A stretch of 41,230 nucleotides of DNA from the NCBI RefSeq assembly GCF_025056915.1, contig NZ_JANWVH010000016.1:1-41230 (forward strand), written 5' to 3'. This stretch comes from Meiothermus sp. GTDB taxonomy: Bacteria; Deinococcota; Deinococci; Deinococcales; Thermaceae. Positions within the stretch are counted from its first letter, which is position 1. Every line of letters begins with the position of its first letter. Below are positions 1-41,230 of the stretch, one piece after another. Below the pieces are notes generated by a model. That model ran no database searches and was not told the DNA's origin. It was given only the letters and a program-made list of their open reading frames with translations. Both the position numbers and the translations under genes were made by a program.

Positions 1-302
1 CCATAGGTAAGCTGCACGCGGAAGTGCTCGGCCACCCGGCGTTTCAGGCGGATGGCGGTTTGCTGGTCCAGCAGCTCGGACTCCCCAGAGCGGCGCAGGG
101 CCTGCCGCAGTTCCTCTTCGGGGGGCACCGACATGCCCACCAGCAGCCGACACCGTAGGCCCTCGCCCACCAGATCGTCGAGCTGCGACCAGCCCCGCAG
201 GTTGAAGTAGCCCACGCAAAAATCGGCCTGGTGCGATACCTGGAGGGTTTCCCGGAGCGCAGGGAGAAGCTCGAGGTGAATGTTGTCGAAGATGCGCGGC
301 AT
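1..302 (-). CDS. PLD-like nuclease/helicase-type protein, N-terminal part (runs off the window)
   Basis: Reading the minus strand from an ATG at 302 gives about 100 residues, beginning MPRIFDNIHLELLPALRETL, and the frame stays open to the window edge. The pattern (an N-terminal IFDN, then a hydrophobic FCVGYFNLRGW strand, then LVGMSVPPEEELRQAL) resembles the phospholipase D-like domain found at the start of some SNF2-type helicases and NgoFVII-like restriction proteins. The catalytic HKD part would lie later or outside the window, so the function is tentative. The start is chosen because no earlier in-frame ATG follows the intergenic stretch. The 184 bases to its right (303-486) hold no gene that I can support. 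Confidence 0.6.
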   Translation of the reverse strand, partial: MPRIFDNIHLELLPALRETLQVSHQADFCVGYFNLRGWSQLDDLVGEGLRCRLLVGMSVPPEEELRQALRRSGESELLDQQTAIRLKRRVAEHFRVQLTY

Positions 303-486
303 GTTTGACCACGCATTTTAAGCCAACCGATGCCAATCTGCTGCCCAACCTGAACCTGGGAACCGGGTTCAACCCACCCCTACCGCAGCCAGTTTTCCCG
401 ATCCCCGGCCCAGCGCTGCGGGTTCTGCCATATGCGTTCCAGGATGCTGCGCCGGTGGTGTCGCTGGGGGTTGTATGGCATAAACG

Positions 487-1380
487 CTACTCGGACAGCA
501 TCGCCCGCAGGGCCTCGGCAGCCGGGTTGCCGGCCTCGCTGGGGTAGATGAGCCAGAAGAGCCGCCGCAGCTCCATGCCCCGGATGCGCAAAGCCCGCAG
601 GTTGCCCACCTTCACATTGGGCCGCACCACCACGTTCGACACAATCCCCACCCCGGCCCCCTCGAGCACCAGCCGCTTGGTCACCTCGTGGTTGTCGGTG
701 TAGAAGACCGGGTTAATTTCCAGCCCGGCCTGCTCCAGGGCCGAGCCAAACACCCGGTAGGTCATGGCCCCCGGCTCCCGCACAATCAGCGGCACCTCGG
801 CCAGCCGCTCGGGGTCAATTTCCTCCTTTTTGGCCCAGGGGTGCTCCGGGGGCACAATCACCACCAGCTCGTCCTCGTAGAAGAGCTTGCGCTCGAAGCC
901 CTCGAGGTGCTCCACGGCCTCCACCACCGCCAGCTCCACCTCGCCCCGCAAAAGCCGCTGGGTCAGGTGCTCGGAGCTGCCGCTTTCCAGCTTCAGGCGA
1001 ATCTCAGGGTACAGCCGCTTGAACTCGGTCAGGTAACGGGGCAGCACGTATACCGCCATGGTGGTCGAGGCACCAATCTCCACCCGCCCGCGCTCGAGGC
1101 GCTCCAGAGCCTGCGCAGCCTGCACGAACTCTTCCAGCGCCTGCACGGCCCGCCGGGCCTCGGGCAGCAGATCCTGGCCGGTTTTGCTCAGCACCAACCG
1201 GCGGCCCTGGCGGTGGAAGAGAGGGCGGCCAATCTGGGCCTCCAACGCCCGCAGGTGCTGGCTCACGCCGGGTTGGGTAATGCCCAAGCTCAGGGCTGCG
1301 CGGCCCACGCTGCCCTCCTGTACCACGCACAAAAACACCCGCAGGGCCTGGGGGTTGGGGAAGGGGCGACGTTCAATCAT
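487..1380 (-). CDS. LysR-family transcriptional regulator
   Basis: The 297-residue product has the full LysR layout: an N-terminal winged helix-turn-helix (residues about 10-65, with AALSLGITQPGVSQHLRALE as recognition region), a linker helix, and a two-lobed LysR substrate-binding domain from about residue 90 (starting GRVEIGASTTMAVYVLPRYL). It is transcribed away from rpe-fba and has its own promoter. The ATG at 1380 is preferred. A GTG six bases upstream (1386) is in frame, but neither has a ribosome binding site. The effector is not deducible; the domain resembles the CbbR/CysL branch only in a general way. Confidence 0.9.
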   Translation of the reverse strand: MIERRPFPNPQALRVFLCVVQEGSVGRAALSLGITQPGVSQHLRALEAQIGRPLFHRQGRRLVLSKTGQDLLPEARRAVQALEEFVQAAQALERLERGRVEIGASTTMAVYVLPRYLTEFKRLYPEIRLKLESGSSEHLTQRLLRGEVELAVVEAVEHLEGFERKLFYEDELVVIVPPEHPWAKKEEIDPERLAEVPLIVREPGAMTYRVFGSALEQAGLEINPVFYTDNHEVTKRLVLEGAGVGIVSNVVVRPNVKVGNLRALRIRGMELRRLFWLIYPSEAGNPAAEALRAMLSE

Positions 1381-1419
1381 AAGCACATATTATAAAAACC
1401 ATCCGAAAGTAGCTTTCAA
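1380..1419 (-). promoter_or_regulatory. Promoter of the LysR gene, probably leaderless
   Basis: On the minus strand TTGAAA (1414-1419) and a perfect TATAAT (1389-1394) are separated by 19 bases. A start about 7-9 bases after the -10 box would fall on or next to the GTG/ATG start codons (1386/1380), which leaves no room for a Shine-Dalgarno site. Leaderless transcripts are common in Deinococcus-Thermus. The transcription start itself is inferred. Confidence 0.55.
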
Positions 1420-1525
1420 TCTATCAAACACGTATCCAGGCTTTTGCTGACGAGGTCGCGCATGATAGGGGTGTGCAAATGCTTCTGAAACGATTGTCCT
1501 CGGTCGTGGTTGTGCGAATATAAAC

Positions 1526-1544
1526 CCAAGCTTATAAGCTTTGG
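1526..1544. repeat. Palindrome in the lysR-rpe intergenic region
   Basis: AAGCTTATAAGCTT (1528-1541) is a perfect 14-base palindrome, extended on both sides by CC...GG with one mismatch. It lies about 145 bases from the LysR start and 180 from rpe, in the 343-base region between the divergent genes, so it is a candidate binding site for the LysR protein. Nothing in the sequence proves that. No other gene is seen between 1387 and 1723. Confidence 0.4.
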
Positions 1545-1723
1545 CTCTGAATATGGATTTCAGCACGCTCTGGGGCCGATAAACTGTTGAAAACTTCAGA
1601 CTCGCCTGTGGGGGAGTGGGCTGCTCAAGGGAGTCAATATCAGATTTTCTTTTAAGTCCCGCGCCATCGCGTATTATCTGGTACATATGCGTGAGCAAGC
1701 GATCCAAAAAGGAGCCCTGGCCT

Positions 1724-2398
1724 ATGCCTGAGCTGCGAGTAGCCCCCTCCATCCTGACCGCCGACTTTGCCCGCCTGGGCGAGCAGATTCGGGAGGCCGA
1801 GGCGGCGGGGGTGCACTGGATTCACCTCGACGTGATGGACGGGCGCTTTGTGCCCAACCTGACCTTTGGCCCGCTGGTGGTGGAGGCCATCCGCAAGGTC
1901 ACGCCGCTCCCCCTGGACGTTCACCTGATGATTGTGGAGCCCGAGCGCTACCTGAGGGACTTTGCCCAGGCCGGGGCGGACTGGATCACCGTGCACGCCG
2001 AGGCCACCCCGCATGCCCACCGGGCGGTGCAGCAGGTGAAGGAACTGGGCAAAAAGGCCGGACTGGCCATCAACCCCGCCACGCCGCTGGAGGCCCTGCT
2101 GCCGCTGCTGCCCGAGCTTGACCTGGCCCTCCTGATGAGCGTGAACCCTGGTTTTGGGGGGCAGAAATACATCCCGGCCAGCACCGAGCGCATCCGGCGG
2201 TTGCGGGGTTGGCGCGACCAGCTCAACCCGGGCTGCCTGATCGAGGTGGACGGAGGGATAAAGCCCGAGAACATCGCCGAGGTCTACCGGGCCGGGGCCG
2301 ACGTGGTGGTGGCCGGGAGTGCCTTATTCAACAGCCAGCCTGTTTCGGAAAATATGAAGAGACTGCTAGGAGAGGTGTATGCCGCTGGCCCTCGGTAA
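1724..2398 (+). CDS. rpe: Ribulose-phosphate 3-epimerase
   Basis: The 224-residue TIM-barrel enzyme interconverts ribulose 5-phosphate and xylulose 5-phosphate in the pentose phosphate pathway. Diagnostic blocks are [14 protein letters not shown] at the start, [17 protein letters not shown] (metal ligands His and Asp), [20 protein letters not shown], and [10 protein letters not shown] followed by AGSALF near the end (phosphate grip). Length is normal for the family. The ATG at 1724 follows AAAAAGGAG (1706-1714) by nine bases; the open frame continues upstream but with no family similarity. Its last 20 bases overlap the next gene, fba, so the two are translated together. Confidence 0.95.
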
Positions 2399-3302
2399 AG
2401 ATGTTCTGGACAAGGCCCGGCGCGAAGGCTATGCCGTGCCCAGCTTCAACACCAACAACCTGGAGATTACCCAGGCCATCCTCGAGACCGCCGAGGTACT
2501 GCGAGCGCCCGTCTTCATCCAGGTTTCGGACGGGGCCCGCAAGTACGCCGGGCTGGAAAACCTCTCCAACCTGGTGCGCGACATGGCCAGCCGGGTAAGC
2601 GTGCCGGTGGTGCTGCACCTCGACCACGGGGCCGACTACAAGATGGTGCTCCAGGCGCTGAGGGCCGGCTTTACCAGCGTGATGATTGACGCCTCACACC
2701 ACCCCTTCGAGGAAAACGTGCACGAAACCCAGAAGTGCGTGGAGGCCGCGCACGCGGTGGGGGTGAGCGTTGAGGCCGAGCTAGGCCGTTTGCAGGGTAT
2801 CGAAGACAACATTGTAGTGGACGCCAAAGATGCCTTCCTGACCGACCCCGAGGAGGCGGCCCGCTTTGTAGAGGCCACCGGCATTGACTATCTGGCCATT
2901 GCCATTGGCACCTCGCACGGGGCCTACAAGGGCAAAGGGCGGCCTTACATTGACCATGCCCGGCTCGAGCAGATCGCAGCAAAAGTCTCCATCCCCCTGG
3001 TGCTGCACGGCTCCTCGGGGGTGCCCCAGTGGCTCAAGGACAAGATGAGCGTAACCGGGGCCGACCTCGGCGACCCCACCGGCATCCACGATGAGGACGT
3101 GCGCAAAGCCATACCCAACGGCATCGCCAAGATCAACATTGACACCGACTTGCGGCTGGCCTTTACGGCGGGTATCCGCGAGGTAGTGGTGGGCAATGCC
3201 CGGGAGTTCGACCCACGCAAGCTACTGGGCAAGGGCCGCGAGTACCTCAAGCAGGTCATCAAGGAAAAGTTCGAACTGATGGGCACGGTGGGGCGGGCCT
3301 GA
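2379..3302 (+). CDS. fba: Class II fructose-1,6-bisphosphate aldolase
   Basis: The 307-residue enzyme cleaves and forms fructose 1,6-bisphosphate in glycolysis and gluconeogenesis using zinc. It carries the class II signature [10 protein letters not shown] (Asp82 catalytic, His83 zinc ligand), the HHPFEENV segment, [14 protein letters not shown] with the second zinc His, LHGSSGVP, and a [10 protein letters not shown] phosphate-binding motif. The start overlaps the end of rpe by 20 bases, and CTAGGAGAGG lies just upstream inside rpe, so coupled translation is likely. The pairing puts triose, hexose and pentose phosphate interconversion under one transcript. Confidence 0.96.
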
Positions 3303-3400
3303 GCCTCCTCCGAAGCCGGGTTTCGCAGCCATCTTGCGCACGGGAGTTAGCGCAAACGGCCCACACGTTCAATGCCGTCTAGTGGGGGGCCTGACAAATA

Positions 3401-3565
3401 TCGCGCTCTTCACAGACGTGGCCGCCCACGAAAACGAGAAGGGACAAGTGTCTGCGTTGCGTCTGGGCCGAGACGCATGTTTTCGAGTAGCCGGGCGGCC
3501 ACTGTTCTGTTCAGAACTAGGCTTTCTCGAACTCGAATGGCGCATAATATGTGAAGAGCGCTCTA
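3401..3565 (+). repeat. Interspersed TIR element, copy 1 (long form)
   Basis: A 165-base element bounded by TCGCGCTCTTCACAGACG on the left and ATGTGAAGAGCGCTCTA on the right, so the ends are inverted repeats around CGCTCTTCACA. Inside these, GTGGCCGCC and GGCGGCCAC form a second stem. The centre carries GCGTCTGGGCCGAGACGC with CGAAAACG/CGAG arms, and is shared in reverse complement with the copy at 27237-27432. It lies about 100 bases after fba. Orientation plus is defined here as this copy's direction. Confidence 0.85.
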
Positions 3566-3756
3566 ACGTACTCAGGCTGTGCAGCCTCAAGTACCTCAAG
3601 ACCAAACTGGGTCAGGTCATGCTGATGATTCTGGCGGTGAAGTTCTTTGAAAAAGCCTCTGCGTTTTCGCCCAAAGCGGCTCTGGACTTCTTCTGTACGG
3701 GCGCGCTTGCCCTCTGGCTGGTGCAGGCCAGGGAAAAACCCGCCAATAACCTCTGG
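3517..3756 (-). pseudogene. Gene remnant of unknown function, truncated by the repeat element
   Basis: On the minus strand a frame without a standard start codon runs 79 codons from just after a TAA at 3757-3759 to a TAG at 3517. It reads plausibly as protein (for example RFGRKRRGFFKELHRQNHQH, then LTQFGLEVLEAAQPEYVR). Its last 16 or so residues are encoded by the terminal repeat of the element at 3401-3565, which also supplies the stop. I do not recognise the family. It may be the tail of a gene displaced by the element, or chance coding. The plus-strand frame over the same bases looks less protein-like. Confidence 0.25.
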
Positions 3757-3782
3757 TTATTCTTGAAATAACTTATAGTGGC

Positions 3783-3812
3783 TTGCAAACCGATTTTTTG
3801 GCGCCATACTAT
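3783..3812 (+). promoter_or_regulatory. Promoter of the cytochrome c gene
   Basis: TTGCAA (3783-3788) and TACTAT (3807-3812) are separated by 18 bases and lie directly before the GGAGGTG ribosome binding site (3818-3824). This gives a very short leader and makes the cytochrome an independent transcription unit. Confidence 0.6.
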
Positions 3813-3831
3813 AGCGTGGAGGTGAAAAAAC

Positions 3832-4311
3832 TTGACCAAGTCTACCATTTCCCTGGTTTTCTCTTCGGCTTTGCTCTTGTTGGGCCTCGGAGCGTATTTG
3901 TTCAGCGCTCAAACCGCGGTGGCCCAGGCCAGCCCCCTCTACGCCCAGTGCCAGGGCTGCCACCAGCCCACCGGCGCAGGCGTACCGGGCGTCTTCCCCC
4001 CGCTTGCAGGCCACGTGCCTGAAATTCTGGAGGCCAAGGGGGGGCGTGAGTTCCTGATCCAGACCCTCCTGTACGGCTTGCAAGGCCAGATCACCGTGAA
4101 AGGCGCCAAGTACCAGGGGGTCATGCCGGCCTATGCCCAGCTCAAGGACGAAGACATTGCCGCCCTGCTCAACCACATCTCCACCCAGTGGGGCAACAAG
4201 TTCCCCGCCGGTCAGCAAGCCTTCACCGCTGCCGAGGTCAAGGCCCAGCGCGGTAAGAACCTGACCGCAGCCCAGGTGCTGGAAGCCCGCAACAAGCTGG
4301 GCCTCAAGTAA
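3832..4311 (+). CDS. Single-haem c-type cytochrome, exported
   Basis: The 159-residue protein has an N-terminal hydrophobic signal or anchor (residues about 5-32), one covalent haem motif CQGCH at 40-44 and a probable axial Met in GVMPAY (Met98), the usual class I cytochrome c arrangement. The C-terminal 45 residues are charged and helical. The start is a TTG at 3832, chosen because GGAGGTG sits seven bases upstream and the signal sequence begins right there. It has its own promoter and terminator. Convergent with the sox operon, it could accept electrons from sox or sulfide oxidation and pass them to the terminal oxidase; that role is inferred from position only. Confidence 0.88.
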   Translation: MTKSTISLVFSSALLLLGLGAYLFSAQTAVAQASPLYAQCQGCHQPTGAGVPGVFPPLAGHVPEILEAKGGREFLIQTLLYGLQGQITVKGAKYQGVMPAYAQLKDEDIAALLNHISTQWGNKFPAGQQAFTAAEVKAQRGKNLTAAQVLEARNKLGLK

Positions 4312-4329
4312 ACCCAGCCCCGAACCACG

Positions 4330-4355
4330 CCCGGACGATGCGTCCGGGTTTTTTT
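4330..4355 (+). terminator. Rho-independent terminator of the cytochrome c gene
   Basis: CCCGGACG-ATG-CGTCCGGG is a perfect 8-base-pair stem with a 3-base loop followed by seven T residues, 19 bases after the stop codon. Confidence 0.92.
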
Positions 4356-4524
4356 GCTTTGGGTCCCGGGCTCGAGGGGCCTGGACGGGCAGATTGGCGC
4401 TGGGTGAGGCTTCGTTCAAGGAGAAACAAGGTCAGGGAGGGGGGTGGGTCGAACCCGGCCCCCAAACCTCTGCCTCACCGCGCCTTCGGCTGGCAAAGCA
4501 CAAAGGCAAAGAGGGTACAAGCTT

Positions 4525-4558
4525 GACCCGGCACAGCCAGAGCGGTCGTGCCGGGTCT
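4525..4558. repeat. Long inverted repeat at the end of the sox operon
   Basis: GACCCGGCAC and GTGCCGGGTC pair perfectly over 10 bases with a 14-base loop. It lies 16 bases past the stop of the last sox-operon gene and may end that transcript, although no T-run follows on either strand. The remaining bases between 4356 and 4573 hold no gene I can support. Confidence 0.5.
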
Positions 4559-4573
4559 TGGTGGGCGAGGTTC

Positions 4574-4870
4574 TCAGATGACCTTTCGCAGAATCATGGC
4601 AATCTGGCCTTTGCTTAGCTCCACATTGCCCGAAGCGGCCTGGGTCTCCCAGGCATTCAGATACTCTTCCAGCACCACGCTGGCGACCGAGTCCAGGGCT
4701 TTGCGGGTGGCCTGAATCTGATCCAACAGTTCGCTGAACGAGCGGCCTTCCTCGGCCATACGCTGCAATCCCCGTACCTGACCCTCGATGCGCTTGAAAC
4801 GGCGAATGATGCCCTCCAGGGTCTCGGGGTCGGTAAAGGTGCCGTCTAGCTTGGGTTTGCCCGCGTTCAT
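4574..4870 (-). CDS. CsoR/CstR-family (DUF156) transcriptional regulator lacking all metal/thiol ligands
   Basis: The 98-residue all-helical protein begins its DUF156 domain with RRFKRIEGQVRGLQRM (residues 23-38), the family hallmark. In CsoR the Cu(I) ligands are Cys-X24-His-X3-Cys. The aligned residues here are Phe45, Tyr70 and Trp74 with exactly the same spacing, and the protein contains no cysteine or histidine, so neither copper binding nor CstR-type persulfide sensing by thiols is possible by the known chemistry. The second ATG (4870) is chosen because GGAGG (4877-4881) sits six bases before it but abuts the first ATG (4876). It is the last gene of the sox operon, 13 bases after ccdA, and likely binds the GGGTAT-type operators described at 16724 and 22683. 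Confidence 0.88.
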   Translation of the reverse strand: MNAGKPKLDGTFTDPETLEGIIRRFKRIEGQVRGLQRMAEEGRSFSELLDQIQATRKALDSVASVVLEEYLNAWETQAASGNVELSKGQIAMILRKVI

Positions 4871-4883
4871 TTGCATCCTCCGC

Positions 4884-5552
4884 TCATAGCCGCTCTTGCA
4901 GCCACTCGGGGGTGATTTTCAGGAAGAAGCTGTTGAGCTGGGTGTAGGTGCCGGTCAGCAGCAGAATGCCGACGGCAATCAGCACCAGTCCGGCGGTGAT
5001 CTCAACGGCGTGCGATAGGCGGGCCGCGCGTTTGAGAAGGGCTCGAGCCCGGTCTGCAAAAAAGGCCACCAGCAAGAACGGCACGGCCAGCCCCAGGATG
5101 TACGCCACCAGCAGATGCACCCCCCCACCGGTGGCGGTAAGGGTCAGGATTCCGCCCAGAATGGGCCCTATGCAGGGCGTCCAGCCCAGCCCCAGCACGA
5201 TGCCCAGCACGAAAGCTCCCCAGGGGCGGTCGGTGGCGCCCTCATAGCGCAAGTTCACGCCCCATTTGGGCTTGAGACCCAGCATGTAGAGCCCCAGCAG
5301 AATCAGCACCCCGCCCCCAATGCGCCCCAGCAGGTCGCGGTGCTCAAAAAGCAAACCCCCCAGCAGGGTGAAGGGCAGGCCCAGCAGAAAGAAGATGGCC
5401 GAGAAGCCCAGCACGAAAAAGACGGCGTTGCGCAGGGGACGGCCTTGCTGCCCGCCCAGGTAAAGCAAATAGGTGGGCACCAGCGGGAGCACGCAGGGCG
5501 ATAGGAAGGAGAGAATTCCTGCCAGAAAGGCGATGGGGAGGCTCAGGGTCAT
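4884..5552 (-). CDS. ccdA: CcdA-type thiol-disulfide membrane transporter
   Basis: The 222-residue, six-helix membrane protein moves reducing equivalents from cytosolic thioredoxin to periplasmic thioredoxin-like proteins. The two redox cysteines lie in the family motifs LSPCVLPLVP (helix 1, residues about 17-26) and LGWTPCIGPILGG (helix 4, about 122-134). In sox operons a CcdA/SoxV protein keeps SoxW, and through it SoxY, reduced; it also serves cytochrome c maturation. The gene is followed after 7-13 bases by the DUF156 gene and preceded by the Rieske gene with a 10-base gap. Confidence 0.93.
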   Translation of the reverse strand: MTLSLPIAFLAGILSFLSPCVLPLVPTYLLYLGGQQGRPLRNAVFFVLGFSAIFFLLGLPFTLLGGLLFEHRDLLGRIGGGVLILLGLYMLGLKPKWGVNLRYEGATDRPWGAFVLGIVLGLGWTPCIGPILGGILTLTATGGGVHLLVAYILGLAVPFLLVAFFADRARALLKRAARLSHAVEITAGLVLIAVGILLLTGTYTQLNSFFLKITPEWLQERL

Positions 5553-5562
5553 ATGGTTGGCT

Positions 5563-6288
5563 TTAGCCCAGCACCGGACAGGTGGTGGGGGCTTTGGTGT
5601 GCTCGGTATAGGGAATCACGGTGGCTTTGGCCACTTCCTCGCGGGCCCGGGCGGTGGTGCGGAACAGGTCGCGCAGGGCCTGGTTCTGGGCGCGGAAAAA
5701 GGCGTCGAACTGGGGGTTGCCCAGGAAGCCGACCGCGTAGGCCTCGTCCTTGGCGGCGTCGTATTCCAGGGCAACCGCCGCCAGAGCGTGGGGGGCCGGG
5801 CCACCCTTGACCTCCCCGCCTTTGCTCAGGTCGAAGGCCGAAAGGTGGGCGCAGCAGACCATGCGGGGGCCCCGGTTGCCCTCGGGCTTGTAGTAGCCCA
5901 TGGCCCCCAGGTTGGGCGCCGCGTAGCTGTAGGCATGGGGGCAGATGCTGGTATAGGCCACAATATTTTTGCCCTTGCCCACCCCCCCCGTCCAGCGGTA
6001 GTTCTTGCCGTCGGGCATCTTGACTTCTACCGGGGCAAGCTCGGCCTCCACATTGACCAGGATATTGGGTGTGGCCGCAAACGGATAGGCAAACACATAC
6101 GGCTCGTGGGGCTTCAGGCTGCTAAGCTTGAAGGGGTTGCCGGCCTTGTCAACCAGCAGGGCCTTTTGAAAGGTATTGACGTTGCTTTGGGCTCGAACGA
6201 ACTCGAGCATCCCCAGGGGGGATAGCTTGAGCAGCAGCCCGAGCGAGGTGCCTTTGGCCAATAAATCGAGAAAGTCACGGCGATCCAT
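5563..6288 (-). CDS. Tat-exported Rieske [2Fe-2S] protein of the sox operon
   Basis: The 241-residue protein starts MDRRDFLDLLAKG, a Tat-like twin-arginine signal with a following hydrophobic stretch. The Rieske cluster motif is C116-P-H118 ... C145-C-A-H148. A third cysteine (Cys146) sits inside the second half of the motif. The start at 6288 is set by GAGGTT upstream and the signal. An upstream in-frame extension overlaps soxD and looks unrelated. Its place directly after soxCD suggests electron transfer from the sulfane dehydrogenase SoxCD or from cytochromes; that is inference. Length is greater than the Rieske domain alone, with an N-terminal beta segment of unknown role. Confidence 0.88.
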   Translation of the reverse strand: MDRRDFLDLLAKGTSLGLLLKLSPLGMLEFVRAQSNVNTFQKALLVDKAGNPFKLSSLKPHEPYVFAYPFAATPNILVNVEAELAPVEVKMPDGKNYRWTGGVGKGKNIVAYTSICPHAYSYAAPNLGAMGYYKPEGNRGPRMVCCAHLSAFDLSKGGEVKGGPAPHALAAVALEYDAAKDEAYAVGFLGNPQFDAFFRAQNQALRDLFRTTARAREEVAKATVIPYTEHTKAPTTCPVLG

Positions 6289-6295
6289 GCGAACC

Positions 6296-6859
6296 TCAGG
6301 GGAGCTTAATCCAGGGGAAGCGCTTCTGGGTGCTGGGGTCAAGTTCCAGCAGCGCTCGAGCGGGCATCTGCACCTTGGGCAGGGTCTGGGCGTTCATGGG
6401 CTCGTTGCCGTCAATCACGCCGTTTTGGTAGAGGATATAGGCCACCACCGCATAGACCTCGTCGTTGCTGAGGATGCCCGGGGTGGCGAAGGGCATGGCC
6501 CGGCGGGTGTAGTCGAAGAGGGTGGTGGCGTAGGGCCAGTAGTTCCCGATGGCGAAGTCCACCGAGTCGGTGTCTTTGGTGATGGGGAAGGGCTCGGAGA
6601 CCAGCCGGGTAAAGGCCCCACCCTCGCCGGTGGAGCCGTGGCAGCCGGCGCAGTGGACGGCGTAGACCTTGGCGCCCTCGTCCACGGTGCCCTGGCCGGG
6701 GGGCAGGCCCACCCCATTGGCCAGGATGGAGGGCCGGATGTTCCACTCCTGAACCTCTTTTTCGTTGAGGGGGGTGCCGATCTGGTAGCGCCCCTGGGCC
6801 AGCACCAGGGCCGAGAGGGCCAGGGCCGAAAGGGCCAGGTAAAACCACTTGCGCCGCAT
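6296..6859 (-). CDS. soxD: SoxD-type cytochrome c, partner of SoxC
   Basis: The 187-residue protein has a signal peptide (residues 1-22), haem motif C70-AGC-H74, and the SoxD-like blocks GVGLPPGQGTVDEGAKVY and NYWPYATTLFDYTRRAMPF, the latter containing the probable axial Met. The extra second haem domain of Paracoccus SoxD is absent; single-haem SoxD proteins are known. The start codon overlaps the soxC stop as ATGA. With SoxC it should form the periplasmic sulfane dehydrogenase that oxidises SoxY-bound sulfane sulfur and passes electrons to a small cytochrome. Confidence 0.92.
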   Translation of the reverse strand: MRRKWFYLALSALALSALVLAQGRYQIGTPLNEKEVQEWNIRPSILANGVGLPPGQGTVDEGAKVYAVHCAGCHGSTGEGGAFTRLVSEPFPITKDTDSVDFAIGNYWPYATTLFDYTRRAMPFATPGILSNDEVYAVVAYILYQNGVIDGNEPMNAQTLPKVQMPARALLELDPSTQKRFPWIKLP

Positions 6860-8154
6860 CAGGACTCACCTCCACAGCCGCCCCGCCCCACCGCGCCGAG
6901 CCGCTCGGGCGCTCCGGCCAGGGTTTTGTCGCCGTTGACCACCTTGCCGTCGGCCCCAATCCGCCAGGCCTGGATGGCGTTGTAGTGGTAGCGGTTGTTG
7001 CGGGCCCATTTGGCAAAAAACTCCTCCTGGGTGGGCTGGGTGTTGCCCTTTTCGTCCCAGGCCCGGCTCATGATGACCGTTTCCTTGCCGTCCCAGACCC
7101 AGTTGTACTTGAAGCGCACCACCGAGAGGGCGTCGGGGGCGGGCTCGAGGTTGGCCCGTTTCCAGGTCTTGCCGCCATCCAGCGAAATTTCCACCCGGCG
7201 AATGCGTCCGTGCCCGCTCCAGGCCAGGCCCCGAATCTCGTGGAAGCCCCGCTGAATCTGTTGCAAGCCCGAGGGGTAGGTGATGATGGACTCGGGGTCC
7301 ATCACCCAGGTAAAGGCATGAATCTTGCCGTCGGCCATCACGTCGGTGTACTCCGAGGTTTCGTCCTTGCTCATCACCGGCGTATCGGTCACCTGGATGC
7401 GCCGCAGCCATTTGACCTGGATGCTGCCCTCCCAGCCCGGCACCACCAGCCGCACCGGGTAGCCCTGCTCGGGCCGGATGGCCTCGCCGTTCTGGGCGTA
7501 GGCCACCAGCACGTCGTCCAGGGCCTTCTCCAGCGGCAGGCTGCGGGTGTAGGCGGCGGCGTCCTGGCCTTCGGGAATCAGCCAGCGGGCGCCTTCTTTG
7601 AGGCCGGCTTCCTTGAGCAGGATGGAGAGCGGCACCCCCGTCCAGGAGGAGTTCGAGACCAGGCCCCGGCTGCGGGTGGCAGTCAGGGTCATGTCGGGGG
7701 GGTTGCGGTAGCCGTTCTGCCCGTTGCCCGCGCACTCGATGAAGTAGGTGCGGGTGACCGAGGGAAAGCGCTTGAGGTCTTGCAGGGTGAACATCAGGGG
7801 CCGCTCGACCATGCCGTGAATGACCAGCCGGTAGTCGGCGGGGTTGACGTTGGGCACCCCGCCGTGGTGCCGCTCGAAGTGCAGCGAGCTGGGGGTGATG
7901 ATGCCCTCGAGCTTCTCCAACGGGCTGAAGTCGGCCCCGGTGTGGCGGCTGCGCAGGTTGGGGGAGATGTAGCGAATCACGTCCTTCTCGAACTCGCTGC
8001 GTTCGCCGTACTCGCGCAGGGTGGCCCCCAGCACCTTCATGGTCTCGGTTGCACCCTGCGGAATCTTGCCCTGGGCCAGCCCCGGCGAGAGCTTCACAAA
8101 AGCCCCGGCAGCCACACCCTTGCTCAATAACTGGAGGAGTTTTCTGCGATTCAT
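6859..8154 (-). CDS. soxC: SoxC, molybdopterin sulfane (sulfite-oxidase family) dehydrogenase
   Basis: The 431-residue protein carries a Tat signal (MNRRKLLQLLSKG), the sulfite-oxidase-fold molybdopterin domain with Mo-ligand Cys141 in FIECAGNGQNGYR, and the C-terminal dimerisation domain (WSGHGRIRRVEISLDGGKTW). It oxidises sulfur bound to SoxY with SoxD as electron acceptor. The extreme C-terminus reads GAVGRGGCGGES, which contains the exact GGCGG motif that in SoxY forms the swinging sulfur-carrier arm; see findings. The soxD gene follows with a 1-base stop/start overlap. Confidence 0.94.
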   Translation of the reverse strand: MNRRKLLQLLSKGVAAGAFVKLSPGLAQGKIPQGATETMKVLGATLREYGERSEFEKDVIRYISPNLRSRHTGADFSPLEKLEGIITPSSLHFERHHGGVPNVNPADYRLVIHGMVERPLMFTLQDLKRFPSVTRTYFIECAGNGQNGYRNPPDMTLTATRSRGLVSNSSWTGVPLSILLKEAGLKEGARWLIPEGQDAAAYTRSLPLEKALDDVLVAYAQNGEAIRPEQGYPVRLVVPGWEGSIQVKWLRRIQVTDTPVMSKDETSEYTDVMADGKIHAFTWVMDPESIITYPSGLQQIQRGFHEIRGLAWSGHGRIRRVEISLDGGKTWKRANLEPAPDALSVVRFKYNWVWDGKETVIMSRAWDEKGNTQPTQEEFFAKWARNNRYHYNAIQAWRIGADGKVVNGDKTLAGAPERLGAVGRGGCGGES

Positions 8155-8210
8155 GCCTTACAAAGCTCCTGTGTGGGGGTGAGGCCCAGGCCCCACCCCC
8201 GCTTGGTCTG

Positions 8211-9491
8211 TTAGGTTTCAGGCCCGAACATATCGCCCCACAGGCCCCGGGCCCACTCGAGGGCCAGCCCCCCATTCTGCTTGGAACGCTGGTTGTCTAC
8301 CGTGGACTGCTGCCGCACCTGCCGGGCCGCAGCGTCCCAGTTGTGCTTGTGCGAGACCCAGATGGACTCCTCGGAGTTCACAAAGCTGTAGCAGATGTTG
8401 TCGGGAAGCGGGTTGGGAATCTCGGCCAGCTTTTTGCCGGCGATGCGCTGGGCGATATGCTCGGCCACGATCTTGCCGTCGTTGTAGGCCACCTGGCCGC
8501 TCTTGGGGTAGGGCACGTTGCCCATCACGTCGCCAATCACATAAACCCGGTCGTCGCGCTCGGAGAGGAAGGTGGGGAGCTGCACGTTGGCCCAGCGGTC
8601 GCCCAAGCCCGCGGTGCGCACAATCTCGCCGGCCTTCATGGGCGGGATGATGTTGGCCAGGTCGAACTGGAACTCGCCCAGGCTGGTCTTGACGGTTTTC
8701 TTGGCGTAGTCAATGGCGGTGACTTCGGCCTGGGGGATGTACTGGATGTAGTCCTTGTAGAGGTCGTTGAAGGCCGCCGTGAAGCCGGGGGCCTTGGAGA
8801 TGGGGCCGGGGTTGGCATCCAGCACGATGACCTTGCCCTTGATCTGGTTGGTCTTGAGGTAGTAGGCCAGCATGGCCGCCCGCTCGTAGGGGCCGGGCGG
8901 GCAGCGGTAGGGCGGGCGGGGAATGGCCAGCACCAGGTCGCCGCCCTCGAAGTTGTCGAGCTGGCGCTTGAGGGCGATGTGCTCGAAGGGCTTGAAGCCC
9001 ACCGGCAGGAACTGCTTGACCTCGCTGTAGCCCTGGATGGCCTCGTACATGTAGTCAATGCCCGGCGAGACCACCAGGTAGTTGTAGAAGATGATGCCGC
9101 TGGTGGTGCGCACGTAGCGCCCGGCCCGGTTGACCTCGATGGCCCGCTCGTTGACGAAGGTGACCCCAGCCTTGACCACGTTGGTGTAGTCGAACACCAG
9201 GAAGTCCAGGTCCTTCACCCCGCCCAGGTAGAGGTTGCTCATGGGGCAGGACATAAAGGCCGGGTTCTTCTCGATGAGCACCACCTCGATGTTGGGGTTT
9301 TTGCGGCGCAGGTGGCGGGCGGTGCTGATGCCGCCCCAGCCCCCACCGATAATCACCACCCGGTTGCCCCGGGCAGGCCCCAGCACGCTCGAGGGCCGCG
9401 AAAAAAACTCCTGGGCGAAGCCGCTGCTGGCCGCCGCAGCGCCTACGGCGGCGCTGGCTTTTAGAAACTTGCGACGTGAGACTTTCTTCAT
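8211..9491 (-). CDS. Flavocytochrome c sulfide dehydrogenase flavoprotein (SoxF/FccB-like)
   Basis: The 426-residue protein has a Tat signal (MKKVSRRKFLKAS), a dinucleotide-binding GGGWGG at 49-54, an FCSD-type redox cysteine pair (one in FMSCPMSNLYLGG, one in YRCPPGPYERAAM), an RVYVIGDV second FAD motif and the C-terminal FCSD-flavin-binding region. It would oxidise sulfide to sulfur or polysulfide in the periplasm. The usual diheme cytochrome subunit (SoxE/FccA) is not beside it, so another cytochrome must take the electrons. The ATG at 9491 is set by AAGGGAGG; a TTG 15 bases upstream is less likely. Confidence 0.9.
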   Translation of the reverse strand: MKKVSRRKFLKASAAVGAAAASSGFAQEFFSRPSSVLGPARGNRVVIIGGGWGGISTARHLRRKNPNIEVVLIEKNPAFMSCPMSNLYLGGVKDLDFLVFDYTNVVKAGVTFVNERAIEVNRAGRYVRTTSGIIFYNYLVVSPGIDYMYEAIQGYSEVKQFLPVGFKPFEHIALKRQLDNFEGGDLVLAIPRPPYRCPPGPYERAAMLAYYLKTNQIKGKVIVLDANPGPISKAPGFTAAFNDLYKDYIQYIPQAEVTAIDYAKKTVKTSLGEFQFDLANIIPPMKAGEIVRTAGLGDRWANVQLPTFLSERDDRVYVIGDVMGNVPYPKSGQVAYNDGKIVAEHIAQRIAGKKLAEIPNPLPDNICYSFVNSEESIWVSHKHNWDAAARQVRQQSTVDNQRSKQNGGLALEWARGLWGDMFGPET

Positions 9492-9503
9492 GTGGCCTCC
9501 CTT

Positions 9504-9552
9504 CAAAGCCCAAGCGGTTTTGGGGTTACGAAAAGCGTTGGCTTGGGTTTTG
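9504..9552. repeat. Inverted repeat in the leader of the FCSD gene
   Basis: CAAAGCCCAAGC (9504-9515) and GCTTGGGTTTTG (9541-9552) pair over 12 bases with one mismatch and a 25-base loop. The stem ends just upstream of the GGGAGG ribosome binding site of the FCSD gene, inside a 115-base gap of the sox operon. It could tune translation, stabilise a processed mRNA end, or partly terminate; there is no T-run. Confidence 0.4.
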
Positions 9553-9606
9553 TAAGCTTATCAGAACGGATACGAAAACACAGTAGCTATGTGCATACCA
9601 GGGAGG

Positions 9607-10467
9607 TCAGGGGCGCCAGGGCTTCCCGCCCACCGACTCGATAATCTGGCTCATGACCTGGTGGGCTTCTTGCAGCATGCCTATGGTGGGTTGGCTCTGG
9701 GCCACCCCTGGCATAATGCCCATCAGCATGGGCTCGATGGCACCAACCAGCACCCCATCCGGCATTGGGGCTACGAAAAAGCGGCAGGGGGCGGCAAACC
9801 CGCCGGCGGGCTGGGTTTTGAACATCTGATAGGCCCACTCGCTTTTGCAGGGCTGGATGCCGACCAGGCTGCCCATCTTGACCGAGGGCAGCACGTTCAG
9901 GCCGTTGTTGGCCAGCTCGCCCTCGATAAGCAGGGTGGTTTCTTCCACGCTGGCCCCCTCCACCTTGTACAGGAGGGCGGGCATCATGCCGGAGCTGGGG
10001 TCGGGCATCATGGCCGGGGCCACCTTGCGGGGCAGGCCCAGGCTGGCAATCACCGCTTTGAGCTTAGCCCCCAACAGGCGGCTTTTGGTGTTTTTGACCC
10101 CCAGCATGCCAAACATCAGGTCTGGGTCGAAGGTGCCTACCGTGACGCCGCCGGGCCGGGCCGCGTGCACATAGATGGTGGGCGGCAGGATAATGGCGGT
10201 CATGACGTTTTCCTGTACCGCGGCCAGCACGCCCGCTTCGGGCTCCAGCACCATCAGCAGGTAGTCGGGGAAATCGGCCTTGAAGTTCTTGACCTGCCCG
10301 CCGAGGTTGAGGGTGCGGGCCACCTTGAGGCCCTGGGCGTTCACGGCGGCCTCCACGCGGGCCTGGGCATCGGCCACGCTCACCCCGCGCAGGGTGGTTT
10401 CCAGCGACTGCCCCAGCGCGCTCAGAGATAAGATGAAGCCAACAATAAGCAACCACTTGTTTCGCAT
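9607..10467 (-). CDS. Exported protein with two DUF302 domains
   Basis: The 286-residue protein has a signal peptide (cleavage near residue 19, ALG-Q) and two copies of the DUF302 fold. The first has strand YLLMVLEPEAG and PPTIYVHAARPGG with VTVGTFDPDLMF; the second has GSLVGIQPCKSEWAYQMFK and PCRFFVAPMPDG with VLVGAIEPMLM. DUF302 has no proven biochemical role but often occurs in sulfur-oxidation loci, where it is thought to be periplasmic. Two cysteines lie in the second domain. It follows the exported rhodanese by nine bases. Confidence 0.8.
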   Translation of the reverse strand: MRNKWLLIVGFILSLSALGQSLETTLRGVSVADAQARVEAAVNAQGLKVARTLNLGGQVKNFKADFPDYLLMVLEPEAGVLAAVQENVMTAIILPPTIYVHAARPGGVTVGTFDPDLMFGMLGVKNTKSRLLGAKLKAVIASLGLPRKVAPAMMPDPSSGMMPALLYKVEGASVEETTLLIEGELANNGLNVLPSVKMGSLVGIQPCKSEWAYQMFKTQPAGGFAAPCRFFVAPMPDGVLVGAIEPMLMGIMPGVAQSQPTIGMLQEAHQVMSQIIESVGGKPWRP

Positions 10468-10476
10468 AACGCTCCT

Positions 10477-10908
10477 TTAGGGCTTGGCAACCGGCAGGTT
10501 CAGCTCGAGCCAGCTCTTGAAACCCCCACTCAGGTTTTTGACCTCGCGGTAGCCTAAGGCCCGCAGATAGGCCGCAACCACCGCGCTTACGTGCCCGGTT
10601 CCGCAATAGACCAGGATGGGCTTGTCTTTGGCCTTGGGCAACTCGCCCAGGCGGTCGGGAACCTGGCTCACGTGGATTTGGACCGAGCCGGGGATGAACC
10701 CTCGAGCGCGCTCCTCGTTGGTGCGAACATCCAGGATAAAAGGCTCAAAGACCTCCACATAGTCTTTGGCCTCGGCGGCATAGAGCAAGTAGCTGGCGGG
10801 GTTGATTTTCTTGAGGAAACTGCCCATCTGCAAAAGGGCCCCGGGGGTCATCTCCTGGGCCAGGCCAGGGCTCAGGAGCAGTGCAAGCAGAACCCAAACG
10901 CTGCGCAT
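10477..10908 (-). CDS. Exported single-domain rhodanese (sulfurtransferase)
   Basis: The 143-residue protein has a signal peptide (residues 1-17) and one rhodanese domain with the CH2A-type motif FILDVRTNEERARGFIPGS and active-site loop CGTGHVS, whose Cys102 would carry a persulfide. It is the only rhodanese of the window that is clearly exported, placed between soxA2 and the DUF302 gene. It may move sulfane sulfur between thiosulfate or polysulfide and the Sox proteins. Confidence 0.88.
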   Translation of the reverse strand: MRSVWVLLALLLSPGLAQEMTPGALLQMGSFLKKINPASYLLYAAEAKDYVEVFEPFILDVRTNEERARGFIPGSVQIHVSQVPDRLGELPKAKDKPILVYCGTGHVSAVVAAYLRALGYREVKNLSGGFKSWLELNLPVAKP

Positions 10909-10919
10909 ACAGTGCTCCT

Positions 10920-11717
10920 CTAGCGGGTGAAGCCCGGCAGCTCGGTGAACTTGTTCTTGCCCTTGGTGGCTTCGGCCAGCATATAGATGGAAAGGGCAAT
11001 GTAGGGTTCAGAGTAGAACTCCGGGGGGTGGATGCCCACCGATTCGTAGCAGAAGGCGATGCGGTCTTGCAGGGTGTAGAGCTTATCGGCCTCGAAGCGA
11101 TAGGCGGGCCACTCGTTGGAAAGGCCCTGGCGGGGGCTGCGCACCGGGGAGAGCCGCACCTTGCCCCCGGCATAGCTGTCGTGGCAGATGGCGCAGTTCA
11201 TGTCGCGGTCACCGGCCCGGTGGTACCAGAGTTCCCGGCCCAGGTTGTACATGGCAATCTCCTGGGAGGTTTTGGGCACCACGTTGATGGGCATCTCGGT
11301 GGACTTGGAGGCCACGTAGGCGGTCAGGGCCTTCACATCGTCGCGTTTGATGTCCTGGGGGCGGAAGCCCTGGAGGTTCACCATGCAGCTTACGATGCGG
11401 GTCTCGAGGTCTTCCACCCGCCGGGTGTCGGCAAAGTAGCGCGGAAGCTGGGTCAGGGCGCCCTCCAGCTTCCCCGGCCCCAGGCCAAAGTCACAGGCCT
11501 CGAGGCTCACGTTTTTAGGCCCCCGCTTCTGGGCGAACAGCTCCTCCCCCTGGGCGGCGTAAAGCTCGCCGGGCAGAATGCCGGCGGTCTGGCGGAACAG
11601 CTCCCGCTGCCGCTCGGCTTCCTTGTAGGGGTCTACCTCCTGCTGCTGGGTGAGGGCAATACCGAGGCCCAACCCCAGCGCCAGCAAAAATCCAATCCAC
11701 AGGCTGCGGTCGCGCAT
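10920..11717 (-). CDS. soxA: SoxA, second copy (SoxA2)
   Basis: The 265-residue monohaem-type SoxA has an N-terminal signal/anchor (7-23), a haem-less N-terminal half in which Cys75 (SLEACDFG) and Cys111 (SCMVNLQGF) likely form a disulfide, haem motif C175-AIC-H179, and the thiol/persulfide haem ligand Cys223 in RIAFCYESVG. With SoxX it joins thiosulfate to the SoxY cysteine. Closely similar to the copy at 14656, but with a longer loop after the haem and a different C-terminus. It pairs with soxX2, whose stop lies four bases upstream. Confidence 0.92.
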   Translation of the reverse strand: MRDRSLWIGFLLALGLGLGIALTQQQEVDPYKEAERQRELFRQTAGILPGELYAAQGEELFAQKRGPKNVSLEACDFGLGPGKLEGALTQLPRYFADTRRVEDLETRIVSCMVNLQGFRPQDIKRDDVKALTAYVASKSTEMPINVVPKTSQEIAMYNLGRELWYHRAGDRDMNCAICHDSYAGGKVRLSPVRSPRQGLSNEWPAYRFEADKLYTLQDRIAFCYESVGIHPPEFYSEPYIALSIYMLAEATKGKNKFTELPGFTR

Positions 11718-11721
11718 GGCA

Positions 11722-12285
11722 TCACCTCTTGGCGTTGACCGGCGAGGCCGGGTCGAGCAGGAAAGCGGTCACGTGGGCGGTCTCTTCGGGGGTGAGGATG
11801 CCGTGGTGGCCTGCCCGGTACATCAGCGAGCAGGGCATGGTGGCCCAGGCGTTGTAAATCTTGTCGTAGGTGTACTTGACCACCGCCTCGCTGGTGCCAC
11901 GAGCCCCGTAGCCCACCAGGCCCGGCCCCATCCGCCCGGCCCCGGCCTCCTTGGGGTCGCCGGTGTGGCAGGCGTAGCAGTTGCCTTTGCGGGGGTTGGT
12001 AAACAGGGCCTCGCCCTGCTTCCAGTCGCCCATCAGCTTGCCATTGGCAGGGTATTTGATCAGGGCCCGCTGGCGTTCGAGGAAGGCCCCCACTTGCTCA
12101 GGGGGGAGTTTGTCGCGGTACTGCGAGCAGAGCGCCTGGTCGGGGTCTTGCTTCATGGTTTGAGCAAACTTGCTGCCCCCGCTATTGATGGCCTGCTGAA
12201 CCCGCTGCTGGAAGGGCCCCTGCTGGGACAGGGTGAACCCCGCCAACAGCGTGGCCAGTATTCCAACCCAATATCTTTTTTTCAC
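11722..12285 (-). CDS. soxX: SoxX, second copy (SoxX2)
   Basis: The 187-residue cytochrome c has a signal peptide (1-20), a helical N-terminal extension with Cys53, haem motif C103-YAC-H107 and CSLMYRAGHHG with the probable axial Met. It forms the electron-accepting subunit of SoxAX. The start is a GTG at 12285, preceded by GGAGG at suitable distance. The residues after the axial Met (YRAGHHG) differ from copy 1 (YRFGHGG), which could shift the haem potential. Confidence 0.9.
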   Translation of the reverse strand: MKKRYWVGILATLLAGFTLSQQGPFQQRVQQAINSGGSKFAQTMKQDPDQALCSQYRDKLPPEQVGAFLERQRALIKYPANGKLMGDWKQGEALFTNPRKGNCYACHTGDPKEAGAGRMGPGLVGYGARGTSEAVVKYTYDKIYNAWATMPCSLMYRAGHHGILTPEETAHVTAFLLDPASPVNAKR

Positions 12286-12303
12286 CTATAGTCCTCCTTC
12301 TTT

Positions 12304-14010
12304 CTATCCGGGTAGCACATAGCGTTGATCCAGTACCCGCATGCTGGGGCGCGGGGGAATGTTCACGGTCTTGACCTGCTTCAGATACTCGGCAATCAGG
12401 TCGTAGATGGGCCGGGGGGTGTATTTTTCCACCAGAGTGCCGCTGCGCTGCAAGCGCCCGCCAAACGAGGCCAGGGTGTACTCGCGGTTGGGGTCGAGGC
12501 GGCGGCCCCGGATGGCCACATTGCGGATGCGCTGGCCGGTGGGGGCGTTGACGGCCAGGTCGTAGGAGAGCCCGAAGACCCGGCTCATATCCCCACCCTG
12601 CTGGTAGAAGGGGTCGGGGTTGAAGGTGTTGGCGGCCACGTCCTCGAGCACCGCCTGCAAGCGGTCGCCCTTGAGCCGGAACACATACACTTCGGGGTAG
12701 GTGTAGCCGGTATAGGCCAGCACCTTGTCCATGGTGATGGGCTGGCCGGGCAGGATGGCCGTACCCCAGCGGGTGCCGGTGCTGAAGGCCACTTCCACCT
12801 CGGGGTAGGCGGCCTGCACTGCCCGGCAGGCCAGCTCGTCGAGGGTGGAGTAGGTGGAGTCGCGCTTGTACAGCAGGGTTTCGGCGGTGCCGAGCACCTG
12901 ATCCAGATACGCCAGGTGCGGGGCGTAGGCCTCGCGGATGAAAGCTTCCAGGGCCGGGTCGGGCTTGATCAGGCTAGTCGCTACGGGCAGGGTGCGGGCC
13001 CGCAGGTCGGCAATGCCGCCTTTTTTCATCTGCAAGTCCACCCGCACTACGGCCTTGCCCGACGAGCCTCCGGCCACCAGCCAGGTATTGCCCACCCGAA
13101 TGGGGGCCGGGGTGAAGTCGTGGGTGTGGCCGGTGAGAATCAGGTCAATTCCCTGGATGCGGGCCGCCAGGGCCAGGTCCAGCGGCACGCCGTTGTGCGA
13201 GAGCATCACCACCGCGTCCACGCCCTTGCCCCTCAGTTCGTCCACATATTTTTGTAGCTCGTTTTCCCGCACCCCAAAGGAAAGCCCCTCGGAGAACTCC
13301 TCCGGGTGGGAAACCTTTACATAAGGGAAGGTGGAGCCGATAATGCCCAGGCTGTAGCCCCCAATCTGGTGGATGGCATAGGGCGGGTAGATGGGGTCGC
13401 CAAAGAGGTCGTCCACGATGTTGAAGCTGATGACCTGGGCTTTGAGCTGCTTGACCAATTCCTCTACGCGTTCGCGGCCCAGGGTGTACTCCCAGTGGAA
13501 GACCATGTGGTCGAAACCCACCCGGTTCATCCAGTCCACCACCACCTGCCCCCTGGTGCGCAGCGAGATGCCGGAGTTGGTCCAGGTGTCGCCGCCATCC
13601 AGCACCAGGGTGCGGTTTTCGCCTGCCTGGGCTTTTTGCTGCTTGATAAGAGCGCCGATATAAGCCCCACCCCCCATCGGCCCAAACCGCTGGGCCAGGG
13701 CCGCAAAATCTACCGAGGAGAAGGCGTAGGCCTCGAGGCTACCCCGCCGCAGGCCGTAGTAACGCAGAAAAGCCTCGCCGGTCAGGTAGCCGGGCTTGCC
13801 CTCCAGGGCCCTGGCCGCCAGCAGGTTGGGCGGTTCCATGAAGTAGTGGGGCCTTAGCTGAGCGTGCAGGTCGGTGTTGAAGAGCAGGGTCACGTTGCCG
13901 AAGGGCGGCAGGTCGTACAGCCGCTCGGGCCGTTCCATGGCCTGGGCAAAGGCCTTGGGGGAGGTCATGCCCAGGGCCAGCAGAAGTTGTACCAGTTCAC
14001 GTCGGGTCAT
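12304..14010 (-). CDS. soxB: SoxB, sulfate-releasing sulfohydrolase
   Basis: The 568-residue periplasmic enzyme hydrolyses sulfate from SoxY-S-sulfonate. It has an RR-type signal (MTRRELVQLLLALG), a metallophosphoesterase domain with dimanganese ligands in NTDLHAQLRP (Asp47, His49), LDGGDTW, FHWEYTLG, SHNGVPLD and GHTHD, and a 5'-nucleotidase C-terminal domain (STLDELACRAVQ ... FNPDPFYQQGGDMSRV). The ATG at 14010 is preferred over the GTG at 14013 that almost abuts GGAGG. It is flanked on both sides by soxX and soxA in mirror order. Confidence 0.95.
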   Translation of the reverse strand: MTRRELVQLLLALGMTSPKAFAQAMERPERLYDLPPFGNVTLLFNTDLHAQLRPHYFMEPPNLLAARALEGKPGYLTGEAFLRYYGLRRGSLEAYAFSSVDFAALAQRFGPMGGGAYIGALIKQQKAQAGENRTLVLDGGDTWTNSGISLRTRGQVVVDWMNRVGFDHMVFHWEYTLGRERVEELVKQLKAQVISFNIVDDLFGDPIYPPYAIHQIGGYSLGIIGSTFPYVKVSHPEEFSEGLSFGVRENELQKYVDELRGKGVDAVVMLSHNGVPLDLALAARIQGIDLILTGHTHDFTPAPIRVGNTWLVAGGSSGKAVVRVDLQMKKGGIADLRARTLPVATSLIKPDPALEAFIREAYAPHLAYLDQVLGTAETLLYKRDSTYSTLDELACRAVQAAYPEVEVAFSTGTRWGTAILPGQPITMDKVLAYTGYTYPEVYVFRLKGDRLQAVLEDVAANTFNPDPFYQQGGDMSRVFGLSYDLAVNAPTGQRIRNVAIRGRRLDPNREYTLASFGGRLQRSGTLVEKYTPRPIYDLIAEYLKQVKTVNIPPRPSMRVLDQRYVLPG

Positions 14011-14067
14011 CACACCTCCAATCCCAGGCTCGGGTGCCTGCCAGGGAACGCGATGAACTCCAAAGAT

Positions 14068-14646
14068 TTAGCGCTTCAGAGCCGGCTTGGTGTTGAAGTC
14101 CGAGGCGGGGTCAAGCAGGTAGGCCACCACGTGGGCAATCTCCTCCGGCTTGAGCAGGCCGCCGTGCCCGAAACGGTACATCACCGTGCAGGGAAAGTAG
14201 GCCCAGGTGTTGTAGATCACCTCGTAGGTGTATTTCTGCATGGCTTCCGAGGTGCCCCGCTGGCCGTACTTTTCCAGGCTGGGTCCCACGTTTCCTCCAA
14301 TGTTGAGGGGGGAGCCCACATGGCAGGAGAAGCAGTTGCCGCGGGCCAGGGTGTTGAAGATGGGTTCGCCCTGCTTCCAGTCCCCCATCAGCTTGCCGTC
14401 GGCGGGGTACTTGATGCTCTTGCGCTGCTCTTCGATGAAGGGGCCGAGCACCTCGGCGGGTAGCTTGTTGCGGTGAATGGAGCAAAGCGCCTGGTCGGGG
14501 GCCTGGCGGAGCAGGGTATTGGCGTAGCTCTGGCCTCCGGCCTGGATCAGCCGCTGGAGCTCGGCGTTGATGTAGGATTGACCGGTTTGACCACTGGCCA
14601 GGCCCAAAAGCATGAGCAGCAAGGTCGGTAGATAGAGTCGCCGCAC
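14068..14646 (-). CDS. soxX: SoxX, first copy (SoxX1)
   Basis: The 192-residue cytochrome c has a signal peptide (1-19), haem motif C105-FSC-H109 and FPCTVMYRFGHGG with the axial Met. It shares long blocks with SoxX2 (QAPDQALCS, KYPADGKLMGDWKQGE, RGTSEAMQKYTYEVIYN), so the two arose by duplication. The start is a GTG at 14646 five bases after GGAGGTGTT. It lies directly after soxA1. Confidence 0.92.
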   Translation of the reverse strand: MRRLYLPTLLLMLLGLASGQTGQSYINAELQRLIQAGGQSYANTLLRQAPDQALCSIHRNKLPAEVLGPFIEEQRKSIKYPADGKLMGDWKQGEPIFNTLARGNCFSCHVGSPLNIGGNVGPSLEKYGQRGTSEAMQKYTYEVIYNTWAYFPCTVMYRFGHGGLLKPEEIAHVVAYLLDPASDFNTKPALKR

Positions 14647-14655
14647 AACACCTCC

Positions 14656-15447
14656 CTAGCGAATGAAACCGGGCAGGTCCATCCGCGCCCCTCGAGCCTG
14701 GGTGTTCATGAACAGCGTCAGGGCGATGATGGGTTCGGAGTAGAGGTCAGGGGCGGGCATGCCCAGGTTGGCGTAGCAAGCCCGGATGCGGTCGGCCATG
14801 GTCCAGGCCTGGTCGTTGGAGTAGCGGAAGGCCGGCCAGTGGCTGGCCGCACGCTTATCTTTGAGGATGTCGGAGTAGGGGAGAACCCCTGCCCGCTTGC
14901 CCACATAGGTCACGTGGCAGGTCGCGCAACCCATATCCCGCGGGCCAGCCCGCAGGTAGAAAAGCTGCTCCCCCAGCTCATAGAGCTTTTTCTCCTGGGG
15001 CATCAGGGGGCGCACCGTGACCGGCTGCTCGTTGGACAGCGAGGCCAGGTAAAAGGCAATGGCCACCACCTCGCTGCGCCGGATTTCCTGGGGCTGGAAG
15101 CCCTGGAGCCGAACCATGCAGGTGCGGATGCGCGAGTCGAGGTCTTCTACCTTGCGGGTGTCGAAGAAGTAGCGGGGCAGCCGCCCGACCACCCCCTCCA
15201 GCTTCCCCGGCCCCCGGCCAAAGTCGCAGGCCTCGAGGGAGGCGTTCTTGGGGCCGCGCTTGGTCTTGAACAGTTGCTCTCCCTGGGCCACAAAAAGGTC
15301 GCTGGGCAGAACGCCCCCGCTTTGCTCTAAGAGCTGCTTCTTTTGCTTCTCTGCCTCTTTGACCGGATCCTCCTCTTCCTGGGCCAGCGCCAACAGGCTG
15401 AAGAGGGCCAGAACTGCCGCCCCTACCAAACGCCAGAAGCGACCCAT
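14656..15447 (-). CDS. soxA: SoxA, first copy (SoxA1)
   Basis: The 263-residue protein has a signal peptide (1-22), a haem-less N-terminal half with Cys74 and Cys110, one haem motif C174-ATC-H178 and the active thiol ligand Cys224 in RIRACYANLG. It catalyses oxidative conjugation of thiosulfate to SoxY with SoxX1. It is preceded by soxZ by nine bases. Its similarity to SoxA2 is strong in RGPKNASLEACDFG and GKLEG-RLPRYF. Confidence 0.93.
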   Translation of the reverse strand: MGRFWRLVGAAVLALFSLLALAQEEEDPVKEAEKQKKQLLEQSGGVLPSDLFVAQGEQLFKTKRGPKNASLEACDFGRGPGKLEGVVGRLPRYFFDTRKVEDLDSRIRTCMVRLQGFQPQEIRRSEVVAIAFYLASLSNEQPVTVRPLMPQEKKLYELGEQLFYLRAGPRDMGCATCHVTYVGKRAGVLPYSDILKDKRAASHWPAFRYSNDQAWTMADRIRACYANLGMPAPDLYSEPIIALTLFMNTQARGARMDLPGFIR

Positions 15448-15456
15448 CCGAACCCC

Positions 15457-15783
15457 CTAGGCCAGGGTGAGGTCTGCGGTTCTCTCGCCGGTTTGGCCTG
15501 TAAGATCCTTGCAGGTCACCTTGATCTGCCCCGCCTTGCTGGCCTTCATCTTGAAGGCGAAGAGCGGGTTGGCGCTGGTGCCGGGGCCAGGCTTGACCTG
15601 GGCAATGAGCTGGTTGTCCATCAGGACGTTGAGCTCGGTGATGTGATCGGCGGGAATCACCTTGCCGCTGGCATCCCGACGGGTGCCGGGCTCCATGGGG
15701 TGCTGGGCGACGATCTGCACACGCACTTCCTCACCGGCTTTGGGTTTGGCCGGGGTAAAACGAACCAGAATGTTAATGGGCAT
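15457..15783 (-). CDS. soxZ: SoxZ, sulfur-carrier scaffold subunit
   Basis: The 108-residue immunoglobulin-like protein lacks a signal peptide, as usual for SoxZ, which is exported with SoxY by Tat. Family blocks: ILVRFTPAKPKAGEEVRVQI, HPMEPGTRRDASGKVIPADHI, and FAFKMKASKAGQIKVTCKDLTG. It binds SoxY and guides it between the Sox enzymes. Start ATG 15783, eleven bases after soxY. Confidence 0.94.
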   Translation of the reverse strand: MPINILVRFTPAKPKAGEEVRVQIVAQHPMEPGTRRDASGKVIPADHITELNVLMDNQLIAQVKPGPGTSANPLFAFKMKASKAGQIKVTCKDLTGQTGERTADLTLA

Positions 15784-15794
15784 GACACACCTCC

Positions 15795-16256
15795 TTAACC
15801 GCAGCCACCCACGGTGACGCGCACCGACTGCGAAGCCATCAGGAACTTGCCGTCTTTGGTCTCGACAATGGCCCGAACGGGGGCGGTTTCAGCAACCCGC
15901 ACGCGGGTGGCATAGTAGGGCAGCACCCCGTTGAGAATCACCGTGAAGAGCAGCGGGTTGGCGTTTTTGTCGCTGAAGCAGTGAATGGCCTTGACCTGCT
16001 CGGCGGGCAGGCTGGCCTCAATCTCGACCGGCACATTGGCGCCCGACTCGGCGATGGTGGGCGCGGTCAGCTTAACCTGCTGCGAGACGGTCATGTCCTT
16101 GAAACCCTTGCCCAGCACCTGCTGCAAGCCCTTCTCCAGGTTGGCCAGGTCTTCGCCCTCGAGGGCCCCCTGAGCCAGCCCCGAGGTGAGCTGGGAAGCC
16201 AGCACCGCACCGGCCACGGCCCCTGCCGAGGCTTTCAAAAACTTTCTTCTATCCAC
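15795..16256 (-). CDS. soxY: SoxY, sulfur-carrier subunit
   Basis: The 153-residue protein starts with a Tat signal (VDRRKFLKASAGAVAG, cleavage near residue 30) and ends VTVGGCG. The C-terminal Gly-Gly-Cys arm is where thiosulfate is attached; the last glycine of the classical GGCGG is missing. The start is a GTG at 16256, chosen because GGAGGTG (16263-16269) sits six bases before it; upstream in-frame ATG at 16280 lies before that site. The gene overlaps the soxW end by 8 bases, so translation is coupled. Confidence 0.93.
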   Translation of the reverse strand: MDRRKFLKASAGAVAGAVLASQLTSGLAQGALEGEDLANLEKGLQQVLGKGFKDMTVSQQVKLTAPTIAESGANVPVEIEASLPAEQVKAIHCFSDKNANPLLFTVILNGVLPYYATRVRVAETAPVRAIVETKDGKFLMASQSVRVTVGGCG

Positions 16257-16686
16257 AACCTTCACCTCCTGCTTTCGCACAGATTTGCTGAAGCTCTTTC
16301 AGAAACTGCGCTCGGGTACGGCTGCCAAACAGCCGCCCCACTTCTTTCCACGTACCCCCCTGGGGTACGAAGAAAACCATACTGGGGGTGCCAAAAGCTC
16401 GCAACTGGGCACTGAGGGCGCGGCCCTCGGGGCTCTGGCTGTCCACGCTGGCCACCACAAAGCGACGCTCGAGGGCTCTCGAGACCGCCGCATCGGAAAA
16501 GACATGGGTGTTCATCTGGTCGCAGTATGGGCAGGTCTCACCCCAAAAATAGACCATCAGGATGCGCCCATACGACTGGGCATACTGGCTGGCCTGGGCA
16601 TAGGGATACCACCGGTCAAAATCCACCCCCTGGGCGTTGACCGTCATCAAGCTCGAGACCAGAGTTAGGAAGAACATGCGAACCAT
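16249..16686 (-). CDS. SoxW-like exported thioredoxin
   Basis: The 145-residue protein has a signal peptide (1-19) and a thioredoxin fold with active site C52-PY-C55 in FWGETCPYCDQM and the cis-Pro loop GTPSMVFF. It is the first gene of the sox operon and should reduce SoxY or other Sox cysteines with electrons from CcdA. The last residues are KAGGEGCG, which resemble a SoxY-type Gly/Cys arm, but the GGA-GGT-GAA codons also form the soxY ribosome binding site, so this tail could be a by-product of the overlap. Confidence 0.88.
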   Translation of the reverse strand: MVRMFFLTLVSSLMTVNAQGVDFDRWYPYAQASQYAQSYGRILMVYFWGETCPYCDQMNTHVFSDAAVSRALERRFVVASVDSQSPEGRALSAQLRAFGTPSMVFFVPQGGTWKEVGRLFGSRTRAQFLKELQQICAKAGGEGCG

Positions 16687-16718
16687 AAAATCTACTTCAG
16701 TTTGTATTAGCTCCTATT

Positions 16719-16747
16719 TTTATACTACCCTGGGGTATTCAAGTCAA
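16719..16747 (-). promoter_or_regulatory. Promoter and operator of the sox operon
   Basis: On the minus strand TTGACT (-35, 16742-16747) and TATAAA (-10, 16719-16724) are separated by exactly 17 bases. The spacer holds the palindrome TACCC-TG-GGGTA (16726-16737; larger GAATACCCCAGGGTAGTAT), the same class as the CstR/CsoR-type operators. A repressor bound there would block RNA polymerase. The bases from 16748 to 17066 toward tlpA hold no gene or strong hairpin that I can support. Confidence 0.8.
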
Positions 16748-17066
16748 CCGCCCATCTAACAGACCTCTCAACTCGAAAAACGCCATTTTTTTGTTGCCGA
16801 ACGGCTTGCTTCCACTCTCCCTCTAGCTATTCCTTTTGGATATAAACTCTATCACCTGCGGTTAGATTTGGGTTGGGTCACCCAAAGAAGATGCTGGGAA
16901 CGCAGGGCACCGGTCGCGATAAAGCCAAATCCGGCCTGGTCGAAGACCCCGCGCTTTCGCCTGTCCTGGTGGCTGTTTGGCTGGGTTGAAGGTTAGCACT
17001 GCCCAGCAGGGTTGTGTGCTGCCGCCTCTTGTGTTTTTGAGACGATGGCTCTTTAATGAAAGTAAC

Positions 17067-17083
17067 ATACCCTTTATAGGTAT
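17067..17083. promoter_or_regulatory. Candidate operator upstream of the TlpA-like gene
   Basis: ATACCCTTTATAGGTAT is an interrupted palindrome (ATACC...GGTAT) of the same outer half-sites as the sox and cstB operators, but with an AT-rich centre that could itself be the -10 (TTTATA, 17073-17078). It ends 21 bases before the start codon. No good -35 box is seen. Confidence 0.45.
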
Positions 17084-17103
17084 CCACAGTACGCGGAGGT
17101 GGC

Positions 17104-17583
17104 ATGAACCACTGGTTTGCAACCCTCATCCTGTTCGCAGTCGCCCTGGCGGCGTCGCCGGGCCAGGTGGCTCCAGACTTTCGGCTGCGCGATGCTTCCG
17201 GCAAGGTTTACACCCTGAGCAGTTTCAAGGGAAAGCCGGTAGTGATTACTTTCTGGGCCAGCTGGTGCCCTGTTTGCAAGGCCGAGTTCCCCAAGCTGCA
17301 TCGCCTGGCGCAGGAGTACAAGGTACCCTTTGTGGTGATCAGCCGGGAGCCCAGGGATACCGACCAGGTTGTACGCGACTACATGAAGAGCTACCCTGGC
17401 TTTCTGCCCTTGCTGGCCCTGCCAGGGGGCGATAACCCGGTTGCGGTCGCCAACCGCTTCAGGGTATTGGGACAGCCCTGGACGTTTGTGCTCGATGGTG
17501 AAGGAAAAATCGTCAACCTGTATGCAGGCAAGGTAGAGGTAGATGCCCTGAAGGACGACCTTGCTCTGGCCGGCTATGAGTAG
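17104..17583 (+). CDS. TlpA/ResA-like exported thioredoxin
   Basis: The 159-residue protein has a signal peptide (1-17) and an AhpC-TSA/Redoxin fold: APDFRLRDASGKVYTLSSFKGK, active site WCPVC in FWASWCPVCKAEFP, and a QPWTFVLDGEGKIV cis-Pro loop. Such proteins reduce disulfides in apocytochrome c or in Sox proteins, fed by CcdA. The ATG at 17104 follows GCGGAGGTGGC. It is divergent from the sox operon and shares the intergenic region with it. Confidence 0.9.
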   Translation: MNHWFATLILFAVALAASPGQVAPDFRLRDASGKVYTLSSFKGKPVVITFWASWCPVCKAEFPKLHRLAQEYKVPFVVISREPRDTDQVVRDYMKSYPGFLPLLALPGGDNPVAVANRFRVLGQPWTFVLDGEGKIVNLYAGKVEVDALKDDLALAGYE

Positions 17584-17711
17584 CCTGGGCGCTCCGATAC
17601 GACCGCCATCAAGTGGTTTTTGCTCAGATTTTTTCGGATTATGACCCATGCCCAAATACCCTGGGTTGGGCTGAAAAGGTATTCGCGGACAGATTGTAGA
17701 GCACCAGCACG

Positions 17712-17736
17712 GCGCCTGAACGGCGCATCTTTTTTG
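17712..17736 (+). terminator. Possible terminator after the TlpA-like gene
   Basis: GCGCC-TGAAC-GGCGC forms a short 5-base-pair stem followed by ATCTTTTTTG. It lies 128 bases past the stop, so it is a weak candidate. The bases from 17584 to 17868 contain no supported gene. Confidence 0.35.
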
Positions 17737-17868
17737 AGGATATGTGATGATCAGGCTTTTGCCACATCTGATGGCGCTGCTAATCAACGTTCACCAACCA
17801 GCTCGACCGAGGAGTTCCTGGTAGGTGTTATTACTTTTTTTGAGGCCAGGGGGTACCTTGAAAAACAA

Positions 17869-17966
17869 AGCGCTCTTCTTGTGGGCCTTTCGAGTTTGAG
17901 AAAGCTTATCCCTGAACACAACAGGGGCCGCCTGGAAGGGCAGCCCTGTCTGTGAAGAGTTCGATA
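17869..17966 (-). repeat. Interspersed TIR element, copy 2a (short form)
   Basis: AGCGCTCTTC... at the left and TGTCTGTGAAGAGTTCGATA at the right match the element ends, with TTCGAGTTTGAGAAAGC and GAACACAACAGGGGCCGCCTGG inside. It lies head-to-head with copy 2b, 22 bases away. The inner stem is partly degenerate (GGGGCCGCC against GGGCAGCCC). Confidence 0.7.
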
Positions 17967-17988
17967 GAACCCTGCGAATCCGACGTTA

Positions 17989-18093
17989 TCGCGCCCTTCA
18001 CAGATGTGGCCGCCTAGATAGGCGGCCACTCTTCTGTCCAGGAAAAAGCTTTCGTATAAGTCGAATGGCTCTACATATGTGAGGAGCGCTCTA
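17989..18093 (+). repeat. Interspersed TIR element, copy 2b (short form)
   Basis: A 105-base copy from TCGCGCCCTTCACAGATG to GTGAGGAGCGCTCTA. The centre is a clean hairpin GTGGCCGCC-TAGATA-GGCGGCCAC (9 base pairs), which shows the minimal form of the family without the long central insert. Its last three bases on the minus strand (TAG) are the stop codon of the CZB gene. Confidence 0.85.
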
Positions 18094-18543
18094 GTGGAGT
18101 GTGCGCTCTTTATGCATCAAAGCGGCGAGGTTGTAGACGATGTCTTTGGACAGACGATCAAACTCGCTCTCGAGCATGACCTGGGCAGCCTCCACACCAC
18201 GCATCCGGAGGGTTTGCACGATACGTGCAGCATATAGATGGAAGACCCGGTGGGTTTCGCGCAGGGTGCCAAACTCAGGGTGCAGGGCAAGCGTGCTGCG
18301 GGCAGCCTTTCCGTAGAGCCACTGACCCAGAGCGCACTGGTTGTCTTGCATCACAAGGCCAATGTCCAGCTCCTCATTGGAGCGGTCCAGTATGCAGTCC
18401 TCGAGGCGTTTACGCCAGGCCAGGTGGGCGTTGATTACGGCCTGTACATCGAGGCCCATAAAGTGCTGTTCGGCTTCCTCTAGCTTGGGTGCTTCGGGCG
18501 GTTGCTTGCGGCTCCAACTGCGAAGCCAATCGAATAGATTCAT
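18091..18543 (-). CDS. Stand-alone CZB (chemoreceptor zinc-binding) domain protein
   Basis: The 150-residue soluble helical protein matches the CZB domain: zinc ligands His40 (INAHLAWRKRL), Cys70 (DNQCALGQWLYGK), His98 and His102 (LRETHRVFHLYAARIV). The spacing 30-28-4 agrees with that of E. coli DgcZ (His22, Cys52, His79, His83). CZB domains bind zinc very tightly and sense zinc or hypochlorous acid via the zinc thiolate; here no receptor or cyclase domain is attached. The start at 18543 is the first ATG; a TTG ten codons upstream is possible. Its stop codon is the first triplet of the adjoining repeat element. Confidence 0.85.
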   Translation of the reverse strand: MNLFDWLRSWSRKQPPEAPKLEEAEQHFMGLDVQAVINAHLAWRKRLEDCILDRSNEELDIGLVMQDNQCALGQWLYGKAARSTLALHPEFGTLRETHRVFHLYAARIVQTLRMRGVEAAQVMLESEFDRLSKDIVYNLAALMHKERTLH

Positions 18544-18673
18544 AATGGACAGGATAGAAAATGGCTTGTGCAAAAGTTGTGGAATGTCGCCTTCATTATC
18601 GCGTTAATTGCGTTATCAATGGGGGTATGCAGATTTGGTTCAAGCCGCTTGAGGTCTATGGCTGCCCCAAAGA

Positions 18674-18690
18674 CAGACGGGGAACGTCTG
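18674..18690 (-). terminator. Possible terminator after the TauE/SafE gene
   Basis: On the minus strand CAGACG-TTCCC-CGTCTG followed by TCTTTG gives a 6-base-pair stem with a poor T-run, 26 bases past the stop of the exporter gene. Confidence 0.35.
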
Positions 18691-18715
18691 GCGGGTCGGG
18701 TGGTTTGGGCTCGAG

Positions 18716-19480
18716 CTACCCGTGCAAAACCCTGGGCAGGTTCTGCCACAGAATGAAGACCCCCATCAACACCAGAAACCCGGCAAAGCCGCGCCGCAGG
18801 GTCAGTTGGGGGATGGACGCCGCCATGCGCCCGCCAAACAGGCTGCCCACGATGCCAAGCGCGGCAAACAACAGCACGATGTCCCAGTGCACGCTGTAGC
18901 CCTGTTCGGGCAGCAGGTGAAGGTATTTGTAAAAGCCGCTGGCCGACTTCATGGCCACCACCAGCAGGCTGGTGCCCACCGCCAGGTGCATGGAGAGCCC
19001 CCCCAGAAGCACCAGGGCCGGCACAATCAAAAAGCCCCCGCCCACCCCCACCAGACCGGTCAGGATGCCCACCACCAGACCATCGAGGATGATTTTGAAG
19101 TAGGAGCGCTTTTGCGGTTTGGCCTCGAGCTTGGGCGGGCGGAACATCATATAAGCAGCCAGGAGCATCACCACCGCAAACAGCCCCAGCTGCCAGACCC
19201 CCGGCACCCATTTGGAAAAATAGGCCCCCAGGTAGGTGCCCGCCATGCCCGGCAGGCCGAAGAACAGCACATTGCGCCAGTCAATCAGGCCCTTGAGGGC
19301 ATAGGGTATGGCCCCCACCAGGGCAATCAAACCCACGATGGCCAGCGACTCGGCAATAGCCAGCTTGTCGGGCTCGCCCACCAGATAGACCAGAATGGGC
19401 ACCGTCAGGATGGAGCCCCCCGACCCGAGCATCCCCAGGGCCAGGCCAATCAGAATAGCTCCAATCCAGGCTAGGTACAT
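18716..19480 (-). CDS. TauE/SafE (TSUP) family sulfur-compound exporter
   Basis: The 254-residue membrane protein has about eight hydrophobic helices in two halves, each starting with the family glycine motif: ALGMLGSGGSILTVPIL near residue 15-30 and GILTGLVGVGGGFLIVPAL near 140-158. TSUP proteins export or import sulfite, thiosulfate or organosulfonates. At the end of a persulfide-dioxygenase/rhodanese operon it most likely removes sulfite or thiosulfate. Its start overlaps the preceding rhodanese gene by ten bases. Confidence 0.9.
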   Translation of the reverse strand: MYLAWIGAILIGLALGMLGSGGSILTVPILVYLVGEPDKLAIAESLAIVGLIALVGAIPYALKGLIDWRNVLFFGLPGMAGTYLGAYFSKWVPGVWQLGLFAVVMLLAAYMMFRPPKLEAKPQKRSYFKIILDGLVVGILTGLVGVGGGFLIVPALVLLGGLSMHLAVGTSLLVVAMKSASGFYKYLHLLPEQGYSVHWDIVLLFAALGIVGSLFGGRMAASIPQLTLRRGFAGFLVLMGVFILWQNLPRVLHG

Positions 19481-19815
19481 GGGGCCTCCTCGGGCCTGAA
19501 GGGGGGCTCGAGGTTCTTTGAACGCTCGAGCCTGTACCCTAAGGCCGCATAGCCCTGAACCCCGCCGACCAGCTTGCCGGCCTCGAACCCCTCATACTCG
19601 AGAACCTCGGCGGCCAGACCGGCCCGGTTTCCGGTGGCACAGAGGGTGATGATGGGACTTTGCAGGGTGTCGAGCTCTTCCAAAAGCCGTTCCAGCGGAA
19701 TGTTGCGGGCCCCCGGAATGTGGCCGCTGGCGTACTCTGCCTCCGAGCGCACATCCAGGAGCAGGGCGCCCTTTTTTTGCCAGAGGGAAAGCTCGTTGGG
19801 AAAAACCTCAAACAT
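19471..19815 (-). CDS. Single-domain rhodanese
   Basis: The 114-residue cytoplasmic protein has one rhodanese domain: LLLDVRSEAEYASGHIPGA, active-site loop CATGNRAG, and a C-terminal GGVQGYAALGYRLE. It ends with a short tail containing a further Cys near the C-terminus (EEAPCT). The ATG at 19815 touches the stop of the upstream rhodanese gene. It would pass persulfide sulfur between low-molecular-weight thiols and enzymes. Confidence 0.9.
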   Translation of the reverse strand: MFEVFPNELSLWQKKGALLLDVRSEAEYASGHIPGARNIPLERLLEELDTLQSPIITLCATGNRAGLAAEVLEYEGFEAGKLVGGVQGYAALGYRLERSKNLEPPFRPEEAPCT

Positions 19816-20156
19816 TATTTCACCGGGAGCTTCTGCCGCTGCCAGGCCAAAAGGCCCCCCGCCAGGTTGTAGACGGTGTAGCCCTTTTCGGCCAGGAAGC
19901 GGGCGGCCTGGGCACTGCGGCTGCCGCTTCGGCACTGGCAGATGATTTCCTTGTTTTTGGGCAGCTTTTCCCACTCCTCCGCCAACCGGTCCAGTGGCAG
20001 GGCCTGTGAGCCGGGAATCTTGGCTTCCTGACGCTCCAGCGGGGTGCGCACGTCCAGGATGATGGCCCCGGCCTTGGCCTTTTCGTAGGCCTCGAGGGGG
20101 CTGAGCTGCCCCACCCTGGCCCCACCCCCCAGCAGGCTTTTGAGCCATCCGATCAA
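19815..20156 (-). CDS. Single-domain rhodanese with a short N-terminal lead
   Basis: The 113-residue protein has a basic/Gly-rich lead (IGWLKSLLGGGARVG), then the rhodanese domain with IILDVRTPLERQEAKIPGS and active loop CRSGSRSAQ, preceded by a second Cys two residues away (ICQCRSG). The start is a TTG at 20156 overlapping the upstream stop (TTGA), with GAGGTG at good distance. Much longer in-frame extension upstream runs inside the neighbouring gene and is not real. Confidence 0.85.
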   Translation of the reverse strand: MIGWLKSLLGGGARVGQLSPLEAYEKAKAGAIILDVRTPLERQEAKIPGSQALPLDRLAEEWEKLPKNKEIICQCRSGSRSAQAARFLAEKGYTVYNLAGGLLAWQRQKLPVK

Positions 20157-20815
20157 CGCGCCACCTCGAATCCCGCGGCCATCCAGCCGTAGGTGCCGCC
20201 CTCGAGGTTCCCCACCTTGGCGCCCTCGAAGCCCTGGCCTACCAGGAACTCCGAGGCCTGCGAGGAGCGGTTGCCCGAGGCGCAGACCAGCACCAGCTTG
20301 CGGTCTTTGGGCAGGTTTTTGGACTCCGCCACGAAGCGGCCCAGCGGGATGTTCACCGCCCCCGGCACGTGGCCCATGGCGTACTCGTAGGGTTCGCGCA
20401 CATCCACCACGTAGGCCCCCTCCTGAATCCATTGCTGGGCTTCGTGGGGGGTCAGCTCGGTGAAGGCGGTGTCGTGGTAGGTGGCCCCGAGGGGCTGGGT
20501 GTCCAGGGGCAGGCCCATCTGGTACCAGGCCATAATGCCCCCGTCCAGGTTCAGCAGGTTGCTGTACCCCTTGGCCGAGAGCCAGCCCGCCGCCTGGGCG
20601 CTGCGGTTGCCGCTGCGGCAGTAGAGCACCACAGGCTTGTCCTTCGGAATCTCTCCGAAGCGTCCGGCAAACTCCGAGAGCGGGATGGGCTTGGCTCCCT
20701 CGATGCGCACCTGGGCATACTCCTCGGGTTCACGCACATCCACGAAGAGGACGTTCTCCGCTTGCAGCTTGCGGGCTTCCTGGGGGCTGATGTCTTTGTA
20801 CGGTACGGTTAGCAT
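20153..20815 (-). CDS. Tandem two-domain rhodanese (both domains active)
   Basis: The 220-residue protein has two rhodanese domains, both with an active Cys: Cys66 in YCRSGNRSAQ and Cys178 in VCASGNRSSQ. In classical thiosulfate sulfurtransferases (TST/SseA) only the second domain is active, so this protein differs: it resembles a fusion of two of the small rhodaneses of this operon. Start ATG 20815 is preceded by GGGAGGAACCC. The last four bases overlap the next gene. Confidence 0.9.
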   Translation of the reverse strand: MLTVPYKDISPQEARKLQAENVLFVDVREPEEYAQVRIEGAKPIPLSEFAGRFGEIPKDKPVVLYCRSGNRSAQAAGWLSAKGYSNLLNLDGGIMAWYQMGLPLDTQPLGATYHDTAFTELTPHEAQQWIQEGAYVVDVREPYEYAMGHVPGAVNIPLGRFVAESKNLPKDRKLVLVCASGNRSSQASEFLVGQGFEGAKVGNLEGGTYGWMAAGFEVAR

Positions 20816-20843
20816 GGGTTCCTCCCTAAAAAATGGGCCGCTT

Positions 20844-21152
20844 TTACACCGGGCTGGCACAGGGGATACCGGCCTCACACCAGGCTTTGAGGCCGCCCTC
20901 GAGCTGCCAGACCTTGGGGTGGCCCAGGCTTTGCAGGGTTTTGAGCCCTTCCTGTGAGCGGTTGCCGCTACGGCAGTAGAGCAAAACGGGTTGTTCGCGC
21001 TCGAGGTACAGCGGGGCCAGGCTGGCCAGCTTAGACAAGGGCAGGCGCAAAGCCCCCGGCAAGACGCCCTCGGCCCACTCCTCGGGCTCGCGGATATCCA
21101 CCACTTGGTAGCGCTCTAGGGTCAGGTAGGCGGTTTTGACGTTCAGGTTCAT
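20844..21152 (-). CDS. Single-domain rhodanese (short)
   Basis: The 102-residue protein has the rhodanese signature VVDIREPEEWAEGVLPGA and active loop YCRSGNRSQEG, ending with WCEAGIPCASPV, where two more Cys occur. It sits between the CstB-like gene and the tandem rhodanese. It is likely a cytosolic persulfide carrier in the same pathway. Confidence 0.9.
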   Translation of the reverse strand: MNLNVKTAYLTLERYQVVDIREPEEWAEGVLPGALRLPLSKLASLAPLYLEREQPVLLYCRSGNRSQEGLKTLQSLGHPKVWQLEGGLKAWCEAGIPCASPV

Positions 21153-21215
21153 AGGCGTTCAGGTTTCGTGGGGGAGCCCCTGGCGAGGCCAGGGGCCTTG
21201 GGCGTGGTTCAGGGT

Positions 21216-22658
21216 TCAGGCCCCCACCAGCTCGCGGGCCGGGCCTTTCTCCACTGGAAAGCCTTCCTGCTGCCAGGCCCGGATGCCCCCGGTAAGGTTG
21301 ATCAGGTTGGTAAAGCCTGCCGAAAGCAGGGCGCTGATGGCCGTGGAGGAGCGGTCGCCGCCCAGGCAGTGCACCACCACCGGTTTGTCCTTGGGAATGC
21401 GGTTCAGGTGGTTCATCACCCGTCCGGCATGGATATTGAGAGCGCCGGGGATGTGGCCGGCCAGGTACTCGTCGGCCCCGCGCACGTCCAGGATGGCCAC
21501 CTCGCCCTTTTCCCAGCGGGCCTTGGCCTCGGCAGCGGTGATCTGCGGCACGGTCTTTAGCTCCCCCCGCACATAGCCGTCCAGGCTGGGGATATAGCCC
21601 ACCACCCGATCCAGCCCAATACGGATGAGCTGCTTGACCAGCTCGGGCACCCGCTCGGGGCTGGCCAGCAGGATGAAGTCACGGTCGTAGGGCAGCAGCC
21701 AGCCGGCCCAGGTCGAGAAGCTCTTGCCTGCCGGGATGTTGATGGCCCCCTCGAGGTGCCCCCCGGCAAAGGCCAGCTTGTCGCGGGTATCTACCAGCAA
21801 GACCCCCTCGGCCAGCTTTTGCTGGAACTGCTCCGGCGTGAAGAGGTGCGGCTCCCTGAGGTCGCCCAGGATGGGCATCCCGTCGCGGTTCATGCGCTTC
21901 ATCTGGGCAAAGTAGTAGGGGGCCTCGGGCTGGCCGGAGAGCAGGGCCTTGACGAAGCCTTCCTCGTCATTGTTGCGCAGGTAGTCGGCCCACCAGGCGA
22001 AGCGCCGCTCGTAGCCCACGGTGGTGCTGGCCACCGCCCCCAGGCCCTTGCCGCAAGCGCTTCCGGCCCCGTGGCCGGGCCAGACCTGCACGTAGTCGGG
22101 CAGGGTGAGGAACTTTTCCTTGAGGCTCTTGAACATGCGCCGCGCGCCGGGCTCGGCGGTGCCCATAATGCCCGCTGCCTCTTCCAGGAGGTCGGGGCGG
22201 CCAATGTCGCCCACGAACACAAAGTCGCCGGTCAGGATGAAGCCCGGCTCGCTGGCGGCGGCGCCGTCTTGCACCAGGAAGCTGATGTGCTCGGGGGTGT
22301 GGCCGGGGGTGTGCAGCACGGTGAGGGTGATGTTGCCCAGCTTGATCTGGTCGCCGTCCCGCACGAGCTGGTAGTCGAAGCCCTCGAGGCCCTTGTATTT
22401 CCAGTTCTCGTCGCCCTCGTCGCTCAGGTACAGTTTGGCCCCGGTGGCCCGGGCCAGCTCGCGGGCCCCCGAGAGGTAGTCGGCGTGGATGTGGGTCTCG
22501 GTGATGGCCACAATTTTCATGCCGTTTTTCTGAGCCTCGTCGAGGTAGACCTGGATATCGCGCCGGGGGTCAACCACAATGGCGGCGCCGGCGGACTGGC
22601 AGCCGATGAAGTAACTGCCCTGGGCCAAGCCTTCTTCGTAAATCTGCTTGAAGAGCAT
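21216..22658 (-). CDS. CstB-like persulfide dioxygenase with pseudo-rhodanese and rhodanese domains
   Basis: The 480-residue cytoplasmic protein combines a metallo-beta-lactamase persulfide dioxygenase domain (residues 1-260; iron site THIHADY at 55-61, HTPGHTPEH, TGDFVFVGDIGRPDL, WPGHG), a pseudo-rhodanese domain (275-365) lacking the active Cys (LLASPERV), and an active rhodanese domain with Cys431 in HCLGGDRSS. This is the Staphylococcus CstB order. It would oxidise low-molecular-weight persulfides to sulfite and convert them to thiosulfate. The ATG at 22658 is set by GGAGGTTTGCAG; an earlier in-frame start lies before the site. It has its own promoter with two operators. Confidence 0.93.
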   Translation of the reverse strand: MLFKQIYEEGLAQGSYFIGCQSAGAAIVVDPRRDIQVYLDEAQKNGMKIVAITETHIHADYLSGARELARATGAKLYLSDEGDENWKYKGLEGFDYQLVRDGDQIKLGNITLTVLHTPGHTPEHISFLVQDGAAASEPGFILTGDFVFVGDIGRPDLLEEAAGIMGTAEPGARRMFKSLKEKFLTLPDYVQVWPGHGAGSACGKGLGAVASTTVGYERRFAWWADYLRNNDEEGFVKALLSGQPEAPYYFAQMKRMNRDGMPILGDLREPHLFTPEQFQQKLAEGVLLVDTRDKLAFAGGHLEGAINIPAGKSFSTWAGWLLPYDRDFILLASPERVPELVKQLIRIGLDRVVGYIPSLDGYVRGELKTVPQITAAEAKARWEKGEVAILDVRGADEYLAGHIPGALNIHAGRVMNHLNRIPKDKPVVVHCLGGDRSSTAISALLSAGFTNLINLTGGIRAWQQEGFPVEKGPARELVGA

Positions 22659-22679
22659 CTGCAAACCTCCAGAGGGCAG

Positions 22680-22724
22680 CATATATCCCCAGGGGGTATT
22701 TTGTCAAATACCCCCCCTGGATAT
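22680..22724 (-). promoter_or_regulatory. Promoter with two GGGTAT-type operators before the CstB-like gene
   Basis: On the minus strand TTGACA (22702-22707) and TATATG (22680-22685) are separated by 16 bases. The spacer holds ATACCCCCTGGGGATAT (22683-22699) and a second palindromic site ATATCCAGGGGGGGTAT (22708-22724) lies just upstream of the -35. Both have ATAYCC...GGGTAT half-sites with a C/G-rich core, like CstR and CsoR operators. The two sites are 25 bases apart. Confidence 0.78.
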
Positions 22725-24001
22725 TAAGCCCGCCCCTTCAGCATCAGGTTCCAGTACAGGAAAGGCAGCCCATGCTTTTTCAAGAGCCACATATCGTAGC
22801 GCTCCTTCTGGGTGTTGATGAGGGGCACGGTAGGGTGCCAGACGTTGTCGTAGAGGAACTCGGCTAAAAACATCTTACCGTAGGCCGTCACCAGCGGGCA
22901 GGAGGTGTAGCCGTGGTACTGCTTCTGAGGCGCCTGACCCTTCATGACCGAGAGCAGGTTCGCTACCAACACCGGGGCCTGCTTGCGGATGGCCGCACCG
23001 GTCTTGGAGGTGGGCAGGCTGCTGGCGTCGCCCAGGCTGAACACGTTGGGAAAACGCACGTGCTGCAGGGTGTGCTTGTCCACCTGCACCCAGCCCAGAG
23101 GCGTGCTGGGGTCGGCCAGGGGGCTTTGTTTGAGGAAGTCCGGGGCGCTTTGCGGGGGAACCACGTGCAAAAAGTCGAAGGGGAGGGTTACCCTGGGCCT
23201 TTGCGCGCCGGGGTTGGCCTTGACCTCGGGGTGATTTGGGGTGAACTCGAAGGTGGCCTCTCGCTTTTCGCCGTCTACCGCCACCAGCTCGTGGTGAAAC
23301 TGGGTTTGGATACCGTAGCGCTCCACCACCCTGTCCAGTACAGCCTTGACCTCGGGCACCCCAAAGATGGTGGTTCCCGCCGAGCCGAAGACAATCTGGG
23401 TGTCTTTGGCTATGCCCTTGCGACGGGTGTAGTCGGCGGTCAGATACATGATTTTTTGTGGGGCCCCGCCGCACTTGATGGGCGTGCTGGGGGCGGTAAA
23501 GAGGGCCACCCCGCCCTTGAGCTGCTGAATGAAGGCCCAGGTTTTGGGTGCTAGGTCGAAGCGGTAGTTGCTGCTGACGCCGTTTTTTCCCAGGGTTTCC
23601 TCCAGCCCCTCAATTCTGTGCCAGTCGAGCTGGATGCCCGCGGCCACCACCAGGAAGTCGTAGCCGATCTCGCGGCCATTCAGGGTGCGAACCACCTGTC
23701 GTTCGGGGTCTATTTCCTGGGCGTAGTCCTGAATCCAGCGCACACCCCGGGGAATCAGCTTCTCCTGCGGGCGTACCGAGGCTTCGGGGTGGTAAGCACC
23801 CGCGCCGACCAGGGTCCAGACCGCCTGGTAGTAGTGCTTTTCGGAGGGCTCGAGCACCGCTACATCCTCCACCCCCTTATGGCTGAGCTGTGCGGCCACG
23901 GTCAGGCCCGCGGTACCCCCGCCCACGATCAGAATTTTGTGGTGGAGCCGTTCCTTGAACTGGCCCCGTACCCCCAGGGCTTTCTCCTCCCTTACAATCA
24001 T
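22724..24001 (-). CDS. sqr: Sulfide:quinone oxidoreductase (membrane-associated)
   Basis: The 425-residue flavoprotein has a dinucleotide motif GGGTAG at 27-32, FSLGDASSLPTSKTGAA near the C-terminal FAD site, and the two redox cysteines Cys177 (PIKCGGAPQK) and Cys368 (YTSCPLVTAYGK) typical of the eukaryotic-type (type II) SQR. It oxidises H2S to persulfide and reduces quinone, with the C-terminus (LLKKHGLPFLYWNLML) forming a membrane-binding amphipathic segment. The ATG at 24001 follows AAGGGAGGT by eight bases. It supplies persulfide to the CstB-like enzyme. Confidence 0.93.
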   Translation of the reverse strand: MIVREEKALGVRGQFKERLHHKILIVGGGTAGLTVAAQLSHKGVEDVAVLEPSEKHYYQAVWTLVGAGAYHPEASVRPQEKLIPRGVRWIQDYAQEIDPERQVVRTLNGREIGYDFLVVAAGIQLDWHRIEGLEETLGKNGVSSNYRFDLAPKTWAFIQQLKGGVALFTAPSTPIKCGGAPQKIMYLTADYTRRKGIAKDTQIVFGSAGTTIFGVPEVKAVLDRVVERYGIQTQFHHELVAVDGEKREATFEFTPNHPEVKANPGAQRPRVTLPFDFLHVVPPQSAPDFLKQSPLADPSTPLGWVQVDKHTLQHVRFPNVFSLGDASSLPTSKTGAAIRKQAPVLVANLLSVMKGQAPQKQYHGYTSCPLVTAYGKMFLAEFLYDNVWHPTVPLINTQKERYDMWLLKKHGLPFLYWNLMLKGRA

Positions 24002-24048
24002 GAAAACCAACCTCCCTTGGAACTTGGCATCGCCAGACCAGGGTAGGT

Positions 24049-24083
24049 ATAACTTTTGGTTAGAGCAAATAGCTTTTGGTTAT
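24049..24083. promoter_or_regulatory. LysR-type operator: two direct repeats in the sqr-lysR intergenic region
   Basis: ATAACTTTTGGTTA (24049-24062) and ATAGCTTTTGGTTA (24069-24082) share a CTTTTGGTTA core 20 bases apart, about two helical turns, and each contains a TAAC...GTTA-like dyad. This is the layout of LysR recognition and activation sites in divergent promoters. A half-site GGGGTAT (24099-24105) overlaps the TATGAT -10 (24103-24108) of the LysR gene. Confidence 0.6.
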
Positions 24084-24122
24084 ATTTTTCATCACATCGG
24101 GGTATGATGGTCCCTATCAGCT

Positions 24123-25046
24123 ATGCGCCTGAACCCTAGGTACCTGGTGGTCTTTTGCGTGGTGGCCGAGCTCAGGAGTCTGAGCCGCGCTGCCGAGGTG
24201 CTGCACCTGAGCCAGCCTGCGGTGAGCAAGACCCTGAAGGCCCTCGAGGAGGCCGTGCGCCAGCCCCTCTACGAGCGCACCCCCCAGGGCATCACCCTCA
24301 CCGAGGCCGGCAAGGCCCTGCTGCCCTACGCCTGCGCGGTGAACCGCAGCCTGGCCCACGCCACCCGGTTTATCGAGGAGCGGCGGCACAAGCGCATTCC
24401 GCAGCTCGAGGTGGGCCTGGCCTGGAGCCTGATTCCCCGCTATCAGGCCAGCCTGCTGCGCTGGGCAGCTTTGGAAGAGGGTCGCTGTGAGCTGCACCTG
24501 GCCAACGGCACGACCCTGGAACTCATCGAACAGGTTTACCAGCGCGATCTGGACGCGGCATTGGTGCTGGGCGGCACCGATGCCTTGCCGGAGCCCCTCA
24601 GCGCCCGCCGCTTGACCAGCGACGAGATGGTGCTGATTGTGGCCCCCACCCATCCCTGGGCCGGGATGGGCGGGGTGGCGCTGGGGCAGCTCGAGGGCGC
24701 CACGCTGCTGGTACCCCAGCGCAACTCGCGGCTGCGCCTGCGGCTGGAGCAGTTTTTGGAGCGCCACGGCATCGTGCCTGAGCGGGTGCTCGAGTGCGGC
24801 AGCCTGTACGGGGTCAAGGCCGCCGTTGCTGCCGGGCTGGGGGTGGGCTTATCCAGCCGCTCGTTCGTGGAGCCCGAAGTCAGGGCGGGGCTTTTGCGGG
24901 TGCTCCTGGTCGAGGACAGCGGCTTCTCGCTGGGCGTGCACTGGGTGGCCTACCCCGAGGCCTCGCTGGACGCGGCCACCCGCGAGATGCTGGGCCTGTT
25001 GTGGCGCTACCTGGGTGAGCCCACCTCAGCTAGCCAAGGCCGGTAG
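24123..25046 (+). CDS. LysR-family regulator, divergent from sqr
   Basis: The 307-residue protein has the LysR winged helix-turn-helix at residues 5-65 (LSRAAEVLHLSQPAVSKTLKALEE) and a substrate-binding domain from about 90. The ATG at 24123 is only 15 bases after a TATGAT -10 box, leaving little leader. Position and the direct repeats make it the likely regulator of sqr. Its effector is unknown; the domain resembles those of LysR proteins near aromatic or sulfur genes only generally. Confidence 0.9.
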   Translation: MRLNPRYLVVFCVVAELRSLSRAAEVLHLSQPAVSKTLKALEEAVRQPLYERTPQGITLTEAGKALLPYACAVNRSLAHATRFIEERRHKRIPQLEVGLAWSLIPRYQASLLRWAALEEGRCELHLANGTTLELIEQVYQRDLDAALVLGGTDALPEPLSARRLTSDEMVLIVAPTHPWAGMGGVALGQLEGATLLVPQRNSRLRLRLEQFLERHGIVPERVLECGSLYGVKAAVAAGLGVGLSSRSFVEPEVRAGLLRVLLVEDSGFSLGVHWVAYPEASLDAATREMLGLLWRYLGEPTSASQGR

Positions 25047-25080
25047 GTTATAAACAAGGCCACCCAGATCAGCTTCACAT

Positions 25081-25186
25081 TAGAGCACTCTTCACATATT
25101 TAGAGCCATTCGACTATAAGAAAGCTTTGTCTAAGACAGAACAGTGGCCGCCTGGATGGACGGCCACGTCTGTGAAGAGCGCGATA
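25081..25186 (-). repeat. Interspersed TIR element, copy 3 (short form)
   Basis: A 106-base copy: TAGAGCACTCTTCACATATT at the left, TGTGAAGAGCGCGATA at the right, inner stem GTGGCC...GGCCAC with the loop GCCTGGATGGAC. It begins 35 bases after the LysR stop codon. Copies 2b and 3 show the same compact form. Confidence 0.85.
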
Positions 25187-25241
25187 ATTCGTCGCAAACC
25201 GCCAAAACCTTGAGGTACCTTGCAGGGTTTTAGAGTGGCTC

Positions 25242-25280
25242 GCAGGGGCCGGTGAACTGCTAACCATTACCGGCCCCTGC
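25242..25280. repeat. 12-base-pair hairpin between lysR and trmI
   Basis: GCAGGGGCCGGT (25242-25253) and ACCGGCCCCTGC (25269-25280) are perfectly complementary with a 15-base loop. It lies between the convergent lysR and trmI genes and may act as a bidirectional transcript end, although there is no T-run. No gene is seen from 25047 to 25324. Confidence 0.55.
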
Positions 25281-25324
25281 CACCTACTCTCACATGAAGG
25301 TTGCTTGTGCGCCTGAAGTTGGTA

Positions 25325-26098
25325 TCAGCCTCCTCCAATCCGCCTCAGTTGCACCAAAAACGCCGTATGCCCCACCTGCTGAAACCTGGGGTGGGCAATG
25401 GGGGGGCGCACGTCCCACTCGCGGTGCAGCACTTCCAGGGTGCGCTCCACCCGATAGGGCAGGCGGTGGGCCTGAAGGTACTCCAGCAGGGTGACCACCT
25501 GGGTCAGGTTGGGCAGGTAGCAGGCCAGAAAGCGGTCGGGCTTGAGGGCCGGCGTCACGCTGGACAGCACTGTCCAGGGCTCCATCAGGTCGAGCGCCAC
25601 CCCGTCGAAGGCGGCAGGGGGTAGCGGGGCCTGGGCCAGGTCGGCCTCGAGCCAGGTCACATTGCCCCAGTCTTCAAACTCACTCAGGTTGCGCCGGGCC
25701 CGGGCCTGGTGCCTGGGGCGGGCTTCAAAGCTCCACACCTGGCCCGTAGGCCCGACCGCCCGCGCCAGGTATAGGGTCAGGCCCCCGGAGCCCGACCCGG
25801 CCTCCAGCACCCACATGCCAGGGGCCAGGTCGAGCAGAAAACAGAGGGCGGCAGCATCCTTGGGGTAGGTGGGGGTGGCCTCGCGGGGCATGTGCAGCAC
25901 GTAGTCTTCAAGGGTGGGGCGGTGGATGGTGAACGGTTCGCCCTGGGGGGTGGCGATGCGGGCGCCGGGGCCCGCCTGCACGATGGCCTCGTGATCCAGG
26001 GAGCCCCGGTGATAGTTGAACCGGCCCCCCTCCTGCAAGCGAAACAGGTAGGTGCGACCCCGCCGGTCTTGCAAGAGCACCCAGTCGCCGTAGGTCAT
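25325..26098 (-). CDS. trmI: tRNA (adenine-58-N1)-methyltransferase TrmI
   Basis: The 257-residue SAM-dependent enzyme methylates A58 in the T-loop of tRNA, important for tRNA stability at high temperature. Diagnostic blocks: HRPTLEDYVLHMPREATPTYPKD, SAM motif VLEAGSGSGG (97-106), VALDLMEPW, LKPDRFLACYLPNLTQV and a VAHPRFQQVGHT-like end (IAHPRFQQVGHTAFLV). These match T. thermophilus TrmI closely from memory. The ATG at 26098 is preferred over the in-frame TTG/GTG farther up. Confidence 0.94.
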   Translation of the reverse strand: MTYGDWVLLQDRRGRTYLFRLQEGGRFNYHRGSLDHEAIVQAGPGARIATPQGEPFTIHRPTLEDYVLHMPREATPTYPKDAAALCFLLDLAPGMWVLEAGSGSGGLTLYLARAVGPTGQVWSFEARPRHQARARRNLSEFEDWGNVTWLEADLAQAPLPPAAFDGVALDLMEPWTVLSSVTPALKPDRFLACYLPNLTQVVTLLEYLQAHRLPYRVERTLEVLHREWDVRPPIAHPRFQQVGHTAFLVQLRRIGGG

Positions 26099-26199
26099 GA
26101 AGCCTAGCCTAGTAAGGGGGTGGAGGTTTGTCAAAAACGTGAACCGTGAGAAGTATTTTTGCAGCGAAGGGCATATTTTGTATTCGGTAAACTTGGTTC

Positions 26200-27201
26200 A
26201 TGGCGCTGAAGCACCAGCTGGCCTGGGTTATTGGTCTGTTGGCCTTTATTCCTAATCTGGTCATTGTGATTACCTTCTGGGTCTCGGCCCCTGGGCAACC
26301 CCTGGAAACTGCGCTTTTTTTGTTGGGTTGGGTGCTGGTGTTGGCCCTGATTGCAGCCGGGGTGGGCTATGTTCTGGCCAGTGCCCTCCTGCGTCCGGTG
26401 GATGAGCTGACCCGCAGCCTGTACTACCTGCGTGGGGCGGGCCGCACCTTGGCCGAGTTTTCGCTACCCTCGCCCCAACAGCGGCCCCCTGCCGAGATAA
26501 GGCAGCTGCGCGAGGGCTTTGAAGAGGTGTTGGATCACTTGCGGGAGTTGCTGGAAGCCCGCGAGGCCACCTATGCAGCCCTGACCCACGACCTCAAGAC
26601 CCCCCTGCTGGCCAGCCTGCGGGCGCTGGAATATCTGGAAGAAGCCGATAAAATCGGGCCGGAAAAGCGCAAGGAAATGCTGCGCAACTTGCAAGAAGAG
26701 CTGAACCGTAGTTATTTGCTGGTGGAGAACCTGCTCACCGCCAGCCGCCTCGAGGCCCAGCGCATCCAGCCGGAAAACCTCAACCTGCGCTCGATTCTGG
26801 AGGACTTTCGCCTGCGCTACGCCCAACAAGCCCAAAAGCGGGGCCTGCACCTGGAGATAGAAGGGGCCGGGCAGGCCCGCGCCGAGCGGCTCTTGCTGGA
26901 GCGGGCCGTGGCCAACCTGACCGAGAATGCCCTGCGCCACGCTAGAAGCCGGGTGGTGCTCAGGGCGGGGGATGGCTGGCTCGAGGTCGAAGACGATGGG
27001 CCCGGCCTGCCTGATAGCCTGGAAACCCTCTCCCAACCTTTCCGCAGCCAGCGCCTGCGGGGGGTGCGGGCAGGCAGTGCGGGGCTCGGGCTTTATGTGG
27101 CCCGGCGGGTGGCCGAGGTGCACGGGGGGCGGCTGGAAAACTTGGCCACGCCGGGCCAGGGATGCCGGTTGCGTATTTTGGTTATGAGTGGCATCAGATA
27201 A
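26200..27201 (+). CDS. Sensor histidine kinase (orphan)
   Basis: The 333-residue protein has two N-terminal membrane helices (8-28 and 38-62) with almost no extracellular loop, a HAMP-like segment (63-115), a dimerisation/phosphorylation helix with His130 in LTHDLKTPLLASL, and an ATPase domain with N-box NLTENALRHA, DDGPGLPD and GSAGLGLYVARRVAEVHGG. The minimal input domain suggests sensing at the membrane or from a partner. No response regulator lies beside it. The ATG lies close to AT-rich promoter-like sequence without a ribosome binding site. Confidence 0.9.
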   Translation: MALKHQLAWVIGLLAFIPNLVIVITFWVSAPGQPLETALFLLGWVLVLALIAAGVGYVLASALLRPVDELTRSLYYLRGAGRTLAEFSLPSPQQRPPAEIRQLREGFEEVLDHLRELLEAREATYAALTHDLKTPLLASLRALEYLEEADKIGPEKRKEMLRNLQEELNRSYLLVENLLTASRLEAQRIQPENLNLRSILEDFRLRYAQQAQKRGLHLEIEGAGQARAERLLLERAVANLTENALRHARSRVVLRAGDGWLEVEDDGPGLPDSLETLSQPFRSQRLRGVRAGSAGLGLYVARRVAEVHGGRLENLATPGQGCRLRILVMSGIR

Positions 27202-27236
27202 ACATGGAAGCCTTGAAGGGTATGTGCTGCCCTCGC

Positions 27237-27432
27237 TAGAGCGCGCTTCGCATACTTATAGCCATTCGAGTTGGAGAATGCCTGGTTCTGAACAGAACAG
27301 TGGCCGCCTGGAAACTCGAAAACATGCGTCTCGGCCCAGACGCAACGCAGACAAGCGTGCCTCACCGAGGTGAGGCACGTCTCTCTGTCCCTTCTCGTTT
27401 TCGTGGGCGGCCACGTCTGTGAAGAGCGCGAT
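27237..27432 (-). repeat. Interspersed TIR element, copy 4 (longest form)
   Basis: A 196-base copy from TAGAGCGCGCTTCGCATA to TGTGAAGAGCGCGATA. It contains the GTGGCCGCC/GGGCGGCCAC inner stem, the ATGCGTCTCGGCCCAGACGC insert also present in copy 1 and an extra hairpin GTGCCTCACC-GAG-GTGAGGCAC absent from the other copies. It begins 36 bases after the histidine kinase stop. Confidence 0.88.
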
Positions 27433-27461
27433 AAAAGCCCCCCTCCCGATGGGAGAGGGGC
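27431..27461 (-). terminator. Strong terminator of the protease gene
   Basis: On the minus strand GCCCCTCTCCC-ATC-GGGAGGGGGGC forms an 11-base-pair stem (one G-T pair) with a 3-base loop, followed by TTTTAT. The T-run borders the end of the repeat element. It lies 13 bases past the stop codon of the protease gene. Confidence 0.88.
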
Positions 27462-27473
27462 TGGGGCAAAAGC

Positions 27474-28520
27474 TCAACCGATGCCCTCGGCTACTTCAAT
27501 CCGCAGCAACGAGCGCACGTGCTCGAAGTGATTGACGATGGTGGCGACAGAGGAACCGGCAAACAAGAGTCCCAGGGCCAGATTGCCCCGCTCACTCAGC
27601 ACCAGCGAACCGGAGTCACCGGGGGCCGAAAGGTTGGTGGTGACAATCTGGTCAATGAAGCGGGCCACCCGTCCACCCCCGAAGTTCACATCAATGGTCG
27701 CCCCCAAAACGGTAATGCGCCCGGTGGTCATATTGGTGGTGCGCCCGGTTTTCTTGACCCGCTGCCCCACCTGGGTTTTGGAACGGGGCTGCCAGCCCTG
27801 CACGTAGCCGTTCCAGTAAATCTCCCGATCGAGGTCGTGGAACTGGCCCTCCGCAATGGCCGCATCCACCAGGTTGCGGTGCTGAGCCCGGGGCACCGGA
27901 GGCTCGAAGGTGATGGGCACAAAGCGGCTGAGCCTGGCGATCAGGTCGGCGGGCAGGGTGCCTCCATCAAACACCCCCGGCTGGAGGATGGGGTCGCCCA
28001 GGCTGGCGTCATTGGAGTTAGCCAGCACGTGGTTGTTGCTAAGGATGTAATAACGCGGTGGGATGCCCAGCCCGTGCGCCGGAGGGCTGACGGTCGCACC
28101 CGGCAAAAGGTCGTAGACGGCAGTAGCCATCGTACCGGCGGTGATTCTGAAATGCCCCACGCTGTAGCCGCCCTCAGCGGGCCGGATGCGCCGGGTGAGG
28201 GTCTGTACCCCCGGTTCCTCGGCATTGCCGGCGAAAACCTCGCCAATGGCCAGGACATCGGTCTGCATATCCCCCAGCTTGGCCGGAATCAGGTCGGCCC
28301 GGTTGAGCTGGCTGCGCTCCAGTTTCTGGCTGACCAGGACCACCAGGGCCGGCTCGCCGGTGGGCTCGCCGTTCTTCCACTTGACCCCCACACCCAGGCC
28401 CCGCACATTCAGGCGCATGGCCTCCGGCGCTAAAAAGCTGTCCTGCACTGCTTGCTTGGCCTTTTCTGCTTCGGCCTGGGCGCTGGCCGAAAGCAGGGCC
28501 TTGGTTTCGTTAATAGGCAT
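27474..28520 (-). CDS. NAL1-like trypsin-fold serine protease
   Basis: The 348-residue protein has an N-terminal alpha/beta domain (residues 30-100: MRLNVRGLGVGVKWKNG, PALVVLVSQKLERSQL) and a chymotrypsin-fold domain with likely catalytic His164 (ILSNNHVLANSN), Asp219 (RNLVDAAIAEG) and Ser303 (SAPGDSGSLV). This fits the NAL1-like family of bacterial proteins of unknown substrate. No signal peptide is visible, so it may be cytoplasmic. The ATG at 28520 follows AGGGGGACAGT; the longer frame upstream is not protein-like. The small gene upstream encodes a homologue of the N-terminal domain. Confidence 0.82.
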   Translation of the reverse strand: MPINETKALLSASAQAEAEKAKQAVQDSFLAPEAMRLNVRGLGVGVKWKNGEPTGEPALVVLVSQKLERSQLNRADLIPAKLGDMQTDVLAIGEVFAGNAEEPGVQTLTRRIRPAEGGYSVGHFRITAGTMATAVYDLLPGATVSPPAHGLGIPPRYYILSNNHVLANSNDASLGDPILQPGVFDGGTLPADLIARLSRFVPITFEPPVPRAQHRNLVDAAIAEGQFHDLDREIYWNGYVQGWQPRSKTQVGQRVKKTGRTTNMTTGRITVLGATIDVNFGGGRVARFIDQIVTTNLSAPGDSGSLVLSERGNLALGLLFAGSSVATIVNHFEHVRSLLRIEVAEGIG

Positions 28521-28632
28521 ACTGTCCCCCTGCAAATCAGAAATAGTCCTCTGCGAATGCCGACGTAATGAAGAATGTTTGAAGTGGCTTTGAACCGAGT
28601 GGCCTCGACACTGCACCGACCGAAGGAAAACC

Positions 28633-28866
28633 TTACTCCTGCGCCTGCACCGATCCCACTTCCCGCACGCGCACCGGCACCCCCTCGAGGTTCCTGGGCA
28701 CCCGCTCGTGCGGCTGCAAGGCTGCCAGCGGTAGCTTTTGACGGACCAGCACCACCACCACCGCACGGCCCTGCTCTTCCCCCCGGCCCACCCCGACCAC
28801 GTTGGGCAGGGTCATCAGGTGAGGGGTGTGTTTCTCGATGAGCGCTTGCAAGGTCTCCTCGGTCAT
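28633..28866 (-). CDS. Small protein homologous to the N-terminal domain of the adjacent protease
   Basis: The 77-residue protein reads LPNVVGVGRGEEQGRAVVVVL (in two strands), then VRQKLPLAALQPHERVPRNL and EGVPVRVREVGSVQAQE. It aligns along its length with residues 35-96 of the protease: NVRGLGVG against NVVGVGRG, PALVVLVSQKL against AVVVVLVRQKL, and LIPAKLGDMQTDVLAIGEV against RVPRNLEGVPVRVREVG. So it is a stand-alone copy of that domain. The ATG at 28866 follows GGAGGGTGT. It could be an inhibitor, chaperone or partner of the protease; that is inference. Confidence 0.75.
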   Translation of the reverse strand: MTEETLQALIEKHTPHLMTLPNVVGVGRGEEQGRAVVVVLVRQKLPLAALQPHERVPRNLEGVPVRVREVGSVQAQE

Positions 28867-29495
28867 ACACCCTCCATTTCTCCTCGGGTTCTCTCGCGCG
28901 CAAAGAACCTGGGAAGGCTTTTCGGCACCCATGGTGAGCACCGTCAAACCAGCGTAACAGGGACGGCGTTACAAAAGCGTTACGTTCCGGTCTCATCCCC
29001 TGGCCCGCCCATGCCCCATCAAGACCATCCTGGTTCCAAACAACATGGATTTCCCCTGCAAGCGATTGCTCCCCTCGACAACGAAGGGGAGAATACGCAG
29101 GGCCAGGGGGTTTTATGCCCAGCCGTACAAGCAACTTTGGGGGTTGCATCAGTGCACAGTCGTAACGATACCCATACACGCTCACAGAAGAGTGATCGCC
29201 CTCAACCCCCTCCCTGCCGCGTAGGGCGGGTTGGACAGGGTTTATGCCAAGGCCCTCAATTCACATGATTGCATGAGGGGCCAGGTCAGCCACCCCACCT
29301 GGCCTCCTCTACAAGGTAGGGGAGGGACAGAGCGAGTCCAGATTATGACTTGATTCGCTCACCGTGCAGGTGGGGTTGTACGGGCTTGTATGCGACGCAG
29401 TCATCCGTCCTGAACCCTCAAAACCTACCCCCAAACCCCTGCTTCCCACTTCACCCTTCCTACCCTTGGCAAAGTGTTCGAGCAAAAAGGGGGAT
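28867..29495. other. Long intergenic stretch, no supported gene
   Basis: This 629-base stretch between the small protease-linked gene and aspC has short dyads only: CTCCCCTCG...CGAAGGGGAG near 29069-29092 and CCAGGT...ACCTGG near 29280-29302. Open frames on both strands show no family pattern and no ribosome binding sites. A small RNA could be hidden, but nothing points to one directly. Confidence 0.4.
28951..28984. promoter_or_regulatory. Clustered GTTAC repeats upstream of the protease-linked genes
   Basis: Three copies of a GTTAC unit occur in 33 bases: AGCGTAAC (inverted), GGCGTTAC and AGCGTTAC (direct, 11 bases apart). They lie about 90 bases upstream of the small gene start, a plausible operator position. 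The binding protein is unknown. Confidence 0.35.
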
Positions 29496-30647
<1,152 letters not shown>

Positions 30648-30698
30648 ACCAGTAGATTGTCCAGGGTTGGCGGGCGAGGGTCAAGTGCCACAGCCCCG

Positions 30699-31223
30699 CT
30701 ACACCCGCTCGAGCCAGGGCTTCCCCGGCCCCTTCGGTCGCACCGGCCACTGTTGCCTTCGCATGTGGCGCCGCACCTGCTCAACCGCACGGGTCGCTTG
30801 TTCCACCCACTCGGCAGGATACAGCGGCGCCTTGGCGGCAAACTCCTCGAGGTCGAAGGTCTGGCAGTGGTGGTCGGCCCGGCACTTGAGGTCGATCTCG
30901 AGGTCGTACTGCCAGATGCGGCCCGGCTCAAAGCGCGGGGGGGTCTGGATGTTCCAGTAGTATTCCAGCACCCTTCCCTCGGCGTCCAGGTCGGGCCCCC
31001 CGGAGTACCAGCGCCCCACAAAAAAAGCCACATAGGCCTGGTGATCTACCCGCAGCACCCGGTTCTTGCTGACGTGGTGAAAGGCAAACCCCTGTGGCAT
31101 ATAGACCAGCACCCCCTCCTCGCGCAGCTCGCAGACCTGGGCCTCCCACCAGTAGTGCAGCGCCTCGGCGGGATACTTCCAGAATTCCACGCGCACTGTC
31201 TGGCCTACCCGGTAATGCTCCAT
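30699..31223 (-). CDS. DUF402-family protein (probable nucleotide phosphatase or RNA-binding)
   Basis: The 174-residue protein is rich in aromatic residues and has the DUF402 pattern: FEPGRIWQYDLEIDLKCRAD with paired acidic residues, and a following QTFDLEEFAAKA. Members are either nucleoside tri/diphosphate phosphatases (S. aureus Sa1684) or part of RNase FAU-1 proteins. The metal-binding acidic residues appear present. The ATG at 31223 has no strong ribosome binding site but is the first in frame with the domain. It lies upstream of aspC on the same strand with a 51-base gap. Confidence 0.8.
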   Translation of the reverse strand: MEHYRVGQTVRVEFWKYPAEALHYWWEAQVCELREEGVLVYMPQGFAFHHVSKNRVLRVDHQAYVAFFVGRWYSGGPDLDAEGRVLEYYWNIQTPPRFEPGRIWQYDLEIDLKCRADHHCQTFDLEEFAAKAPLYPAEWVEQATRAVEQVRRHMRRQQWPVRPKGPGKPWLERV

Positions 31224-31290
31224 AACCGACCCTCTCCAAGCCTGATCTTTCCTCAAAAACCAGCATGCATCCAGGGGGTCTGGTCCTTGC

Positions 31291-31438
31291 ATCGCGCCCT
31301 TGACCGATGTGCTCGCCCATGAAAACGAAGAGGCGCCTGGGCTCAGACACATGTTACGCACTCGAGCCTGCGCCGGGCCCGGTTCACAGGTGCTTGGGTT
31401 GCGGGTTTCCAGGCCACCCCTGCGGCAGGGCACGGGTT
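31291..31438 (+). repeat. Interspersed TIR element, degenerate left-end copy (5a)
   Basis: ATCGCGCCCTTGACCGATGT and GCCCATGAAAACGAAGAG resemble the left end of copy 1; further right GGTGCTTGGGTTGCGGGTTTC matches the central insert of copy 6 (reverse complement). The right-hand terminal repeat is missing or joined to the next copy. It is the most decayed member. Confidence 0.5.
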
Positions 31439-31446
31439 TTGCTGGT

Positions 31447-31515
31447 TTAGAGCGCTCTTCACATATTTAGAGCCCTTCGACTAGTAAGAAAGCTTTGTCC
31501 TGGACAGAACAGGTG
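31447..31515 (-). repeat. Interspersed TIR element, truncated copy (5b)
   Basis: TTAGAGCGCTCTTCACATAT, then AGCCCTTCGACTAGTAAGAA and AGCTTTGTCCTGGACAGAAC match copy 3 nearly base for base, and the match ends after ACAGGTG. The opposite end with GTGAAGAGCGCG is absent. Copies 5a and 5b lie tail to tail and fill most of the 362-base gap at 31224-31585. Confidence 0.7.
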
Positions 31516-31585
31516 TCTGGACAGAGGTGCAAAGATTTCGTTGCCAGACCAGTAAGCACAGATATTTGGAGCTACGGGCTCGAGT

Positions 31586-32110
31586 TCATACCCACCACTC
31601 GAGCCTATCCTCCCCAAAGGCCAGCGGTGCAACCGCCGTACCCTTCTCGAAGTAGACGGGTTGGTAGTCCGGGGCACGGTAGACTTCTAGCTTTTCTTCC
31701 AGCAGATTCACAATCCAGATTTCGGGAATGCCCGATCGAATGTACAGGGGAAGCTTCACGGTGCGGTCGAAGACTAGCGTGGAGTCGCTCACCTCAATGA
31801 CCAGCAGGATGTCGGCGGGGCCGGGTGGGCGGTCGTCGTAGCGCGATGCAGGGGGCACTGTGAGGATAAAGTCTGGCTCAGGCTCCGACCTGTCGTCGAG
31901 CTGGATTGGAACCTGGCAGAACATGTAGGTCTTATCCTTCAGCTAGGTGACAATCTCGTAGTTCAGGGCACCCATGTAGCGGCGGTGTTTGTGGCCCATC
32001 GGGGACACCATGTAGACCTCACCATTGATCAGCTCCACCCGCCCCTGCCCCAAAGCCCCCGCGGCATAGGCTTTGTGGTAGTCCTCGACGGTGAAACGGT
32101 GCTTCACCAT
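31586..32110 (-). pseudogene. Uma2-family (DUF820) nuclease gene with an internal amber codon
   Basis: Read from the ATG at 32110 the frame gives MVKHRFTVEDYHKAYAAGAL, then GRVELINGEVYMVSPMGHKHRRY, then a TAG at codon 56 (31943-31945), and continues in the same frame with LKDKTYMFCQVPIQLDD, PEPDFILTVPP, LLVIEVSDSTLVFDR and IPEIWIVNL. These are the Uma2 motifs (E-G, PD, EVxDST, P-WxVD), so the frame after the stop is the rest of the same gene. A single C-to-T change (CAG to TAG) would explain it. An internal start at 31924 could yield a 112-residue fragment. Uma2 proteins are of PD-(D/E)XK nuclease fold and often sit near mobile elements. Confidence 0.8.
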
Positions 32111-32142
32111 GGCCTGAGTATAGCAAGCCTGGCCCGGCCACT

Positions 32143-32194
32143 TTGAAATTTTGATTGACTCGAGCTAAACTAACAAAAAACTAACGAGCGTTAG
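32143..32194 (+). promoter_or_regulatory. paa promoter with PaaR operator
   Basis: TTGAAA (32143-32148) and TAAACT (32166-32171) are 17 bases apart. Just downstream CTAACGAGCGTTAG (32181-32194) matches exactly the CNAACGNNCGTTNG operator reported for the T. thermophilus TetR-family repressor PaaR, which is released by phenylacetyl-CoA. The operator would cover the transcription start. The paaR gene is not in the window. Confidence 0.85.
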
Positions 32195-32213
32195 TTTGGT
32201 TTTGGGAGGAGAG

Positions 32214-33185
32214 ATGCCAGTCAAGTACGGAGTACCCAGCGATCCCGACTACACCGAGCGCCTGGCCGAGTTCGAGGCCCGCATCAAGCGCGGCGAGAAA
32301 ATTGAGCCCGGCGACTGGATGCCCGAGGAGTACCGCCGCCAGCTCATCCGGATGATCTCCCAGCACGCCCACTCCGAGGTGGTGGGCATGCTCCCGGAGG
32401 GGGCCTGGATTACCCGCGCCCCCACCCTCAAGCGCAAGATGATCCTGGTGGCCAAGGTGCAGGACGAGGCCGGACACGGCCAGTACCTCTACCACGCCGC
32501 CGAGACCCTGGGCGTGAGCCGTGAGGCCATGCTGGACGCCCTGCTCTCGGGCAAGGCCAAGTACTCCTCCATCTTCAACTACCCCACCCTGACCTGGGCC
32601 GACATCGGCACCATCGGCTGGCTGGTGGATGGGGCCGCCATCAAGAACCAGACCATGCTGGCAGCCTGCTCCTACGGCCCCTACAGCCGGGCCATGGTGC
32701 GCATCTGCGCCGAGGAGACCTTCCACCACAAGCAGGGCAAGGAGATGGTGCTGCTCTACGCCAAGGGCACCCCCAAGCAGCGACAGATGGCCCAGGACGC
32801 CATCAACCGCTGGTGGTGGCCGGCCCTGATGATGATGGGCCCCCACGACAAAGACAGCCCCAACACCGAGGTGCTGGTCCGCTGGGGCATCAAAACCAAA
32901 ACCAACGACCAGGTGCGCCAGGAGTTCATCAACGAACACGCTCCGGAAATCCTGGAGGCGGGCCTTACGCTGCCCGACCCCGACCTGCGCTACGACGAGC
33001 AAACGGGCAACTGGCTGCATGGCCCCATCAACTGGGATGAGTTCTGGCAGGTGGTGGGGGGCAACGGCCCCATGAACAAAGAACGCCTGGAAGCCCGCCG
33101 CCGCGCCCACGCCGAAGGGGCCTGGGTGCGCGAGGCGCTGGAAGCCTACGCCGCCAAACAGCAGAAAACTGCGGTGGCCGTGTAG
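32214..33185 (+). CDS. paaA: Phenylacetyl-CoA 1,2-epoxidase subunit A (catalytic)
   Basis: The 323-residue ferritin-like di-iron protein adds oxygen across the phenylacetyl-CoA ring. Iron ligand motifs: QHAHSEVVG (first helix), VQDEAGHGQ with Glu85 and His88, and EETFHHKQG in the second pair. Length agrees with the family. The ATG at 32214 is preceded by GGGAGGAGAG. It heads paaABCD. An upstream GTG in frame sits inside the operator and is not used. Confidence 0.96.
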
Positions 33186-33218
33186 CCAGCAACCTGGCCG
33201 ATACTCTGGAGGAGCAGT

Positions 33219-33788
33219 ATGGACACCCAATGGCCCCGCTGGGAAGTCTTCAAGCAAGACACCCCGAGCAAACCCCACCAGGCGGTGGGCTCGGTACACG
33301 CCGCCGACCCCCAACACGCCTTGCTCACAGCCCGCAACATCTTTGCCCGCCGGCCCCAGGCAGTGAGCATGTGGGTGGCGCGGGCAGATGACATATTCTC
33401 CTGGACCAAAGAGGAAATCGCCGAGGGCCAGCTGAAAGCCGAAAGCCATGAGGCGCGGGGCCTTCAGCACCCGGCGAAGTACCTGGCCTTCCGCAAAACC
33501 AGCCACAAGCGCTCCATGACCTTTGTGGACTATGTGGGCGAGGTGGAGGCCACCACCCCTGAGGAAGCCCTGCGCAAAGCCCAGGCCACCTTTACCGATG
33601 CCGAAGCCCTGGCCTGGTGGCTGGTGCCGGCGGCCCGGGTTTTCAAAAGCGACCCCAGCCCACAAACCATTGAGAGCTGGTTTGCCCCGGCCAAAGACAA
33701 AACCTACAAGCAGCAGCAATACTACGCCACCATTGGTGCTCACGTGAGCAAGCACAAGGTGGGGCGGGGGGTGGAAGATGAGGCCTGA
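33219..33788 (+). CDS. paaB: PaaB with two tandem PaaB domains
   Basis: The 189-residue protein is about twice the length of E. coli PaaB (95 residues). Two repeats can be seen: [20 protein letters not shown]...[20 protein letters not shown] with ARADDIFSW, and [20 protein letters not shown]...[20 protein letters not shown] with [10 protein letters not shown]. PaaB bridges PaaA-PaaC dimers. The last bases overlap paaC by 11. Confidence 0.92.
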
Positions 33789-34536
33789 AGTACGCGAAGC
33801 CCTGATTGCCAAACTCACCGCGCTGGCCGACGACGAGGTGATCCTGGCCCACCGCAACAGCGAGTGGACGGGCCACGGCCCCATTCTGGAAGAGGACATT
33901 GCCCTGGCCAACATCGTGCAGGATGAGCTGGGCCACGCTACCCTCTGGTATGGCCTGCGCCAGGCGCTGGACGGCTCCGACCCCGACCGGCTGGCCTTTT
34001 TCCGCGACGCCTACGAGTACCGCAACTGCGAGCTGGTCGAGCTGCCCAAGGGGGACTGGGCCTTCACCATGCTGCGGCAGTTTCTCTTTGACCTCTACGA
34101 GACCCTGTGGCTCGAGGCCGCCCAGCACAGCACCTACCAACCGCTGGCCGAAGCGGTTCAAAAAATCATGCGCGAGGAGCGCTTCCACCTCCAGCACACC
34201 TACGCCTGGGTGGAGCGGCTGGGCCTGGGCACCGAGGAGTCCAACCGGCGCTTGCAGCAGGCCCTGGATATGCAGTGGGGCTACGCCCAGCAGCTTTTTG
34301 TGCCCATCCCTGGCGAGGAGCTTCTGGTGGCCGAGGGCATCGTGCCCGACCTCGCGCCCATCAAGGCGCGGTGGCTCGAGCTTGCCACCCGCCACCTGCA
34401 AAACTCCGGCCTCAAACTGCCCATCAACCCCGGCTACCAGCCCACCTCCCGCGCCGGCCACACCGAGCACCTGTGGAGCATCCTGGCCGAGATGCAGTCC
34501 ACCGCCCGCTGGGACGCCGAGGCCAAGGTCTGGTGA
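33778..34536 (+). CDS. paaC: Phenylacetyl-CoA epoxidase subunit C (structural)
   Basis: The 252-residue ferritin-like protein resembles PaaA but lacks a full di-iron set and acts as PaaA scaffold. Motifs are [33 protein letters not shown] and [13 protein letters not shown]. It overlaps paaB by 11 bases, and paaD begins 2 bases after its stop, so all are coupled in translation. Confidence 0.94.
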
Positions 34537-34537
34537 T

Positions 34538-35032
34538 ATGACCACCCTGCCCAGCACTGAGGAAGTCTGGCAAGCGTTGGCCCGGATTCCCGACCCCGAG
34601 ATTCCGGTGATTAACGTGGTCGAGATGGGCATCGTGCGGGACGTGCGGCTCGAGGGCCCCAAGGCCATCATCTCCATGACCCCCACCTTCTCGGGCTGCC
34701 CGGCCCTGCACCTGATTCGGGCGCAGCTGGAAGAAACCGCCCGCTCGCTGGGCTTTGCCGAGGTCGAGGTGAAAACCGTGCTCTCGCCGCCCTGGAGCAC
34801 CGACTGGATTACCCCCGAAGCCAAGGAACGCCTGCGCCAGTACGGGATTGCACCCCCCAGGCCCACCCGCGAACGGGGTGCTTTGATCGAGCTCGAGGCC
34901 GCCCCCACCCGCTGCCCGCGCTGCGGCTCCTTTAACACCTCGGTCAAAAACACCTTTGGCCCCACCCTGTGCAAGGCCATCCACGTCTGCAACGACTGCA
35001 AAGAACCCTTCGAAAGCTTCAAAACGGTCTGA
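34538..35032 (+). CDS. paaD: PaaD, maturation factor of the epoxidase (MIP18 family)
   Basis: The 164-residue protein has the DUF59/MIP18 domain with DPEIPVINVVEMGIV and SGCP (Cys54), and a C-terminal Cys cluster: Cys126 and Cys129 in RCPRCGSFNT, Cys145, Cys151 and Cys154 in LCKAIHVCNDC, typical of PaaD. It probably helps insert the di-iron site or an Fe-S cluster. The reductase gene paaE, which usually follows, is absent, so electrons must come from a reductase elsewhere. Confidence 0.93.
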   Translation: MTTLPSTEEVWQALARIPDPEIPVINVVEMGIVRDVRLEGPKAIISMTPTFSGCPALHLIRAQLEETARSLGFAEVEVKTVLSPPWSTDWITPEAKERLRQYGIAPPRPTRERGALIELEAAPTRCPRCGSFNTSVKNTFGPTLCKAIHVCNDCKEPFESFKTV

Positions 35033-35129
35033 GCAACGCCAGCAAACCCTTTTTAGGTCAAAAATAACTACGTTCCTCCAATGCTTGGTATACAATTCAA
35101 ATGCTTCAAAAAGCGGGCAGGAGGAATTT

Positions 35130-35714
35130 ATGAAACGTCTAGCACTTCTCGGCAGTGTTCTGGCTCTGGCTTTTGTGGGTTGTGGACTGATTAGCAGCCC
35201 ACCCATCGATAACCCCTTCGGGCTCGCAGGCCAGCAAACCCAGGTATCCCTTGGCCCCAACAGCCAGGCCACCGGCAACCTCAGCGTCAACGCGACCTTC
35301 AACGACGCCACCCTTAACCTCCCCGTAACCCCCACCGGCTTCAACTACAACCTGGCCGTCCAGAACGTCTCCTTTAGCGGTTGCCCCAGCACCCCACCCC
35401 AGACGGTGAGCGTCTCCATGAGCGTAACCGCCACCGTTTCGGACAACCCGTCTTCCGGGCCACGGTCGGCCACCGCCTCGGCCAACAACGTCCAGTTCAC
35501 CCTCACCCAGTCCGGCAGTAGCTACACCGTGAGCAACCTCACGGGGGGCACCCTGAGCTTCTCCAACCTTCAAACCCTACTCGACATCCTGCAAAACGGC
35601 GGGCAAAACACCGCGAGCCTCTCGGGCACGGTTAACACCACCAGCAACCCCGACCTGGCGGGCTGCACCATGACCATCACCTGGGGCGGTGGGCAGGGCG
35701 TGCTCAAGTTCTAG
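35130..35714 (+). CDS. Lipoprotein of unknown function
   Basis: The 194-residue protein starts MKRLALLGSVLALAFVGCG with lipobox FVGC, acylated at Cys18, and continues with Ser/Thr/Asn-rich beta-strand repeats (SVSMSVTATVSD, SLSGTVNTTSNP) and two cysteines probably joined by a disulfide. No named family recognised. It has GGAGGAATTT before the start, a TACAAT -10-like box (35091-35096) and its own terminator, so it is likely a separate unit 97 bases after paaD. Confidence 0.82.
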   Translation: MKRLALLGSVLALAFVGCGLISSPPIDNPFGLAGQQTQVSLGPNSQATGNLSVNATFNDATLNLPVTPTGFNYNLAVQNVSFSGCPSTPPQTVSVSMSVTATVSDNPSSGPRSATASANNVQFTLTQSGSSYTVSNLTGGTLSFSNLQTLLDILQNGGQNTASLSGTVNTTSNPDLAGCTMTITWGGGQGVLKF

Positions 35715-35729
35715 CTGGTTAAACCGGAG

Positions 35730-35755
35730 CCCACTCCGCAAGGGGTGGGTTTTTT
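35730..35755 (+). terminator. Rho-independent terminator of the lipoprotein gene
   Basis: CCCACTCC-GCAA-GGGGTGGG forms an 8-base-pair stem (one G-T pair) with a GCAA tetraloop followed by six T residues, 15 bases past the stop. The opposite strand also ends the convergent gene nearby. Confidence 0.9.
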
Positions 35756-37241
35756 AGCGCTGGGGCAACTCGAAATAGCGCCGCATCAGGTCGCGCACCT
35801 CGGGGGGCAGGGGTTCGGACTCGAGGTACTTTTCAGCCTGGCGCTGCACATTTTGTGGGGGCTGGCCCGAAGGCCAGGGGCTGGGCAGGGGCATGGGCCT
35901 GCCCTGCCGGTTTTCACCCCGGCTGAGCGGGGCCTCACCTGCCGGGCGCTGCGGGTTGGCCGGAGGGCGCTGGGGAGGGCGGGCCTGTGCGCCCTGGGTT
36001 CCGGCGCCCCCCTGTTCACCGCCCCCTGGCTGGCCCTGGGCATTCGGCCCTGGGTTCTCTCGGGGAGCCTGGCCCTGGGCGGGTTGCTGGCCTGGCTGCG
36101 CGGCGCCAGGTTGGGGTGCTTGCAGTTGTCGGGGTTGAGAGGGCCGTCCTGACGAGCCCTGGGAACCAGACGCGGGCTGCCCCTGCGGGGTTTGTTCGGA
36201 AGCCGAACGGCCTGACTGGGGCGACGCCGCTTGTCCGGGTTGGGGGGGCTGTGCTTGTCCAGGCTGCGTAGGCTGTGCTTGTCCAGGTTGGCCAGGCTGT
36301 GCTTGTCCAGGTTGGGGGGGCTGTCCCGACGAACCGGGCTCCGAACCTTGAGAACCCAAGCCGGATTGCCCCTGCGGGGTTTGTTCCGAAGCCGAGCGGC
36401 CCGATTGGGAGGGGGCTGTTTGCCCGGGCTGGGCTGGCTGTGCTTGCCCAGGTTGGGCAGGCTGCGCTTGTCCGGGTTGGGATGTGGGCGGGTTTTGACC
36501 AGACTGGCCGGTCTGATTGGATTGGGGCTGGCCCGCCAGTGTGTTTTGCGATGGAGCGGAACCCTGGCCGTTTTGATTGGATACAGGCTCTTCTCGGCCT
36601 TGAGGGCTTTGGCCGGTTGAAGCGGAGCGGGCTGCGCCCTGGGTCTCTTCCCGACCCGCTGCCTCGCCTGCGCGTCCCTGCGTTTCCGGGCTGCGCGGGT
36701 CTACAGGCCTTTCCGAAGGATTGGCGGCTTCCGGGCCTTGCTGGCTTTGCGGCGCTTCTTCCGGGGACAGGGGTTGATTGGTTTGAGGGCTGGGGCTGGG
36801 TTGTGCCGGGTTGGTCGTCTGCGGTGAGGCGGGGCTGGAGGGGGTCGGGGCCTCCACCGGCGACGGCACAAAGGGCAAACGCAGCGGGGGCAAGACCCAC
36901 GCCACGCTGACCAGGGCCAGATAGAGGGGTATAAAAACCCAGGGCAAGGCCGGAAGTCGGGCCTCGCGCAGGCTGGCCTCGGCCTCGGTTTGCAGCTGGC
37001 CTCGCCAGGGGTGGTTGGCGGGGGCCTCGAGCGCGCTGCGGTAGGCCAGGCCGTAGCGTCGGTCCAGGTCGGCCAGGGCTTTTGGCTCTTCCCAGCGCGT
37101 GGGGTATAGCAGCCCTGCGAGCGATAGCAGCGCCCAGGCCGGATGCACCAGCCAGGCCAGCGGAAGCAACAAAAGCGCCAGCCCAGCCGCCAGCCAGAGC
37201 CGCATCCGCCAGGCCCGCCTCGCCGCCCACACCCGGTGCAT
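35754..37241 (-). CDS. Membrane protein with a long Pro/Gln/Gly repeat linker
   Basis: The 495-residue protein has two N-terminal membrane helices (15-46), a cytoplasmic segment (ADLDRRYGLAYRSALEAP), a third hydrophobic helix (98-118), then about 330 residues of low complexity dominated by QPGQAQPAQPGQ and SGRSASEQTPQGQ repeats, and a conserved-looking C-terminal helix (LPPEVRDLMRRYFELPQR). Such architecture resembles the membrane component found near MoxR/VWA clusters, but I do not recognise a named family. The start at 37241 is the first ATG; 37205 is also possible. Confidence 0.75.
   Translation of the reverse strand: MHRVWAARRAWRMRLWLAAGLALLLLPLAWLVHPAWALLSLAGLLYPTRWEEPKALADLDRRYGLAYRSALEAPANHPWRGQLQTEAEASLREARLPALPWVFIPLYLALVSVAWVLPPLRLPFVPSPVEAPTPSSPASPQTTNPAQPSPSPQTNQPLSPEEAPQSQQGPEAANPSERPVDPRSPETQGRAGEAAGREETQGAARSASTGQSPQGREEPVSNQNGQGSAPSQNTLAGQPQSNQTGQSGQNPPTSQPGQAQPAQPGQAQPAQPGQTAPSQSGRSASEQTPQGQSGLGSQGSEPGSSGQPPQPGQAQPGQPGQAQPTQPGQAQPPQPGQAASPQSGRSASEQTPQGQPASGSQGSSGRPSQPRQLQAPQPGAAQPGQQPAQGQAPRENPGPNAQGQPGGGEQGGAGTQGAQARPPQRPPANPQRPAGEAPLSRGENRQGRPMPLPSPWPSGQPPQNVQRQAEKYLESEPLPPEVRDLMRRYFELPQR
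36160..36480. repeat. Coding tandem repeats in the Pro/Gln-rich gene
   Basis: Short units related to GGCTGTGCTTGTCCAGG recur many times between 36240 and 36320 and again near 36430-36480. A larger duplication of about 180 bases places TGCCCCTGCGGGGTTTGTTC at both 36179 and 36367. It is not CRISPR: the units are in frame with the protein and have no spacers. The repeats make the copy number prone to slippage. Confidence 0.75.
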
Positions 37242-37398
37242 AGGCTCAGGGTAGCGGATGAGGCTCAGGACAGGTAGGGTTCAGTACACGATGCACGGGT
37301 ACGAGGCTTTGCCCGCAACTGGGCATTGGCGTCGCTCTAGCAGTCTTGTTTGCAGCCTGGATGGCGTCATCCGACATACCACGACTCAAGTGTGCGGT

Positions 37399-37677
37399 CT
37401 AAAGCCGCTCCAGAACCTCTTCGGTCTGCTGAAAGTAGCCATCTTTGGGAATCAGCACATAGCCGCAGGCGGTTTGAGCGGGGTAATAGGGCATATCCAG
37501 GCGTAACTCCCGTGTCGCACCCTCGTAGCGGCGGATTTGCGCGGGGTTGAAGGCGGGCCGGGGCCGAAACTGCACAGCCTGCGAGATGCGCTCGAGGAGG
37601 AGCGCCAGATAGGCGGCAATTCCCCAGGTTCGGGCCGATTTCACAAAGGGTAGTGTAGTCGAAAAAGGCAGAGAAAG
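37399..37677 (-). pseudogene. Gene remnant of unknown family
   Basis: The frame ends with FRPRPAFNPAQIRRYEGATR, then LRLDMPYYPAQTACGYVLIP and KDGYFQQTEEVLERL and looks protein-like, but it has no plausible start, and upstream its frame runs into the shifted M23 remnant. I do not recognise it. It may be the tail of the same broken gene or another fragment in this decayed stretch. Bases 37242-37398 hold nothing supported. Confidence 0.4.
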
Positions 37678-37679
37678 GA

Positions 37680-38000
37680 TTAGGCAATGTCCAGGTGCAG
37701 TTGGGCCGCCCAGCCTTCGCCAAAGCCTTTGCCCACCGTGCCAATCGCCTGACCAGCGATTGCCATCAGTCAGCGCTGCGCCCATACCTGATGGTGGGCT
37801 TAGCGGCTCCAAACACCTAGCCCAGGGTGCCCGATCACCGCCAGATTGCCCCGGGAAGGCCCCGCGTTTTTCAGCACCGCCTCCACCTGCCCGTCGGTGA
37901 GGGCGTGCAGAGGTTGGCCCAGGTCGTTGTCTCCCCCGCTGGGGCAAATGAGGTCAATGCTGGTATGTAGCCCGTACTGGGTGGGATACCTCGGAACCAT
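37680..38000 (-). pseudogene. Frameshifted M23-type peptidase domain
   Basis: From an ATG at 38000 the frame reads YGLHTSIDLICPSGGDNDLG, then QPLHALTDGQVEAVLKN and RGNLAVIGHPGLGVWSR, then meets a stop at 37800-37802. In the next frame it continues YAHHQVWAQ ..., and in another GQAIGTVGKGFGEGWAAQLHLDIA (to 37680). Together these are the M23 (lysostaphin-type) zinc endopeptidase motifs: HxxxD (HTSID), GVWSRYAH and HxH (LHLD). At least two indels break it. It is likely a former cell-wall hydrolase, perhaps of phage origin. Confidence 0.7.
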
Positions 38001-38052
38001 CTGCGCTCAGGCTGAAAGGCTGCTGGCAGAAAATCAAGGCCAAGCCAGATGG

Positions 38053-38437
38053 CTAATCCAGCCGCACGAACACCCGGCCCTGCTGGGCCCGTTTGACCAC
38101 CCCGGCAAAGTCCCGTTCCAGGTCTTTGAAGCCGTACTCGGGTGGGAGGCCCCCTTCGGGCCGGGCCAGGGCCTGCACCTCACGCGGCTCGCTCACGCGG
38201 AAGGTAATCAGGTGGCTGGCCTGGCGGCGCACGCCGGGCTCGATGCCCCCGGTGGTCCCCTGGAGCATCTGGGCGATGAAGATGGCTGAGTCGCCCCTCG
38301 GCCAGTTCGGCAAACTCGCGCTTGCGGTTGACGATGATCAGATGCCGGTAGCGGCCCTCCACGCGGCGGATGATTTCGCGGGCCAGGATGCGTTTGCCTA
38401 AGCCCGACCTGCCCAAAATGAGGATCGGAAGGCCTGT
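38053..38437 (-). pseudogene. P-loop ATPase remnant (frameshifted)
   Basis: Starting right after the PIN-fragment stop at 38438, the frame reads TGLPILILGRSGLGKRILAR (a Walker A-like GRSGLGKR, with R for T) and LIIVNRKREFAELAE. After a shift near 38290 it continues GDSAIFIAQMLQGTTGGIEP, RRQASHLITFRVSEPREVQA and ends QGRVFVRLD at 38053. These fit phage-type or HerA-like packaging ATPases in outline only. A stop and a frameshift make it non-functional. Confidence 0.6.
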
Positions 38438-38548
38438 CTACCAGCCATAGTCTCGCCAACGGCTTAAGAAACGCAAAGCCTCCGGCCCTTCTCGCCGGAG
38501 GGAGATGAAAAAGTTGGTGTCAAGAAGGGTTTTTTTGGGAATCTGCAT
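38438..38548 (-). pseudogene. Truncated PIN-domain toxin (copy 2)
   Basis: The frame from the ATG at 38548 gives MQIPKKTLLDTNFFISLRRE then GPEALRFLSRWRDYGW and stops at 38438: 36 residues where a VapC toxin has about 130. LLDTNFFIS is the first acidic PIN motif; the other acidic residues are missing. It overlaps the end of the antitoxin-like gene by 29 bases, as in toxin-antitoxin operons, and is joined directly to the ATPase remnant, so a deletion has probably removed the rest. Confidence 0.7.
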
Positions 38549-38741
38549 TTTCGCGCTTCACCAAACGGAGAGGGTGACGGCGACCGGTAACACGCTCGAT
38601 GGCGTCCACCATTTCTTTGGCCTGCGCGTCGGTAAGGGGTGGTAGCGAGCGAATGATGTCATATACCGCTTTGGCTTTTCTGGATTTGAAAACAATGCTC
38701 CCCACGCCTTCATGGTATTTCGGGTTTGGTGGCTTTACCAC
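38520..38741 (-). CDS. Antitoxin-like small protein (partner of the truncated PIN toxin 2)
   Basis: The 73-residue charged protein starts at a GTG (38741) and has a helix KSRKAKAVYDIIRSLPPLTD and AQAKEMVDAIERVTGRR then a basic tail. It is placed just before the PIN fragment with overlapping ends, the typical antitoxin place, but I do not recognise a specific family. Its toxin is broken, so it may now be free or decaying. It overlaps the stop region of PIN fragment 1. Confidence 0.5.
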   Translation of the reverse strand: MVKPPNPKYHEGVGSIVFKSRKAKAVYDIIRSLPPLTDAQAKEMVDAIERVTGRRHPLRLVKRENADSQKNPS

Positions 38742-38794
38742 ATCAGTGCGCCGGTGTCAAAAATTACCAGCTCACCGGCGTTGCTCTTGAACAT
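38735..38794 (-). pseudogene. Truncated PIN-domain toxin (copy 1)
   Basis: MFKSNAGELVIFDTGALMW followed by TAA at 38735: 19 residues. LVIFDTGALM is the beta-1 strand and first acidic residue of a PIN domain. It overlaps the upstream antitoxin-like frame by 23 bases and is followed at once by the second antitoxin-like gene, so the rest of the toxin has been deleted or replaced. Confidence 0.6.
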
Positions 38795-38930
38795 ACTCGA
38801 GCGTGGATTTGCCGGGTTTGAGCTTGATCGGTTTCGGTAAAACAGGTTTACCGGGTTTAGTTGGCTCAATAACGGCAAAATCATCCGGCCAGGTATTTTG
38901 TCTTTGGTCACCTCTGGCGCCACGCTTCAT
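38772..38930 (-). CDS. Small antitoxin-like protein (partner of PIN fragment 1)
   Basis: The 52-residue frame MKRGARGDQRQNTWPDDFAV, then IEPTKPGKPVLPKPIKLKPG and KSTLEYVQEQRR starts at the ATG at 38930. A short proline-rich, DNA-binding-like protein ending in a helix next to a PIN toxin start fits an antitoxin of a type II pair. No family is recognised. Bases 38931-39166 show no supported gene; the minus-strand frame there has no family pattern. Confidence 0.45.
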   Translation of the reverse strand: MKRGARGDQRQNTWPDDFAVIEPTKPGKPVLPKPIKLKPGKSTLEYVQEQRR

Positions 38931-39166
38931 ACCCCAATGGTATCACCGTTTGCCAGCTTGCCACACTTTCCACCCCGCCCAACCAGGCCAAAAGCGACCA
39001 GGGCCTGGGTGGTCTCGCACTGGGCGTTGCAGGAAGAGGCAGGGAGTCTAGATTGTGCTCGAGCAAGCGGGCGCGGTCGTGCGTGGGCCAGTCGTCCCAG
39101 CGCTCGGGTCGTTTCTTGCAAGGACAGGTCAACCAGGTTCGATAAGAAGCGTCAGATTTTGCCCTT

Positions 39167-39335
39167 TAGAGCGCTCATCACACATCATGAGCCATTCGGT
39201 TTGCAGAAAACTTTGCCCTGAACAGAGCAGTGGCCGTCTGGTAGCTCGAAACCCAAGCACCCGTACCTGGGTGCGGCACAGGCGTCTTGGCCCCGATGCG
39301 TCCTCGTTTCCACGGCCAAGTCTGCGAAGAGCGAC
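39167..39335 (-). repeat. Interspersed TIR element, copy 6
   Basis: A 169-base copy from TAGAGCGCTCATCACACAT to CAAGTCTGCGAAGAGCGACTA. Inner stem GTGGCCGTC...CACGGCCAA is partly decayed. Its centre holds ACCCAAGCACCCGTACCTGG with GTGC, forming a hairpin not present in the other full copies. It ends 7 bases from the stop codon of the VWA gene. Confidence 0.8.
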
Positions 39336-39342
39336 TAGAACC

Positions 39343-40560
39343 CTAGTTCTTGCTCACCTTCCGGTTCAAAAAGTCCATCAGCACATACCGCCCGATGTTT
39401 CCCGGGGTGGTCAGGTAGGCCTTGCCCCGGGTAATTTGGGTCAGCTTCTTGACGAAAGCCAGGAGTTCGGGTTCCCGGGCCAGCATGAAGGTATGGATGG
39501 GAATGCCTTCCTTGCGGGCCAGGGTGGCTTCTTTGAGGGTCTCGGCCAAGATGACCGGGTCAAGGCCCCAGGCGTTTTTGTAAATCTGGCCCGAGGGCAG
39601 GGTGAGGGCGGAGGGCTTGCCGTCGGTAATCATGATGATTTGCTTCATCTCGCCGCTCATCTTGCGGAGCATCTTGCGGGCCAGCTTAAGCCCCTCGGCG
39701 GTGTTGGTGTGGTAGGGCCCGACCTGCACGGTGGGCAGCCTGCCCAGCGGCACTTCCTCAGCGCTGTCGTGGAATACCCCAAAGCGCACCTGGTCGCCGG
39801 GGTACTGGGTGCGAATCAGGTGGGCCAGGCCCAGGGCCACCCGCTTGGCCGGGGTGAAGCGGTCCTCGCCATAGAGAATCATGGAGTGGGAGCAGTCCAG
39901 CAGCACCACCGTGTTCATGGCCGCGGTGTACTCGGAAAGCTCGATGGTCAGGTCGCGTTCCTCGAGGTTGTCCAGCCCCTTCATCACCACCTGCTTGAGG
40001 GTCTCGCCGATATTGATGTTGGGCTGGTCGCCAAACTCGTAGGGCTTGGTCTCGCCGCTCGACTCCACCCCCGAGGCATAGTGGCGGGTAAGGTGGGCGC
40101 CGGGGGCGTTTTTCCCCAGCGAGCCCAGCAGGGTGCGCAGGCTTTTGAGGCCCAGAAAGTCCACCGATTTGTTGGTGAGCTCAAGGCGGGTCTCCTGCGA
40201 TTCCCCCTGAAAACCCTGCCCCGTCTCGGACGGGTCGTTGCCCGGAAGGCGGATGAAGCCCTCGTCCTGCAAGCGCTGGATGAGCTTCTGGATTTCGCGG
40301 TAGAGCCGGGTTTCCTCCTTGCGGTTGGCGAAGCGGGCCTCGCGCAACCACTCCTCGGGGATGCGGTCTTGCTCTAAGAGGGCTTGCAGGAGGGCATCGT
40401 AGAGGTCTTCGGCGGTGGGGGCGCGGCTGGGGTCGGGCTGGTAGCGGTTGTAGGGGTCGGAAAAGCCCGAGTCCATCAGGAAATCCTGAATCATGTCCAT
40501 CAGGTCGGCTCCGCTCAGGTCGTCGAAGCCGGGCTCGTATTTGGAGTATCGGACACGCAT
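39343..40560 (-). CDS. VWA-domain protein partnered with a MoxR/ChlI-type ATPase
   Basis: The 405-residue cytoplasmic protein has an N-terminal helical region ([20 protein letters not shown]) and a C-terminal von Willebrand A domain with a MIDAS motif DCSHSM (Asp222, Ser224, Ser226), a Thr in the [11 protein letters not shown] loop and [11 protein letters not shown] proteins of this type work with AAA ATPases to remodel target enzymes or insert metals. It follows the ATPase gene by 22 bases. Start ATG 40560. Confidence 0.88.
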
Positions 40561-40582
40561 GGGTACTCCTTGGTCGTGGGCC

Positions 40583-41230
40583 TTAGTTCCCGCTGCCCCA
40601 CCGTTCGCGCTCCCGCTCAACGGGGGCGCTGTAGCTCTCCTCGCCACGGGCAATCTTGCGGCGGCCCGCCAGGCCCTCCAAGATAAACTCCCCGGCGGCC
40701 ACCAGGGCCTCGGGGCTGGTCTGGGGTTCCAGTTTTCGGGCAGCCGCCAGCAGGCCCGGCACTTTTTCCATCTCCTTCAGTACCGTTTTGGCGCTGCCCT
40801 CGGGCAGGGTCAGGAGGTTGCCGTCGGCGAAGTACTGCACGATTTCGTCCACCGGCAGGCCTCGAGCCCGTTCGCCATAGGCCAGACCAAAGGCCTTGAG
40901 CAAGAGGTCGCGGGCCACCCGCTCGGCCCCCTGGAGTTCGCCCTCGTATTCCAGCTCAATCTTGCCGGTGATGGCCGGCAGGGCCGCATACAGGTCGAGG
41001 GGCCGGGCGACCGGGCGCTCGCCGTGGCGCAAGGCCCGCCGTTCGGCGTTGGAGGCCACCAGCTCCAGCAGGCTGATCGAAAGGCGCTGCGAGACCCCCG
41101 AGGTCTTGTCCACCCGCTTGTCCTCACGCGCCACAAAGGCCACCGCCTCCGAGGCTTCGGCCACATAGGCCGGCACGTACATGCCCTCCTCGCGGGCCAC
41201 CCAGGCTTCCTGCCGGGTGATGGCCAATCC
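40583..41230 (-). CDS. MoxR/magnesium chelatase ChlI-like AAA ATPase, C-terminal part
   Basis: The frame is open to the right window edge, so only about the last 215 residues are seen. They comprise helix-rich lid segments (VPAYVAEASEAVAFVAREDK, then RVDKTSGVSQRLSISLLELV) followed by LDLYAALPAITGKIELEYEG. The GVSQRLSI stretch resembles the sensor 2 region of ChlI-type ATPases. The nucleotide-binding Walker motifs would be outside the window. With the VWA gene it forms the common MoxR-VWA pair. Confidence 0.8.
   Translation of the reverse strand, partial: GLAITRQEAWVAREEGMYVPAYVAEASEAVAFVAREDKRVDKTSGVSQRLSISLLELVASNAERRALRHGERPVARPLDLYAALPAITGKIELEYEGELQGAERVARDLLLKAFGLAYGERARGLPVDEIVQYFADGNLLTLPEGSAKTVLKEMEKVPGLLAAARKLEPQTSPEALVAAGEFILEGLAGRRKIARGEESYSAPVERERERWGSGN

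Follow-up and report, generated by a model that had tools for sequence, protein, structure and literature searches.

A conserved DUF156 protein without cysteine is encoded behind the sox genes of Meiothermus

Repressors of the DUF156 family detect metals or reactive sulfur by way of cysteines, and were described in a previous study as having an invariant sensor cysteine (PMC5016687). We show herein that Meiothermus carries a naturally conserved member of this family without any cysteine, and that its gene lies behind the sulfur-oxidation (sox) genes, whose counterparts in Thermus obey a two-cysteine relative, TTHA1953 (PMC10318464). The protein may be a thiol-blind paralogue of a Sox repressor that exerts feedback at the sox promoter, either alone or mixed with a protein of the C-F-C class (classes are named here after the residues at the three sensor sites); we favor this reading tentatively, giving it slightly less than even weight. 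The DNA analyzed, herein called the window, is a stretch of 41,230 nucleotides from Meiothermus sp. (contig NZ_JANWVH010000016.1).

The gene occupies positions 4574-4870 on the minus strand, and its translation yields a 98-residue protein followed by a stop codon. An alternative in-frame ATG at 4876, six bases upstream, would lengthen the protein by two residues. The 98-residue protein matches PF02583 (DUF156 / Trns_repr_metal) with 64.3 bits, against a Pfam curated cut-off of 22.8, and contains the DUF156 hallmark RRFKRIEGQVRG, as an earlier, sequence-only reading of this DNA had stated. F45, Y70 and W74 (codons at 4736-4738, 4661-4663 and 4649-4651, minus strand) align with the sensor triad at spacings of 25 and 4, and the protein has neither Cys nor His; the translation, together with the Pfam match, confirmed this part of the sequence-only reading as well. 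Site 1 (F45) is Cys in most relatives, Y70 is site 2, and site 3 (W74) is Cys in the C-F-C and C-Y-C paralogues. In a predicted model (mean pLDDT 80.7; 96-98 across residues 21-60), helices are placed at residues 15-40, 45-79 and 87-95, consistent with the three-helix fold of the family, and F45 would thus begin helix 2. The start of helix 2 is where the conserved Cys of the family resides, a residue called invariant in PMC5016687. That site is occupied by Phe in ten of the 11 orthologues (triad F-Y-W) and by Leu in the other one (L-Y-W), with Y70 and W74 invariant in all 11. The window's protein, reading F-Y-W, has neither the C-H-C nor the C-H-H ligands of the copper sensor CsoR. Nor does it have the two Cys residues, 29 residues apart, of the CstR / TTHA1953 type; both are replaced in 11 of 11 orthologues, and both are kept in 27 of 27 C-F-C proteins compared.

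The protein search covered 50 genomes of the family to which the organism belongs, 18 of the window's genus (Meiothermus) and 32 others, and orthologues were found in 11 of the former and in none of the latter. When 111 genomes of the phylum were searched with a profile, the same 11 came up (E 2.4e-52 or better), the next best match being at 2.3e-25. The orthologue-bearing records include M. hypogaeus, M. taiwanensis, M. sp. KatS3mg071 and M. rufus. The ten other orthologues are 71-89% identical to the window's protein, and the open reading frame is intact in all 11. The median dN/dS of 0.105 (maximum 0.23; 55 pairs among the 11 orthologues) and the invariance of 55 of the 98 columns indicate purifying selection on the gene. 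Two objections that the sequence-only reading had raised against itself, a sequencing error in the triad codons and a conserved Cys elsewhere, are thereby removed: the former is rejected because 11 genomes agree, and the Cys count is zero in all 11 orthologues (that of His being zero in six and one in five). The idea of a mobile gene was not supported, given the fixed position, the occurrence in 11 of 111 phylum genomes and the gap in E-value from 2.4e-52 to 2.3e-25. All 271 matching plasmid records show less than 60% identity. Two distant relatives were seen when viral contigs were scanned.

A decayed, frameshifted copy of the gene is located directly after ccdA in genome G008 (L097, 9439-9627). 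It carries Phe at site 1, and the other frame, past the frameshift, gives Tyr and Cys, which suggests that site 1 was the first to change in the passage to F-Y-W. The gene is absent from G011, G014 and G020. In G020 (L101, 1-6300), the sox row ends without ccdA and without the DUF156 gene, while the DNA on its flank, with genes for cytochrome c, aldolase and epimerase, corresponds to that of the window. The gene is dispensable in some species.

Four further DUF156 genes are present in the same genome, one reading C-H-H, one C-F-C and two C-Y-C. All four keep the site-1 Cys, which upholds the earlier supposition that sensing paralogues exist in this genome. Of 115 DUF156 frames that were read, all but 21 have Cys at site 1, the exceptions being 15 F-Y-W rows and one L-Y-W row (several of which repeat one genome), one decayed row and four divergent rows. 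The four divergent rows form another non-canonical group, in which site 1 is Pro or His (P-A-C, H-G-Y, P-G-C): L109, 1504-1920 and 3432-3803 (G019), L108 (G012) and L111 (G007). In G019, genes for HMA, cupredoxin, Rieske and BTAD proteins are found close to the two copies. The "invariant" site-1 Cys fails in this group too.

With the triad columns removed, C-F-C is the class nearest to the window's protein (median identity 46%, versus 34% for C-Y-C and 24% for C-H-x). In a tree of 100 of the 115 rows, from which same-genome repeats and identical rows were taken out, the clade of the window's protein groups with C-F-C at 96/85. The same grouping was obtained at 99/96 in an 89-row tree, for which the three triad columns were removed, identical rows were merged, and rows that were long, divergent or cut were set aside (L045, both L109, L108, L111, L135, L042, L044, L096, the decayed L097 and L110). 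AU tests, which have little power here, reject neither a grouping with C-Y-C (p 0.55) nor one with C-H-x (p 0.47). Since the nearest paralogues are C-F-C, and C-F-C matches TTHA1953, the path is likely to have led from C-F-C to F-Y-W; the C-H-C triad from which the sequence-only reading had started is probably wrong. In genus g4, taken to be Thermus, Cys occupies positions 39 and 68 of the C-F-C proteins, and to judge from these positions the proteins appear to be orthologues of TTHA1953. A C-F-C protein is also found in all 11 genomes with the window's gene, and within the Meiothermus C-F-C class 17 of 18 members read C-F-C, with G006 reading C-F-F. Apart from this C-F-F orthologue, G006 (L135, L096) has a sox promoter without a recognizable element, and its SoxB groups with those of G001 and G002, which belong to another genus.

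Lys or Arg occupies 13 positions in all 11 orthologues. Eleven of these (23, 24, 26, 27, 33, 37, 43, 56, 57, 95 and 96) are likewise Lys or Arg in 27 of 27 C-F-C proteins, seven others having been left out of the comparison; position 87 is Pro in the 27, and position 5 falls outside the rows as cut. Conserved positions that differ between the F-Y-W and C-F-C classes include 39, 48, 50, 52, 62, 65 and 66.

The sox row is read on the minus strand. Its first gene encodes a thioredoxin-like protein in the soxW position (16249-16686), and is followed by soxZ and soxY (15457-16280), a first pair of soxX and soxA (14068-15447), soxB (12304-14013), a second pair of soxA and soxX (10920-12285), a gene resembling that for the flavoprotein of flavocytochrome c sulfide dehydrogenase (8211-9506), soxC (6859-8154; TIGR04555, 565.6 bits), a cytochrome c gene that is soxD by its position after soxC (6296-6859), a Rieske-type iron-sulfur protein gene (5563-6342) and a ccdA-like gene (DsbD_TM; 4884-5552). 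The DUF156 gene is the last in the row. It comes directly after ccdA, behind the sox genes, in 11 of the 11 genomes carrying it, and its placement behind sulfur-oxidation genes in the sequence-only reading is borne out by this gene order. In some Meiothermus genomes a gene of 418 residues lies between the Rieske gene and ccdA (at 14548-15804 in L048); it is absent from the window. A LysR-type gene (487-1386) and genes for ribulose-phosphate epimerase and class II aldolase (1616-3302) are found beside the sox row, and this part of the window (487-3302) is possibly a Calvin-cycle neighborhood.

No sigma-70-like promoter match was found in 4300-6400, and terminator-like matches in that interval numbered four, versus 2.1 in shuffles. 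A stem-loop just after the gene (4525-4557, minus strand; z -2.0; 8 of 200 shuffles did as well; no clear run of T) is a possible transcript end. Because there is no internal promoter match and a stem-loop follows the stop codon, the DUF156 gene is probably the last gene of a single sox transcript. In T. thermophilus, a terminator is predicted after soxD, with ccdA beyond it, and ccdA was unchanged (1.15-fold) upon deletion of TTHA1953 (PMC10318464). In view of that Thermus terminator and the unchanged ccdA, ccdA and the DUF156 gene need not share a transcript with sox.

The sox promoter contains a candidate operator, ATACCCCAGGGTAGTAT (16722-16738, minus strand), with the core TACC-N4-GGTA, inside the 17-base spacer between TTGACT (16747-16742) and TATAAA (16724-16719). 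Genome-wide, ATACCNNNNGGTANTAT has one exact match, which is the sox promoter, and one single-mismatch match elsewhere; its reversed control has one match within one mismatch. If a single mismatch is allowed in its right half, TACC-N4-GGTA is present in all 11 Meiothermus genomes with the gene (nine exact, two GGCA), and the core is present in none of the four scored Meiothermus genomes without it (G008, G011, G014 and G020). The right half of the element has decayed in these four, none of which has an intact gene, and the C-F-C protein is kept. The Fisher p of 0.0007 for this co-occurrence is overstated, as the zero of four amounts to about two losses (a clade of three, and G020), and an independent-pairs test has one or two pairs and no significance. 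The table behind it comprises 15 of the 18 Meiothermus genomes and leaves out G006 (no recognizable site), G012 (no soxY found) and G019 (assembly gap). In G019, the element is present and the sox genes stop at the contig end. A one-mismatch form of the element is found in G001 and G002, two genomes outside the genus that lack the gene, and a form with two mismatches in G004. Since G001 and G002 have the element without the gene, it is older, and it may be a site of the C-F-C protein. Moreover, it is one mismatch from a loose CstR-type pattern, so a C-Y-C protein could bind it as well.

A second palindrome, ATACCCCCTGGGGATAT (22683-22699, minus strand), is a candidate CstR-type operator. It precedes a gene for a fusion of a metallo-beta-lactamase fold with a rhodanese (21216-22682, minus strand), which we take to be CstB-like. 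Three exact copies of ATACCCCCTGGGGATAT are found in the genome: that at 22683, one ahead of a gene for a thioredoxin-reductase-like protein, and one in the divergent promoter that a rhodanese-like gene shares with a C-Y-C paralogue's operon. This pattern is as expected of a CstR regulon, and by position the 22683 site would belong to the C-Y-C paralogue, not to the cysteine-free protein. CstR-type sites (with at most one mismatch) were found in seven of seven genomes checked (G006, G008, G011, G012, G014, G019 and G020, all of them without an established intact copy of the gene), with none for the reversed control. The sequence-only reading had offered the palindromes at 16724 and 22683 as sites of the cysteine-free protein. 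Both promoters do contain DUF156-like palindromes, but the two are related yet different variants, and only that at 16722-16738 tracks the gene; the 22683 site is unlikely to be bound by this protein, given the copy adjacent to the C-Y-C paralogue and the sites in genomes without the gene. Overall, the sequence-only interpretation held for a DUF156 protein without sensor ligands behind a sox cluster, but not for a C-H-C origin or for both palindromes as its sites.

According to the reading that we favor, a duplicate of a TTHA1953-type Sox repressor lost both sensor cysteines. DNA binding should persist, since the protein retains the DUF156 fold along with the basic residues in helices 1 and 2. 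Neither a disulfide nor a metal site could be formed, and release as in the relatives would not occur; with the cysteines lost and the protein conserved, the usual means of switching off such a repressor may not work on it. As the last product of the sox row, the protein would be made when sox is induced, provided that the row is a single transcript, and might then return to TACC-N4-GGTA between the -35 and -10 boxes of the sox promoter, where it could bind alone or as mixed tetramers with the C-F-C protein. Induction would be limited by a negative feedback that neither redox changes nor persulfide relieves. The constitutive subunit mixing with a sensing paralogue, proposed in the sequence-only reading, comes close to this. 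Several observations speak against the favored reading: the small number of independent losses of the gene, the element in G001 and G002, its nearness to the loose CstR-type pattern, the Thermus terminator with the unchanged ccdA, the low power of the AU tests, the chance-level match to the TTHA1953 consensus in the window, the indifference of TTHA1953 to NaHS in vitro, and the dispensability of the gene in some species. The prediction is that binding at 16722-16738 is irreversible by oxidants, persulfide or copper. The protein provides a naturally occurring case in which to examine what a CsoR-type repressor retains once sensing is removed, and how duplicates of repressors may become feedback parts.

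Alternatively, the F-Y-W triad might constitute a new sensor, in which an aromatic pocket replaces the thiol or metal site, binds a non-metal, non-thiol ligand of a new class, and releases DNA; examples of such a ligand would be a quinone or some other hydrophobic compound produced in sulfur respiration. The constancy of Y70 and W74 in all 11 orthologues, with F45 being Phe in ten and Leu in one, exceeds what mere loss of Cys would call for, and the gene sits among electron-transfer genes. However, Phe and Leu seem interchangeable as hydrophobic fillers of site 1, the paralogues already have Phe or Tyr in the middle position, and conserved aromatics may simply pack the protein. We regard a new sensor of this kind, and a quinone-like ligand for it, as rather unlikely. 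If true, the pocket would represent a second sox input beside the redox-sensing C-F-C repressor.

It is also conceivable, if improbable, that the protein has no site of its own and acts only through its C-F-C paralogue, which it would desensitize or poison in mixed tetramers. The C-F-C protein is available in all 11 gene-bearing genomes (17 of 18 members in the genus being C-F-C and one C-F-F), the two classes share about 46% identity, and members of the family assemble into tetramers (PMC5016687). On the contrary, many conserved positions, such as those listed above, differ between the two classes, and the loss of the gene with decay of the element suggests a DNA contact of its own.

A further and still more doubtful possibility is that the sox element serves only the C-F-C or C-Y-C protein, with the cysteine-free protein binding elsewhere or doing something else. 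The single-mismatch elements of G001 and G002, which lack the gene, and the proximity of the element to the loose CstR-type pattern would agree with this, yet the four scored genomes without the gene keep the C-F-C protein and have nonetheless lost the right half. That the gene is a relic on its way out, with no present function, is very hard to accept in view of a dN/dS of 0.105 and 11 open frames out of 11, even with a frameshifted copy in G008 and its absence from G011, G014 and G020.

Among known systems, CstR, a persulfide sensor, shares the DUF156 family and the sulfur setting, and the genes behind the 22683 site resemble the cst operon. CstR acts via two cysteines, whereas the window's protein has none; a CstR role in this genome would fit the C-Y-C paralogue beside the CstR-type site. 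TTHA1719, with C-H-H ligands, is of the same fold family and differs in its metal ligands, which are absent from the window's protein (median identity to C-H-x members, as above, 24%). It is the CsoR of T. thermophilus, a Cu sensor (PMC10318464). FrmR has the same fold family too, but depends on Cys35, called conserved across all DUF156 proteins in PMC5016687, and this position is Phe in the window's protein. Among the papers listed in searches of the open-access literature, none described a cysteine-less or hetero-oligomeric DUF156 member, and the TTHA1953 paper alone came close.

That paper (PMC10318464) describes TTHA1953 of T. thermophilus HB8 as a DUF156 repressor of sox genes, the DNA binding of which is lowered by non-reducing conditions, Cu(II) or H2O2, with no effect of NaHS in vitro. 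The TTHA1953 consensus, TACNNTACNNNNGTANNGTA, has no match in the window at two or fewer mismatches. One 3-mismatch match lies in the window away from the sox promoter, no more than expected by chance, and 22 strand hits were found genome-wide, versus 32 for the reversed control (at most two mismatches). L048 and L050 each have one 3-mismatch match near the soxW-like gene. In L107 (305-324), from a genome taken as Thermus, a 2-mismatch match overlaps the start codon of the soxW-like gene, whereas the Meiothermus element lies between -35 and -10.

TTHA1953 and the Meiothermus protein share the DUF156 family, the tie to sox and the nearest sequence class (C-F-C), and the target gene types of TTHA1953 are the same as here: soxW, Y and Z, thiosulfotransferases, SoxXA, B, the flavoprotein, C and D, with ccdA next. 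They differ in that TTHA1953 has C39 and C68, is encoded far from sox and binds TACNNTACNNNNGTANNGTA, whereas the Meiothermus protein has no Cys and is encoded behind sox genes with TACC-N4-GGTA in their promoter. The C39A/C68A variant of TTHA1953 bound DNA about equally under non-reducing conditions or with Cu(II) (PMC10318464), and as such can be regarded as the laboratory counterpart of the natural cysteine-free protein.
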